This document shows, piece by piece, positions 1-64,000 of a stretch of DNA of 64,000 nucleotides. Made by a program: the position numbers and the translations under genes. The DNA comes from Spinacia oleracea (Eukaryota > Streptophyta > Magnoliopsida > Caryophyllales > Amaranthaceae), in NCBI RefSeq assembly GCF_020520425.1, contig NC_079487.1:107046141-107110140 (forward strand), read 5' to 3'. Numbering within the stretch: position 1 is the first letter of the stretch; the number at the start of each line of letters is the position of its first letter. The notes under the pieces are model-generated. The model was not told the origin of the DNA. It did not search any database and was given only the letters and a program-made list of their open reading frames with translations.

Positions 1-179
1 CGGTTCGGGCGCAGCTAGGGAAGGCACGCAACAAAGAGTATGCATCTAAATTATGCTATATGATTATATGTAAATAATATGTATTCCTGGGTTAATGGTT
101 GTTTCCGCATGATTTATGTAATATCATATGTATCATAACCTAACATAATGCACCTTGGGTGAAGGACATATTTCCTTCA
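1..179 (-). repeat. Partial 3' LTR of the copia element
   Basis: The segment ends at 179 with the bases CATATTTCCTTCA, the reverse complement of an LTR start (TG...). The adjacent bases on the internal side form a purine-rich tract on the minus strand. The rest of the LTR lies outside the window. Confidence 0.7.
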
Positions 180-1004
180 GTCTCCCACTTGTCATTCAGA
201 CAAGTGTGCGTTTACATTTCTTTGTCACTTTGTGTTACTTGCTGAACATAAGGTAAGATCTAAGCCATCCTTGTTAGGTCCAGAAGTGTTTCTCGGATTA
301 CTGAGTTCAACTGTTAAACTTTTACAGAAGGTTAGGCCTTAACCATTCTAAGCATGGCCATGCATTTTCATAGCATCTAACTCTTCGAGAGGCCTTGTTA
401 CACAATAACTCCATATCCTATCAAAGATAGGAGGATAATCCAGTCTTGCAATCTATGAACACTCACTTTGATTCATAGTACTCCCAATAACTTTTTTTAT
501 AGTCTACTTTTACGGTGCGACGTTTAGCGAGCATCAAAGGGAACTAATCTTCAAACGAGCAATCATAATTACTCATGTTTTGAGGAACGGTTCTAATCAC
601 CATTAATGAGAACTACTTATGACATGACTTTAATCTCTTAAAGTGTTCTCATGGTTAATCCGATATAAGATCCAATAAGTATCTATGCACAAGATTTCTG
701 ACATCCAGTCCATCTAGTCCAAGAAACCTAACTATAAATCTACTTGCAATCTAATCTTCATTAGTCATTGGTCGTTCAACCTTTCAATGACCTGGATTAG
801 GGATCCTTTGTGACTTCAATATTCAAGTTCACTTATGGGTGTTTCTTTGTCGAAGAATCCATCTTGACATCCCATTTGAATGTTTTTGAATCACTTGGAC
901 TTTTCATTTAATACTAAACCAAAATTAAATGAATATGAAATAATGAATTTCATAAATATGAAATGGTTAAACCAATTATTTTAAACACATATCTAACAGA
1001 TGTT
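180..1004 (-). other. Non-coding 3' region of the copia element
   Basis: About 0.8 kb lies between the end of RNase H and the LTR. I see no coding potential beyond short chance frames. A long 3' untranslated stretch before the polypurine tract is common in this copia type. Confidence 0.55.
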
Positions 1005-2417
1005 CTAAAACAAAACTTAGAAAATCAAATCCATTCTCCAACATGCTTGATTCCCATGGTTGCTACATGTATGTTGTGCTTCACTTGTGGCAACAGTTTA
1101 GTCAATGGATCTGCGACGTTGTCGTCGGTTCCAACCTTGCAAATCTCGATTTCTTTCCTTTCAACGATTTCTCGAAGTATGTGAAATCACCGCAGTACGT
1201 TCTTGGACTTCTGGTGGCTCCTAGGCTCCGTTTCCTGGGCAATGGCTCCACTATTGTCGCAATACAAATCCATTGGACCTTTAATGGAGGGGACAACCCC
1301 AAGTTCTTCGACGAACTTCCGAATCCAAACAACTTCCTTTGCTACTTCTGAGGCAACAATGTACTCGGCTTCTGTTGTAGAATTCGCAATAGTGCTTTTC
1401 TTAGCACTTTTCCAGCTTACTGCTCCGCCATTGAGGCAGAATACAAAAGCAGACTATGATTTGAAATCATCTCTGTCGGTTTGAAAGCTTGCGTCCGTAT
1501 AGCCTTTAACAATCAAATCATCTGTACCACCATAGACCAGAAACTGATCCTTTGTCCTTTTCAGGTACTTTAGGATATTCTTGGCAGCAGTCCAATGCGC
1601 CTCACCTAGGTCTGACTGGTACCTGCTCGTTGCACTGAGTGCAAACGAAACATCCGACCTTGTACAAATCGTAGAATACATGATGGATCCAACAACCGAA
1701 GCGTACGGAATTCCACTCATCTTTCTACGCTCATCAGATGTCTTGGGATACTGAGTCTTACTTAGATATATGCCATGTGACATGGGTAGATGGCCTCTCT
1801 TGGCATCCATCATACTGAACCTAGCTAGCACTTTGTCAATGTAAGTTCTCTGGCTTAGTCCAATCATCCTCTTAGATTTATCCCTGTAGATCTTGATGCC
1901 CAATATGTAATGTGCCTCTCCTAAGTCTTTCATTAAGAAACACTTTCCAAGCCAAGTCTTTACAGACTCCAGCATAGGAATGTCGTTTCCAATAAGCAGT
2001 ATGTCGTCTACATACAAGACTAGGAATGCAATTTTACTCCCACTGACTTTCTTGTATACACAAGATTCGTCCTGATTCTTGATGAAGAAAAATTCATTGA
2101 TTGCTTCATCAAATTGTATATTCCAACTCCTTGATGCCTGCTTCAATCCATAGATGGATTTCTCAAGATTGCATACCTTTCCTTGATTCTTTTGATCGAC
2201 AAAACCCTCCGGCTGTGTCATGAACATAGTCTCTTCAAGAACACCATTCAAGAAGGCAGTTTTGACATCCATTTGCCATATTTCATAGTCATGAAACGCG
2301 ACAATTCCAAGGATTATCCGAATAGACTTAGGCATAGCGACTAGAGAAAAGGTCTCATCGTTGTCAACACCGTGAACTTGCATGTAACCTTTTTCTACCA
2401 ATCTATCATTGTATATG
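1005..2417 (-). pseudogene. Copia reverse transcriptase and RNase H (main part)
   Basis: The minus-strand frame 1454-2417 encodes the copia reverse transcriptase core. Visible motifs are the MDVKTAFLNG segment, the YGLKQASRSWN segment, the catalytic YVDD box near 2000-2015, and the ILKYLKRTKD and KGYTDASF segments that lead into RNase H. RNase H continues in a shifted frame from about 1453 to 1010 (TTEAEY-like, YCDN-like and H-x-R-like segments), so at least one frameshift separates the two. The N-terminal part of the same domain lies at 3901-4080, on the other side of the solo LTR. Joining across the insertion restores a continuous reading frame, which confirms the order of events. Confidence 0.9.
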
Positions 2418-3895
2418 TGTAGACGCCTACTTTTGTCCCCATTCCCGAAAGGGAAGGTTCGATGATGAGAACATAAATCTCCACTTGGCAACGCATCTCC
2501 TATAAAATAACGAATCTCAATCACCCTTTCATTTTCAGCCAAAGCTACTATTTATAGAAACCTGCTAAGAATAGTAACTGCCGTAAAAGGTAGTTGTTAA
2601 AAGTGGCAAAATCATAAAAGATAGAAACCTGTCAGAATTAGGTGTTGCACTCCAACATAAATCCTAAAGAGATAGAATTTACAAAGGAATTCTATTCCTG
2701 GTATAATTCGAAAATAAGAGTTACGTATTAATTAAATTCCTAACGAACCTAGAGTTCGTAACGGGCCCAGACGCATTCCGTCATAAGTTAATACACACTA
2801 AAAGGCTCAGATAAATCTCACAAAAAGCTCCGTGTTCTAAAAGTCCAAATCTGACAAGAACTCGGCCCAGATCCCATTTTAAACGCCTGTATCTGGGCGC
2901 CAAAATCTTCGGCGCCCAGCCCTGGGCGCTGAAAGTGCCTGGGGCCGTTTTATCTCCGGATTCTTTTTGGATTCGTATCTTAAAATCTATCTTTCCACAC
3001 ACTCTTTTCCTATAAATACAGCCTAAAACCGACGTGAAAATAACACACAATTCCATAATCTGAGTATTGACTCTAGCCTTAAGCCTAAGCCTCACCCTGC
3101 GAAATTGATCCGGCGTTCTGTCGCAATCGACCCAAAAGTCGAACAGAACGCATCCTTCCCCTTGTAGCTTGATGAATTAAGCATAAATACTGGAACATTG
3201 CTTGGAAACCCGAGATTCGCTAAATAAAATGAGAAATAGCAAAGCCAAGTGGTTAGTTTTCTGAGAACCACAACGCACCTCTCAAGGGTGCGTTGTAATG
3301 TGTTCCTCATATGATTTAATCGCTTTCATCACCCTTTTATAAATTTTCAAACTATTAATTTGATTGATCTATCACGCCTAATAAGATAATACCCTGGACA
3401 ATTGAATTATCATGCTAGGTACCTTAAATCAATCTAAATAAGATAATCACGATCGATTTAGTATTATGTGTTGCATATTGCTAAAATCAATTCAGAATAG
3501 TTTAATAGTTTAACACATGTCCCTTCAATTATTTATGCTGAGCTAGTAAGGATAACCTGCCTCTGGAGTATTATCGATGAGCACTCCTCTCGGTAGTTAC
3601 AGTCCCCCGAACTCTCAATCTCTGCCCTGCGGGTGTACGTTGAGCGATCCCCACACCAGGGATCACAAGGGAACCTATGGCCGCCGTGGTCGAACATAAT
3701 GGCACTCCCTTTATGTCATGATAACCGGGTTTTGTCAGTTTTTCTCATTGTCGTTAAAAACTGAATGGCGACTCCTTTATTACTAGTCGATTGGGTGTAA
3801 ACTCACAGGAAATCCAATTGCACTTGATCTGACAACGTCACGCCCACGAGGGACGAGGTTACGCATTAGCCTCGTGCTTTTTCGACCCCCTCACA
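2418..3895 (+). mobile_element. Solo LTR (1478 bp) inserted in the copia reverse transcriptase
   Basis: The inserted block starts TGTAGACGCC and ends CCCCTCACA. It has the TG...CA ends of an LTR and is flanked by the direct repeat ATATG at 2413-2417 and 3896-3900. Removing the block and one ATATG restores the copia reading frame. A TATAAATA box at 3011-3018 suggests transcription on the plus strand. No gag or pol is present, so this is a solo LTR left by LTR-LTR recombination. The parent family is not named here. Length and style suggest a Ty3/gypsy element, but this was not verified. Confidence 0.88.
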
Positions 3896-3900
3896 ATATG

Positions 3901-4583
3901 TATACAATTCCATCCTTTTCTTTCTTCAATTTGAAGATCCATTTGCTTCCGATAGGTGTAAACCCATCAGGCAAATCAACCAAATCCCAGACTTGATTTT
4001 CAGACATGGAGTCTATTTCAAATTTCATGGCCTCTAACCATTTTAAGGAGTTTGGGCTCGTCATAGCTTGCTTTTAGGTCATAGGTTCATCACTATCTAA
4101 TATGAGAACTTCTAAGTTTTCAGTCAAGAGGACACCTGTCCATCTATCCGGTTGAACCTTAGTTCTATGTGACCTACGAGGGGCAACAACGTCTTGAGGA
4201 ACTACTCCCACTGGCTCTTCTGAAGGCCTTGAAGGTTCTTCACCTTGAACTGCTTCTAAAGAGTTCTTGGTTCGTTGTTCGTCTCGAATCTCTTCGAGGT
4301 CTATTATTCCCCCACTTGTCATTTTGGAAATGTGATTTCTTTCCAAAAAGACACCATCACGAGCAAAGAATACCTTGTTCTCTGACTTGTTGTAGAATTA
4401 ATACCCCTTAGTTTATTTTGGATACCCAACGAAGAAACATTTGTCAGATTTTGGTTCAAGCTTGTCCGAAATTAATCGCTTGACATATGCTTCGCAACCC
4501 AAAATCTTTAGAAAAGACAACTTTAGAAGTTTCCCAGTCCACAATTCGTATGGAGTCTTTTCAACAGCTTTTGACGGAGCACG
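3901..4583 (-). pseudogene. Copia integrase C-terminus and start of reverse transcriptase
   Basis: The minus strand reads through the integrase tail (KTPYELW, LGCEAYVKRL and FFVGYP motifs near 4440-4570), then an acidic/proline linker, and then the beginning of the reverse transcriptase (GSKWIFKLK near 3910-3950). A stop near 4398-4400 and a frame change before 4070 show decay. The upstream integrase is separated from it by two MITEs. Confidence 0.85.
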
Positions 4584-4591
4584 ATTCAGTG

Positions 4592-5170
4592 TAGGAATGG
4601 AAATGGATCGGACTCGGTTCGGATGTAGTAAACTCCATATCGGATCCGTTTAAAATTCAGACTCCAAAATTGCATCCATATCCAAATCCATTTACAATTC
4701 GGACTCTAAAATTGCATCCATATCCATATCCATTTAAATTTCAGACTCCAAAATTGCTTCCATATCCATATCTAAATCCGAACTTGTATTTTTTTAATTT
4801 TAAACTAATTTTGAAATCCTATTTCTCATTTACCAAAATCTAATGAGTTTCTATTAAATTAATAAATTACAAATATATGCGCTTTAATAAAATATGTTAG
4901 ACTAAATAGAGAACTTCCTTTTTAAAAAAAAGTTATGTACGAAAAATAATACACTTTAAACTAATTTCAGGTCGGATTTGCACTCGGATTCGGATTCGAG
5001 TCGGATTCGGGTCGGAGTCTCTGCAGACTCCATATCCGATCCATATCCATTCGGATTCGGATGTTTTTAATCGGATTTGGATTCAGACTTTTTTTCTCGA
5101 ATTCGGATCGGATTTTTTCCTTCGGATCGGGTCGGACTCGGTTCGGATTCGGATGTGATTGCCATCCTTA
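4592..5170. mobile_element. hAT-type MITE 1 (579 bp)
   Basis: The ends are TAGGAATGG and CCATCCTTA (imperfect inverted repeats). The element is flanked by a perfect 8-bp direct repeat, ATTCAGTG, at 4584-4591 and 5171-5178. Eight-base target duplications are typical of hAT elements. The interior is AT-rich, with subterminal runs of related CGGATTCGGAT-like words in both orientations. No transposase frame exists, so it is non-autonomous. Confidence 0.9.
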
Positions 5171-5189
5171 ATTCAGTGTGAGTACTGCT

Positions 5190-5879
5190 TAGGGATGGCA
5201 ATGGGTCGGATCTGGACCGGGTCCGACAAGATCCAGACCCAGACCCGCTTTTTAAGAGGTGGATCCAGATCCGACCCAGATCCGTTGGGTCCAAAAAAAT
5301 CAGATCCAGACCCAGATCCACTGGGTCTAATAGGTCTAGGGTCGGATCTGGATCCTAAATGGGTCTAAGCGTATTTCTTTTCAAAAAAAATTTTGTCCCT
5401 CATTTTTCTTATATTACGTAATTTTTTCTCCCATTTTTTGTATGTAAACGTAACGTTGCTTTAATAAAACCACTAAATATGAAATATTCGTTAATTTTGT
5501 TTATGTAAAAAAATCATATTAGCCCTGTAATACAATAAGTATTTAAAGTTTCTAATATTATTATGTATATATATGTCACGTCAAACAATTTTTAAATAGT
5601 TTAGTATCATAAGAACTTAATAAAGTTTAGCACGTAAAGATTGAATTATATTTAAATTTTAATATTTTTTTTTAAAAAATTATATATATGGGTCTGTGGG
5701 TCGGATCTGGACCGGATCTGGATCTTTAATTCTTGGACCCGGACCCAGACCCGCCCCATTGAACAAAGACCCAGATCCGCCCCAGATCCACAGGGTCTAA
5801 TTTTTTTGGACCCAGACCCTTAAAAATGGACCGGGTCCAACTGGATCTGGATCGGGTCTTGGACCCATTGCCATCCCTA
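5190..5879. mobile_element. hAT-type MITE 2 (690 bp)
   Basis: The terminal inverted repeat is TAGGGATGGCAATGGGTC, paired with its complement at the right end. It is flanked by the 8-bp repeat GTACTGCT at 5182-5189 and 5880-5887. The subterminal zones consist of repeated GGATCTGGACC-like words in both orientations, typical of hAT transposase-binding regions. It sits only 11 bp from the preceding MITE's target repeat within the same copia integrase codons. Confidence 0.92.
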
Positions 5880-7400
5880 GTACTGCTGTTTGCAACGCAT
5901 GTCCCCAAAATTGTAAAGGAAGTTCGGCTTGACCCATCATTGACCTGACCATATCGAGTAAGATCATGTTCCTCCGTTCCGACACTCCATTCCATTGAGG
6001 TGTCCCCGGAGCAGTCAATTAAGAAAGAATACCGCATTCTTTTAGATGGTCATCAGGGACGAAGCCAGGAACCCATCTTGACGGGGGCCGAACAATTTAG
6101 TTCATTTTTTGTAAATTGAAAATAACATATGGAGTATTATTTAAATAAAAAGTGATTTTAATATAGATAATTTTATAAATTCGCAAAAAAAAAGAGTTAC
6201 TTTTTTACAAGTATTCGTTGTGAAATGACGATGGAAAAATAATCTTTGAAAGAAAAGAAGAAAAAAAGGGGAGGAAATAAGTAAAGCTAAATGTAGGGAA
6301 AATATAAATTTTGAGAGAAAGAAGAGAGAAAAAAAAAAAAAAGCCAGAATGTATAACGAAGAAGATCGAACCTCTGACCTACTGCAAGTTTGCTCATACC
6401 TTCAACCACTACAACAAACCACATTTCATTGTCTACTCTTACTAGTAATACAAATATATAGAAATTCGCTGATTTGTGACAGGGGCCGGGGGCCCCTTGG
6501 GCCCCAATGTAGCTTCGTCCCTGATGGTCATCAAACTCGTGGCTAAGATATTCACCTCCCCGATCTGATCTTTGAGCTTTGATTTTCTTTCCATGTTTAT
6601 TCTCTACTTCATTTTGAAATTCTCGGACTTTGTCAAACGATTCAGACTTGTGTTTCATTAAGTAAATATAGCCATGTCTACTGAAATCGTCCGTAAACGT
6701 TATGAAATAGATGAATCACATCTAGCTTTCGTACTCATAGGCCCACATACGTCCGTATGTATTAGCTCTAGTAGTTCGCTTGCTCTTTCTCCCACCTTTG
6801 GAAAAGGTCGCTTTGTCATTTTGCCAAGTAAATAAGATTCGCAATGATCAATCTTCTCTAAGTTGAATGATTCTAGAATGCCCTTCTTTTGAAGTCTTTC
6901 CATGCGTTTTTTGTTTATATGGCCTAATTGACAATGCCACAGATATGTGAGATCAGAATCACCAGTTTTAGCCTTTTTGGTATTTGTGTTATAAATTTGT
7001 TTGCTTGTATCTAGCACATATAGACCATTTTCTTGTTGGGCTGAACCATAAAACATTCCATTATTCAAAGAAAAAGAACAACTATTGTCTTTAAATTGAA
7101 AACTAAAACCTTTAGAATCCAAACTTGAAACGGGAATGATGTTTTTGGTGATACTAGGAACATAGTAACAGTTTTCTAGTTCCAAAACAAAATTACTAGG
7201 CAAAGATATAAAATAAGATCCTACGGCTAATGCAACAATCCGTGCTCCATTCCCCACGCGTAGATCCATCTCGCCTTTATCAAGCTTTCTACTTCTCCTT
7301 AGTCCCTGCGAATTGTAATATAAGTGTGAGCCACAACCAGTATCTAATACCCAAGAAGTAGAATTTGCAAGATTACAATGTATAACATACATTCCTGAAG
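5880..7400 (-). pseudogene. Copia protease, pre-integrase and integrase core
   Basis: The minus strand at 6700-7392 encodes the protease region (WVLDTGCGSH, with the D-T-G active-site triad) and the GAG pre-integrase zinc-binding segment (WHCQLGHINKKRM near 6900-6950). It continues with LIHTDVCGPM near 6730-6760, the first integrase Asp. The second part lies at 6532-6660 (SDRGGEYLS). After the MITE at 6054-6523 it resumes at 5888-6045 (GTPQWNGVSERRN) with the WNGVxER integrase motif. One zinc-ligand position reads CESYLLGK instead of the expected C-x2-C, and a break lies near 6700. The fragments together form one integrase. Confidence 0.88.
6054..6523. mobile_element. hAT-type MITE 3 (470 bp)
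   Basis: The ends are CAGGGACGAAGC and GCTTCGTCCCTG. They are flanked by a perfect 8-bp direct repeat, ATGGTCAT, at 6046-6053 and 6524-6531. The insertion interrupts the integrase codons after SHEFDDH. The interior is AT-rich and has no transposase, so this is a third, different hAT MITE family in the same element. Confidence 0.92.
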
Positions 7401-7439
7401 GTGAAGCGACGTTTCCGTCTTTCTTTCCTTCCTTTATTT

Positions 7440-8325
7440 TAGGGCAATCTCATTTGTAATGAGCAATTTCATTATAATCAAAGCATTGCGATGTAGATGG
7501 AGAACGATCCTTCTTCATTTTCCTCTTGGAAGGCACCACTTGCCCTCCTGGAGTAGATGGAGATGCACCCTTGCTTTGGATCTTCCTCGGAACCTTTTTC
7601 TTGATTTTCTTACTCTTTACTTTTAGTGATGCTTGCTTATCATTTACAAAGTCCAATTCATATTGATTAAGCAAATAGATTAGCTCACTAACATTATTTT
7701 CCCTTTTCTTAGAGAAATATAGTAGTTTGAATTTCTTGTAACCAGGGTGGAGAGAATTCAATAGTATTCCCGCAGCTGCAGAAGCTGGGAATGGCTCACC
7801 AAGAAGCTCAAGGAGGTTGAGAAGCTCAACCATTTTATTTGTATGAGCCTTAAGTGGTGTACCATCTGTCATTTTAATATCAATGACCCTTTCCCTTGCT
7901 TTTTGCCTTTCGACGTCAAACCAACAACACAATGGAGCATTAAGCTTTAGATCCCCAAATGAATGTACCAAATCAAAGATCGACATTTTGGTCGACATGT
8001 TGACCACCATGTTGGAATCTACCACGGCATATATCCCTAAGATGCCTTAGAAGTGCCCATGACTCATAAGCAATGAACCTTGCACTCCAATCTTTGGGGA
8101 TTGAGCCAAGAATAAGATCCATCACTAGCAACATGTGGTTCCCCACACACAGTGCTTTTCAGGAGTCATATCCTTTGAGTAATAGCTGGGGATGGGATTG
8201 TCAACAACATATTCAATGTACGTTGTTCCACCTGAGGACTTGCCGAAGCTTCCTCTCCCATCCAAGAAAATTTTATAGGTTCAACTTTACATCCAGAATT
8301 TCTTATACTTTGAGTGTTGTTTTAG
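7440..8325 (-). pseudogene. Copia gag
   Basis: The minus strand from about 8320 encodes a gag start with the FLGWERKLRQVLR segment (copia gag N-terminus). A second frame at 7450-8025 has LxxLxxxGEPF and LLNSLHPGYKKF segments typical of copia gag, ending in a basic tail and a zinc knuckle. The knuckle is damaged: the second Cys is Tyr (CFDYNEIAHYK) and a TGA stop follows directly, before the D-C-P that should complete it. Frameshifts or stops also occur between 8025 and 8250. Confidence 0.8.
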
Positions 8326-11250
8326 ACATTCTACATTTAAAAAGAATTTGCAATAATTAACCATTCATAATCCTTTAATAACTTTGAAATAAAAGCAATC
8401 ATGCAATCATGCAATCATTAAAGCTATTAAACATTTCATTCATGAAAAATAAAACATGGTCCATAATGAATGAAACGATTCCAAGACCCTGAAAATCCTA
8501 AATTCTTAAGCATGTTTTGGCTTGTCTTAATTAAGTCTTTTAAGATTCTAGGTAAGCAAAAACCAATTGCTAGTAATCTCCAAATTACTCTTGGTTAATA
8601 AATTAATGCCATAATTTATCCCTTTGCCACAACATATGCCATTGTTGTTTGAGTTAAAACCACAATCAACGTGTTCCTTTGGGATACCTTACCATCTAAG
8701 TCTACTAAAATAGCACCTCGCTTTGGTGGAAACCTACTACCTTAGCGGCCCGTTTGATAGCCGGTATTAAATGGTGGGAATGGGAATAAATTTAAGTGTT
8801 ATTTGACAAGAAAAAAATATGATGATGTCCATGGTAATGAAATTTTGTCTCAACTTGGTGTTTTTCTTCATAAATTTGCATTCCCATCTAATACCACTCC
8901 TCAAATGGTAATGGATGGTAATGAAAATTTATAAAGAAAAAGAGATTATTTGGAGTGAACTAGCATTACCATGGGAATGCAAGTTGATTTTCTTTACAAA
9001 TTTACATACAAATTCATTCCCATGGACACCATTTATGGCCGGCTACCAAACGGGCCGTAGGTCCTTAGATTTTTGTAAGTGCTTGATTTGGAAGGCAATT
9101 AAAAACTCAATATTACTTTGGACCTAGTTGTTTCTATGTTGGTTTGATTATTTAGTGAACTAAATCTAATCGAAATACAAACAACATTCATGCATAATAT
9201 ACATTCATTCAATATATATATAAGTGCATAAATAACTTTGGTGAACTAGTATGGCCCAAAACTTGGTATTGAAGCATCCAATCTTTCTTTCACCTTGTTA
9301 GCTTGGCATCGTCTTGAACTTCATTCAAAAGCTAACTAAAAGTTCTAAATATCCTAGAAGAACTTGAAACAATAACTTAATTACATCAAAACTTCAATGG
9401 TACGCAGACCATATTTAAAACTTTACATTCAAAGATAAAATGGTACGTATACCGTATTTAACTATCCTAGATTGGCCATACTAGTCACTTCAATACCTGC
9501 AATACATAAAATAATTTCTATGCATTCATCCATTCATGTCCTAAAACGAATGGCCCAAATAAATATGAAAGTATTCACATGATTTATTTAAAAATCACGT
9601 TCACGTAAAAACGCGTCCTAAAATATTAATCAATTCCGAATTATTAATCCTTAGAATTACTCTAATTAAAATTTAATTTTATTAAAATAATGGTGCCCTA
9701 CAAAAAATAATTAGAATTAATTATTTTAATTAGTGTCATTAAATGGCTCCCACTTAAACCAATATTTTTATTTGGACAATTTAATTTTAAATATTTAAAC
9801 TCACGGCCCGGACAAAGCCAAATAAAATAAAATAATCAAAGTCCACCGTTAGCCTTTTTCGTGCAAAATTAAGCCCAAAGCCCAAATTTTGGGCCTTGAA
9901 ATAAAACGAAGCAAAATTGAACATTCGGATGCATCGTGGGCTAGACGAGTGCCCAACCCAACGACACGCAGTACCATCGTAGCATCGCACCCACACGAGG
10001 GCGCAAGCCCATCGCGCAGGCACGAAGCATCGCAGCAGCGCATAGGCGCGTCGCCCATGCCCGCTGCCTGCGGCTCTCATCGCTGCTCAACGCCTCGCCA
10101 TAGCGCTGCTGGCCTTGGCTTGTGGCGTGCCGCGAGCTGCCCAGCTCATCGTGCACCCACTGCCTTGCTGCTACAGGCAACGCACCGCACACAAGGCCAG
10201 CGCCCATGCTTCCTTGATGTGCGTTCTTCCCTTTCGTTTCGCACACGGGAAACAACCCTTGCTTCGTGCAAGTGGTTGCTGTCCGATCCCTTATTAAAAA
10301 AAAAATCAATTTTTAATATCCGAAAAGAAATTGCACCAAAAATTATTTTTCATAATATTAACGAAATTATTCGTTTTTAATTACGAAAAATCATAAAATG
10401 GGTGATTTAATAAAATTTCAAACAATTCAATTTATGAAATTTATAAATCTAGGCTAACTCATATTCAAATTTAAAGAACGATCAATATCAACAAAAATTT
10501 GAGTAAGTTTGATAATCCAATCCAAAACTTTAAATCGTTCTAAACATTTAAATTTCAGATTTTTATCAAATTTGGTTTGGGTGATCGATTAAAATTAACG
10601 AATCCAATCAAAAAATTTAATCCATGATTTTTAAAATTTGCCATTTAAATATGAATCATATTCCCCTTCCCACCTAAATAAATTTTCAGATCTAAATAAT
10701 TAACAAAATCAATTTACGATCTAAAATTCATTAAATTAGGGAAAAATAAAATTAGGGTTTATACTTAATATTTATGGACGAAAAAATTACCACAAGTACA
10801 AAATATACCCAAGAACAGTAGGGAAAAATTCCAATTAATTAAGAGTTGTTTAGGTCAAGTAATTAATTGAAAAGTTTCCAAATTTGTTAATTTAATTCAT
10901 TAATTAACAAAAACTCCCAAAATCTCAAACTTCGGGGCCTTTTTTTGCGATTCTGTTCTTCTGGGTTGATCTTAAAACACCGTTTTCAATCAGATTAAGG
11001 TCAGAAAAATCGAATTTCCGACATTTTACGAATTTAGAATACTTTCTACGATCTATCCAATAATCCAGAAAAGTTCGAAAAATTCACGAAAAAATTCAGA
11101 AAAATTCGACAATAATCACAAACATAATAACATTCCAATAAGTACTTTAAATGAATGTTTCTCATGATCCAACATAGCTGAATAATCCCCAAAGTCAGGA
11201 GTCATGTATAAAGTACAAATAAAGCAGACTTACGTTTGTAGCGTGTTTTC
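8326..11250 (-). other. Copia 5' leader and inner LTR region, boundary not resolved
   Basis: About 2.9 kb lies between gag and the outer LTR part. It is AT-rich except for a GC-rich block at 9930-10260. I could not find a convincing tRNA-complementary primer-binding site, so the inner LTR border is not placed. The block holds one MITE (8746-9057) and no supported gene. Long frames inside the GC-rich block have no recognisable protein motifs. Confidence 0.45.
8746..9057. mobile_element. Small inverted-repeat MITE (312 bp)
   Basis: The ends are CGGCCCGTTTGATAGCCGG and, at the right, the near-complement CCGGCTACCAAACGGGCCG. They are flanked by the 3-bp direct repeat TAG at 8743-8745 and 9058-9060. 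The TIR resembles Tourist/PIF-Harbinger MITEs, whose usual target duplication is TWA, so the superfamily is not certain. A 3-bp duplication would also suit CACTA-type elements. Confidence 0.75.
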
Positions 11251-12158
11251 CCTAGATTCAACGTATCACGAACACGAACAAGAACTCTAGATTTCATTCC
11301 TCTACTTGGTTCACCAACACGTTCAGATCCGTCTTGAGATCGATGGCTTAGAAGTCACTCAAGACCTTTTGGGAAGAACAGTTGTAACAGAGGCACAAAG
11401 AGAGTTTAGGGTTTTCTCTTTTGTTTAGGTTAAAACTGATTAGGTTTGTAAGGAAAAACATGTGTGTTAGGTTATTAGAATAACCTATTAAGTAAGTGTG
11501 CCAACCGACCAAGACAAAGCTCAGCCGGCCAGCAACACTCACACACACACGGCCATGGCCCTGCACGACATTGGGGTTTGGGGCGCGCCCTTGCCTTGCT
11601 GCGTGCAGCGCCTGTGCTGCTGTGCTATGCGCGCACACAGGCAGTCGCGTGGCCACGGGCCAGCGCTGCTGTGTTGTTGCTGCCACGCATTCCCGCCCAT
11701 GGGCCTCGAGTGCTTCGCGCACTCGGCTCGTGGGCTGCACTCCGTGTTGCGTATAAATTATCGTCCGACAATTTATTTATCGTGTCGTACGATACGATCC
11801 AACGTCGTACGATACGATTATTCGTTTCATCTAGCTTATGAATATACGCAATACAATATATACGATTCCGATCCAACATCAAATATTATATTTATGTTTT
11901 TCCAAACTAATTCCCGAAAAGCTATTAAATGAATTTTCGGTTCATTTAATCCGGCGATCTGTTACATGCCAATGGTGTGACCTTATAGGTTCAGTCAATA
12001 GTAAGCTGTGAGCCTAATTATGATTAGAACTCACTAATCGGAAGCATTGCTCGAGCCAACTGTCCCGATCACTTGATCTCACTGAACCAATTGCTCGTAA
12101 TTAATCTGAACCTTGGTATTAGACTAATGGACCTTGGGTGAAGGACATATTTCCTTCA
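11251..12158 (-). repeat. Outer part of the copia 5' LTR
   Basis: On the minus strand this begins at 12158 with TGAAGGAAATATGTCC. It contains a GC-rich block at 11530-11750 and the AAAACCCTAAACTC-type leader sequence near 11410-11430 that often follows the transcription start. The 5 bp beyond the end (TAATC) belong to the interrupted LINE remnant. The inner LTR border was not located. Confidence 0.6.
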
Positions 12159-12840
12159 TAATCCACCCTTACTGGCGTTCCGATAACCTTAACTATCTCA
12201 AACAACACCTCTTTGTCATAATACTCTAACGGTAGCTCAGGGAATTTGATCTAGACCACCATTTTTTCAAAAGGATTAACAGAAGGCCTAAAGTTTGGTT
12301 TCCACTTTGTTGACATTAAATAATGATCCAATATGAACCATGAACCTCCAAATAAAGCTCTCTCATAATCATCTTGCAGAGAAAACCGGAAAAGGAAAAT
12401 GTTATGCCCCAGATCAATAGTCTCCAAGGATCCTTTAGGTCTCCACATGATATTTGTTCTCTGTGTTATGAAAGATGGTCGAACATTTATTCCCAAGCAT
12501 TTTCCCATAAAAGTTAGACTCCAAAGATTTCGGAGTCTCAACAAAGTGTCCTATTAAACTGAACTAAAATACCACCCTCTTGAATGATTGGATCATCATC
12601 ATACCATTCCGTTGAAGTGATTACAATTTTTTGGCCAAACCATTGTGAAGAAGATTCGACTGCCGCACGAAAAGATTGAGTTTTCTTTCCATTATTGCCA
12701 TGTCCCTCCTGTACTTTGTTACCATGAACATGCTCATCCACTAACATATTGTCCATGCTAGTTTGCTCTAACATAGGTTGATCAGGTGGTGGTCCTTCTT
12801 GAACCAACCAAAGGATCCTGCTCCATAAAGAGAGGATTTT
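12159..12840 (-). pseudogene. LINE ORF1 (DUF4283-type) remnant
   Basis: Two minus-strand frames (12538-12807 and 12251-12544) together read as the ORF1 protein of plant L1-type LINEs. Motifs include WRPKGSLETIDLG, FLFRFSLQDDYERAL, GGSWFILDHYLM and, after position 12251, LPLEYYDKEVL, all typical of the DUF4283 nucleic-acid-binding domain. A frameshift near 12540 separates the halves. The copia element cuts the remnant at 12158, so the rest of the LINE is missing from this window. Confidence 0.8.
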
Positions 12841-13032
12841 GATTTGTATTGTCTAGGATTATTATTCCTTATAGAGAAAATTCTAGAGAGAGAAAATTTA
12901 TGACCCGATGTTTACCATGTCTTCAGAGTTGAAATTAAAAAAGAGAGATGACCGAGAAAGCACTTATACTATTCCATGCATAATACAATCTGCATTGTCC
13001 ATAATTGTTGTTGTACAATTGATTAACACAAA

Positions 13033-13072
13033 GTTGATATGGCCGAGTTGGTCTAAGGCGCCAGATTAAGGT

Positions 13073-13105
<33 letters not shown>

Positions 13106-13113
13106 TGTCAACA
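13033..13113 (+). tRNA. tRNA-Leu (anticodon AAG), copy 1
   Basis: This 81-nt sequence folds as a class II tRNA with a 7-bp acceptor stem (GTTGATA/TGTCAAC) and discriminator A. The D arm carries the A box TGGCCGAGTTGG. The anticodon arm is CCAGA-TTAAGGT-TCTGG, placing AAG at positions 34-36. It has a long variable arm and a T arm with the B box GGTTCAAATCC. A T5 run follows immediately as a pol III terminator. It is identical to the copies at 20396 and 56532. The CCA tail is not encoded, as expected for a nuclear gene. Confidence 0.97.
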
Positions 13114-13119
13114 TTTTTA

Positions 13120-14560
13120 GGGAATTTATTTGTTTTGGTTTTTTTTTTGGACAAACGTTCACACAACACCAGCAAGTCATTTCAATTCGAAGGGAATTCC
13201 AAAGTAAATTGGGTCTGCAACACACCAGTACACCACTCCACTTCTCCATTGATTCAAAATTCCAAACCTCAAGTGCGTCTGATTTTGAGGTCCGCACTTT
13301 GCATTGAATTGGGTATTTCGAAAGGATTAGGGCTAAAAATTCAGGCTGAATTAAAAGGATTAGAGCTACAAATTCAGGCTGAACTGAGGGATAGTAATTA
13401 GAAGCATTGAATCAAGGGTTTTGTGTTTCCTTCGAAGCTACAGAATAATCAATTGATTCAAGATCAGATTTTTGGACAATAACCAAGTCAGGTACACATC
13501 AACTTCCTTTGAATTCAGTCTATTTTGTACAGTTTTTATGGATATTTATGTGAAGTCTCTGTTAATTTAAACCAAAATTCTGGGTTGAATGTGAACATTT
13601 ACTTTAATATATGGTATTGTAATTTGCTATATTTGAAGTTTTGAACGGATATTATGTTGTGTTTGTATGTTTGTATTGCAAGAATTTAATATGTTTCAAA
13701 TTGTATGTCCTTCAATTGTCTGAATACTAATACGAAGCACTTGTGTTTTTTTTGGAGGGAAAGTACATTTGGGATTTGGAGTTAGTTATGTAGAATTATT
13801 AGTATAGGATTATTAGTGATAATTACGAGTAGTTATTTTTTTATTGACCATAGAGGAACAAGAAAAAAGAAGAAAAAAAGTACTTACCATTGAGAATTTC
13901 CCAATAATGAAAACCAACTTGTATCCGACATTCTAGAATAGTGTATGTGACTGTTAATTCTAGACGGAGGTTGCCAATCTGGCAATCCCCAAATCCCCAA
14001 TGGTTGAAAATGGTGGACGATGCTTGAACCATTTCAAAGACCAATAATATGGAGTTTATGTGAAATGACATTAGATTAGTGATCAGAGTTACTTGCCTCT
14101 CTGTCTGCTGAGTGCTGAGTGCTGAGTGCTGACTGCTGACTGCTGTGACATTACCAAAATTATTGCACAAGTGTAGCATCATCGCCTCCTTGCTTATCAT
14201 CTACATTTGGCCTTCCTTCGAAAGTTTAGCTGTTCTCGGTATCAACCATCAAAGGACAATGATCAAAGCAAAGTACTCTCAATAGTGTGTATATCTTTGT
14301 GTGTGAAAGACCAATGATCACAACAAATTACTCTCATTAGTGGTTAAGTGGTTGAACCATTGTTACCTGATTCGCTAGTATGAGACTGGATACTGCTTCG
14401 TAATACGCTTCCTAATTTGCTAAACTAGACTAACTTCGTGTTATAATTCGCTTTTATGGTTCGCGGTTCGTGGGATGATTAGAGAATTAGGTAACGTTGG
14501 GTTGAACATTATGTATGTGTGTGTGTGCACATGTGTGTCTCTAGCAACGAGCTAAGATAG
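13120..14560. other. Intergenic stretch, with a 7-bp tandem repeat
   Basis: No supported gene was found. The sequence near 13300-13500 could be the 5' leader of an old gene copy, since a GT donor-like site follows CAGTCAG at 13489-13492. At 14104-14145 there is a short array of CTGAGTG/CTGACTG heptamers. The pseudogene of the ankyrin family starts after this stretch. Confidence 0.5.
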
Positions 14561-14564
14561 AGAT

Positions 14565-15750
14565 GATGCCATAAAACTTACCAAGATTCTGCTACGATTA
14601 GATACTTCTTGTAAGGACACATACAAGCCACACAGTGTGGTAACTCCTGTTGTCATTGGTGCCAAGCTATGTCACGGAACAAATTATTTGAACTTTGAAG
14701 AGGGTCCTCCAAGACAAGTCACAAAGAGGACTAAAGTATGATTGTATGAAGCATCAGAGCTAAGATTGGGCTGAATTGGTTCTAGTAGTGGTAGAGAGTA
14801 ATCTGTGAACAGCTTCTTTCAGTGATCGGCATAAGAGCAGAAACAACCTATTTAACCGATGTTTCAGACACTAATGAAACTCCACTTCTGCTGGCAGCTA
14901 GGAAAGCTTGTGTTGAGACTCTTGAAGAAGTATTTATTTATTTCCTCACTCACTGGACTGTTTAAACCATGCTCAACAGACTTTGTTGCTCGTTGCAATC
15001 AAGAGATACAACTTGAATGTTTTCAAGCGTATTGAACAACTTTTCCTTGTCAGGAGTCAGGGAAGAGATGTGACAACAGAAGGTAAGTCCATCTTACACA
15101 TGGTTGACACCGCAAGATAAGAACTCCGGTCCTCCAGTTGTCTAAGAACTTAATTTGTTTGGAGGTATGCATAATTGTGATATTAATGGATAATATTTAA
15201 AAGCCATTGATAGGTTTAGTTTGTTTTATTGTCTGCTCTCAATATTTGTGCGGTAATGCAACTGCTGGTTCTATTTAGACTTCTCCTGGTATTTCAGAAA
15301 GTTTGAATCTGCAAAATTGCTGTAATTTTAAAATCAAGGAAAGCTATGCTTAACCATTGTGCTTTATACCTGTATGTGCAGTACTTGTAAAAACTCATTT
15401 ATCAAATGATGACTGCTGATTACAGTCATTTTATCGAGGCTAAGGATTGGCTGAAGGCTTCAGCCTGAAGCGCATTAGAGAAAACTGCACTGTGGTTATT
15501 GTTCTGCTGATTGCCACAGTCGTTTTGGCTGTTGCCTACATAATACATGAGGGTTCAAAGCAAGCAACGGGGTATACTCTCCTCCTTGGACAGTCTATCT
15601 TCCTCCGTAGCAACTATTATTCTCATGATGGATAACAGAGCGTTGGACCAAGATTGCAATTTATGTTGTTGCTTCTCTCCCTGTATGTATCTTTTTACTC
15701 TCTTATACTCCATATCCCTCTTTACATACAACTTGCTGAAACTTTAAGGT
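14565..15750 (+). pseudogene. Ankyrin/PGG-domain pseudogene (tandem relative of the gene at 16641)
   Basis: Three blocks align by eye to the downstream intact gene. 14577-14735 corresponds to 17990-18140, 14850-15175 to the ankyrin exon at 18196-18530 (ETPLLLAARKA-like), and 15407-15750 to the last exon with the PGG region. The reading frame is broken many times. The EAKDWLK segment is followed by a stop, the PGG motif reads HEGSKQ, and about 200 bp of the membrane region (19395-19590 in the intact copy) is deleted. It is in the same orientation as the intact gene, so it is probably a tandem duplicate that decayed. The 5' exons were not found. Confidence 0.82.
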
Positions 15751-16640
15751 ACTGAGTCTGCATGTGCTTCAAAATTCAAAACCTACACACCGTTCTCCTA
15801 TCAAGAACGTGAGATGAGATTGGTAAGTTTCGTCCTACTTCTGCTTGTTCTTCAAGAGTTCAAGGCCTATATACCGTTCCCTTATCAAGAACGTGAGATG
15901 AGATTATGTTTTGTCTGCTAGCTCTTTAAGCATCGATGTATTTAGCATTGTTGTGCATTTGATTTTACAGTCATATGTGAAAAATATATGTAAGTAATAA
16001 CTGATAAGAATTTGCACCTACAAATTTCTTTTACGCTATTTGAGATATATGCCTGTACACGACTCTGAAAATAATCAAAGAATTCCTATGAAAACTTTAA
16101 AAACAGTGTAAGTAGAATTAGAGATCGCGAGTTTGAGAGATAAAACAGCACTAATAGTAAGCAAGTGAACTGACTGAAAAGTGAAAACCACCATGAAGAG
16201 CTAGAAAAGGTGAAAAGCTGTGTGAGTTAGAATATTTTGACTTTTGATGATAATGTACACTTGCCCGGCCTACATGATAATATTTGATTTGTAATAAGGA
16301 TCAGAGGATGAAGAAAAAGGAGCAATGTGTTTTGATGGAGCATAATTTGTACTTAGCATATATACTATCTTAATCCTGAAGATTATATTAAGTTTAATTC
16401 CAAGATTGTGGGACAAGTGTAGCATCCTTAATTACATCTGTCTTAAGTAAGGTTTTTTGCCCAATTACTTTCAAATGGTTCTACTAAGAAAGGTTAAAAA
16501 TATAATCAAAGTAAAGTATTGGGTTCATAATTCTCAATTATATATTTTTGGAAAGGTTGATTACTTTTAGCATATTTTACCTTATTATTGGCTCTACACT
16601 CTTTTCAGTCCTTTTTAATCTCTGTACGTGGTCTATGATC
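15751..16640. other. Spacer between ankyrin copies, partly duplicated at 37.6-38.0 kb
   Basis: No gene was found. A short direct duplication with the phrase TATCAAGAACGTGAGATGAGATT occurs near 15799-15822 and 15882-15905. The block about 15995-16150 has a diverged copy at about 37585-38000, which is interrupted there by a MITE. Confidence 0.55.
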
Positions 16641-19600
16641 ATGGCGGTTGACGATCTCCAAACAAAATTATACCGTGAACTCTGCAATAATAGCAATGAC
16701 GCGGTCATTGAGCTTTGCCGTAAGACTGTAGAGGGTCCATTGCATTATTGCACCATACATAATTCAACAGTGCTACATTTAGCATGTTACTCCAAAAAGT
16801 TTGAGTTAGCAAATAAGCTTTTTGATAATTTGCCTGATAATCTTCTCAGCATCCTACCTGAGCGAATGAATGCTTGGGGAGACACCATACTCCATGACGC
16901 ATCCACCTCCAACAAAGGGCTTGATTTGGCAAGAAAGCTATTGCAGAAAGTCCCTGAATTGCTACTAGCGCGCAACAAATCGGGTGAGTCTTCTGTCTTC
17001 CGAGCTACTCGTTATGGCAGGAGAAAGATCTTTGAGTTCCTTGCCGAAGAGGTGGATAAATTCTGTGACTCAGACTCAAACAAAGAGTTTGACCACCTCT
17101 ACTTCTTTCAGAGAGATGACAATACTACCATTCTTCACATGGCTATCCTTACAAGAAACTTTGGTGAGTTTTTTCATTTCTCATCAAGAAATCACAACTG
17201 TAATCTGATTTTTGGTATCATTCACTATTGACTAGCGATATTTCATTGTATATTGAAAATAATAATCAAGACTATATGCTAAGAGACTGTTTAACTTGTA
17301 ATTTACAGATATGGCGCTTATGATAGCAAGAAAATATCCTCATCTTTGTGGTATACGAGCTCAAAATAAGAGGACTGCTCTTCAAATACTTGCTTGTACT
17401 CCAGCAGCATTCAAAAGTGGAAAGAAATTTGGGCTCGTAAAGAAACTTCTTTACTCAAGTATGTATTATGTGGCTTTTATCTTTACATTTGATTTTTTTG
17501 ATTAAGGCTTTGTATATTGAGCTTTTGGGAACATCAATAATAACTACCTTTATGATTATTACTTACAACTCGAGCATTAAAATTTTATGCCAAACAAGAC
17601 CGAATGCTCTCTTCTTCTCATTTGGTAAGTTTTAGAAGATATATTGGATTGATTAAAGAAAGACGTGAACATAAAACTTATGGTTATCATACTTCGTACA
17701 AGTATAAATTTACACGTACGTACAAGTGACAGATTTCTTTTATCAGGTGTTTCAATTGATGAACAATCCAGTACCGAAGAAATGAGCATAATTCTGAAAG
17801 TCGTGGCATTCATATTAAGCATCAGTAAGTAAAACCTGATGAATATGTAGGTTTATGAAAGATTACATATCTTTGTTGCATAGAGTCATTGTTGACTTTT
17901 TAATTTATGGATATAAAAGGTAAATCTTGCTGGACATTGCCCATGATAGAAGAAGTCAAAGAGGTGAAGAAGGGGCACAAGGATGCACTAAATCTAGCCA
18001 AGATTTTAATCCAATACGATACTTCTTGGATGGACACACACGAGCCACGTGCTGAGGTTACTCCCGTTATAATGGGCGTTATTCCTATAATTAGTGATGA
18101 GTCTAGAGAAGAGGATATGACATTAATGGAGAGTTTATACCAAGAAGATGATGATGATTATGACATAGAGAGCAGAGAGAAAATTTATAGAGGTGATATT
18201 TATGACAATGATGAAGCTCCATTGCTGCTGGCAGCTAGGAAAGGGTGTATCGAGATTGTGAAAGAGATATTGAACATGTTTCCACAGGCTGTGAACTATC
18301 TAAATCATGATCAAGAGAATGTGTTACATGTAGCCATCAAAAGTCGCAACTTGGAAATTTTCAAGCTTGTTGAACAACGAGCTAACCTTCATAGAGGTTT
18401 ATTAGGAGCTGTTGATAACAAAAACAACTCCATTCTCCACATGGTTGGATGCCCAAGGAAAGTTCTTCCGGGTACTAAGATGAGAAGTCCGGTGCTACAG
18501 TTGTCTGATGACTTGCTTTTGTTGGAGGTATGAATTACCATTTACCTTCAATTGCTTAAATGCTTCATTGTTTTATCACATGTAAGTAACATTTGTGCGG
18601 CTAGTCGTACTGAAGTATGTTATTTCTGTGAGACAGTTGGGTTTGAGACGACTTAGCTTGTTAGATTTTTAAGATGTGGTATGTTAATTACATTTTTTAG
18701 TGATAGAGAATATATGCAAGTATATATACTCCTCATAGGTTTAGGATATAAAGTATTTCACTATTTTGTACGAAATATCTGGCCATAGTACTATGCATTA
18801 TCAGGATTGGGCAGTGTCGTGGAGAAAACGTCGCCCATTTCAGTCCTAGTCATCGGTGACCCATACTCATAGTTCTGGAGAGATATGATGTGTAGGCCGG
18901 CTGAACCTGTCGCATAAGGCGCTTCTTGGCCTGTGGATGGGCAGCTCCTGCAGTCGGATGCGGGCATGGTGCAGTGGCCCTGGCCCATGGTTCTGGCTGC
19001 CAAAGTGGGCTGGGGCCTGCTATTGTTGAGGGCCTAAATTTCCGCTGTGTTGGGCCAGTTGTTGACACACACCACGTCCTAGCTTTGAATTACATCTTTG
19101 AGTTTTTGGTTGTCTGTGTATGTTACTATGCTGAATTGTAGGGTTATATCTGCAGCACTTAGAAAGCATTTGTCCAAGTTACTTGGTGAACCACCGCAAC
19201 GATCAGATGATGACCGCAGATGAACTGTTTGCCAAGAACAATGAAAGTCATCGTATCGAGGCCAAAGATTGGCTAAAGCGCACTGCAGAACACAACACAG
19301 TGGTTATCATTCTCATAGCCACAGTTGCCTTTGCTGCTGCTTACACAATACCAGGAGGTCCAAATCAAGACACGGGCTACCCACTCCTCATTGGGCTGCC
19401 TTTCTTCCTAGTTTTCACCGTTACAGATGTTCTTTCACTTGGTTTCGCTTTGACAGCAATAGTCGTTTTCCTGGCTATACTGACGTCATCTTATCAGCTG
19501 AAAGACTTCCGAAGATCTCTTCCACAAAAGCTGTTGCTGGGTTTTACACTTCTGTTCCTATCAGTGACAATGATGATGGTGGCATTTGCAGCAACTATTC

Positions 19601-19803
19601 TTCTAATGGTAAATAAAAAAGAGAGATGGACAAAGATAACACTTTATATTGTTGCTTTCTTCCCAATATGTATATTTATGCTATCTTATATCCCTCTTTA
19701 CATAAAACTTGTTAAAACTCTGAATTACTGGATTAAGAAGCTTGGTGAGTCTCTTCCTAGGCTTGCATGCCCTTTGAGGCCTGCACGTCGAGCACTGGAA
19801 TAA
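16641..19803 (+). CDS. Ankyrin-repeat protein with PGG domain (ACD6/ITN1-like family)
   Basis: Five exons join in frame: 16641-17163, 17309-17458, 17747-17824, 17920-18527 and 19156-19803. They give 668 aa, and all introns have GT/AG ends. I chose the ATG at 16641 because it has A at -3 and G at +4; an in-frame ATG lies 6 bp upstream. The N-terminal half has ankyrin-type repeats (STVLHLACYSKKFELA, DTILHDAS, TTILHMAI, APLLLAARKG, ENVLHVAIKSRNLEI). The last exon has the PGG domain: an EAKDWLKRTAEHN lead, a first hydrophobic helix, then P519-G520-G521, followed by three more membrane helices. Family members are membrane proteins linked to defence or salt signalling. The exact role here is not known. 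A stretch of acidic residues (EDDDDYDIES) lies in exon 4. Confidence 0.9.
18800..19075 (-). mobile_element. GC-rich insert within intron 4 of the ankyrin gene, possible retroelement scrap
   Basis: This block is much richer in G and C than the rest of the intron. On the minus strand it reads as a proline/alanine-rich peptide (PHPTAGAAHPQAKK-like, QPAYTSYL) resembling the linker between copia gag and protease. No protease active site or ends could be found, so the assignment is tentative. Confidence 0.3.
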
Positions 19804-20003
19804 AGTTGTCAAGATCTGATTCTACTAATCTGAGTATTGTTTTTCCGATAAAGAAATTCTTATTTGGCAACCTTATAGAGTATTGTTCCCTTATTTGCCG
19901 AGCCAATCAGTTAAACTCCACATTTTGGCACCAAAACAAGAATATTGAGGCCTTTGTTTGTGCTCGTCTTTTGAAAATATTTCGACTTTTGAAGATGATT
20001 TGA

Positions 20004-20005
<2 letters not shown>

Positions 20006-20075
<70 letters not shown>
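20006..20075. repeat. (AT)n microsatellite, 70 bp
   Basis: This is a perfect dinucleotide run directly after the ankyrin gene's 3' region. Frames through it that read as Tyr/Ile repeats are artefacts. Confidence 0.97.
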
Positions 20076-20078
<3 letters not shown>

Positions 20079-20395
20079 CATTTGATCCATAATAAGGGTT
20101 TAAAGCCGATTGAAGACCTTCTAAAACCATCCCATCCCCTCCGGTCCTAAGTTTTAACTGAGCGGATGTGAGGCACGTCTCCTAAAAGCTCGGTCACTTG
20201 ACATTTCTAGTTAAATAGAGGACAATTCTGATAGGTACTCTAGTTAGGACTTCTAGTATCCCTTCTTTATAGAATCTATAGATCGAGACACCCTAAACAA
20301 ATTTGTTTGTTTCTATTAAGCTAAACACGAGTTGGTTTTATAGTACATAGGTACATAGTTGTAATAAATACAATTTGCAAAAAAATGAACAAACA

Positions 20396-20435
20396 GTTGA
20401 TATGGCCGAGTTGGTCTAAGGCGCCAGATTAAGGT

Positions 20436-20468
<33 letters not shown>

Positions 20469-20476
20469 TGTCAACA
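20396..20476 (+). tRNA. tRNA-Leu (anticodon AAG), copy 2
   Basis: The 81 nt are identical to the copy at 13033, including the A and B boxes and anticodon arm. The flanks differ from the other copies: upstream is AAATGAACAAACA and downstream is CTCTTTTTTG with a T6 terminator. Only the gene itself is conserved. Confidence 0.97.
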
Positions 20477-20634
20477 CTCTTTTTTGTGATTTCAAGCACC
20501 AATTCTTAAATGGACTTGGTCCACAATAAATTCAACAACTTCTTCCTAATTTATTTTGACAAATTATTAGGATTATTATGAAAAAATATATCAAATTAGT
20601 GTCGTTGATACATGTTGTGCTTGAATAATGTGAT

Positions 20635-20900
20635 TTTAAGTCACAATCCGCTTTTAAAAACATAGGGTTACTATGCTTCAAAAGATGGTTACTATGTTTG
20701 AGAATTTTGGTGTTTAATTTATTATAGTTACTATACGAACAATAAAGGTCACTATGAATGTAAAAAGGGTGCTAGAGAAAACTATTGATTTTGGGTCCAC
20801 ATTAATATTATTGTGGACCAAGTCCATGCAAGAATAATCCGATTTCAAGTCACAATTTGCTTTGAAAAACATATGGTTACTATGCCTAAGAATTTTGGTG
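20635..20900. repeat. Tandem ~200-bp duplication, first copy plus start of the second
   Basis: The first copy is about 20635-20820. The second begins near 20826 and is interrupted after GAATTTTGGTG at 20890-20900. Its remainder appears at 37135-37565. Shared phrases include GGTTACTATG, TTTAATTTATTATAGTTACTA and AGAGAAAACTATTGATTTTGG. The first copy is therefore the pre-insertion (empty) state of the second. Confidence 0.8.
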
Positions 20901-21004
20901 TTTTTTTTTTTTTTTTGACAACACAAGAGAAAGCAACTAGATCCCTTTTCTAGTTGAAGTTGCCAGGTTATGGGCCTTGGTAACACAGCTTCCAGCGCGT
21001 TTTC
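20901..21004 (-). pseudogene. 3' end of a truncated LINE (RNase H tail and poly-A), left part
   Basis: The minus strand reads NALEAVLPRPITWQLQL and then a run of A (T on plus at 20901-20916), as expected of the 3' end of a LINE. It continues the RNase H frame found at 36966-37134. Element A sits between the two halves. Three bases (TTC on plus) are found on both sides. Confidence 0.7.
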
Positions 21005-21078
21005 TGTCAGGCGGCCTGACGGCCACGCGCCTGTCAGTCCGCTGACTCCCTCACGCGCGCGTGGGCTTCACGCGCCAC

Positions 21079-21085
21079 ATAAATA
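21079..21085 (+). promoter_or_regulatory. Candidate TATA box of the element A transposase
   Basis: ATAAATA lies 172 bp before the ATG at 21251, followed by a CT-rich leader (TTCCTCC repeats at 21112-21140), which suits a plant 5' leader. It lies about 75 bp inside the left end, so the terminal region would act as promoter, as in MuDR. Confidence 0.45.
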
Positions 21086-21250
21086 CGAAACAACGCTTTT
21101 CTTTCTCTCTCTTCCTCCTTCCTCCTTCCTCCTTCCTCCTTCTTCCTTCCTTCTTCACAACAGCGACAACCTTTCTCAAACCCTAATCTAATTCGCGAAA
21201 TTATTCAGCTTGCTCCGCCGCAATCGCTGCCAACAACTTTCAGATCCGAC

Positions 21251-24200
21251 ATGGGCGACGGCGGCTATGAGCAATTTCAACCACCAATACCGATATTTCC
21301 GCCACAATCACCGCCGACAAATTTCAGATCAGACATGGCCGACGGCTTTCAACCACCACCACCATTATTTTCGCCACAATTTCAACAACCAACACAGATG
21401 TTTCCGCCACAATTTCAACCACCGAGTTTTCAACCTCGCCACCTTCAACATTCTCCTCGATTTTTAACACCACCGAATTTTCAACCTCGCCACCTTCAAC
21501 ATCCTCGATTTCTACCACCACCGATTTTTCAACCTCGCGACCGTCATCCTCCTCCTCGTTTTCAACCTCCTGCGCGATTTGATAACCCTAACCAAAGCAA
21601 CCTTCATCCTCCTCCTCGATTTCAACCTCCTGCCCGTTTTGATAACCATTATCAAAGCGATCTTCATCCTCCTTATCGATTTGATAACCCTAATCAAAGG
21701 GCTTTTACAACATTGCAGCAAGTAACTACTGAAACAAGTTCTGGAACAAAGGAAAACACATCTGAAACAAGTTCTGCAACAACAGGAGAAACAACATCAG
21801 CTTATTTTTCAGGTTTTAAAATTAATTTAATGAATATAGTTAACTAATTGATTACTTGTCGTAACTAATTAGATTGTGCAATTAACTAAGCGGCTAAAAA
21901 ACTAAACAAATTGGTTAACTAATTGCTTTGAAAGAATCACTAACTGGTAAAAATAGTTAACTAATTGGATAATAAACTAAATAATATATAAAGGAACTTA
22001 ACTAATTAATATCAATACTAAACTAATTTTTTTTAAAGCTACTTTTCAAATTTCATTTTTCACTAAGTTAATCATTACCATCATTTAGGTAACCTTTTCC
22101 ACCAAATAGTTAACTTTTTGAAGCAACTAGTTAACCTTTTCCACCAAATAGTTAACTTTTTGAAGCAATTAGTTAACTTTTATCATCAATTAACTTTTTG
22201 AAGCAACTAGTTAACCTTTTCCACCAAATAGTTAACTTTTTGAAGCAATTAGTTAACTTTTATCATCAAATAGTTAACTTTTATCATCAATTAGTTAACT
22301 TTTATCATCAATTAGTTAACTTGTACCATCAATTAGTTAAGTTGTTCCCTTAATTAGTTAACTTGTACCATCAATTAGTTAAGTTGTTCCCTTAATTAGT
22401 TAACTTTTATCATCAATTAGTTAACTTGTTCTCTCAATTAGTTCAATTGGTTAACTAATTTCCTGAATTATGTAACTAATTAGTTTCTTTTGTTAATTAT
22501 TACTTTTGTTAATTTTACAGGTTCAAAAGATATTTGGAACGATTTAACAGAGGATGATATTAGAGGACCTTTGACTGGATATACTGGCACTGTAGATGAA
22601 CTACATGAACTTTATGACAAACATTCAATACTTCTTGGATTTTCAATAAGAAAAAACACATTAAGGAGAGATAAAAAAACGGGAGAGATAAAGGAAAGAT
22701 ACTTTTGTTGTTCAAAGGAAGGAAAGAGAAAGGAAAACACAAAGAACACAAAGAAAGAAGAAGCAACTGTATCAAGTGAGAGCAAACAGAAAGAGCAGTC
22801 AAAGAACGCAAGGCAGCAAAACCTTACTAGAACAGGGTGCAACGCATCTATACGATTGAAGTTACAAAAGGATGGAAAGTTTATAGTCTTTCATCATGTT
22901 ATAGAACACAATCATGCCTTAACAAGAGAGTCACTGCAAAACTTTCAAAGGTACAAAACAAAATACAAGTAATTAGTTAACCATTAAAGAAATTTAGTTA
23001 GGCTTTGACATTAATTACTTAAGCGTTTAAATAATTTTGTTTTAATAATAAACTAGATAAAACAGTTACTTACCTTTTTCCATCAATTACTTAACTTTTT
23101 TCATAAATTAGTTAACCTTTTCCATGCATTAGTTAACTTTTTAAAACATTTAGTTAATGTTTTGCATCAATTAGTTTACTTTTTCAATCAATTAGTTACG
23201 TTTTTGCATGAATTAGGTAACTTTTATTTTAATAATATATTAGTTATTTACCTTTTACAACAAATAGTTAACTTTTTGCATATATTAGTTAACTTTTTGC
23301 ATATATTAGTTAACTTTTTACAACAATTAGTTAACGTTTTGCATCATTTCCAGATCACAAAGAAAAATTGATGAAGAAAAGGGAAAAGTAATTGAAGGAC
23401 TCACACTATCAGGAATAACACCAGCAGATTCCTTAGATATATGTGTAATGAAGCTGGCGACGCAAGGGTCGTTGGACACACATTAGTTGACCACATGAAT
23501 TTCACAAGTAGATTGAAAATGAAAAGACTAGAAGGAAAAGATACACAAGCAGTTGTGAACATGTTAATTAAGAGAGGAGAAGAAGATCCAAACTTTTATT
23601 TTCGAGTAAAGGTGAACGAGGCAAACCAAGTAATAAGCAAGTTTTGGAGGGATGGAATGATGCAAGAAGATTATGACATATATGGTGATGTCTGTGTCTT
23701 TGACACAACTTTCAGAACAAACAAATACAATTTAGTTTGTGCGCCATTTGTAGGTGTCAACAACCATTGGAGTAATGTGATGTTTGGTTGTGCTTTTATT
23801 GCTGATGAGAAGACACACACTTTTGTGTGGCTATTGGAAACATTTCTGGACTCTATGGGAGGCAAAGCACCTATAACTATCTTTACAGATCAAGATCAAG
23901 CAATGGCAAATGCTATTGAACAAGTAAGAGTGTATTAACTATTTGGGTTTTATAGTTAATTAATTGCTAAAAATTGTTAACTATTTGCTACTGGTCTTTA
24001 ACTAATGAGTTGAAAAGTTTAACTAAATTGATATCCATTCATCAGTTACTTTTTCCATCAATTAGTTATCCTATTACATACATTAGTTAACTTTTTGAAT
24101 CAATTAGTTAACTTTTGCAATGAATTAGATAAGTTTCTGCATGAACTAGTTAACTTTTGTTTTAAAAATATATTAGTTACCTTTTTGCATGAATTAGTTA

Positions 24201-26615
24201 ACTTTTTGCATGAATTAGTTAACTTTTTGCATCATTTTCAGATTCCTAACTAATACAGAATTCTGTTCTGACTTAACTATATAGTTTAAATTCTTAACTA
24301 ATACATCATTCATCAAAAAAATTGCAGGTATTTCCTAATACAAGACATAGATTATGCTTATGGCACTTACAAAAGAATGCTGTGTCAAGATTTGGAGACT
24401 TAAAAGCTGACAATACATTCAAAGACACATTCAAGAAGTGCTTATATCGTTGTTACAATGAAGAAGAATTTGAAACCACTTGGTTTGACATGATTACTAA
24501 GTATAACCTTCAAGATCATGATTGGTTTACAAATCTCTATACAATAAAAGAAAAATGGTGTACAACTTTGAACAAAGATTTTTTCTCAGCTGGAATATTG
24601 TCTTCACAAAGGTAAATGCTTAAATAAAAGAAGTCCACTAATTTTTTTAATGCTATTCTAATTGCTCAGAATAATTCACTAATTGCTATAAATACTTCAC
24701 TAATTACTATGAATACTTCACTAATTGCTTTGAATACTTCACAAAGTTTAACTAATTGTTTCATCTACTTAACTAATTCCTTTGCCTGCTTAACTAATTA
24801 ATCAGAAAGATTAACTAATTAAACTAAATGTTTAACTAAATGTTTCACCTTCTTAACTAGTTCCTTTGTTTGCTTAACTAATTCCTGTACCTGCTTAACT
24901 AATTAAATAAAATGTTTAACTAATTCAATCTTGTTACACAGGAGTGAGAGCACTAATAATGCTATTGGATTTAAAGGGAACAAATCAAATTCACTAACAG
25001 AATTCTTTCACATTTTTTGAGCAACAGTGGATCGTTGAAGATATCAAGAAGATCAAAATGAATATGATTGTGGAAATGCTTTGCCTAAATCTGATTTTCC
25101 AATGGTCGGAATGATAAAACATGCGGCAAATGTTTACACACTTACATTGTTTAGAGATTTTGAAAAAGAATTCAAGTATGCAATGGGTTGCATCTCAAAT
25201 GTCAACTACATCAATGGAAATTTCTTTGGTTACAAAGTGCAACATGAATCTCGGCCTGAACATACTGCCCATTATGTAGCATTTGATCCAACAACAAATT
25301 CCATTAAATGCACTTGTAGGAACTTCGAAGAATCAGGTTAGTTAATGCTCTTAACTAATTGCATTTTTACATACACTATCAATTAGTGAACTTTTTCTAT
25401 CAATTAGTGAACTTTTTCTATCAATTAGTTAGCTTTTTCAATGAATTAGTTATACTATTAAGTTACCTAGTTTTGTATTCACTTCAATTAGTTTGTTGTA
25501 CAATTAGTTAACTTTATTCATCAATTAGTTTACTTGTACCATCTATTAATTAATTTTTTCATCAATTAGTTAACTTTTTCTAACAATTAGTGAACTTTTA
25601 CTATCAATTAGTTAGCATTTTCCATGAATTAGTTATACTATTAACGTACCTAGTTTTGTATTCACTTCAGTTAGTTTGTTGTACAATTAGTTAACTTTAT
25701 TCATCAATTAGTTTACTTGTACCATCTACTAATTAATTTTTTCATCACTTAGTTAACTTTTTCTATCAATTAGTGAACTTTTTCTATCTATTAGTTAGCC
25801 TTTTTCATGAATTAGTTATACTATTAAGGTACCTAGTTTTTTATTCACTTCAGTTAGTTTGTTGTACAATTAGTTAACTTTATTCATCAATTAGTTAACT
25901 TTTTCTAACAATTAGTGAACTTTTACTATCAATTAGTTAACTTTTTTCACCAATTAGTTAATATTTGGATGTCACAATATGCAGGATGGCTATGTTTCCA
26001 TGCAATACGAGTTCTACATATACATTCTATTGTCAACATTTCAGAGCAATACATTTCAAAAAGGTGGACAAAGTTTGCAAAAAGTGAAGTATGGAAAAGA
26101 ATGGAACATAGAGAAGAAAATGGAACAGAAAAGAGAAAAATTACTCCATGGCGTTATGAGATGGCAAGAAATTTGTACAACTTGGTTATTAAATGTCAAG
26201 GGAGTGATGCAGCTAAAAAGGTTTTTAATAACTATTATTTAACTAATACATAACAATAAATACTAAATACTTCAAGAGTCTAACTAGTTTGCTTTAAATC
26301 TTAACTAATAGGTGCTTAAAGAGGCTTATGCTCATGCTAACGAAAGCATAAATAAGGTTCTAGAAAAAGAAAAGGCAGCAGAAAAGGAGGCAGCACAAAA
26401 GGCACAAGACGATGCTGAAGCACAACAAACCACAATCAACATAGCACCGTCTACATCATCATCATCATCAAATGCACCAAAATAATAGTTGAAAATCCAC
26501 CACTAGTGAAGACAAAAGGAAGAAGTAAAAGAAAAAAAGGATTCTTTGAGATAAGGACATCGTCAACAACACCTACAGAATTTGGAACTTTTACACCAAA
26601 AGAACAACTTTTTTA
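21251..26615 (+). pseudogene. FAR1/MULE-type transposase of element A, broken
   Basis: Exons by GT/AG and frame are 21251-21812, 22521-22950, 23354-23923, 24328-24611, 24942-25336, 25985-26220 and 26312-26615. Order: a Pro/Gln/Phe-rich N-terminus (PRFQPPARFDN repeats); a FAR1-type DNA-binding domain with TRTGCNA and HNHALT; the MULE core with FDTTFRTNKYN, FTDQDQAMANA and HRLCLWHLQKN; a SWIM finger split by an intron (CTC...CFH); and a basic C-terminus (VKTKGRSKRKKG). Defects: a 1-nt loss near 23434 (before MCNEAGDAR), a frame change near 25017, a TGA where Trp is expected near 25036, and a 1-nt shift in an A-run near 26480. The alternative of a real gene with unseen micro-exons is unlikely given four separate breaks. 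Confidence 0.85.
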
Positions 26616-28380
26616 GTGACATTGGATTGAATTTAGTGTTTATCAAATTAGTTAACTTGTACCAGCAATTAGTTAACTTGTTCCCTCAATTAGTTAACTT
26701 CTTCCCTCAATTATTTAATATTGTTAACCTTACAATACATTAGTTAACGTTTTCCATCAATTAGTTAACTTTTTTCAGCAATTAATTAGTTTACCTTTTG
26801 CATCCATTAAGCTTTTAACAATAATTAGTTAACTTTTTCCATCTATTAGTTAACTTGTCCCATAAATTAGTTATCTTTTTCATCAATTAGTTATTGTTTT
26901 AACTTTTTAACAACTTTTTCTATCAAGTAGTTAATCAATTTAGGTAACTTTTTACTGCAATTAGTTAACTTTTTACTACAATTAGTTAACTTTTTACAGC
27001 AATTAGTTAACTTTTTATAGCAATTAGTTAACTTCTTCCCTCAATTATTTAATATTGTTAACCTTACAATGCATTAGTTAACCTTTTCCATCAATTAGTT
27101 AACTTTTTCCATCAATTAGTTAACTTTTTTCATCAATTAGTTAACTTTTTTCATTAATTAGTTTACCTTTTGCATCCATTAAGCTTTTAACAATAATTAG
27201 TTAGCTTTTTCCATCTATTAGTTAACTTGTTCCCTCAATTAGTTAACTTTTTTCATCAATTAGTTAATTTGTTCCCTCAATTAGTTAACTAATTGATTTC
27301 ATTTTCAAAAGTCAAGTTACTGTAATTATTGTTGACGTCACAATATGCAGGATGACTATGTTTAACTAATATTGTTAACCTAAAATTAGTTAACTTTTTG
27401 CATCAATTAGTTGAACTTACCACTCTTTAGTTAACCTTTACCATCAATTAGTTAACCTTTTCCACCAAATAGTTAACTTTTTGCAGCAATTAGTTAACTA
27501 TTTTCATTAATAAGTTTTAACTAATTGAATTTGATATTTCACTAATTGAATTTAATGCTTAATAATATATTGAATTAGATTGACTGACTTATGAAATATA
27601 CCAAGTAAATAATTCAAAATAAGCTTCCTCAATTAGTTAACGTTTTCCCTCAAATAGTTACCTTTTTGTAAAAATTAGTTAACTTTTATCATCAATTAGT
27701 TACATTTTTCTTAAAATTAGTTAACTTTTATCATCAATAAGTTAACTTGTACCATCTATTAATTAACTTGTTCCCTCAATTAGTTAACTTTTTCATCAAT
27801 TAGTTAAATTTTTCCATCAATTAGTTAACTTGTTCCCTCAATTAGTTTATAGTATTATTAGTTAACTTTTGCTACCAATTAGTTAACTTTTTCTATCAAT
27901 TAGTGAACTTTTTCTATCAATTGGTTAGCCTTTTCCATGAATTAGTTATTCTATTAAGGTACCTAGTTTTGTATTCACTTCAGTTAGTTTGTTGTACGAT
28001 TAGTTAACTTTTTCTATCAATTAGTGAACTTTTTCTATGAATTAGTTAGCCTTTTCCATGAATTAGTTATTCTATTAAGGCACCTAGTTTTGTATTCACT
28101 TCAGTTAGTTTGTTGTACAATTAGTTAACTTTTTTCATTAATTAGTGAACTTGTACCATCAATTAGTTAACTTGTTCCCTTAATAAGTTAACAAATTGAT
28201 TTTATTTTCAAAAGTTTAACTAATATTGTTAACCTAAAAGTAGTCAACTTTTTGCATCAATTAGTTAACCTTTACAATCTATAAGTTAACCTTTTCCATC
28301 AATTAGTTAATTTTTTGCATCAATTAGTTAACTAATTGAATTTGATATTTAACTAATTGAATTTAATACTTATGAAATAT
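21990..28380 (+). repeat. Element A left array: TTAGTTAAC-TTTTT motif, plus orientation
   Basis: The introns of the transposase gene and the 3' spacer are built from degenerate units of the form CAATTAGTTAACTTTTTCCAT (about 20-24 bp). Variants such as TTGTACCAT or TTCCCTCAAT replace the T run. Larger duplicated blocks of 200-300 bp can be seen at 25380-25900 and 27880-28140. Exons are free of the motif. Confidence 0.95.
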
Positions 28381-28586
28381 ATCAAGTAAATAATTCAAAA
28401 TAAGCTCCTACTAAATATATATATACCAAAAGAGCTACTTGCCCAAAATATTCAAAGATTAAATTTCTGTTTTAAAGCACCTATTCTCAAAATATATCAA
28501 CCAAACAAAGCAGTTAATAAAAATATTCACATATAAATTGTTTACTAAATAACAACTAAAAACAACCTGATAGATAAGTTTACTGA

Positions 28587-31500
28587 TTAACTGGAAGGTG
28601 GCTTATGATGAACAACTTTTGCTCTCTTTTGTTTCGGTGCAACAGAAGCTTTGTTTTGATCCATATCAGAGAATGGCACTGCTTCTACTGTTGGCACTGC
28701 TTCAGCTGCTACCACTGGTTCGTTGTTCTTGGCAATTCGCCTTGATGACTTGTATGTTCTCAAAGGAGCATTGTCATTTCCTTGTGGCTTCTCTTGGGCT
28801 GCTGCTTTTCTTTTTGCAATTGTTTCTAACCTTTTCCTTGTAGTTTTAGCCTTTTTTAAATCAGCCTGCTGTTTCAACTTTGCAGCCTCTTCTTCTTCTA
28901 GCTTCTTCTTTGCTTCTGCTTCTTTTTTCTGTCTTTCTTCTTCTTCTTTCTTTTTCTTTCGGCGATCACGAACAGCATGGGAAATACCAACTTTAATCAT
29001 GTTGAATGATTCCATTTCCTCCAGCACATCAGCCCGAATTTCATTCATATCAGAAAGGACTAAGGTTGAACAAATCTTAGCCCGTAACATTGTCCTTGTA
29101 CCGCGCTAAAATAAAAACATAATATATAAGATGATGTATGTGTACTAAATACTGATTGTATGAAACAAAAAATAGGTTTATTAATAGATTAAAAAAGTTA
29201 ACTAGTTGCTGTAAAAAGTTCACTAATAAATTTAAAAGTTAACTAATTGCTGTTAAAAGTTAACTAATTGCAGTAAAAAGTTAACTAATTGTTGTAAAAA
29301 GTTAACTAATTGCTGTAAAAAGTTTACTAATTGCTGTAAAAAGTTAACTAATTGTTATAAAAAGTTAACTAATGGCTGTAAAAAGTTAACTTATTGCAGT
29401 AAAAAGTTAACTAATTGCTGTTAAAAGTTAACTAATTGCTATAAAAAGTTAACTAATTGCAGTAAAAAGTTAACTAATTGCAGTAAAAAGTTAACTAATT
29501 GTTGTAAAAAGTTAACTAATTGCTGTAAAAAGTTAACTAATTGCTGTAAAAAGTTAGCTAATTGTAGTAAAAAGTTAACTAATTGCAGTAAAAAGTTACC
29601 TAAATTGATTAACTACTTGATAGAAAAAGTTGTTAAAAAGTTAAAACAATAACTAATTGATGAAAAAGATAACTAATTGATGGGACAAGTTAACTAATAG
29701 ATGGAAAAAGTTAACTAATTATTGTTAAAAGCTTAATGGATGCAAAAGGTAAACTAATTAATGTAAAAAGTAAACTAACTGAAAAAAGGTTAACTATTTG
29801 AAGTAATAAGTTAACTAATTGAAGAAAAAGGTTACCTAATTCATGAAATACTTAATTTGAAACTATTGAAACTAGAAAAGATAAACTAATTGCTTGAAAA
29901 TCTTAACTAAAGTAGACTTACATAGGAAAGGTCCATGGGAATATTTTTGCCATTAAAGTACTGCATTGCTGTCATCAAAAAAATTCCGCAATCTACATGA
30001 TCAGGGTTATCTGATCTCCCAGCAAAGTCCAGAATTGACATTTCAAAATTTAAGCAATCAGCAGCAGCCGCATGGCCAATCTCTAGCAGAAACTGTGCAA
30101 ATGCTTCAATAAGCAATGACACCATTGCCATATAATCATCATGAATCTTCTTATTCCAAATTATGTTGTCAACATAGACAAGACTTCTTTGATTTATGTT
30201 GACAATCAACAGAGAGAGGTGTTCTTGGTAAATAATGGGAAAGAAAAACTGCAAATGAATCAAGGGAAAAAAGTAAGAAAAATCAAACTAAAATATATAA
30301 AAACTTAACTATTTAATATCACAAATTAACTATTACATATAAAGGCATAACTACCAAAATACCAACTTACCATTCCCACATTTTTCAGATTGAATCTGTG
30401 GTCATTGATTTGCACCCAATATTTCCAACTATTGATAAGTTCATCAATAATTTGATTTAGAGATTCAGCTGACTTCGTCTTAAGAGCACCTTCAAGCTTC
30501 CTCTGGCATAAGCAAAAAACCAAATTTAATTAGAAAACAGTATAAACAAATTAACTGAACTGAATACAAAACTAGGTACTTTCATGTGTAACTAATTGAT
30601 GGAAAAGGATAACTAATTTATGGAAAAAGTTAACTAGTTGATAGAAATAGTTAACTATTTGATTGCAAAAGTTAACTAATTGATAGCAAAAGTTAACTAA
30701 TTGATAGAAAAAGTTAACTAATTGTACAACAAACTAACTGAAATAAATACGAAACTAGGTAACTTAATAGTATAACTAATTCATGGAAAAGGCTAACTAA
30801 TTCATTGAAAAAGTTCACTAATTGATAAAAAAAGTTCACTAATTGATAGAAAATGTTAACTAATTGATAGAAAAAGTTTACTAAATGTACAACAAACTAC
30901 CTGAAATGAATACAAACCTAGGTACCTTAATAGAATAACTAATTCATGGGAAACTAATTGATAGAAAAAGTTCACTAATTGATAGAAAAAGTTAACTAAT
31001 TGATAGAAAAAGTTCACTAATTGATAGAAAAAGTTCACTAATTGATAGCAAAAATTAACTAATAATACCACAAACTAATTGAAATGAATACAAAACTAGT
31101 TACTTTACAGTGTAGGTAATTGATGGAAAAACTTAACTAATTGTTTGAAAAGGTTAACTAATTGTCAGAACAAGTTAACTAAATGATTTAAAAAGTTAAA
31201 AAGTTAACTACTTAATGGAAAATGTTAACTAATTGATGTAAAAAAATAAGTAACTCATTATTTAAACGATACAACATAAAAAAGTAAAGGACATTAATAA
31301 AAAAAATTACATAAAATAGAAACTAACCGTGTACTCAACACCAAAATAGAAATTGTTTTGTTCTTTATTCAACATGAACTGATTTTTGTTCAAGAGAATA
31401 GACCAAATCTCAACAATGTTGGATAAGATATATTCCTCAGGAATCAAACATTGCATTTCCTCCCTATTTATTTTGTGGAGCATCCCAAAAATAAAAACAT

Positions 31501-34500
31501 CAGCCCTGTTACACAAAAATTAAAACAAATAAATAAGGAAAATATTAAATTATGTAAAAATCTCAACTAAATGACATATATAGTTAACTAATTGTTAACT
31601 TACTGTTGATCAAGTGCCTCATCATCCAAGAAACAGAAGTCAATTACTTCTTTTTCCAGTCTCCTCAGACGACCGAGGGTCTTCGGAAATCTCTCCATTA
31701 ACTCAGATAAGCAGAAGACTTCTTCTGTAGCAGAACCAATGGGAAGACTGCTATAGAAACTCCTAGTTTCTCGTTCAGGTTCAGCATCTTGGGGAGCAAC
31801 ATTTCCAGAACCTTCAACACTTTTCTCAATTGGCCCTTTATCACCAGGTCCATTATCACCAGAACCCTTGTCAGCAGCACCAACATTCTCCTGAATTGGC
31901 CCCTTGTCAGCAGCACCATCAACAGCTTGAGAAGGAGCATTATCATCAACAACATTATTTTCATTTCTCAAGTGTTCAGCATAGGCAACAATTGAGTCAA
32001 TTATCTCCAAAAACACAGGATCACTGTATCCTGGACTGTCTGATAATTCTTGTCGCCGACTCTTTAACAAATTTATACGGTCCTTATGGAAACTGGACAC
32101 AACATATAAATCGCGACAATATATTCTCATTGCCAATTGCAACTCCTTCACACACAAAAAAAGAAAAATATTAAGAAAAGAAAACAACAGCAAAATAATT
32201 AACTAATTGAATTATCTAAACAATTATATAATTCATGGAAAAAGATAACTATTTGATGGAATACATTAACTAATTGCTGTATAAAGTTAACTAATTAAAG
32301 GAAAAGGTTAACTATTCGATGAAATAACTTAACTAATTGATGGAATGATGAAACCATTGGAAAAATTCATTAAAAAATAAGTTCACTTATAGAGAAAAAT
32401 AGTTAACTAATTGATGAAATAAGATAACTAATTGCTGAAATAGGTTAACTAATTCATAAAACAAGTAACACTTGGTTAACTACTTAATGGAAAAAGTTGA
32501 CTAATTGCTGTAAAAACTTAACTAATTTAAGCAAAAGGTTAACTATTGTGAGATAGGTTAACTAATTGAATAAAAAGGTTTACTAATTCATAAAAAAGGT
32601 TAACTAATGGATGGTACAAGTTAACTAATTGAATAAAAAGGTTTACTAATTCATAAAAAGGTTAACTAATTGATGGTACAGGTTAACTAATTGAATAAAA
32701 AGGTTTACTAATTCATAAAAAAAAGTTAACTAAATGCAAAATAGGAACTTCTTCACACAAAAAAAAAGATAACTAATTGATGAAATACATTAACTAATTG
32801 CTGTATAACGTTAACTAATTAAAGGAAAGGGTTAACTATTTGATGAAATAACTTAACTAATTGATGGAATGATGAAAGATTGGAAAAATTCATTAAAAAA
32901 TAAGTTAACTAATTGATGAAATAAGATACCTAATTGCTGAAATAGGTTAACTAATTCATAAAACAAGTAACACTTGGTTAACTAATTAATGGAAAAAGTT
33001 GACTAATTGCTGTAAAAGGTTAACTAATTTAGGCAAAAGGTTAACTATTGTAATAGGTTAACTAATTGAATAAAAAGGTTTACTAATTCATAAAAAAGGT
33101 TAACTAATTGATGGTTCAAGTTAACTAATTGAATAAAAAGGTTTACTAATTCATAAAAAGGTTAACTAATTGATGGTACAGGTTAACTAATTGAATAAAA
33201 AGGTTTACTAATTCATAACAAAAGTTAACTAATTGACAAAATAGGTTAACTATTAAAAAGATTCATTAAATATGAACAAAAATAAATATGAACATTATCA
33301 TGACTTACATCATCGCAGGTAGCTTGAATTTCAGCATCTGTTTGAGCACTTTCCGGAATTTGAAACTCAATAATCCTGCTTCGATCAGCTTGGGAATTAC
33401 CCGGTGCACCTTCCGAAGCTTTAGCAGAAGCAGCAGGAGCACCAGAAGCAGCACGAGCAGCAGAAGCAGAAGGAGCAGGAGAAGCAGAAGGAGCAGCAGA
33501 AGCTTCAGGAGCAGCAGAAGCTTCAGGAACCTCGAGTTTGATAGGGTTAAGACCCCCTAACAAATCAGCAAAAGTCTTAGACACGGGATAGCTGGTTATA
33601 TCAACCAAAGCTACCCCAAAACCCATCTTCTCTTCGGAAATCAGACGTTCAGTCACTTGTTCATCATTCCAATGTTGAACAAGTGGGATTTCCTTAGGGG
33701 GGACTACACCCTGAAATAACGATCTTTGGAGATAAATTATCTCCAAAAATAGAACACAACCACCAACCTTGTCATTTTTTACACTCGCTCTCCACCTCTC
33801 AACAGCAAACCCAAGCTGGTTTAACACGTATTTACACCAATTTTGTTTCACAATCTGTGAAACATCCTCAACAGCCTTCAAAACCTTGATGTCTAACAAC
33901 CGGTTAGACGTAGGAGCCAAAAATACACCTATAAAAACAATAAGATAATTACAGAAATCAATAAGATAATATGTTAACTAATTCATAAAAATAGTTCACT
34001 AATTAATGTAAAAAGTTAACTAAATGATGAAGAAAGTTAACTAAATGTAAAATAGGTTAAATGATTGATGAAAACAGTAACTAATGGATAAAAAAGGTAA
34101 ACTAATTATTAAAATGAACTAATTAATGAAAAAAGAAGAATAATTAATAAAAAAAAGGTAAACTAATTAATGTAAATAGTGAACTATATACTTGCTGTTA
34201 AAGGTAAATAACTTGAGCATGATTAATTTAGAAATTTTTACCTAAAACATATACCACAAAGGCACGTTTAAAATCATCTCCACATTCATCTGTTTTCAAA
34301 AAAGATTCCAACTCCGTCAAGGTGGGTGCCTGAACAGTTGGTTTCTTGTGGAACTTCTCATTCCATCTTTGAATCATTTCATGGTTGGCATCTCCTTCAA
34401 CCCGCTTTCTTGGCGTCTCTTGAACATCAAAATCCTTGTTCCATGGCAAGCCAAAGACGTCATAGACATCATAATCATATAACTGAACATTTTGTGTTTC

Positions 34501-35826
34501 TCCAAACTGGAGCATATGACCAACACAATTAAAATGTTGAAGCAGCCATGGAACAAGGCGTGTGTTGACTTCATGAAGTCGAACACTCAACAAACCACCA
34601 AAACCTATCTCTTTAATGGCTTTCACTTTGTTTTCATTCTTCTTTATAGAATTAAGAAGATTAATCAACGCCTCTGGTCTACAATTTAGTTTGTAACCCC
34701 TACACAAAACAAAAGAATTTAATTAATGAAAATATTTAACTAATTTCTTAAGAAGTTAACTAGTTGTAGAAAAAGGTTAACTATTTAATGAAATAGGTTA
34801 ACTAACTGCAAAAAACTTCACTATTCATGCAATAGGTTAACTAATTGATAAAATAGGTTAACTAATTAATGGAAAAAGTTAACTAATTGCAGTCAAAAGT
34901 TAACCAATTATTGACTTAACTAATTGCAGTCAAAGGTTAACTAATTAATGTAAAAGGTTAAATAATTAGTGAAAAAGTTAACTAATTAGTGGAAAGATTC
35001 TTTTTAAAAAAAGGTTAACTAATTACTGAAAAATATTTAACTAATTGTGTTTAAAGGTTAACTAATTATTTTAATTACATAACTACTTCATATAGGTAAA
35101 ATAATTTGTTTCAAAGCAAAAGTAATTAATTTAAAAATAAATAACAAATAGTCATACCTATCCAACTAATTAAACAGTGATAAATAACAGTTACAAAGAT
35201 AGGTTAACTAATTGAAGAAAAAGGTTAACTAACTGAAAAAAACTTCACTAATCATGCAATAGGTTAACTAATTGATGAAATAGGTTAACTAATTAATGGA
35301 AAAAGTTAACTATTTGCAGTCAAAAGTAAACTAATTATTGAGTTAACTAATTGCAGTCAAAAGTTAACTAATTAATGGAAAAGGTTAACTAATTAGTGGA
35401 AAAAGTTAACTAATTAGTGGAAAGATTCTTTTTAAAAAAGGTTAACTAATTACTGAAAAATATTTAACTAATTGCAGTCAAAAGTTAACTAAATTATGCA
35501 AAAAGTTCACTAAATGTAAAATAAGTTATGATAATTGCAAAATCAATTTTTAAATAGTCATACCTATCCAACTAATTAAACAGTGATAAATAACAGTTAC
35601 AAAGATAGGAGTTATACCTATCCAACTCTACAACTTCCCCACCATCTTCCGTATATTCTACTTTAATTTTCGACTTCTTTGGCCCCCTTCCAATTTTCCT
35701 CTCATCTGCACTCAGCTTTGGACTAGCTGGAATATCTTCAGTCGACCTTGAACTGCCTTCAACATCTTGACTCGACTTTCCAGCATCGTGATAATCAGAT
35801 GCTTTGTTTGCATTTTTTGACCTCAT
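28587..35826 (-). CDS. Ulp1-like cysteine protease (C48 family) of element A, intact frame
   Basis: Eight exons on the minus strand, all GT/AG, join without a stop into 994 aa: 35618-35826, 34242-34699, 33309-33928, 31604-32145, 31328-31505, 30371-30502, 29922-30248 and 28587-29105. The N-terminal region carries the IGFGGLL segment shared with element B's protease. An Ala/Ser/Pro-rich linker lies near residues 357-405. The catalytic domain has H723 (QEHLSLL), D740 (VYVDN) and C800 (HVDCGIF). The usual Gln six residues before the Cys is Asn here. The tail is Lys/Glu-rich with a likely coiled coil and nuclear signals. The family cleaves SUMO-type isopeptide bonds; the substrate of transposon versions is unknown. 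The ATG at 35826 begins the first open exon, and a 5'-leader intron seems likely. Confidence 0.85.
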
Positions 35827-36180
35827 TATGTGAACTGAAACTATAAATGAATGTAGTTCAATATATTGCAATGCGCAAATAAAAAGAATGTGTAATGAAC
35901 ATAAGCAGTATAAATAGCAATAAAAACAAAACAATTTCATTGTGTAACTAATTGATTTGAATGTTTCACTAACAGGTTAAAATAGTTAACTAATTGGATT
36001 ATGCAATTAACTAATTGGTCAAAAAAGTAAACTAATTGCTCAAGAAAGTTTGAAATTAAATAAATTAACTAATTCGTTTAATACTTGATTTATGAATGTC
36101 AGAATATGACTAATTGCTTTGAAAGAATAACTAATTGGTAAAAATAATTAACTAATTGATTAAAAAACTAATTATTTATC
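29195..36180 (-). repeat. Element A right array: same motif, minus orientation
   Basis: From about 29.2 kb the plus strand shows the complement, AAAAAGTTAACTAATTG, in the introns and 3' spacer of the protease gene. At 29205-29590 it forms a regular array of about 18 units, period 21 bp (GTTAACTAATTGCTGTAAAAA), 15 of which keep GTTAACTA exactly. Block duplications occur at 32210-32740 versus 32770-33235, and at 34760-35080 versus 35190-35500. Confidence 0.95.
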
Positions 36181-36841
36181 AGCGAACTTTTAATTGAACA
36201 AATTGAACAAAAACACCAAAACAAACTTCAAATTATGAACAAATTGAACAAAAAGAAGGAAAAAGGACAAGAAGCTTCAAAAATATTGTCGAAAATGAAG
36301 AACAACCAAAAGTATCACAAATCACAATTACAAAACCCTAAATCACAACCAAAACAGTAAGAAACAAAAACGAACTTCAAATGATAACAAAATTGAACAA
36401 AAAGAAGAAAAAATGACAACAAAACTTCAAAAATATTGTCGAAAATGAAGAACAACCGAAATTATCACAAATCACAATTACAAAACCCTAAATCAAAACC
36501 AAAAACAGTAAGAAACAAAACGAACATCAAATGATGACAAAATTGAACAAAAAGTAGATGAAAATAGAAAGAACTTACCAAAACTTGAAGTAAATCGGAA
36601 AATATCACAATCACACCTTCAAAACCCTAAATCGAACGAAAAAAAAGAGGATAAATCAGTAAGAACTACACACGAACAAAGAAAAACAAGTGAAAATGCA
36701 AAAACTTACAGAAATTGAAGAAATCGAAGAGAAGATCAAAGAGTAGAAGCTTTCTCTCTCCTGAAATGGAAGAACTCGGCGGTTTCTCTCTCTAAAAGTG
36801 AACAGTGATTTGAAAATGGGCAAAAACGTGGGAAAGAAAAC

Positions 36842-36849
36842 CTTTTATA
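36842..36849 (-). promoter_or_regulatory. Candidate TATA box of the element A protease gene
   Basis: The minus strand reads TATAAAAG here, close inside the right end. A CT/GA-rich leader follows, with a GT donor-like site (TTTCTGTAAG) near 36710 that could start a 5'-leader intron ending before the ATG at 35826. Confidence 0.5.
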
Positions 36850-36965
36850 CTAAACCCGAAAAAATAACCGTTTTCGACCCAATTCGGATTTGACCCGCGT
36901 CCTGACCCGAGTCACGACCCGCGTCACGACCCGCGTCACCCGTCTGACGCTGTCAGTCCGCCTTA

Positions 36966-37134
36966 TTCAATAATTTGTACACAGCTTCGGGGGACTTTTA
37001 CAACTTGACAGAAAGAAAATCTACTAACTATTACAATGAAATCTTTAACGATGCTCCGAATATCCGAGTGCGCGAGATCCAGGTCCAGGAGAGCTTTCAC
37101 CAAAAGAGACGAATCAGTTTTAAAAATTACTTTG
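36966..37134 (-). pseudogene. LINE RNase H fragment, right part
   Basis: The minus-strand frame reads VIFKTDSSLLVKALLD and later CQVVKVPRSCVQIIE. It matches the plant LINE RNase H region with the D of the TDS motif. It would continue as NALEAVLPRP on the other side of element A. The 5' side is truncated near 37134, as is usual for LINE insertions. Confidence 0.7.
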
Positions 37135-37565
37135 TTTAATTTATTATAGTTACTACTCCCTCCGTATTTATTTAAGGGATATACTTGCCTTTTTCGGCCG
37201 TATTTATTTAAGAGATACACTTGCCATTTTTAGTAACTTATCAACCCCACCATCTAATTAAATAATACATCTAATATACCCTATCACCCACCATCCTATT
37301 AAATAAATAATTTTATAAACCCACCCCACCCTCCACCCACCAAAATGACATGGTCCCCACATGTTTAATTATTAAAATATCTATCCAAACCCACTTGCTT
37401 TATTGTTTTATTTCATTTAATTATTTTTCTTAATACCCGTGCCCGACCAAGTGTATCTCTTAAAAAAATACGGAGGGAGTATATGAACAATAAAGGTCAC
37501 TATGAGTGTAAAAAATATGCTAGAGAAAACTATTGATTTTGGGACCACACTAATATTATTGTGTA
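37135..37565. repeat. Remainder of the second copy of the ~200-bp tandem duplication
   Basis: Apart from the Stowaway MITE, this segment matches 20713-20818 (TTTAATTTATTATAGTTACTA before the MITE and TGAACAATAAAGGTCACTATGA after it). It completes the duplicate begun at 20826. Confidence 0.8.
37156..37479. mobile_element. Stowaway MITE (324 bp)
   Basis: The ends are CTCCCTCCGTATTTATTTAAG and its complement, flanked by TA at 37154-37155 and 37480-37481. This is the classic Stowaway (Tc1/mariner) form. The first copy of the surrounding duplication (TTACTATACGAAC near 20727) lacks it, giving a true empty site. Confidence 0.95.
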
Positions 37566-37655
37566 CCAATCAGAATCTCATATATGCTCAGATAAGAATT
37601 TGCACCTACAAATTGCTTTTACACTATTTGAGCTATATGCTTTATGATATACATA

Positions 37656-37894
37656 CTTCTTCCGTTTTTATTTTATTATTCCATCATTTAATTTTACATT
37701 ATTCACGCACTCTCTTTATCATTTTCTTTTTTTGTAAGTTATACATAATGAATTATATATTACTGAGTGATCTTGTTAAATTAATATCCATATATTATTT
37801 TTAATATATCAATTTTTTTATAATTTTAACTAATATATAATTAGAGAGATTAATGGGTAAAGTTTTATATTTACAAGCATGAAAACTAAGGAAG
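37656..37894. mobile_element. Degenerate Stowaway-like MITE (239 bp)
   Basis: The ends are CTTCTTCCGTTTTT and AAAACTAAGGAAG, flanked by TA at 37654-37655 and 37895-37896. The homologous DNA at about 16050-16065 lacks it, which supports insertion. The interior is AT-rich with no coding potential. Confidence 0.7.
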
Positions 37895-37997
37895 TATTAG
37901 TCATAACTCTGAAAATAAACAAAGAGTTCTTAGGACAACTTTAATAATAATGTAAGTAGAATTAGGGATCACGAGTTTGAGAGATAAAACAGCACTA

Positions 37998-38136
<139 letters not shown>

Positions 38137-38599
38137 GAGGGATCCGGTAAGAACACTCCCTTATGTAAGTACACTTCTTATATAAGAACACCTTCTACAC
38201 CATTGGATTAGAATCAAATCAATGGCCACGATCATCCCAGCCACTGCCATAATGGCATGATCGTAAATAAGAAAAAACGGATCAAAAATATATAAAAAAA
38301 AAAAAAAATCTCGTCAGTTGCCATAACTCCCACTCTCTCACCATTTTCTCTCTCCTCAACCTCCCACTCACTCCCTACAATGGACGAAAAACCGCTCAAA
38401 TACTATCTATTTAATAGAATTCCGGCAGAATTATTGCAAAAAACAACAATTCATCATTCTATACTTTGATCACGCTTAATCAAAAAAAGTGCAACAAAAT
38501 CGCAAAAAATTTTGAAAGCTGAAAATTGGACGCAATTTCGATGGAGTCAGGTGACGAAAATGCGATTGATTCTTCGAACAACTGCGAAAATACAAGGTT

Positions 38600-41351
38600 A
38601 GTGATAATCTAACAAATTCATATAGTTTAAATGTTTCGTCAATTTCAATTAATTTTTTAATTTTTGTTGCTTAATTTTGAAATATTAAGGAAAATCGAGC
38701 ACATGCAAAGCGAGGAAGCTCAACACGCAATCGAATCTAGTGTCAATGCTCCTTCAACAGAAGAAAAAGCTACAAATACGTAAGGATTTCAATTTATTTG
38801 GAGTTTCAAATAAAGAAAATCGACTAAAATTGTTATTCTAAACATGTTCTAATGTTAAATTTATGTTCAAAATAAAGTTCTACAGTTAATTGTCATAATT
38901 TAAAGTTTTTATACCAGATCTGTTATTAAATATGAATGTTCTAATTTTTTCCGCATGTTCTAATAATATTAAGACATGTTTCAAAGTTTTTATGATGTTC
39001 AATACATCTTTTAAGCATGTTCTAATGTATGAATGATGTTCTGAGGAATGTTCTAAATTTAAAAGTCATGATTGAATGTTTTAATGATGGATCTGGTGGA
39101 AGATAAAGAATGTTCGAAAAAATTTCCATGTTCTAAAGATGTTAAGAATGTTCTAAAGTTATTCGAACATGTTTCATTGTTTTGGGCCAACATCTGCTTT
39201 ATAAAACAAAACTTTTAAATTTGGAGCATGTTCTAAAGGTTTTAATCATGAATTAATGTTTTAGAAAATATTCAAATTGGTAAATTAATGTTCAAAGCAT
39301 GTTCTAAGCATGTTCTAATTTCAAAAGATTGTTTTAAGGAAAGTTCTAAAGTTATCAGTCATAATTAAAAGGATATTATAAAAAAAAAAATTCCATGTTC
39401 TAAACATTTTAAGAATGTTCTTATGTCATTGCTACACATGTTCTAATAATATAAATACATTTTTTAATGTTTTCATCCTATTCTAAACATACATTAATGT
39501 TCAATCCATGTTTTAAGCATGTTATAATGTAAGAATGTTGTTCTAAGGCAAGTTCTAAAATTAAAACTAATTATTAAATATTATGAGATAGATATATTGT
39601 ACAAAATTTACCATGTTCTAAACATTTTAAGAATGTTCTTATGTCATTGCAACACATGTTCTAATAATAATAATACATGTTTGAATGTTTTCATCCTATT
39701 CTAAACATACATTAATGTTCAATCCATGTTTTAAGCATGTTCTAATGTAAGAATGTTTTTCTAAGGCAAGTTCTTAAATTAAAACTAACTATTAAATATT
39801 ATGAGATAGATATATTGTACAAAAATTACCATGTTCTAAAAAACTCTAAAAGTGTTCTAAAAAATATTACCATGTTCTAAACATTCCAACATGTTTCATT
39901 GCCTTAATATATGATCTAATCTTATAAAATGGATATTTTAAAATGTTTGAGCATGTTCTAAATTTTTTTAACATTATCTAACTGTGGGATTTATGTAAAT
40001 ATTCTAATATTTTTTCAGCAAGGAGGATGACATACACTACGAAAAGGTTGATAATGCAGTTGTTTCAAGTCTTCATACAAATCCTACAGAAGAAAATATT
40101 TCAGAAACGTAAGAAAATAAAAGTTTATTGAGTGACAAAATAAATACTGTATGTTCTAAATGTTATTTAAAGCATGTTTTAATGTTATAATGCAAGTTTT
40201 AAAGTCATGCGTAAAATTTTCAAATATTATCATGCATGTTCTAAAACATATTTAATTGAAAACAGAGAAAAAACAGAAGAGGATGTTGCCAAAACAGAGG
40301 AGGAATGTGACATTATAAGGTAATTTTCCAGAATTTAAATTATAATATATTTGCAAATATTTAGAACATAAGAAAAATCTTAAGAACATGTCTTCTGCAC
40401 TTTGATTTAGTATACTTATTTTCTGATCATTTAATATAATTAAATACAATTTATTTATAGGAATGAGAATATGCAAAGAATAGACGGTGAACAAGAGACC
40501 GTGTTGCAAACAACTTCAACTGAATCAACAATTTCGATTTAAAAGTAAGTTTCATAATTTTAGTTCAATATTGAATACATAATATGTTCTTTAATAAAAT
40601 ATTAAATGTTCTTACCGCATTTTCTTATGTTTGAATTTTTTTTACCAATATGATAGGAGTGTTCCTGAAATTGAATACAATAGAGTCCCTCAAGCGAAAG
40701 AAAGGATTAAACATACCATGAAATTTACTACGGAAGAGGTACAAACCACTTCTGAAGTAATTCCAATCAAGAGGTAATAATCCTAATTAAATTTAACAAT
40801 AGGAACAAATAAATTCCAATTTAAAAACATTTACTAACAAATGTTTAAAACTACAACTAAACAGGAAAGAAAAAGAAAGGATCATAGTGAGGATTAAAAA
40901 TCCACAAAAGGAAAAAATAAATCCTAGGTATGCTGCCTATGTTCTAAACGTGTGTCTCTTATGTTCTAATTGTTAATTACTTGGAACTTGTTTAAATGTT
41001 CATACATTATAATAAAAAATTATGTTCTGATATTTGGAATAAATTATAATCATTTAGGGGTCAACCACCAAAAAAAGTTACATTCAAAATTAAAGGTGAT
41101 GTTCATGGAGTGAAGGCGGCACCTATATTGGACAATGATCAAAGGTAATTATTTTTTTATCAAAATATTAACACATTCAAAATACTTGAAAACCAGAACT
41201 AATTTAGTTTGATTTTAAATTTAAATCAAATGAATCAATGTTATTTTTATCTGTAATGTATGTTCTAATATTCAACACTTATGTTCTAATATAATACACT
41301 TATGTTCTAATATCATGGCCTTATGTTTTAATTATTCTATCCTATGGTATA

Positions 41352-41429
<78 letters not shown>

Positions 41430-44400
41430 TGGATTTAGTTGTATGTGTGTACTAATAGAGTGTGCAATATGTAATAATTTTTGTTTAAGGAATGAATCTG
41501 AGAAGTTGGAAGATAACACAAAAGAGCATGAAAATGAAGAGATGCCCCTGAAAAATCAAAAAGAAACAGAAAATGCCGAGGCAGAGCCAACAAAATCAGA
41601 GAAAAAGAACGAAGAGAAGACAGAAGCTGATGAGTTAAGGCTGCCAACTGTTACAACTCATTCAAATGAGTTAGAAGCAAAAGAGCATGAAAAGGAAGAG
41701 ATGCCCCTGAAAAATAAAAAAGAAACAGAAAATGCCGAGGCAGAGCCAACAAAATCAGAGGAACAGAAGGAAGAGAAGACAGAAGCTGATGAGTTAAGGC
41801 TGTCAACTGTTACAACTCATTCAAATGAGTTAGAAGCATCATCTTCAGGAACAAAAGCAATTACTGAAGAAAAAGAAGATGAGGAGTTAGAAATGGCAAT
41901 ACAATTAGCAATTGCAAACTCGTTGGAAAACAATGATTCAAAGTAAGTCAAAGATCCAAAGATTTAATCTAATTTTAATTTAAATATATATATATATATA
42001 TATATATATTTTAAGGATGTAAAAATATAATTACATATGTAATATATGTTTCAGGAATGAATCCAACAAAGAAGAAAAAGACCTCGTGGAAACTGAAAAT
42101 GATGAAACAGATGATGAAGAAGTTGGTGATGAGGAAAAGAATGATAACAGTGACAGAGAAATACCAAGAACAGCTACAGGGTACGTTCTAAACTTAAACA
42201 AATATAATTTAGTAAATTATTTAAATTATAAGAGAATAAATTTTATACATAAATTAACAGGTGGGAGAATGTTAAGAAACCAACTGGTTGCCCAATGGAG
42301 AAAAAGGATTCCAGGGAGGAGGATGATAATGTAGAAGATGATGAAAATCAGAACACTGACGATGATGAAAATCAAAACGCAGAAACTGATGAAGAAGAGA
42401 ACGATGAGAATAAATCTACAAACCTCAAATCAACTTCAAGGTATGCAATATCAACTAACTAATTAGAACATGGGTAGTTTATATATAATATTTTGCATTT
42501 TCTAGTTCTTTAGAAAATATTATAAACAAATACAACACCAGAAAGATTAATTAGAACATGTGTACACTAAGTTAGATCATAAGAATATTTAATTAGAACA
42601 TGTGTAAACTTAGTTTTAACATATAAAATATAATTAGAACTCAGGAATAATTAATTAAAACATGTGTTAATTGAATTAGAACATGATTAGTTTAATTGAG
42701 AATTTAGAACACATTAACAACTCATGTTCTAATATAAATTATAATGCATTTTTACTGTTTAACAGGCAGGAAGTTATCGAAGAAGATGAGAACATTAACA
42801 ATGATGAAATTGTTGCATCTCCTTCGAAAAGAATGAAGAGAAAAAGCGTCGCACCAAAGACAAAAGTGCAATCAGTGACCATTGAGAAACAAGATGGTGA
42901 TCCGGTGGAAAAAGACGATGAAGAAACAGATGATGATATACTGATTAGTCAGTTCAGAGTGGCAAGGACACAACCACCAAGAAAAAGAACAAAAAAGCAA
43001 GAGAAAAAGGATGAAAAAGATGTTGAAAAAAGAGGAAAGGGAGTGGTACAGAAAAAGGCAGCAAAGGCCTTGGGAACAAGAACCCCAACAAGAAGAAGCT
43101 TAAGAGTACAAGAAAGTGTAAAAGCTGTTGAAGAAGAGGAGGAAGAGAGAGAGATTGTAAAGGAAACAAAAAGAAAACTTGGGAGAAAGCCCCGTAAAAC
43201 AGTGAAGAAAGAAGAATCTGACATCAGTGAAGAAGATGAAGAAGATGATGAAAATTATGAGGCGGATGAAGAAGAAGTAGAAGAAGAAGAAGCGGAAGAG
43301 GAGGAAAAGCCATTCAACAAGAGAAAGAGACAACAATTAGAGGTAACATTTAAAATATTAAAAATTCTTCATAATAAACTAGAAAACATAAAAAATGGTA
43401 GAAAAAGACAAAAAAATAAAAATTAGAACATGTTAATAAAATTAGAACACAAGAGACAGTAATTCAAACATGTGTTCAATGAATTAGAACATACAAATAT
43501 TAATTAAAACATGTGTACAATGACTTGGAACATAAAACTAATACTAAGAACACATGCCTGATTAATTAAAACATGTGTAAATTTAATTAGAACATAATAA
43601 AAAAAAATTACATGATGACTTAATAATTTAAAACAAAGAAAGACCTTATGTTCTAATATATAAATGAACATAATTACATTAATTAAAATCCTAAATTATT
43701 ATAATAAGTAATAAGTTTACATGTTCTAAACTATGAATGATATGTTCTATTACTGATCAACATATGTTCTATGTTTTTTTTACAGATTGTGACAAGAGCA
43801 GAAAAAAACAAAGGAAAATTAAGGAAAATCGAAGAGGATGATGATGATTATCTGGAGATATTGGAGGTTTATGAGGATACAAAGCCGATTGTTCCAAAGC
43901 AAAAGAAAAAGGTGGTGTTGTATCAGAAGATTCCCCCAGCGCAATTGATAGAACTTATCAAGATAATGCCTGACGAGCACAAGGAAGCTGTCAGGAAAAT
44001 TGGATTTGGGGGATTTCTGAGTCTGAGCATGGCAAATCACAATTCAGCGTTGGCAGATTACATAGTGTCAAGCTCAAATGTAGATCGACAGTCAATAGTT
44101 CTGCCTGGAAGTGGTGGAATTTTTGTCACACCTGAAGATGTTCATCAGGTGTATGGTGTACCATTGGGAGGCGAAGAGATTGTGGAGCCAGAAAATGAAG
44201 ACATTGATGATAATTATGTAGAGTTCTTAGCAACATGGAGGAAAAGTTTCAAACTGAAGAAGGGAAGCCCAACAAACTTGCCACTAATTTCTAGAATAAA
44301 GGACCTGATGCTTGAACCAGTATCCAATGAGTTCATTTGGAACTTCGTCATTGCTGCAGTGAACTCCTGTATGAGATCAACCAACAACCCACAAGTATAC

Positions 44401-47400
44401 ATCAGATTCATGTACAGCTGTATGAACACAAACACGATTGCGAATCTGGATTGGAGCACGTTTGTGTACAGACATTGGAAGAAATCTGTTTGTGAATGGA
44501 AAGCCGGAACTTCTTTCTATACAGGACCTCTACCATTCCTCTTGGTAAATATTTCTATTTCCTTTTTTTAATGTTCTTTTAATACTTCCTTAATATATTG
44601 AATAAAAAATAAATTTTGTCATAATATGAACAGGTGTTGTACTTCGATCGATTACAAAGAGGAGGCCAACAAGTACCAAGACAAATCCCACTTTTAACAG
44701 TGTGGAACAGAGAAAGAATGACAAACAGAATTGCCATTGAAAAAGCAAGGGGATTTGGTCAAGGTATAGTGCTGAATCGCATAGGAGCTGAGCCAACTGT
44801 CCAAGAAAATGCAATGCCCGAAACCGAAATCCCAAAAAAAACAGAAGCAACAAATATGGCAGGATCTTCTTCAAATGCAAAATCTGAAATGATGGTAAGA
44901 ACATTCATTTAGAACATGTTGGATAATGCAAAGAACTCATTCAAATGAAAATTAGAACATGAAAACAATAAATTTGAACATACATAAAAAACTATAGAAA
45001 ATATGAAAAAACAAAAAATAGTAGAAATGTTTGCAACTTGTTAATAAAGGGTTATGTTCTAATAAATGTTCTAATGATGAATACTTATGTTCTAACTTTC
45101 AAAATTTCTTTATACTCATGTTTCTTTAATGTTTTAAATTTTTAAAGTAATAATACAATGATATATACTTGTATTCTAAGATATAAATTTCATAATACTT
45201 AAGTTTGTCAAATGTTCTAAACATTCCTTAGTGTGTTCTAATTATGTATGCTTATGATCTAAGGTTTCAATATTCTTTATGACCATATTTTATAATGTTC
45301 TAAGTTTTTAAAGTAAGAATCCAATTATAAATACTAAAGTTCTAAGTTTTAAATATTCATAATACTTAGGTTTGTAAATGTTCTAAACATTCCAGTATGT
45401 GTTCGAATTATGCATGCTTATGTTCTATGTTTTAAATATACTATATACTCATGTTTCTATTATGTTCTACATTTTTAAACTAATATTACAATAATAAATA
45501 CTTGTGTTCTAAGTTATATAATCATAATAATTGACTTGTCTAATGTTCTAAACCTTCTTATGTGTGTTCTAATATATTATACATATGTTCTAAGTTTGAC
45601 TATCTTAAAAACTAAATTAAAATTATATGTCCTGAATAGAAATATGAAATAAAATAAATATTAATATATTGTTTACAAAATTATAGGAATTTTCGGAAAA
45701 TTTTGGTACATTGGCAAAGACGCTTGCTTCGAATGTCAACGAGATGTACAACATGCTAGACAAAGCAAATGAAATGTTTAACGAGGCTGATACAACAGAC
45801 AAAATGCATAGCCTAGTTGAAAACATTTGGAACAAGTACACCTCTAAGAAACAAATGATGAGCCAAAACAAAGATGAAAAAGAGCCAAAAAACAAAACCC
45901 CATCACTTCTAAGCCAAGATCAGCATCTGTTTGACGAGCCTGGTTTCATGGAGGAGTTGGATAAGTTAATGGCAAATGCATGGAATATGTATCATGAGCA
46001 AAAGGCCAATGAAAACAAGAATCAAAGAACTCCAACTGAAGCACAGATACATGAAACAGTGGATCATCCAGAGTATTTCAATACTCCAAGGCTAGACATA
46101 CCAACTCCAAAGTTCAGATTAAGAACCCCAAGCCCAGAACCTGAAATTCCTTCCAACTCTGAAATTCCTTCCAACTCTGAAATCAGGAAGCCTGCCAATA
46201 AATCTGCATCAAATGAAACACCAGAAACCACAAGGATTGAAATTGCAAAATACACAAGCTTCAACTTACTATCGCCCTCACCAACCAAAAAAGGAGAACA
46301 GCCTGAAAATGCAGTGGATGAACCAACTTCTGAAAATTTGATGAAAATGGCTGATGCAGCAGCTGAGGAAAGCGAGAAAGCTATGAACAGTGGAGATGCA
46401 AAACAGAAGGGCAAGGAACAGATTCAAGGGTAAAGTAATTGTGTTAATGTATTTTGAATGAAATTTTTTGAAAAATTATGTACTTTAAAAACAATATATT
46501 TATAAAAAATATTTAGAACATAAGTTTTAAAATATTATTTTGGAACATGATAAAGAATATTTAGAACATATGCCTTAGAAATTTGAACATAATATCCTTT
46601 GTTTATTAGTAATTGTATTTATGTATTTTGGATGGAATTTTTACGAAAATTATGAATTTTTTAAAAAATAGATTTATAAAAAAAAAGACTTTTATTCTTT
46701 GCAGTTGAAAATCACAATTAACATGTTATTGTAGAACATGAAGCGCATTATTTGGAACATGTGCCTTAGAAAGAAAAAACATAGTTTACTTTGTTTAATA
46801 AAACTGTTTTCTAATAATAAATAAATATTATTGTGTTAAACAGGGAAAAGGAAGGGAAAAAAGGAATGTGGATAGACTTCCATTGAACTTAAGGTCTCCT
46901 TTCATGATTGAAAATGAAAGCAAATTCAAGAATGTTGAAGAAGGGTATAGGAGGGTGGCAGAGTATGCATTTGCTGAAGGAGATATAACGTAAGTTTTAA
47001 AGTACATGTCTATTAATGTAAGTTAAACATTTAATATTTTTAATCTAACAAATAATAATAACTGTCATTTATAGGGAGATCTTGTATTATGACACCGTCA
47101 CCACAATCACTAGAGAAGATATACATACTCTGGCAGCTAAGGAACATCTCGTGAACAACATTATTGATGCTTATTCATATATCCTGAACATGGAAAACAA
47201 AAGGAGGGGTGTAGGGAAAACAAACAGATTCTTTTTCTCCACACAAATTTACGTAAGTGTATTACATTTATATTTAAATAAAGTTATATGAATAACTTAT
47301 CACTAATGAAATATCTAACACTGAGTTTAATTTTTCAGCTTACACTATGCACAAAGACGTATTTCAATGCAAAGGATACACAAGAAGAGAGAATGGAATT

Positions 47401-48330
47401 TCTGTTTAGAAGGATGGAAACAGAGATGAATCATGCAGGAGTGGACAGCTTCAAAAATATACAACTGGTAAGATGTAAACTTATACTTGATAGAAACCTT
47501 AAAACCATAATGAATAAAATTAGAACATAAAGAATCTAAAGTTAAAACATGTTAGAGAATGATTAGAACATGAACATAGAACCTGAAAATTTATTTCAGT
47601 TTAAACTGTTAGATAATATGAACATAGCACCTAAACTGCCATCTATTTGACTGAACAGGTATTCATGCCTGTCGTAAATGGAGCACACTTCTACCTACTT
47701 TACGTGAATTTCTTGGAAAGCAAACTTGATCTCATCGATAATAGACCATTGCCGGCAAAGATTTCGTTCTTCAAGAAATATGCAAATGAACCAAAACAAA
47801 TGGTAATACATTAACTTATTATATTATTTTAATTATAAAATATAATAAAAAATGCAATTAATGTTTTTTTTCTTACTCAGTTGAGGGGGTTTGCAAAAAA
47901 TTTCTGCCATATCGACAAGATTCAAAGCACAGAGTATGTGTAATCATTTAAAACTCGGACAATTAAAATGCCATGGAGAAGCTTAAGCAACAAGAATGAT
48001 TGTGGAGTGTTTTTGATGAGGCACATGCAGACATATGAGGCAGAAGATGCAGAAAAATGGGAATGTGGACTTGAGAAAGACAATGTAAGTATTCTTTTTT
48101 TCCAATATGAATTCATTTAAGAACAAGATAAAATAGTTTAGAACATGTGTGACACACATTCAAACACAAGACACTCTGTTTTAGAACATAGCATAAAATA
48201 AAACAGATGAACAAAAAAGAACAAACAACAGAAATAACAAAAAAATTAGAATGGAAAACATATTTTTCCCACAATATTGTACATTCAAGTTACAAACATT
48301 GTTTCTAATGTTTTTTTGGTTATTTGCAGA
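38600..48330. repeat. Element B motif field: ATGTTCTAA words in introns
   Basis: The introns of the protease gene are filled with ATGTTCTAA/TGTTCTAAT. The motif is sense-oriented from 38.8 to 41.4 kb and around 45.0-45.6 kb. It is mixed with the complement TTAGAACAT at 42.5-43.6, 44.9-45.0 and 46.5-48.2 kb. Block duplications exist (39370-39600 versus 39600-39830). Exons lack the motif. Confidence 0.9.
41357..41426. repeat. (AT)n microsatellite inside an intron of element B
   Basis: A 70-bp dinucleotide run lies in the intron before the exon at 41490. A shorter run lies near 41987-42010. Confidence 0.95.
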
Positions 48331-48455
48331 TTGAAATACTACAAAAACTGAGGGTAGAATATTGTGGGAAAATATTATCATCAAAGCTGAATGACGAGCA
48401 TCATGCAATTTCAATGAAGTCGAGGAAATGGAAGAAAGAGATGAGAATAGATTAG

Positions 48456-49397
48456 ATTAAATATGATTAGACTAGAACTTTATTATATAATACTTTGATT
48501 TGAAGGTAGTTTGAATTACAATTTCTGTGTGTTCCTTTTTTAATTTGAACCAAGATTATGTAGTCTAGATAATATTTGAAAAAGATTGTGTGTGTTGATT
48601 TTCACATGTTGTTTCGGATAATATATGCATGTTTTGATTTCTAAAAATAGATTTATCATAAGTTCATTGCGTGTTTATTTACTATTAATTTAATATGTTT
48701 TAAACATATATTGGCAACTTCTAATAGTAGCAAGATATGTTATAATAGAAATTCTGATACACAAAACAATATTTTGAACCCGTAGTCGTCCTATATAAAA
48801 CAATGTTGAAATATCTAAAGTTAACTACACATGTTCTAAAACAAAAGGATATGTTCTAAGATGATATGAACATGTTCTAAGGAATAAAAATTATACAAAA
48901 TTAAATCCAACTACAGAAGGCAAATTTTAAACAAACAATATTATAGAGACCAGTAATTCATATGTAAAATAAATATTTCAGAAAAAAAGAACAAAAAAAT
49001 TACAAAGTAATAAATGTAAACTTAAAAATAACATTTGTGTTCGTAAAACAAATAAATTATACTATGGAATAAATAAATAAAAACAAAAAAAGAGTATCTA
49101 GCCTCCAAAGAAGTCAGTGAATATTTTACCTACAAAAAAGAAAACAAATCAAAAACATTAATATTTAAAATAAGAAAAAAAAAACAGGAAAATATATAGA
49201 ACATACAGTACCTGAATATAGAACACAAGGCCTCTTTTCTAGAACATTAAATATTAAACAACTAGAACACAGATACCCTTGAAAAATCAAACACATCTTT
49301 AAATATTTTAAACACAGTAGTATAATATATAATAAAAAAAACAAAACAAAACTGAACATAAAAACAAAACATTAGAACATTAGGCAACATATTTTTG

Positions 49398-49429
<32 letters not shown>

Positions 49430-49446
49430 CAACAGAACTTACATTT
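48456..49446. other. Spacer between the convergent genes of element B
   Basis: This AT-rich stretch has scattered ATGTTCTAA and TTAGAACAT words and a run of A at 49405-49428. No gene was found. It must hold the 3' ends of both transcripts. Confidence 0.6.
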
Positions 49447-52271
49447 TTACTTTTGTTTTTCGGGACAATTACGAATATCATGGTAACCCAACTTCTTACA
49501 ACCTTTACACAACCTCTTCTTCTTTTGACTTTGTTCAATAGCTTTTTCTTTATCACTCTTCAACCGTTTATCACTTCCACTACCTTGAACATGAACCCCG
49601 GTTCCTTTATTCTTTGATACTTTAGGCGGTTTGGTCAAAATTTCACTAGGAACACTAGCTCCAATAAGCAATTCAATATATTGAGCTTTGCTAGAAACAC
49701 TACCACTCAATCCATCAACAATACTACTTTGAGATTCCAAATCTAACCTCAATGATCGTAGATTATCCACAAGAGCACTTAGTGTCAATTCATTCCCTTG
49801 AGCCAAACTCACACAAGAATGAATTTCACTCCACAAATCATTCAACAATATCTTCCTATCTACAACTTGAACACATTGCTCCAACTCATTCCCTTCTAAA
49901 TCAAAAATCGGCTTCTTACATGCCATTATACTCCACCGGTTAAGCACATAAGCATCGGGAATTTTTTTAATATGTTTTGCCTTCCAAACCCAAACCATAT
50001 GCCTACAAGGAATCCCTTGCCTTTCAAATGACTTGCATAAACAACTAGTATCAAATGTTTCAACATTAAAAAGAACATCAAACTTACGGACACGACAACC
50101 TTCACCAATAGTATAAACATCCAATCCAAATTCTTTCTTAAAACTATCAAGCCCACAAGAGAAAAAAGCTGATTCAACCTCGTCTTGAAACTCATAAAAA
50201 ACAGTTGTCGTGTAAACTTCAGAAGCAAATTTCTCTATGGCAGAACGTGATTTGCATTCAGGATGTTTATGTTTAGAAGAATTATCATTTTCACCTTGAG
50301 TATGGCGTTGAGCATCCAAAGCACTTTCGAATCTCATGTAAAACTCAACAAGGGTAAGATGTGGATTAGTGAACTTAGTATAAAAGTTATTCTCACTCTC
50401 TGACCTTGATGTGGTTCGCATAATACCACACAAAAATAAATCCCTAAAATAAGCCGGAATCCACATTTCACGCTTCTCATAAATTTGCAACAACCAGTCA
50501 TGGTTTTCCAACATAAATTCACTAATAACCTTAGCCCACCTCTCTTCAAACTCAGACGGTTCAATCTCTTCACTCCAAACAGCTTTGCAAATCTTTTGTA
50601 GAAAGTCAGAATCTGGTGGAAGATCACGACACACTTTATCAGGCATCTTTTTCATAATATGCCACATGCAAAACCGATGCTCTGTAGAACGAAATACTTT
50701 GGGAAAGGCAACTTTCATTGCAGGATCTTCATCAGTAATCAAACAGAGAGGCTCATTACCTCCCATTGCCTTCACAAATGTTTTAAAAACCCACTCAAAA
50801 GACACTATATCCTCATTAGATATAAGAGCAGCAGCAAAGGTAATACACTTTTTATGGTGATCAACTCCAGTAAACGGCCCAAATATCATATTGTACCTAG
50901 GAAAAAAACAGAGCAGTTTAGAACTTAAGAACAAAACATTTAGATCATAAGGCATAAAGAATAGAACATTACCTATTTGTTGAAAAGGTAGTATCAAATG
51001 AAACCATATCTCCAAAAAGAGCATAATTCTTTCTACAAATAGGATCTGCCCAAAAAGCTCTACAGAGTTGATCTTCTTCATCTAACTCATAATCATAAAA
51101 AAACGCACTCCATAATAACTTTTTATTCTGAAAATTATTGATAAACATTTGTGCATCACATCCTTCAATTAATGCCTTCAAATCTCTCTGAAATTTTTTG
51201 AAATCTTGTTTAGATGCACCAACATTGTCATATGATCCAGTTAATTCCTTCATTATTCTAAAAGACTTCACTGGACCAATGTTAACCTGTGTAAGGAAAC
51301 AGAACACACAATTTAGAACATACACAGAATATTATAGAACATAGGAAGGCAACATTAGAACACAAGAATAAAAAACACCTTTGAATTATCAATAATAATC
51401 TTCTTATGCAAAATACTCATTTTCCTCCCATGCTTATGAAATTTGGCACAACCAGGAGTGTATAGAGGATGATTATGTTCTTCTTTGAAGTATGTCACAA
51501 CATATGATCCATTAATGTTTTTCATACACATTTGAGCACCACAACCAACACGAGTAAGCATTCGCCTTCGTGTAGAACGAGCCTTGTCTGATTTATCTTC
51601 AACAGCTTCCACAACAGGCTTACGAGACGCCTTAAAATCTTCTTTATTACATACAACATACTGGAACGCCACTACACCAGTCTTCTTTCTTCTTGTAGTA
51701 GTACTTTTTCTAGAAGTGAAACCTGAAGCAGTAGCATAAGCTTTATAAAAGGATAAACCTTCCTCGGGATCTTTAAAATTCATTCCGACAATAGGTTTTA
51801 ACTCCTCGGAACAAGAGGGAATCCATTCTCTAGTACCACCAGGACTCAATGAATTAAACACTCTAGGAGTACCAACGGAAGAACTTGATGGTTCATTAAT
51901 AATAATTCCAACTGCACAACATAGAATAAAATAAAAAATTCAAAACAGAGCATAACATATGCAGAACATAAAAACAAAAACTTAGAACATGAGATCAAAA
52001 CTTTAGGAAATGAAATTAAAAGTTTAAAAAATGCAAAAAAAAAAGTAAGGAACATAAAAAAAAAAAAATTAGAACAAAAAAAAAATGTTACAATATGAAT
52101 AAAAGTACAGACAAATGAATAAGATCTAAAGAACATAAAAAGAAATATTTAGAACATGATTGAAAAAACTTAGAACATCATCAACAATGAAGGCGAGAAT
52201 TAAATCATACCTGATTGAGTAACTGATGAACTAGAAACATGAGATAACATATCAACTTCAGCAGAAGCCAT
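49447..52271 (-). CDS. FAR1/MULE-type transposase of element B, intact frame
   Basis: Four exons on the minus strand, GT/AG, join into 785 aa without a stop: 52211-52271, 51379-51911, 50973-51286 and 49447-50896. The FAR1-type DNA-binding domain (about residues 45-180) has SFYKAYATASGF, TRVGCGAQM and EEHNHPL. The MULE catalytic core has D296 (VSFDTTFSTNR, split by an intron), D358 (LITDEDPAMKVA) and the HRFCMWHIMKK segment. I could not assign the catalytic Glu with certainty. A SWIM finger follows near residues 565-580 (CLC...CRH), and the C-terminus has a CCHC-like knuckle (CKGCKKLGYHDIRNC). The product should cut and paste elements with matching ends. FAR1/FHY3 host regulators derive from this family, but the element context makes a transposase the better reading. 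Confidence 0.92.
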
Positions 52272-52976
52272 AAAAAATAAAAACATAGCACAATTAACCT
52301 GAAATATTAAAATTAAGAATAATCAGAGATTAAATACAAAACAACAACAAAAAACAAACACAAAATCAAACAAAAACAATTTAAAAAAAATAAAAAGCTA
52401 GAAATCGAATGAAAATCAAAAGAGGACAAAGTTCTAATCAAAATATGAAAGTTCATAATCGTTCAATTGAGAATTAGGAAAAAGTTCATAATCGGAACAA
52501 AATCAAAAGTCGAATTCAAATAAATACAAACAAAAAATAAAGAAATTCAATTAGACTTCAAATACCTTCGACGATTGCTGAAATTCTGGGAAAAAAATTG
52601 ATGAACAAAATCGATAAATTGAGAATAATCAACAAAATTTGAAATCGAAATCCGAAATTCAAGGTAAAACGCAGAAGATTTAATAAATTTGATGAAGAGT
52701 CCGAATTCGAAATCCGATTTGTTTCCTTCGTCTTCGATTGAAGATCGCTGTGCGAGAAGAGGAGAGAGAAAGAACCAAAAAAAATTAGAGAGAGAAAAAA
52801 AATCGGAAAACAAAAAAAAGAAGGAAAGAAAAAAAAAACTTCATGAAATTTACAAAACTTGCCATTAGTAATGAGCAAATCTCAGCAGTTAGATTAAATA
52901 AGATCCAACGGTTAAGAAGGTGTTCTTACCATAAGGAAGTGTTCTCACCGTAAGAAGTGTTCTTACGGGAGCCTTC

Positions 52977-52977
<1 letters not shown>

Positions 52978-53040
<63 letters not shown>

Positions 53041-54316
53041 GGGAGTTTTTTCAAGAAATCTTAGAGCGCCACATATGATTTCCACGTCACTAAATTAAAT
53101 TATAAAGATTAAAAAAGGTAAGTTGACGTAAATTTAATCTAAGTAAAAAAAGATAAAGCCAACATATATTTAATCTAAATAAAAAAGATAAAGCCAAGAT
53201 ATATTTAATCTAAATAAAAAAGATAAAAAAGATAACTTAAAATAGAGTTTCGTATTGTATTTCAAATCTTCAATTATACGGAGACTGTGGTCCTATAAAT
53301 ATCCATTAGATCTTTCAAATCAATGTGTATTTTATTGTTACTTCGTAGAATGAGAGATGCATCTCAAGATCCGTGCTCTCTTATTATGTGATCTTTAACT
53401 TGATTCTATTATAAATTATTGCTCTTAATACTTTAAGTTAATTACAGATTTATAATGAATGCATCAAGCTTGCATAATATGTTCGAGTATACCATATGAT
53501 TAAGGTAAATACATTGTTACATACATTCCATGTTCTCTATATTATGCTTCTTTTTGCTTTGGTGTTTTTTCCTTATAATTTGTTTGTGTCGGTCATTCTT
53601 TATCTCGCCTAATAAATTGTGAATTGTTCTATTTTGTGATAATTAGCAGTTTAATGGGACAAGACTTTGACTGCTATCAATACACTTCATCTTTCTAGGT
53701 GAATTGTATTCCTTTTAATTAATTAAATAGGTTCGAAAATAATATGAATGTTATTATTAATGCATGAAAAATTATTTTTCCCTTTAGATGATTGAATTTT
53801 TTTTGGCTTTGTAAATTTGGTCGTACGAGTAGGTAATACTTTGCACAATAGTAGTGCATGCGGAGTACTTCACATTAATATACTTGATCAATTAAATTTA
53901 AATGGGAAGATGTTGATTCTTAAGTAGATCATAATATATCATTGTAGTGTTACCCTTCATAAAGTTAATATTAATGATATTAAAAGATTTTTTTTTCCTT
54001 ATTTTATTTACTTATTGGATGTTATAACAGGCCCTTTCAATACTCTCCTGGCAAACTTTACAATAGTAAAGATAAGATTTTATTTTGTAAGAGTTTGGGA
54101 GATAAAAAATAATATATTTTTATCACCTTTTTCTAAAAAATAACAATTAGGGATTCACATACTTCGTATAAGAGTCTTTTATAAACTTACACTCCGTAGA
54201 GAATATAAGTCATTGTATATTTAACTATTGTTTTTGATAGATTATGTACATGATTACACAATATTGTAACTATATGCATTTTTTTTTTGCTGTGCATCGC
54301 ACGGGCTTCAAACTAG
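52978..54316 (+). mobile_element. Helitron-like non-autonomous element
   Basis: The 3' end has the hairpin GTGC-ATC-GCAC at 54292-54302, then GGGCTTCAAACTAG ending in CTAG at 54316 and followed by T, which fits the CTRR^T rule. The likely 5' end is TCTATATATA at 52978, leading through the (AT)n run into AAAGGGGAG. It abuts the end of element B, so the border is uncertain. There is no coding sequence. Confidence 0.65.
52981..53037. repeat. (AT)n microsatellite, right border of element B
   Basis: A dinucleotide run lies between element B and the AAAGGGGAG segment. It may belong to the 5' end of the Helitron rather than to a target site of B. Confidence 0.9.
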
Positions 54317-54327
54317 TGGTAAACAAG

Positions 54328-54609
54328 TGTGAGAATATTGCATGGCTATATGATAAATTTGTCAAAACCTTACTTATAAAATTGGGTTCTTGAAAAAAAC
54401 TATGTTATTAAGAAAAAGTTTAGCAATTGACCAACTTATTGTTGGAAGTTTTTTGTTGGGAAAGTCAAAAGGAAATAATATAAAAGGTGAATATAGTTTT
54501 TTTGTCTCACATTGAAAGAGTTCTTCCATTCTTCCTCGATTATATATTGAGTTGAAGGTATAATTTTTGTTTGAGAAAGTGTGAGAGTGGTATAGGTGGA
54601 CACATAACA
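54328..54609 (+). repeat. Candidate small LTR (282 bp)
   Basis: The sequence starts TGTGAGAAT and ends ACATAACA (TG...CA). It is followed at 54611 by a primer-binding-site-like sequence. A matching second LTR and any gag or pol were not found, so it may be a TRIM-like or truncated element. Confidence 0.55.
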
Positions 54610-54610
54610 C

Positions 54611-54628
54611 TGGCGCCCCAACGTGGTC
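54611..54628 (+). promoter_or_regulatory. Candidate tRNA primer-binding site
   Basis: TGGCGCCCCAACGTGGTC begins 2 bp after the LTR-like end and resembles the TGGCGCC-type sites of plant LTR elements. Confidence 0.55.
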
Positions 54629-56137
54629 GATCCTTGGGATCTTTGGATAATGCGATGCGCAAGTATATGGTGAGTTTTGTGGGTCTTACCCTATTCTTTT
54701 TGGTTAAATCCTTGTTACAAGAATCACTTGAGTTGATTACGTAACTGTTAGATTAATTTGCCTTAATGGCTTGATTCTTTTGCCCGTTTTTTTACTGTTG
54801 CTCTTCCCAGTTTTTTATTGCTTAATCAAAATTTTCGTTGCTTCCCAAAAACAAAGAATACAAACAAATCAAACACATTGCTTTCTTTCAAAAATTCATC
54901 TCGATTTTGGGCATATGTTCTAACTCCATTTGGGTTTGTGAGTACACACAAATTCGCAGTTACGCTAATCCTGGAGGGCGGCCGCTTTCTGTTCTACTGC
55001 ACTGAGAGGTAGCACGGAATCGTCTTTTAGGATAATGGGTATCCACGACGCAACAATTGTTCTATAAGTTCGTTCATCAATCAGATAAATTTGTTCTGAT
55101 TTTTATTTTATCGCAACACTTATACGTAGTAAAAAAAATTATGTTATACTACGTAAGATACTACCTTTGGACGTATTATGAACGTTTATTCAAATTTATG
55201 GGGTTGACTTTAATAGATGCACATAACATGACATCTCATGGGGCAATGGGTGATTAAGTGGCACGTGAGATACATATGGTAACATAAAAAATTATGAGTC
55301 TACGTTCATATTTCGGTCAACAGTAGTATCTTACAACTTAAAATTTTTAAAGGAATTTATTCACAAGAATTTAAACGAATTCGTTGTGTTAAACGAATTT
55401 GCTTGGCCAACTCGATCAACCAAGAATTTAACATACTCTAAAAACGTATATGTGAAAGTGACGTGAAGGAGAAGAGTAGCGCGTGCAATAAAGGCGCCTA
55501 ACAGTTCAAACTTTTGCGTCTATTATCCCTACAAGTCAGACCACTATCTTATTATTGCCAATACATTGTATTTTTTTATATATATATTATTGTAATTTCT
55601 CATTATTAAGTATGAAATTATGAATTGAGTAAAAATCAATTAATAATTAACTTATAATTGGAGCAAGAAATAGGTAACAACAGTGTAACTTGAGAAGATG
55701 ATGCGTCATAACAATCATGCATAATACAAATTTGCCCACCATTTGAGTTTAGCTTGTAAAAAAGTAAACGTAATTAAAATATTAAAATGGGTAAAAAAAT
55801 ATGGTGTATCGTCGTGTATGTATCAAAATTAAACCATCATGAGCAACATTTTAAATTATTTATGGGCAAATTTAAAAGTAGACAAAAATAAAAGATAAAT
55901 AAACCCCCCAAAAAAAATCGGTTAACTATATTTAAGAATGAACCAAACAAAACCAGTTTAATTGTTTTTGCCACAAAATGAAAATAGTCATTTTGGTAAA
56001 TAAATTATACGTACTAGCTAGTTTGAGAAATAGATTTTAAAAGTAGCCATTTTGGTAAATAAAATTGTAAAAGTAGCTAGTTTGGTAAAAGATCCCTGAT
56101 AAAGTGATAGATACTTTAGGATTTTATAATTTTTCTA
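54629..56137. other. AT-rich intergenic stretch
   Basis: No supported gene was found. Short duplicated phrases occur (AGTCATTTTGGTAAATAAA near 55986 and again near 56043). The remainder of the LTR element from 54.3 kb may fade out here. Confidence 0.5.
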
Positions 56138-56437
56138 GGCTCGGTTTATTTTAACGAAAAATATTTTTCATGGAAAAGATTAAATAAGTAAAACAAAAAT
56201 AGTTTTACTTTATTTGTTTCCTTACTATAAAAATTACAAAGAAAAATAACATAGAAGTTGAAATGGGAGGAGAGAAAATGAAATGTAATTAAAGGACTAG
56301 AGTAGATAATGTGACATTTACAAAAGGAAAGTGGATTTCTCTTTAGAGAAAGTTGTTTTCCACCTTAACAAAGCAAACGAAGGAAAATGAAAAAATAAAT
56401 TTCCGTGAAAGAATTTTCCATCAAAACAAACGGAGCC
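56138..56437. mobile_element. Tourist-like MITE (300 bp)
   Basis: The ends are GGCTCGGTTTATTTTAACG and, at the right, ATCAAAACAAACGGAGCC. The flanks are CTA (56135-56137) and TTA (56438-56440), close to the TWA duplication of PIF/Harbinger elements. The interior is inverted-repeat-rich with no gene. Confidence 0.65.
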
Positions 56438-56531
56438 TTAGTCTAGATCGATAGTGACGTGATGTTGGGTAGCTAAACAAATTGGCTTAATTTTTATTTG
56501 GTTAGCATATTGTACGATAAACTAGCAGCAA

Positions 56532-56571
56532 GTTGATATGGCCGAGTTGGTCTAAGGCGCCAGATTAAGGT

Positions 56572-56604
<33 letters not shown>

Positions 56605-56612
56605 TGTCAACA
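56532..56612 (+). tRNA. tRNA-Leu (anticodon AAG), copy 3
   Basis: The 81 nt are identical to the copies at 13033 and 20396. The upstream flank GCAGCAA and the downstream TAATTTTTTTT terminator differ from those of the other copies. It lies in the same orientation. Confidence 0.97.
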
Positions 56613-56620
56613 TAATTTTT

Positions 56621-57252
56621 TTTAATTTTTTTGGCTAAACTCGCGCAACAAAAGCAAGACTGATCTGATGGAAATATATGTCAAAAGTAGCTTGTGTCGG
56701 TCTTAGTGGCTGGTGAAGGCTCTGGTGGAACCGTGGAAGTACATGTCAAAAGTGGCGTGTGCCGGCCTTAGTGGAAGTGCATGTCAAAAGTGACTTGTCT
56801 ACAAAATGGACGCAAATAGCTCGTACTATTAGTACTCATGAATTTGGTATTGGTACTGATTAATATGGTATTGGTCTACCAATACACTTTTAAGTAGTAT
56901 TGACATACTTTTTAATTTTTTTGGCTAAACTCACGCAACAAAAGCAAGACTACCTCTTTCGAGGTGCGCAAGAGCGCAAGTATATGTCAAAAAAGGTTTG
57001 TGTGGTTCGGGTGACTGGTGAAAGATGATCTAATGGAAATATATGTCAAAAGTAGCTTGTGTCGGCCTTAGTGGCTGGTGAAGGCTCTGGTGGAACCGTG
57101 GAAGTATATGTCAAAAGTGGCTTGTATCGGCCTTAGTGGAAGTGCATGTCAAAAGTGACTTGTGTCCAAAGTGGACGCAAGTAGCTCGTACTATTGGTAC
57201 TGATTAATGTGGTATTGGTCTACCAATACACTTTTAAGTAGTATTGACATAC
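56621..57252. repeat. Imperfect direct tandem duplication (about 300 and 330 bp)
   Basis: Both units begin TTTAATTTTTTTGGCTAAACTC and contain GGTGAAGGCTCTGGTGG, ATATGTCAAAAGT and CTACCAATACACTTTTAAG. The second starts at 56921 and carries about 35 extra bases near 56955-57020. Its start is 9 bp after the third tRNA. No gene was found. Confidence 0.85.
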
Positions 57253-57921
57253 TATTTGTTGGTACTAAAAAAGATTAAATTATATTTGGTGACTTGTATC
57301 AAATTTGGTCATAAGCCACTTGATGTTTAGAAAACCTTAAGGGGGGCGGGCACAAGCGAGCGTTTTCCCTTTTGGGAATAGACTTTCCAAGATGTTCAGG
57401 TGACTGGGGAGGGCTGTTGGAGGCCCGATTAACTGAATTTTTTGGTAATTTATACCTTGTGTTCCGGTGTTGTAAAGATGGAAACAATGGGCTTCGAGTG
57501 AAGGCCCTTTCGTATGTGTTGAAGATCTTGCTTGCTTGAATGAGTCGAGTCCGAATTCACCTGCACAAGAGCAAAGTCACTAGCCTCGGGGGTGTTTCCG
57601 AGGAAGGCCCCTCCGATGCCTAAGTAAGAACGATGCTCGGATTCTAGAGAGAAGTTCTCTAAAAGAGTAGTCTTAAGGCGATAAATTGGACATACCTTGA
57701 GGTGTGAGCCTTCGTGGCCTATTTATAGTGTTTGTATAATAAATGCCCATAGGTCATTTATTGCTATTGGGCCTTGGGCCTTAATGGATGGCTGAATAGC
57801 CATAGTGGTAAGGTTTGATGCTGTTGTTTAGAGCCATTGGGCTTTGGACTTAGTGGCCCAATTGAATATCAATTGGGAGCCCAAACAACATGCCCCCCAG
57901 ACCCGGTCCATTTAGAATTAA
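57253..57921. other. Upstream flank of the gypsy-type gene, possible LTR of its element
   Basis: GC-moderate sequence with the CCTCGGGGGTGTTTCCGAGG phrase and a CCCCCCAGACCCGG tract before 57910. No gene was found. It could be the leader or LTR of the element that carries the gene at 59945, but paired LTRs are not visible. Confidence 0.35.
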
Positions 57922-59524
57922 CGGTTTTTTCATGAAATACCCCCGAGGTTTACAAAAAACGCACCAAATACCCTCGCGTGTTTCGATTAACATAATATAC
58001 CCCTATTTATCCGTACTGTTCATGAGATGCACCTAACAGTTAACGGCATTAGTCTACCGTTAGTGGAGTTTTACTATTTTGCCCTTAATTGTGTTATGAC
58101 CCCATTTACTTACCTTCCCTTTGACAGAAACTCAAAAAAAAAAATCTCATATTCTTCTATTTCTCTCTCCTCTCCCCTGTTCTTCAAGCTTCAACCTACT
58201 CGAAACCCAGTAATTCTGGGTAGATCCTCCTGCTCTCTGGTCGCCGGCGACGTCCGATCTCCGCTCTCTGGTCGCCGGCGGAGGCCGATCTCTGGTCGCC
58301 GACAGTGATCCGGAGGATCACTTAAATCAGATGTTGATGGTGGTCGACTTGGCTTCGCGGAGGGTGGTCGTTCTCCGGTGGCCGCATTGGGAAGGTTGTC
58401 GATTCTCCGGTGGTGCGGAAGTTTTGCGGCGGTGCAAAAAACGAAGTTGTTCTTCCTCCTGCTCTCTGATAGCCGACGGCGTCCGATTTCCGTTCTCTGG
58501 TCGCCGGCGGAGGCCGATCTCGGCCCAGGGTTCAACATCCTCGGTTGCACCGTCGATTCATTGACCCACTCAAGTGCAACGAGCAATAGAGAAAGAAGGG
58601 ATTCGGAGGACGAATCCCTTAGTTTCTGCAAAGGTAAGGGAGTTGAAGAAGATGAAGAGGAGAGAGAGTCTTCAAAAGTTTCTGCAATTTGAAGCACAAA
58701 AGGGTCAAAAAGTGCTGCATTTAGGGTTAGAATTGAAGCTGATTTTGACGAAATTGGGTATTTTGATTTGCAATTGAATGAAATTCGAGAAGTTGAGGGT
58801 GTTGGGAATTGGGAATTGGGAGAGTGAGTAAAATTGAGTGGAGACTGTTTGAAGAAAATTGGGAGTCAATGTAGAAGCAGACATTGATTATGGATTTATG
58901 GTGGTGGATTTCCAGAATCGAATTCTAATTCTAAGGTTTCTGACTTACTACTAAGATAGTATGAAGCACTTAGTTAAGGAATTCTCTGTAAATGTTGTTG
59001 TAAGTGTTGTTGATCTGAATATCTTTGATAAAGTGGTTTAATTCTTGCAGCCTTTGTGTTTTAAGTAGCTCAATCCTGTATGTTCTTCTCTGGGTCCGCC
59101 CTTCTTGTTTCTCCAATCTCAGTCCAATTTGTGGGCGATTAGTGTGAATGGAAGTAATTGATTTTTCGAATTTGATTGTTTGCACGTTGATTCTTATGTT
59201 GGCGGTTGTAGAACAATGGAGTGCACCGGAGAAGATGGATCAGGAAAAGAGAAGGAAGGGATGGAGAGAAAAGAAAAAAAAAAAAAAGCAGTTTGGATAT
59301 TTAGTGCAACTTAGTTTACAAATAGGTGTATATTGTGCAATAAGTTTAAAAATAGGGGCATTCTGTGAATTATAAACATGACTTAACGGAGGACTAACGG
59401 AAGGTCGGATTAGGGGTATTTGGTGCAAACTTAGGCAAAAATAGGGGTATATTATGTGATTCGAAAGACACGAGGGTATTTGGTGCGTTTTTGCAAACCT
59501 CGGGGGCATTTCATGAAAAAATCG
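57922..59524. mobile_element. Mutator-like element with long TIRs (1603 bp), Pack-MULE-like
   Basis: Inverted repeats of about 90 bp start CGGTTTTTTCATGAAAT at left and end ATTTCATGAAAAAATCG at right. They are flanked by a perfect 9-bp direct repeat, TAGAATTAA, at 57913-57921 and 59525-59533. There is no transposase. The interior has a GC-rich segment (58230-58560) with repeated CTCTCTGGTCGCCGGCGG words and a CT-rich leader, looking like captured host gene DNA. Confidence 0.92.
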
Positions 59525-59682
59525 TAGAATTAAATGGGTGGGTTTTCCAGTTGTCAGAAGTCCAAAAGTTCCCTCTCTTTTTTTTGAAAAGGGATGATTT
59601 GCATTGATGACAAGTGTTGGGACTTGTATTATGTCGTGGAGAACGTGAGTTTGAAAAGAAGTTGATGCGCCTCCTTTTTTTC

Positions 59683-59690
59683 TATAAATA
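59683..59690 (+). promoter_or_regulatory. TATA box of the gypsy-type gene
   Basis: TATAAATA lies about 255 bp before the ATG at 59945, with a CT-rich leader (TTCTCTCTCTTTC) following. A leader intron may exist, since AAAAAGGTAACTTG gives a donor-like site near 59861. Confidence 0.6.
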
Positions 59691-59944
59691 CTGGGCGCTT
59701 AGCTCTCTTCAAACTTTACGTTCTCTCTCTTTCAAACACATTTCCTCTCTTTTTCTGGCGATCGCAGTTTTCGAGTTTCTTCAGATCTACGGAATTCGGT
59801 CAGTTCTGGACTTCGGGAACTTGTGTCGTTCGCTTTGTCGGTGAATTCCGCTTCGGAAAAAGGTAACTTGCTTCTGAATTTTCCTTACTTTTTCGCTCTT
59901 TCCTCTACTCCTCAATCTAAACCCTAGACCGAGAATTCGCGATC

Positions 59945-62900
59945 ATGGCAAAGAATAAAGGAAAAAGTAAGTTCGTCGTTGGTTCCTCTAGTGAGAGGGA
60001 GGATGTGCCCTCGGGAAGGGTACAGAAGAATTCAAGGGGTGGACACTCGGAGAGGCCGGTGGAGAAACGTTCGACTGGTTGGGATGCTTCCAAAGATGGT
60101 GCTGTTGGCGGGTCTGGTGTGTCTGAACGTGCTACTTCTGGTAAGAAAGCTGGTTCTTCGGGTGTACGCCGTTCTTACCCTGAGTTTCCAGTTCATTGGA
60201 CTGAAGCTGATCCGAAGGGCAAGTATGCCCCGATCTTGCATGAGACCACCAAGATCGATGGTCCGTTGGAGAAATCGGTCAGTGGTGACTGGTTGGTGGA
60301 GGCGAAGCTGGGGAACTACCATCGGAGGGCCGAGGAGCTATACGGAATCCAGCACGCCTTGGGGTACTGGTGTGAGCTTCCCGATCAGGAGCGTCCTCGG
60401 GTGACTCATCCGCCGAGGGGGTTCATCTCTGTGTACACTCATCACTTGGAGAACGGTCTCCGTTTTCCCTTGGATCCATTCATTTCCGAGCTCCTGGTAT
60501 CGTATAACATCAGTTTGGCCCAACTTACACCCAAATCTATGAGGCACATCATCGGATTTAGATGGGTGTGCGACTTTGTTAACTTCCCCTGCTCTGTCGC
60601 CGTTTTTCGGGATCTCCACGATCTGTCTTTCAATCATGCTTCCAAGGGTGATGGGTATGGTTGGTGGACCATCATCAACAAAAAGTCCCGAAGGAGAGGG
60701 GAGCCGAACTATATTACGGCATACCCTTACCTCAGTTCTGACCATAATTGGAAGACGGAGTGGTTGCTTGTTCGCGTGCCGACGGATCCGAAGCATCCCA
60801 ATTTTTATCGCCCTCCGAAGTGGTTTGTGACTCCTGATCCTGATATGGGAGGCGTGGCTGCTCCGGATCGGAACCATCACCACTACGGGGATCTCCTCCA
60901 GTGGTTTTTGGCTCGGGAGGATAACTATAAACTGCCGTCTAGCTGGCTCCCGAACCTCAACTACATCTTGCGGGAGGACATTCTTGCTGTCGCCGGTCTC
61001 AGCAGGATTTTTGACAGGGGTAGGTGTCTTTCTGCTGGGACCGTGTTTCAGTGAGTTTGTCCTCCTCCTTCTTCCCTCGTTTTACTGACTCGTTTTTGTG
61101 CTTTGTTTTTGCAGAGTACGGCTTTAGCTGTCTTGATCCTGCGATTTTGGGCATCTCTTTGGATCTGAAGACTATTCACGACTCGGCTCCTGATTACAAG
61201 TTCGGGAAAGAGAATCCTCGTTTGAAGGATTACGTGTTGTCTCCTTCGGGTGTTGCCCGGATATCCGAAGTTCGAGCTGATCCGTGGGATTCTGCCTCCT
61301 CTCCCGAAGCTGTTCCAGTGAAGGTCGTGCTTCCTGATTTGAGGACAACTTCAGATCCGGTAAGTGTTTCTATAGGCTCGGTTTTTGTTTGTCTTTTCTT
61401 TCTCTTTGGTTGGCCGTCGGCTAACGTCTTGGTCCTGGACCATCTTTCTAGGGTCCTGGGACTGACGCTGTGCCGCGTGCCGTTCCTTCGGTTTCATCTC
61501 CGGCTCGGATAGATATCTCTTTATCTAGGAACCGGGTACTTCACCTTTTTTCTTTATTTCCTCCTTTGTCTTCCTCTAAATTTATTGACCCTTGGTCTCC
61601 CTTTTTAGGATCAAAGGAAAAGGAAGGGTAGCACTCTTCTGAGGTCTTCCGCGCATCCGAAGAAGGCGAAGGCTTCTCAGTCCTCGGAGAAGGTATTTGC
61701 TCTGACTTGGAGGTTTTCTTGTAGTCCGTCTTTCCCTTTTTCGAAGCTGATCTTTGAACGCTTGTTTTGTAGGAAACGGTTTCGGAAGACATGCCTCCTC
61801 CCAAGAATCTCCTTCACTTCATGCCCTTGCCAGGGCAGAAGTTAAAGAGTGTGGTGGTTGCGGAACCGCCGCCCGTGGATCAACCGTTGGCCGAGGAAGA
61901 TACCATCCCCTCTCCGCTGAAGCCGTCTACTGCTTTAGGGATCGAGATCCAGGATATCACCAAGGTGATGGAGGCGATTGAAGCCGACTTTGTTCCTGGC
62001 TCGGATGCCCCTATCGTGGCCGAGGAGAAGAAGGAATCTGCTGACGTTTCTCTCGAAAGAGAGAGAAGTCCAGATAAGGAGATGGTGGATCTCACAGGCC
62101 CCGATGTTGAGGTTCCCGAGGCTGAGAAGGATGTTCCCTCTACTGAGGAGGAGCAGCCCGAACAAGGTTTGACGAGGAAGAGGCGTCACTCGACTTTGGG
62201 TTCTACTTCGACTTCGGCCCTGGATAGATTGATCCATGCTGACCCTTGCTCGGATGTTCCGCTGAAGCGGATCCCCGAGGAAGTAAGGGAAGCGATGGCT
62301 CGATATGCTAGGGCTCCGGTTTTGGGAGAGAATCCCATGGCTCACGTGGGATCTTTGGTGGGTCCCGAAGCTGCTCGGGAGAATCTTCTTCGGGCCAACC
62401 CGCAGTGGAGGGTTCCTGGAGCTGAAGAGAGGAACCCGGCTATGATGGCCCAGTACTACCTGAATGAGGTAAGTGTTGGATTTTCTCTTTGAGTTGTGTT
62501 TTTGTTTTATGTTTTTCCTATTTCTGCTCATCTTTCCTTCGCTCCCAGGCTGTTTTCTGGTCCTCGTTCGCTTCCGAGTGCAGCTCGGTTGAGGAGAGAC
62601 AACTGAGGAGATATCAGGAGGCTTATGCTCGTGATATTCCTATCTTGGACCAGAAGGCTGGGCAGCTCTTCTTCGAGCTTGTGGAGGTCAAGCAGCTGTA
62701 CCTTCAGTACAGTCGTGAGGCTAGAGCTTCTGCTGAGCAGATCGGGGCCGAAGTTGGAAAGCTCACCTTCCGAGTCGAAGAGGATGCTGAAAAAATAGCT
62801 TCTTTCGACAAGGAGAGGAAAGATACGGCCGCCAAGTTTGCGAGCGAACTTGAAGAAAAAGACAGACTTCTCAAGAAGATGAAGTCTAAATTTGAGGCGG

Positions 62901-63349
62901 CCGTTAAGCAGAGCCAGGATGCGGAGGCGAGGCTTCAGCAGTTTGTCAAGCATCGGGAGATTATTCAGAACCAAGCCGACAAGGTGCCTGTTCTCCAGCT
63001 GAAGATCCGAGAGAAGGATGCGGCCATTCGGAAGTTGGAGCAAGAGCGAGTTGACCTCTACACTGCTGATCAGTGTAGAGAGCAGTATTGGAATGGCATC
63101 CTGGGTGCTCGGCGCATGTTTGCGAAGCATATGCCTCATTTCCCTTGGAATGAGAAAGTTCCTCTCTGGATGCGGGCCCAGGATCACTTGGTGGAGTGCC
63201 AAGCTGATCGAGACGAAGCTGAAGCTGAACGCCAAGCTGCTCTTGCAGAGGCTCGGGCCCAGAAGGCGAATTCCGAAGGTGACACTACTGCTGGGGGTTC
63301 TTCGAAGGATGCTCCCCTAGGGGCTGCTCCTGAGACTCCCAAGAGTTAG
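59945..63349 (+). CDS. 'Putative gypsy-type transposon' family protein with C-terminal coiled coil
   Basis: Six exons with GT/AG ends join without a stop into 994 aa: 59945-61019, 61115-61359, 61452-61535, 61609-61692, 61773-62468 and 62549-63349. The ATG at 59945 (CGATCATGG) has A at -3. The N-terminus is Ser/Gly/Lys-rich. Residues about 155-330 match the plant transposon domain Transposase_28 (PF04195): FPLDPFISELLVSYNISLAQ, LTPKSMRHIIGF, then a Trp-rich segment (GYGWWTI). A low-complexity middle (residues about 410-690) is followed by an Ala/Glu/Lys-rich coiled coil (about 770-880), then a YWNGILGARRMF segment. Such proteins sit in or near LTR elements and are poorly understood; a gag-like or accessory role is a guess. 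The codon usage is more GC-rich than elements A and B. Confidence 0.85.
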
Positions 63350-63699
63350 GGATTCGGGCAGTCGTCTTCTTCAGAGTCGGTCGGTTCCAGTTGAGGACTT
63401 CCGAATGTGTGCTTGCCTTTCCCCCTTTTGCCTCGGCGCTGCGTTGTACTTGTTTCTTTTTGCTTTCTTAGTACTTCGGTAGGCCGGTATTGTCTGTTGA
63501 TGGCTGCCGATTTTAATTGTTTCATTTTGTTTTCAATTTTTGAGGGTCCTCGGGTATGTATCGAGCTGTTTGATGCATTTGTACTTCCCCAAATATTGAA
63601 TGAAAAATGAATGTTTGTTACTTGGCTGCCTCTTTTCAATTTTTTGCACTTCCGAAGTTTTAAGTCTTTGAATCCGTAGATTTTCGAGCTCTTCTTTTT

Positions 63700-64000
63700 G
63701 TAGACTTGCTAAGAAACCCTTTGATTTTGCGAGTTCTTCAAATCCGTAGATCTGTTAAGAGACTCTTTAATTTTGCGAGTTCTTCAAATCCGTAGATCTG
63801 CTAAGAGACTCTTTAATTTTGCGAGTTCTTCAAATCCGTAGATCTGCTAAGAGACTCTTTAATTTTGTGAGTTCTTCAAATCCGTAGATCTGCTAAGAGA
63901 CTCTTTAATTTTGTGAGTTCTTCAAATCCGTAGATCTGCTAAGAGACTCTTTAATTTTGCGAGTTCTTCAAATCCGTAGATCTGCTAAGAGACTCTTTAA
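63700..64000 (+). repeat. 46-bp tandem repeat, running off the window
   Basis: The unit GAGTTCTTCAAATCCGTAGA...TTTTGC recurs with starts at 63731, 63777, 63823, 63869, 63915 and 63961, after a diverged unit near 63690. Copies are nearly identical, differing only at TTGC/TTGTG and at one base in the first unit. Confidence 0.95.

Follow-up and report, generated by a model that had tools for sequence, protein, structure and literature searches.

The window analysed here, a stretch of 64,000 nucleotides of spinach (Spinacia oleracea) DNA, contains a Mutator-like element (MULE) without terminal inverted repeats (TIRs), in which a plus-strand transposase gene converges with an Ulp1/C48-protease gene on the minus strand. 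A 21-bp unit, AATTAGTTAACTTTTT, packs the introns and the central spacer of this element. We consider it likely that these arrays are docking sites for an anti-silencing protein encoded by the element itself, and that a unit carrying a T-run largely replaced an older one via inverted copies. The mirrored strand pattern of the arrays seems to be recent in this family and not a general rule, given that relatives in this genome have arrays running in the opposite direction.

Results

Anatomy of the element

The borders were set by copy alignments, most of which start at query position 131-135 of 20860-21250 on the left and stop at 779-783 of 36200-37700 on the right. The preliminary description had placed them at 21990 and 36180, both inside the true element.

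20993..36978, no strand: whole element, 15,986 bp, non-TIR Mutator-like transposon
20983..20992, no strand: left target-site duplication ACACAGCTTC, 10-bp direct repeat flanking the element
36979..36988, no strand: right target-site duplication ACACAGCTTC, 10-bp direct repeat flanking the element
21251..26485, plus strand: transposase gene, 7 exons modelled, FAR1 and MULE transposase domain matches
21251-21812, 22521-22950, 23354-23923, 24328-24611, 24942-25336, 25985-26220, 26312-26485, plus strand: transposase exons
28587..35826, minus strand: Ulp1/C48-like gene, 8 exons, intact 994-aa frame; candidate VANC/KIU-like protein

Direct repeats of 9 to 11 bp flank all ten other copies examined (11/11 with the window), their length being the longest exact repeat, to which chance can add a base or two. 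Both the 10 bp of the window and the 9 to 11 bp of the other copies fall within the 8 to 11 bp given for MULE target-site duplications in the available part of PMC6446971. The termini, CAGCGCGTTTTC.. and ..AATAATTTGT, have similar counterparts in 10 other copies. TIRs were not found: when the two end regions are read inward, their best same-sense match spans 9 bp and does not lie at the termini. The family comprises about 30 copies with exon identities of 95 to 100%.

The exon borders of the transposase gene were picked by eye from AG acceptors and GT donors. Its product matches FAR1 (1.5e-19) and the MULE transposase domain PF10551 (4e-20), and the frame looks disrupted in the window copy. 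The Ulp1-like gene model splices without an internal stop, and residues 689-811 of the 994-aa protein match Peptidase_C48 (PF02902, 3.4e-7). The position of this ULP (C48) gene, reversed relative to the transposase, is a KI-MULE/KIU feature. A firm DUF1985 assignment of the 994-aa protein was not reached: the match is weak (11.9 bits, E 0.23, against a cut-off of 35.1 bits), a profile built from 12 DUF1985 genes of the same genome gave 9.9 bits (E 3.9e-5, for a single comparison) and hhalign a probability of 11%. The locus was not among the matches in the 150 of 893 candidates scored in a genome scan with PF09331, and a PDB sequence search with the 994-aa protein returned four weak matches, none convincing (best E 0.0055). 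A third, VANB-like gene was not recognised among stop-to-stop frames of at least 90 aa, a search that short exons could escape.

Divergence is faster in the second gene than over most of the transposase. Compared with the diverged relative L073, its exons U5-U8 are 82.6, 76.9, 76.9 and 70.3% identical, against 87.2 to 89.4% for transposase exons T2-T6, 82.5% for T7 and, over part of its length, 81% at best for T1.

The repeat unit and its orientation

The exact 14-mer TTAGTTAACTTTTT occurs 24 times on the plus and 19 times on the minus strand of the window, always inside the element, where 200 first-order Markov resamplings gave a mean of 0.01. Its plus:minus counts are 24:0 in 20993-28586 and 0:19 in 28587-36978. 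Allowing up to two mismatches, we counted 102 plus and 7 minus matches in bins 21501-28500, and 1 plus and 122 minus in 29001-36500. Among successive AATTAGT spacings under 130 bp, 122 of 180 are exact multiples of 21, which bears out a 21-bp unit repeated through the non-coding DNA of a 16-kb element. The exons are clean, as previously described: AATTAGT is absent from both strands of all 15 modelled exons. Sense:antisense counts of this core are 84:26 in the left half and 111:4 in the right half, and those of the T-run form TTAACTTTT in the window are 42:0 and 35:0. By eye only, the core TAGTTAAC resembles YAGTATTAY and AGTTGTAC, a likeness that was given no weight.

Segment by segment, the AATTAGT units (sense/antisense) are arranged as follows.

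21813..22060, minus strand: transposase intron 1, first part, 0/6
22061..22520, plus strand: intron 1, second part, mostly sense, 11/2
22951..23353, plus strand: intron 2, sense array, 5/0
23924..24327, plus strand: intron 3, sense array, 4/0
24612..24941, minus strand: intron 4, antisense array, 0/11; has a TTAAG-type unit resembling the commonest of the relatives
25337..25984, plus strand: intron 5, sense array, 20/2; compound 183-bp repeat
26486..28345, plus strand: transposase 3' spacer, sense array, 44/4
29106..35617, minus strand: introns of the Ulp1-like gene, gene-sense arrays
35827..36200, minus strand: 5' region of the Ulp1-like gene, sense units 9/0, counted over 35827-37130

Introns 1 to 7 of the Ulp1-like gene hold 22/4, 5/0, 34/0, 1/0, 20/0, 0/0 and 20/0 units. 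The claim that the motif always runs in the sense of its host gene is wrong, as it fails in intron 4 and at the start of intron 1. Transposase intron 1 carries both array orientations within one intron.

Close copies and diverged relatives

In the window and in 11 further copies whose exons are 98 to 100% identical (40 matches were scored and 12 loci fetched), the strand switch falls between the two 3' ends; being near-identical, the close copies owe the common pattern to descent and are not independent evidence. Unit orientation tracks gene strand at 59 of 60 loci, two of which (L001 and L032) are the window itself; the exception, L050, has apparently lost the middle of the element. Where exons bound intron 4, its array runs antisense in all 28 of the 28 close copies, window counted (30 fetched). 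Among nine copies examined upstream of exon 2, L027, L028 and L030 carry 7 or 8 antisense and 3 sense T-run units, and L021 a single antisense one.

Six diverged relatives in the same genome show another arrangement. Their transposase introns are antisense in five and mixed in the sixth (L077). In L073 (59:3) and L074 (35:4), from which 9 to 10 kb were fetched, a single direction runs through both genes; in L075, L076 and L078 the transposase side is antisense. A switch away from the gene boundary in other copies, which the preliminary description named as refuting its view, occurs in the relatives though not in the close copies, and gene-sense locking as a rule was dropped once the diverged relatives had been read. 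Since the relatives' arrays run antisense or in one direction, transcription does not dictate the orientation of the repeat, and the proposed spread via transcripts is not required. In a tree the sense state is confined to one group, so that the mirror pattern looks recent.

The relatives share AATTAGTTAA with the element and differ in the sequence outside it; GTTAACTTT and TTAACTTTT are absent from all six. The motif changes between these related families: the TTAAC form AATTAGTTAAC and the TTAAG form AATTAGTTAAG have exact counts of 110 and 13 in the window, against 18 and 54 over the six relatives. TTAAG is thus not exclusive to the relatives, and the antisense part of transposase intron 1 has mostly TTAAC, 3 to 1.

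Inverted blocks between the halves

26781..27052, plus strand: shared block, inverted match to 29491-29762, 272 nt, 97%
29491..29762, minus strand: partner block, inverted match to 26781-27052, in intron 7 of the Ulp1-like gene

Another locus, L065, has an inverted block of 492 nt between its halves, 88.6% alike. BLAST hits between the halves are 531 inverted versus 46 direct, an imbalance that largely restates the mirrored motif and is no separate proof of copying. The new unit probably moved between the halves as such inverted blocks. This lends some support to the earlier suggestion of inward copying, as transfer between halves. A terminal origin was rejected: the element has no TIR, and AATTAGT is absent from both strands of the left 5' flank of the transposase gene (20600-21250), against 9 units in the right 5' region.

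Discussion

In the reading that we favour, the units would be bound most likely by the product of the convergent Ulp1/C48-type gene, by analogy with VANC and KIU proteins. By binding along introns and spacers, this protein would remove marks of silencing and so maintain the activity of the element. Among the explanations offered in the preliminary description, avoidance of silencing fits best, though it would act via a DNA-binding protein and not via RNA. Tandem duplication of the 21-bp unit would grow the arrays, and because of this mode of growth each array would tend to one direction. Motif and protein would change together from family to family. Here, a unit with a T-run (TTAAC plus T-run) would largely have replaced an older, mostly TTAAG-type unit and come to the transposase half in the form of inverted array copies taken from the other half; the mirror image, with its switch between the 3' ends, would follow from arrival as inverted copies. 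We infer that antisense is the older state, of which the array of intron 4 would be a relic. In favour of this reading are the non-TIR ends with their target duplications, the reversed C48 gene, AATTAGT units phased at 21 bp and kept to non-coding DNA, a motif that changes among relatives, a faster-diverging second gene, orientation independent of transcription, and the inverted blocks. The weak DUF1985 match, the lack of a recognised VANB-like gene and the occurrence of TTAAG beyond the relatives speak against it.

It is unlikely that the arrays lack a function and are selfish tandem DNA, grown by slippage and unequal exchange wherever coding constraint is missing. Clean exons, array sizes that vary among copies as neutral growth predicts and the variability of the units outside the core agree with this. 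Yet across families whose spacer sequence differs, the AATTAGTTAA core and the 21-bp phase are retained (as units were picked by AATTAGT, the TTAA part alone tests this freely), most non-coding segments are filled with arrays, and a like anatomy has been shown to bind protein in VANDAL21, according to the available part of PMC5735166.

Unlikely, too, is an adaptive reversal of orientation, whereby, once this family had acquired the T-run unit, strongly strand-asymmetric as RNA, mainly gene-sense array copies would have been kept; a DNA-binding array would so have been re-oriented intron by intron and remained compatible with splicing, and sister families with more strand-balanced units would have been free to run antisense. 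Action in RNA, with U-rich sense units helping to splice long introns and the unit kept only in gene sense, is very unlikely. The exclusive gene sense of TTAACTTTT in the window and introns that are T-rich in gene sense (T 0.38 to 0.53) speak for it, but intron 4 is antisense throughout the close copies, as are the transposase introns of most relatives; L027, L028 and L030 carry antisense T-run units; and T-richness is about equal in introns 2 to 5 of L073, which run antisense (0.39 to 0.45), and in those of the window (0.39 to 0.47). Passive avoidance of silencing by a nearly CG-free unit that leaves little to keep methylated is highly improbable: CG density is indeed 1.7 per kb in internal non-coding DNA (observed/expected 0.12) versus 17.9 in exons (0.48) and 22.8 in the rest of the window (0.72), but this lack follows from the AT-rich sequence of the unit, other cytosines are left (CHG 9.7 per kb), and a CG-free filler needs no single conserved core at fixed phase.

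MuDR of maize likewise has two convergent genes, for a transposase and a second protein, but it has long TIRs, its mudrB does not encode a C48 protein and its introns are not known to carry arrays. Closer is VANDAL21 (Hiun) of Arabidopsis, where VANC21 motif arrays are protein-bound, as the available parts of PMC5735166 and PMC10398659 describe. VANDAL21 too is Mutator-like with degenerate TIRs; VANDALs bear arrays of a motif in the same orientation in introns and spacers (PMC5735166), and those of VANDAL21, tandem and built from a short motif, lie in introns, intergenic and terminal non-coding DNA and not in exons. Motif variants differ by subfamily, and VANC is more variable than the transposase. 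Differences lie in the motif (YAGTATTAY versus AATTAGTTAAC), in the genes (VANA, VANB and VANC versus the two seen here), in the second protein, which unlike that of VANDAL21 has a C48 domain and a weak DUF1985 match, and in the arrays mirrored half by half, of which the available parts of the two sources make no mention for VANDAL21.

KI-MULEs (KAONASHI) are non-TIR MULEs with an ULP protease gene reversed to mudrA, and VANDALs carrying KIU are said to recognise motifs in the non-coding regions of their own kind (PMC2528002, PMC13317346, available parts). Our element shares the non-TIR structure and the reversed ULP gene, and by analogy may share motif recognition; the available text gives KI-MULEs and KIU VANDALs three coding genes. 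ULP-containing MULEs of grapevine, melon and rice also combine ULP sequence with a transposase, those of grapevine in both orientations and with or without TIRs, one non-TIR family having 9-nt target duplications. Unlike our element, they come with no mention of motif arrays in the available parts of the same sources; the word 'tandem' does not occur in PMC2528002. A literature search on spinach Mutator-like elements with tandem repeats in introns yielded no paper. The preliminary description knew of no Mutator-like element so organised; KI-MULEs and VANDALs are precedents (PMC2528002, PMC13317346, PMC5735166, as far as available).

The anatomy fits Arabidopsis VANDAL/KI-MULE elements, in which proteins of the VANC type undo silencing by binding to motif arrays of the non-coding DNA, and suggests by analogy that the element is a young member of that kind. 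The VANDAL/KIU layout of a reversed ULP gene and non-coding motif arrays is hereby extended to a family that is young and has sister families within this genome. Antisense TTAAG and sense TTAAC/T-run arrays within one element seem to catch motif replacement midway, and the inverted blocks suggest a route by which a new motif may spread through a whole element. Co-evolution of protein and motif becomes directly testable between sister families.

Results

The motif-bearing element is a new, young member of an already known kind of transposon, with the following features:

20993-36978: whole transposon, 15,986 bp; alignments of other copies mostly end at these borders
Both flanks of 20993-36978: target duplication of 10 bp, ACACAGCTTC
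Plus strand: Mutator-like transposase gene, seven modelled exons (FAR1 1.5e-19, MULE 4e-20)
Minus strand: Ulp1-like gene, eight exons bounded by GT and AG, splicing to an intact 994-aa protein

Comparison of the two ends, 20993 versus 36978, revealed no inverted repeats. Direct repeats of 9 to 11 bp surround similar ends in all ten further copies compared, each taken as the longest exact repeat, of which chance may account for a base or two. MULEs lacking TIRs and generating 8 to 11-bp duplications are already described in an excerpt of PMC6446971. The genome comprises 894 Mb in 242 contigs, six of them very large. A repeat of some 316 bp, present in high copy number, lies close to the left end of the element (20525-20840; 39 other copies at 85 to 97% identity, 40 scored of 1,037 candidates). 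Open frames resembling an ankyrin-repeat membrane protein, read by eye, occur close to the insertion (17904-19803), and a tandem repeat (218 bp, rich in ATGTTCTAA) is found outside the element at 39386-39840.

The transposase reading frame of the window copy looks disrupted, because exon 3 matches over 543 bases as compared to 544 in 29 of 31 other full-span matches (at least 95% identity) and none of the frames of modelled exon 5 is open. The 994-aa protein contains a C48/Ulp1 domain (3.4e-7). Its DUF1985 match is sub-threshold (11.9 bits, E 0.23); a profile built from 12 same-genome DUF1985 genes scored 9.9 bits, best at residues 213-259, hhalign gave a probability of 11%, and a PF09331 genome scan gave no match at this locus among 150 scored of 893 candidates. 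DUF1985 matches are numerous in this genome, those 150 having E-values up to 0.0024. A 9/18-bp repeat (33423-33521) in exon 3 of the Ulp1-like gene encodes an Ala/Ser/Pro-rich peptide repeat; variable regions bearing repeats are reported for VANC proteins as well (PMC5735166, section 9). The 5' region of the gene holds 2.3 copies of a 150-bp tandem repeat (36217-36558).

The preliminary description, according to which a motif of about 21 bp always runs in the sense of its host gene and spares the exons, is mostly real. In the left half, the exact 14-mer of the motif occurs 24 times on the plus strand and never on the minus; in the right half it occurs 19 times on the minus strand and never on the plus. 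Resampled sequence yields a mean of 0.01, and genome-wide there are 1,596 occurrences, as compared to 130 of the reversed control. None of the 15 modelled exons contains the core of the motif, AATTAGT, and 122 of 180 successive AATTAGT spacings below 130 bp are exact multiples of 21. The strict lock to gene sense, however, does not hold. Sense/antisense counts of AATTAGT are 11/8, 5/0, 4/0, 0/11, 20/2 and 0/0 in transposase introns 1 to 6, 44/4 in the transposase 3' spacer, and 22/4, 5/0, 34/0, 1/0, 20/0, 0/0 and 20/0 in Ulp1-like introns 1 to 7.

The antisense array of intron 4 is no peculiarity of the window. The loci fetched around exon 3 number 30 of 40 scored, with identities of 96 to 100% and the window among them. 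In all 28 of these that have both bounding exons, intron 4 is antisense; intron 2 is sense in 30/30 and intron 3 in 29/29 measured. Upstream of exon 2 both orientations are present, mainly antisense in three close copies, L024 to L026 (sense/antisense 1/13, 1/11, 1/13). Near-exact 14-mers are in majority gene-sense in 59 of 60 loci around two query exons, the window itself counting twice. The one locus that departs, L050, seems to belong to a copy that has lost internal sequence. In this copy (L004/L050, G000:C4:13620138-13625222) the starts of the two gene markers are separated by only 4.5 kb, and the deletion is apparently large. At G000:C4:51565192-51573584, two matches to the last Ulp1-like exon, 8 kb apart on one strand, are perhaps nested or duplicated copies.

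The strand switch, placed by the preliminary description between the two 3' ends, recurs in 12/12 loci around the central exon (window plus 11 copies, 98 to 100%). Six diverged relatives were picked from exon-query matches in the same genome and stretches of each fetched. In L073 the motif runs in a single direction through both genes (59:3): transposase introns 1 to 6 show 0/4, 0/5, 1/4, 0/6, 1/8 and 1/1 (sense/antisense), the region beyond the last transposase exon 0/31 in transposase sense, and the fetched Ulp1-like introns 5 to 7 show 7/0, 0/0 and 3/0 in their own gene's sense. L074 behaves alike (35:4). The transposase side is also antisense in L075 (2/16), L076 (0/10) and L078 (1/19 over the locus); L077, the closest relative, is mixed (intron 2 7/4, intron 3 0/2, flank past exon 4 0/11). 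In an exon 3 tree (35 rows, without L074; rooted at the midpoint merely for display), all 30 sense copies fall into a single group (100/100) adjoined by L077, with the four antisense rows on the opposite side. On the simplest reading of this tree, which has no outgroup, the antisense state would be the older and the mirror pattern would have arisen once.

Sense units of the window read CAATTAGTTAACTTTTT; those of intron 4 and the relatives most often contain AATTAGTTAAG, without T-run. The window element has 110 exact AATTAGTTAAC to 13 AATTAGTTAAG, and the six relatives together have 18 to 54, a difference of proportion. TTAACTTTT occurs 77 times in the window element and 0 times in the relatives. 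In intron 4, AATTAGTTAAG is present 4 times in antisense and 0 times in sense, and AATTAGTTAAC is missing. The antisense stretch of intron 1, with 3 TTAAC to 1 TTAAG, does not fit a clean split into old and new units. The halves of the window element share an inverted block of 272 nt (97%), and in L065, another copy, such a block of 492 nt (88.6%) is common to the spacer side and the stretch containing intron 7. BLAST between halves gave 531 inverted and 46 direct matches in the window element and 0 inverted and 7 direct in L073, counts which mostly restate motif orientation. The shared blocks suggest that the new unit was passed between halves as inverted blocks.

Discussion

The element has the layout of VANDAL/KI-MULE systems. 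As described there, motif types vary by subfamily and arrays turn over (PMC5735166), common non-coding regions are targets of both VANC and RdDM (PMC10398659), KI-MULEs carry a ULP gene opposite in orientation to mudrA (PMC2528002), and, as a review states, the VANDALs that carry KIU recognise motifs within their own kind (PMC13317346). Between window and L073, the four of eight Ulp1-like exons inside the fetched stretch (U5-U8) are 70.3 to 82.6% identical, as compared to 87.2 to 89.4% for transposase exons T2-T6, 82.5% for T7 and 81% at best over part of T1; judged by these identities, the Ulp1-like gene is diverging faster than most of the transposase. It is from this layout and this divergence that we read the arrays as putative docking sites for an anti-silencing protein encoded by the element. 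Protein binding at the arrays and anti-silencing would thus be expected here by analogy.

Passive escape from silencing through lack of CG may add to the effect: internal non-coding DNA (non-coding parts of 21813-28586 and 29106-35617) has 1.7 CG per kb (observed/expected 0.12). Both 5' ends are CG-rich (observed/expected 1.43 and 1.22). Neutral growth of the arrays is possible, but does not easily account for the kept core and phase. Against a role in RNA or splicing speak the antisense introns, which occur in close copies as well as in diverged ones, and the antisense T-run units that L027, L028 and L030, all close copies, carry upstream of exon 2. The element holds an instructive record of motif replacement.
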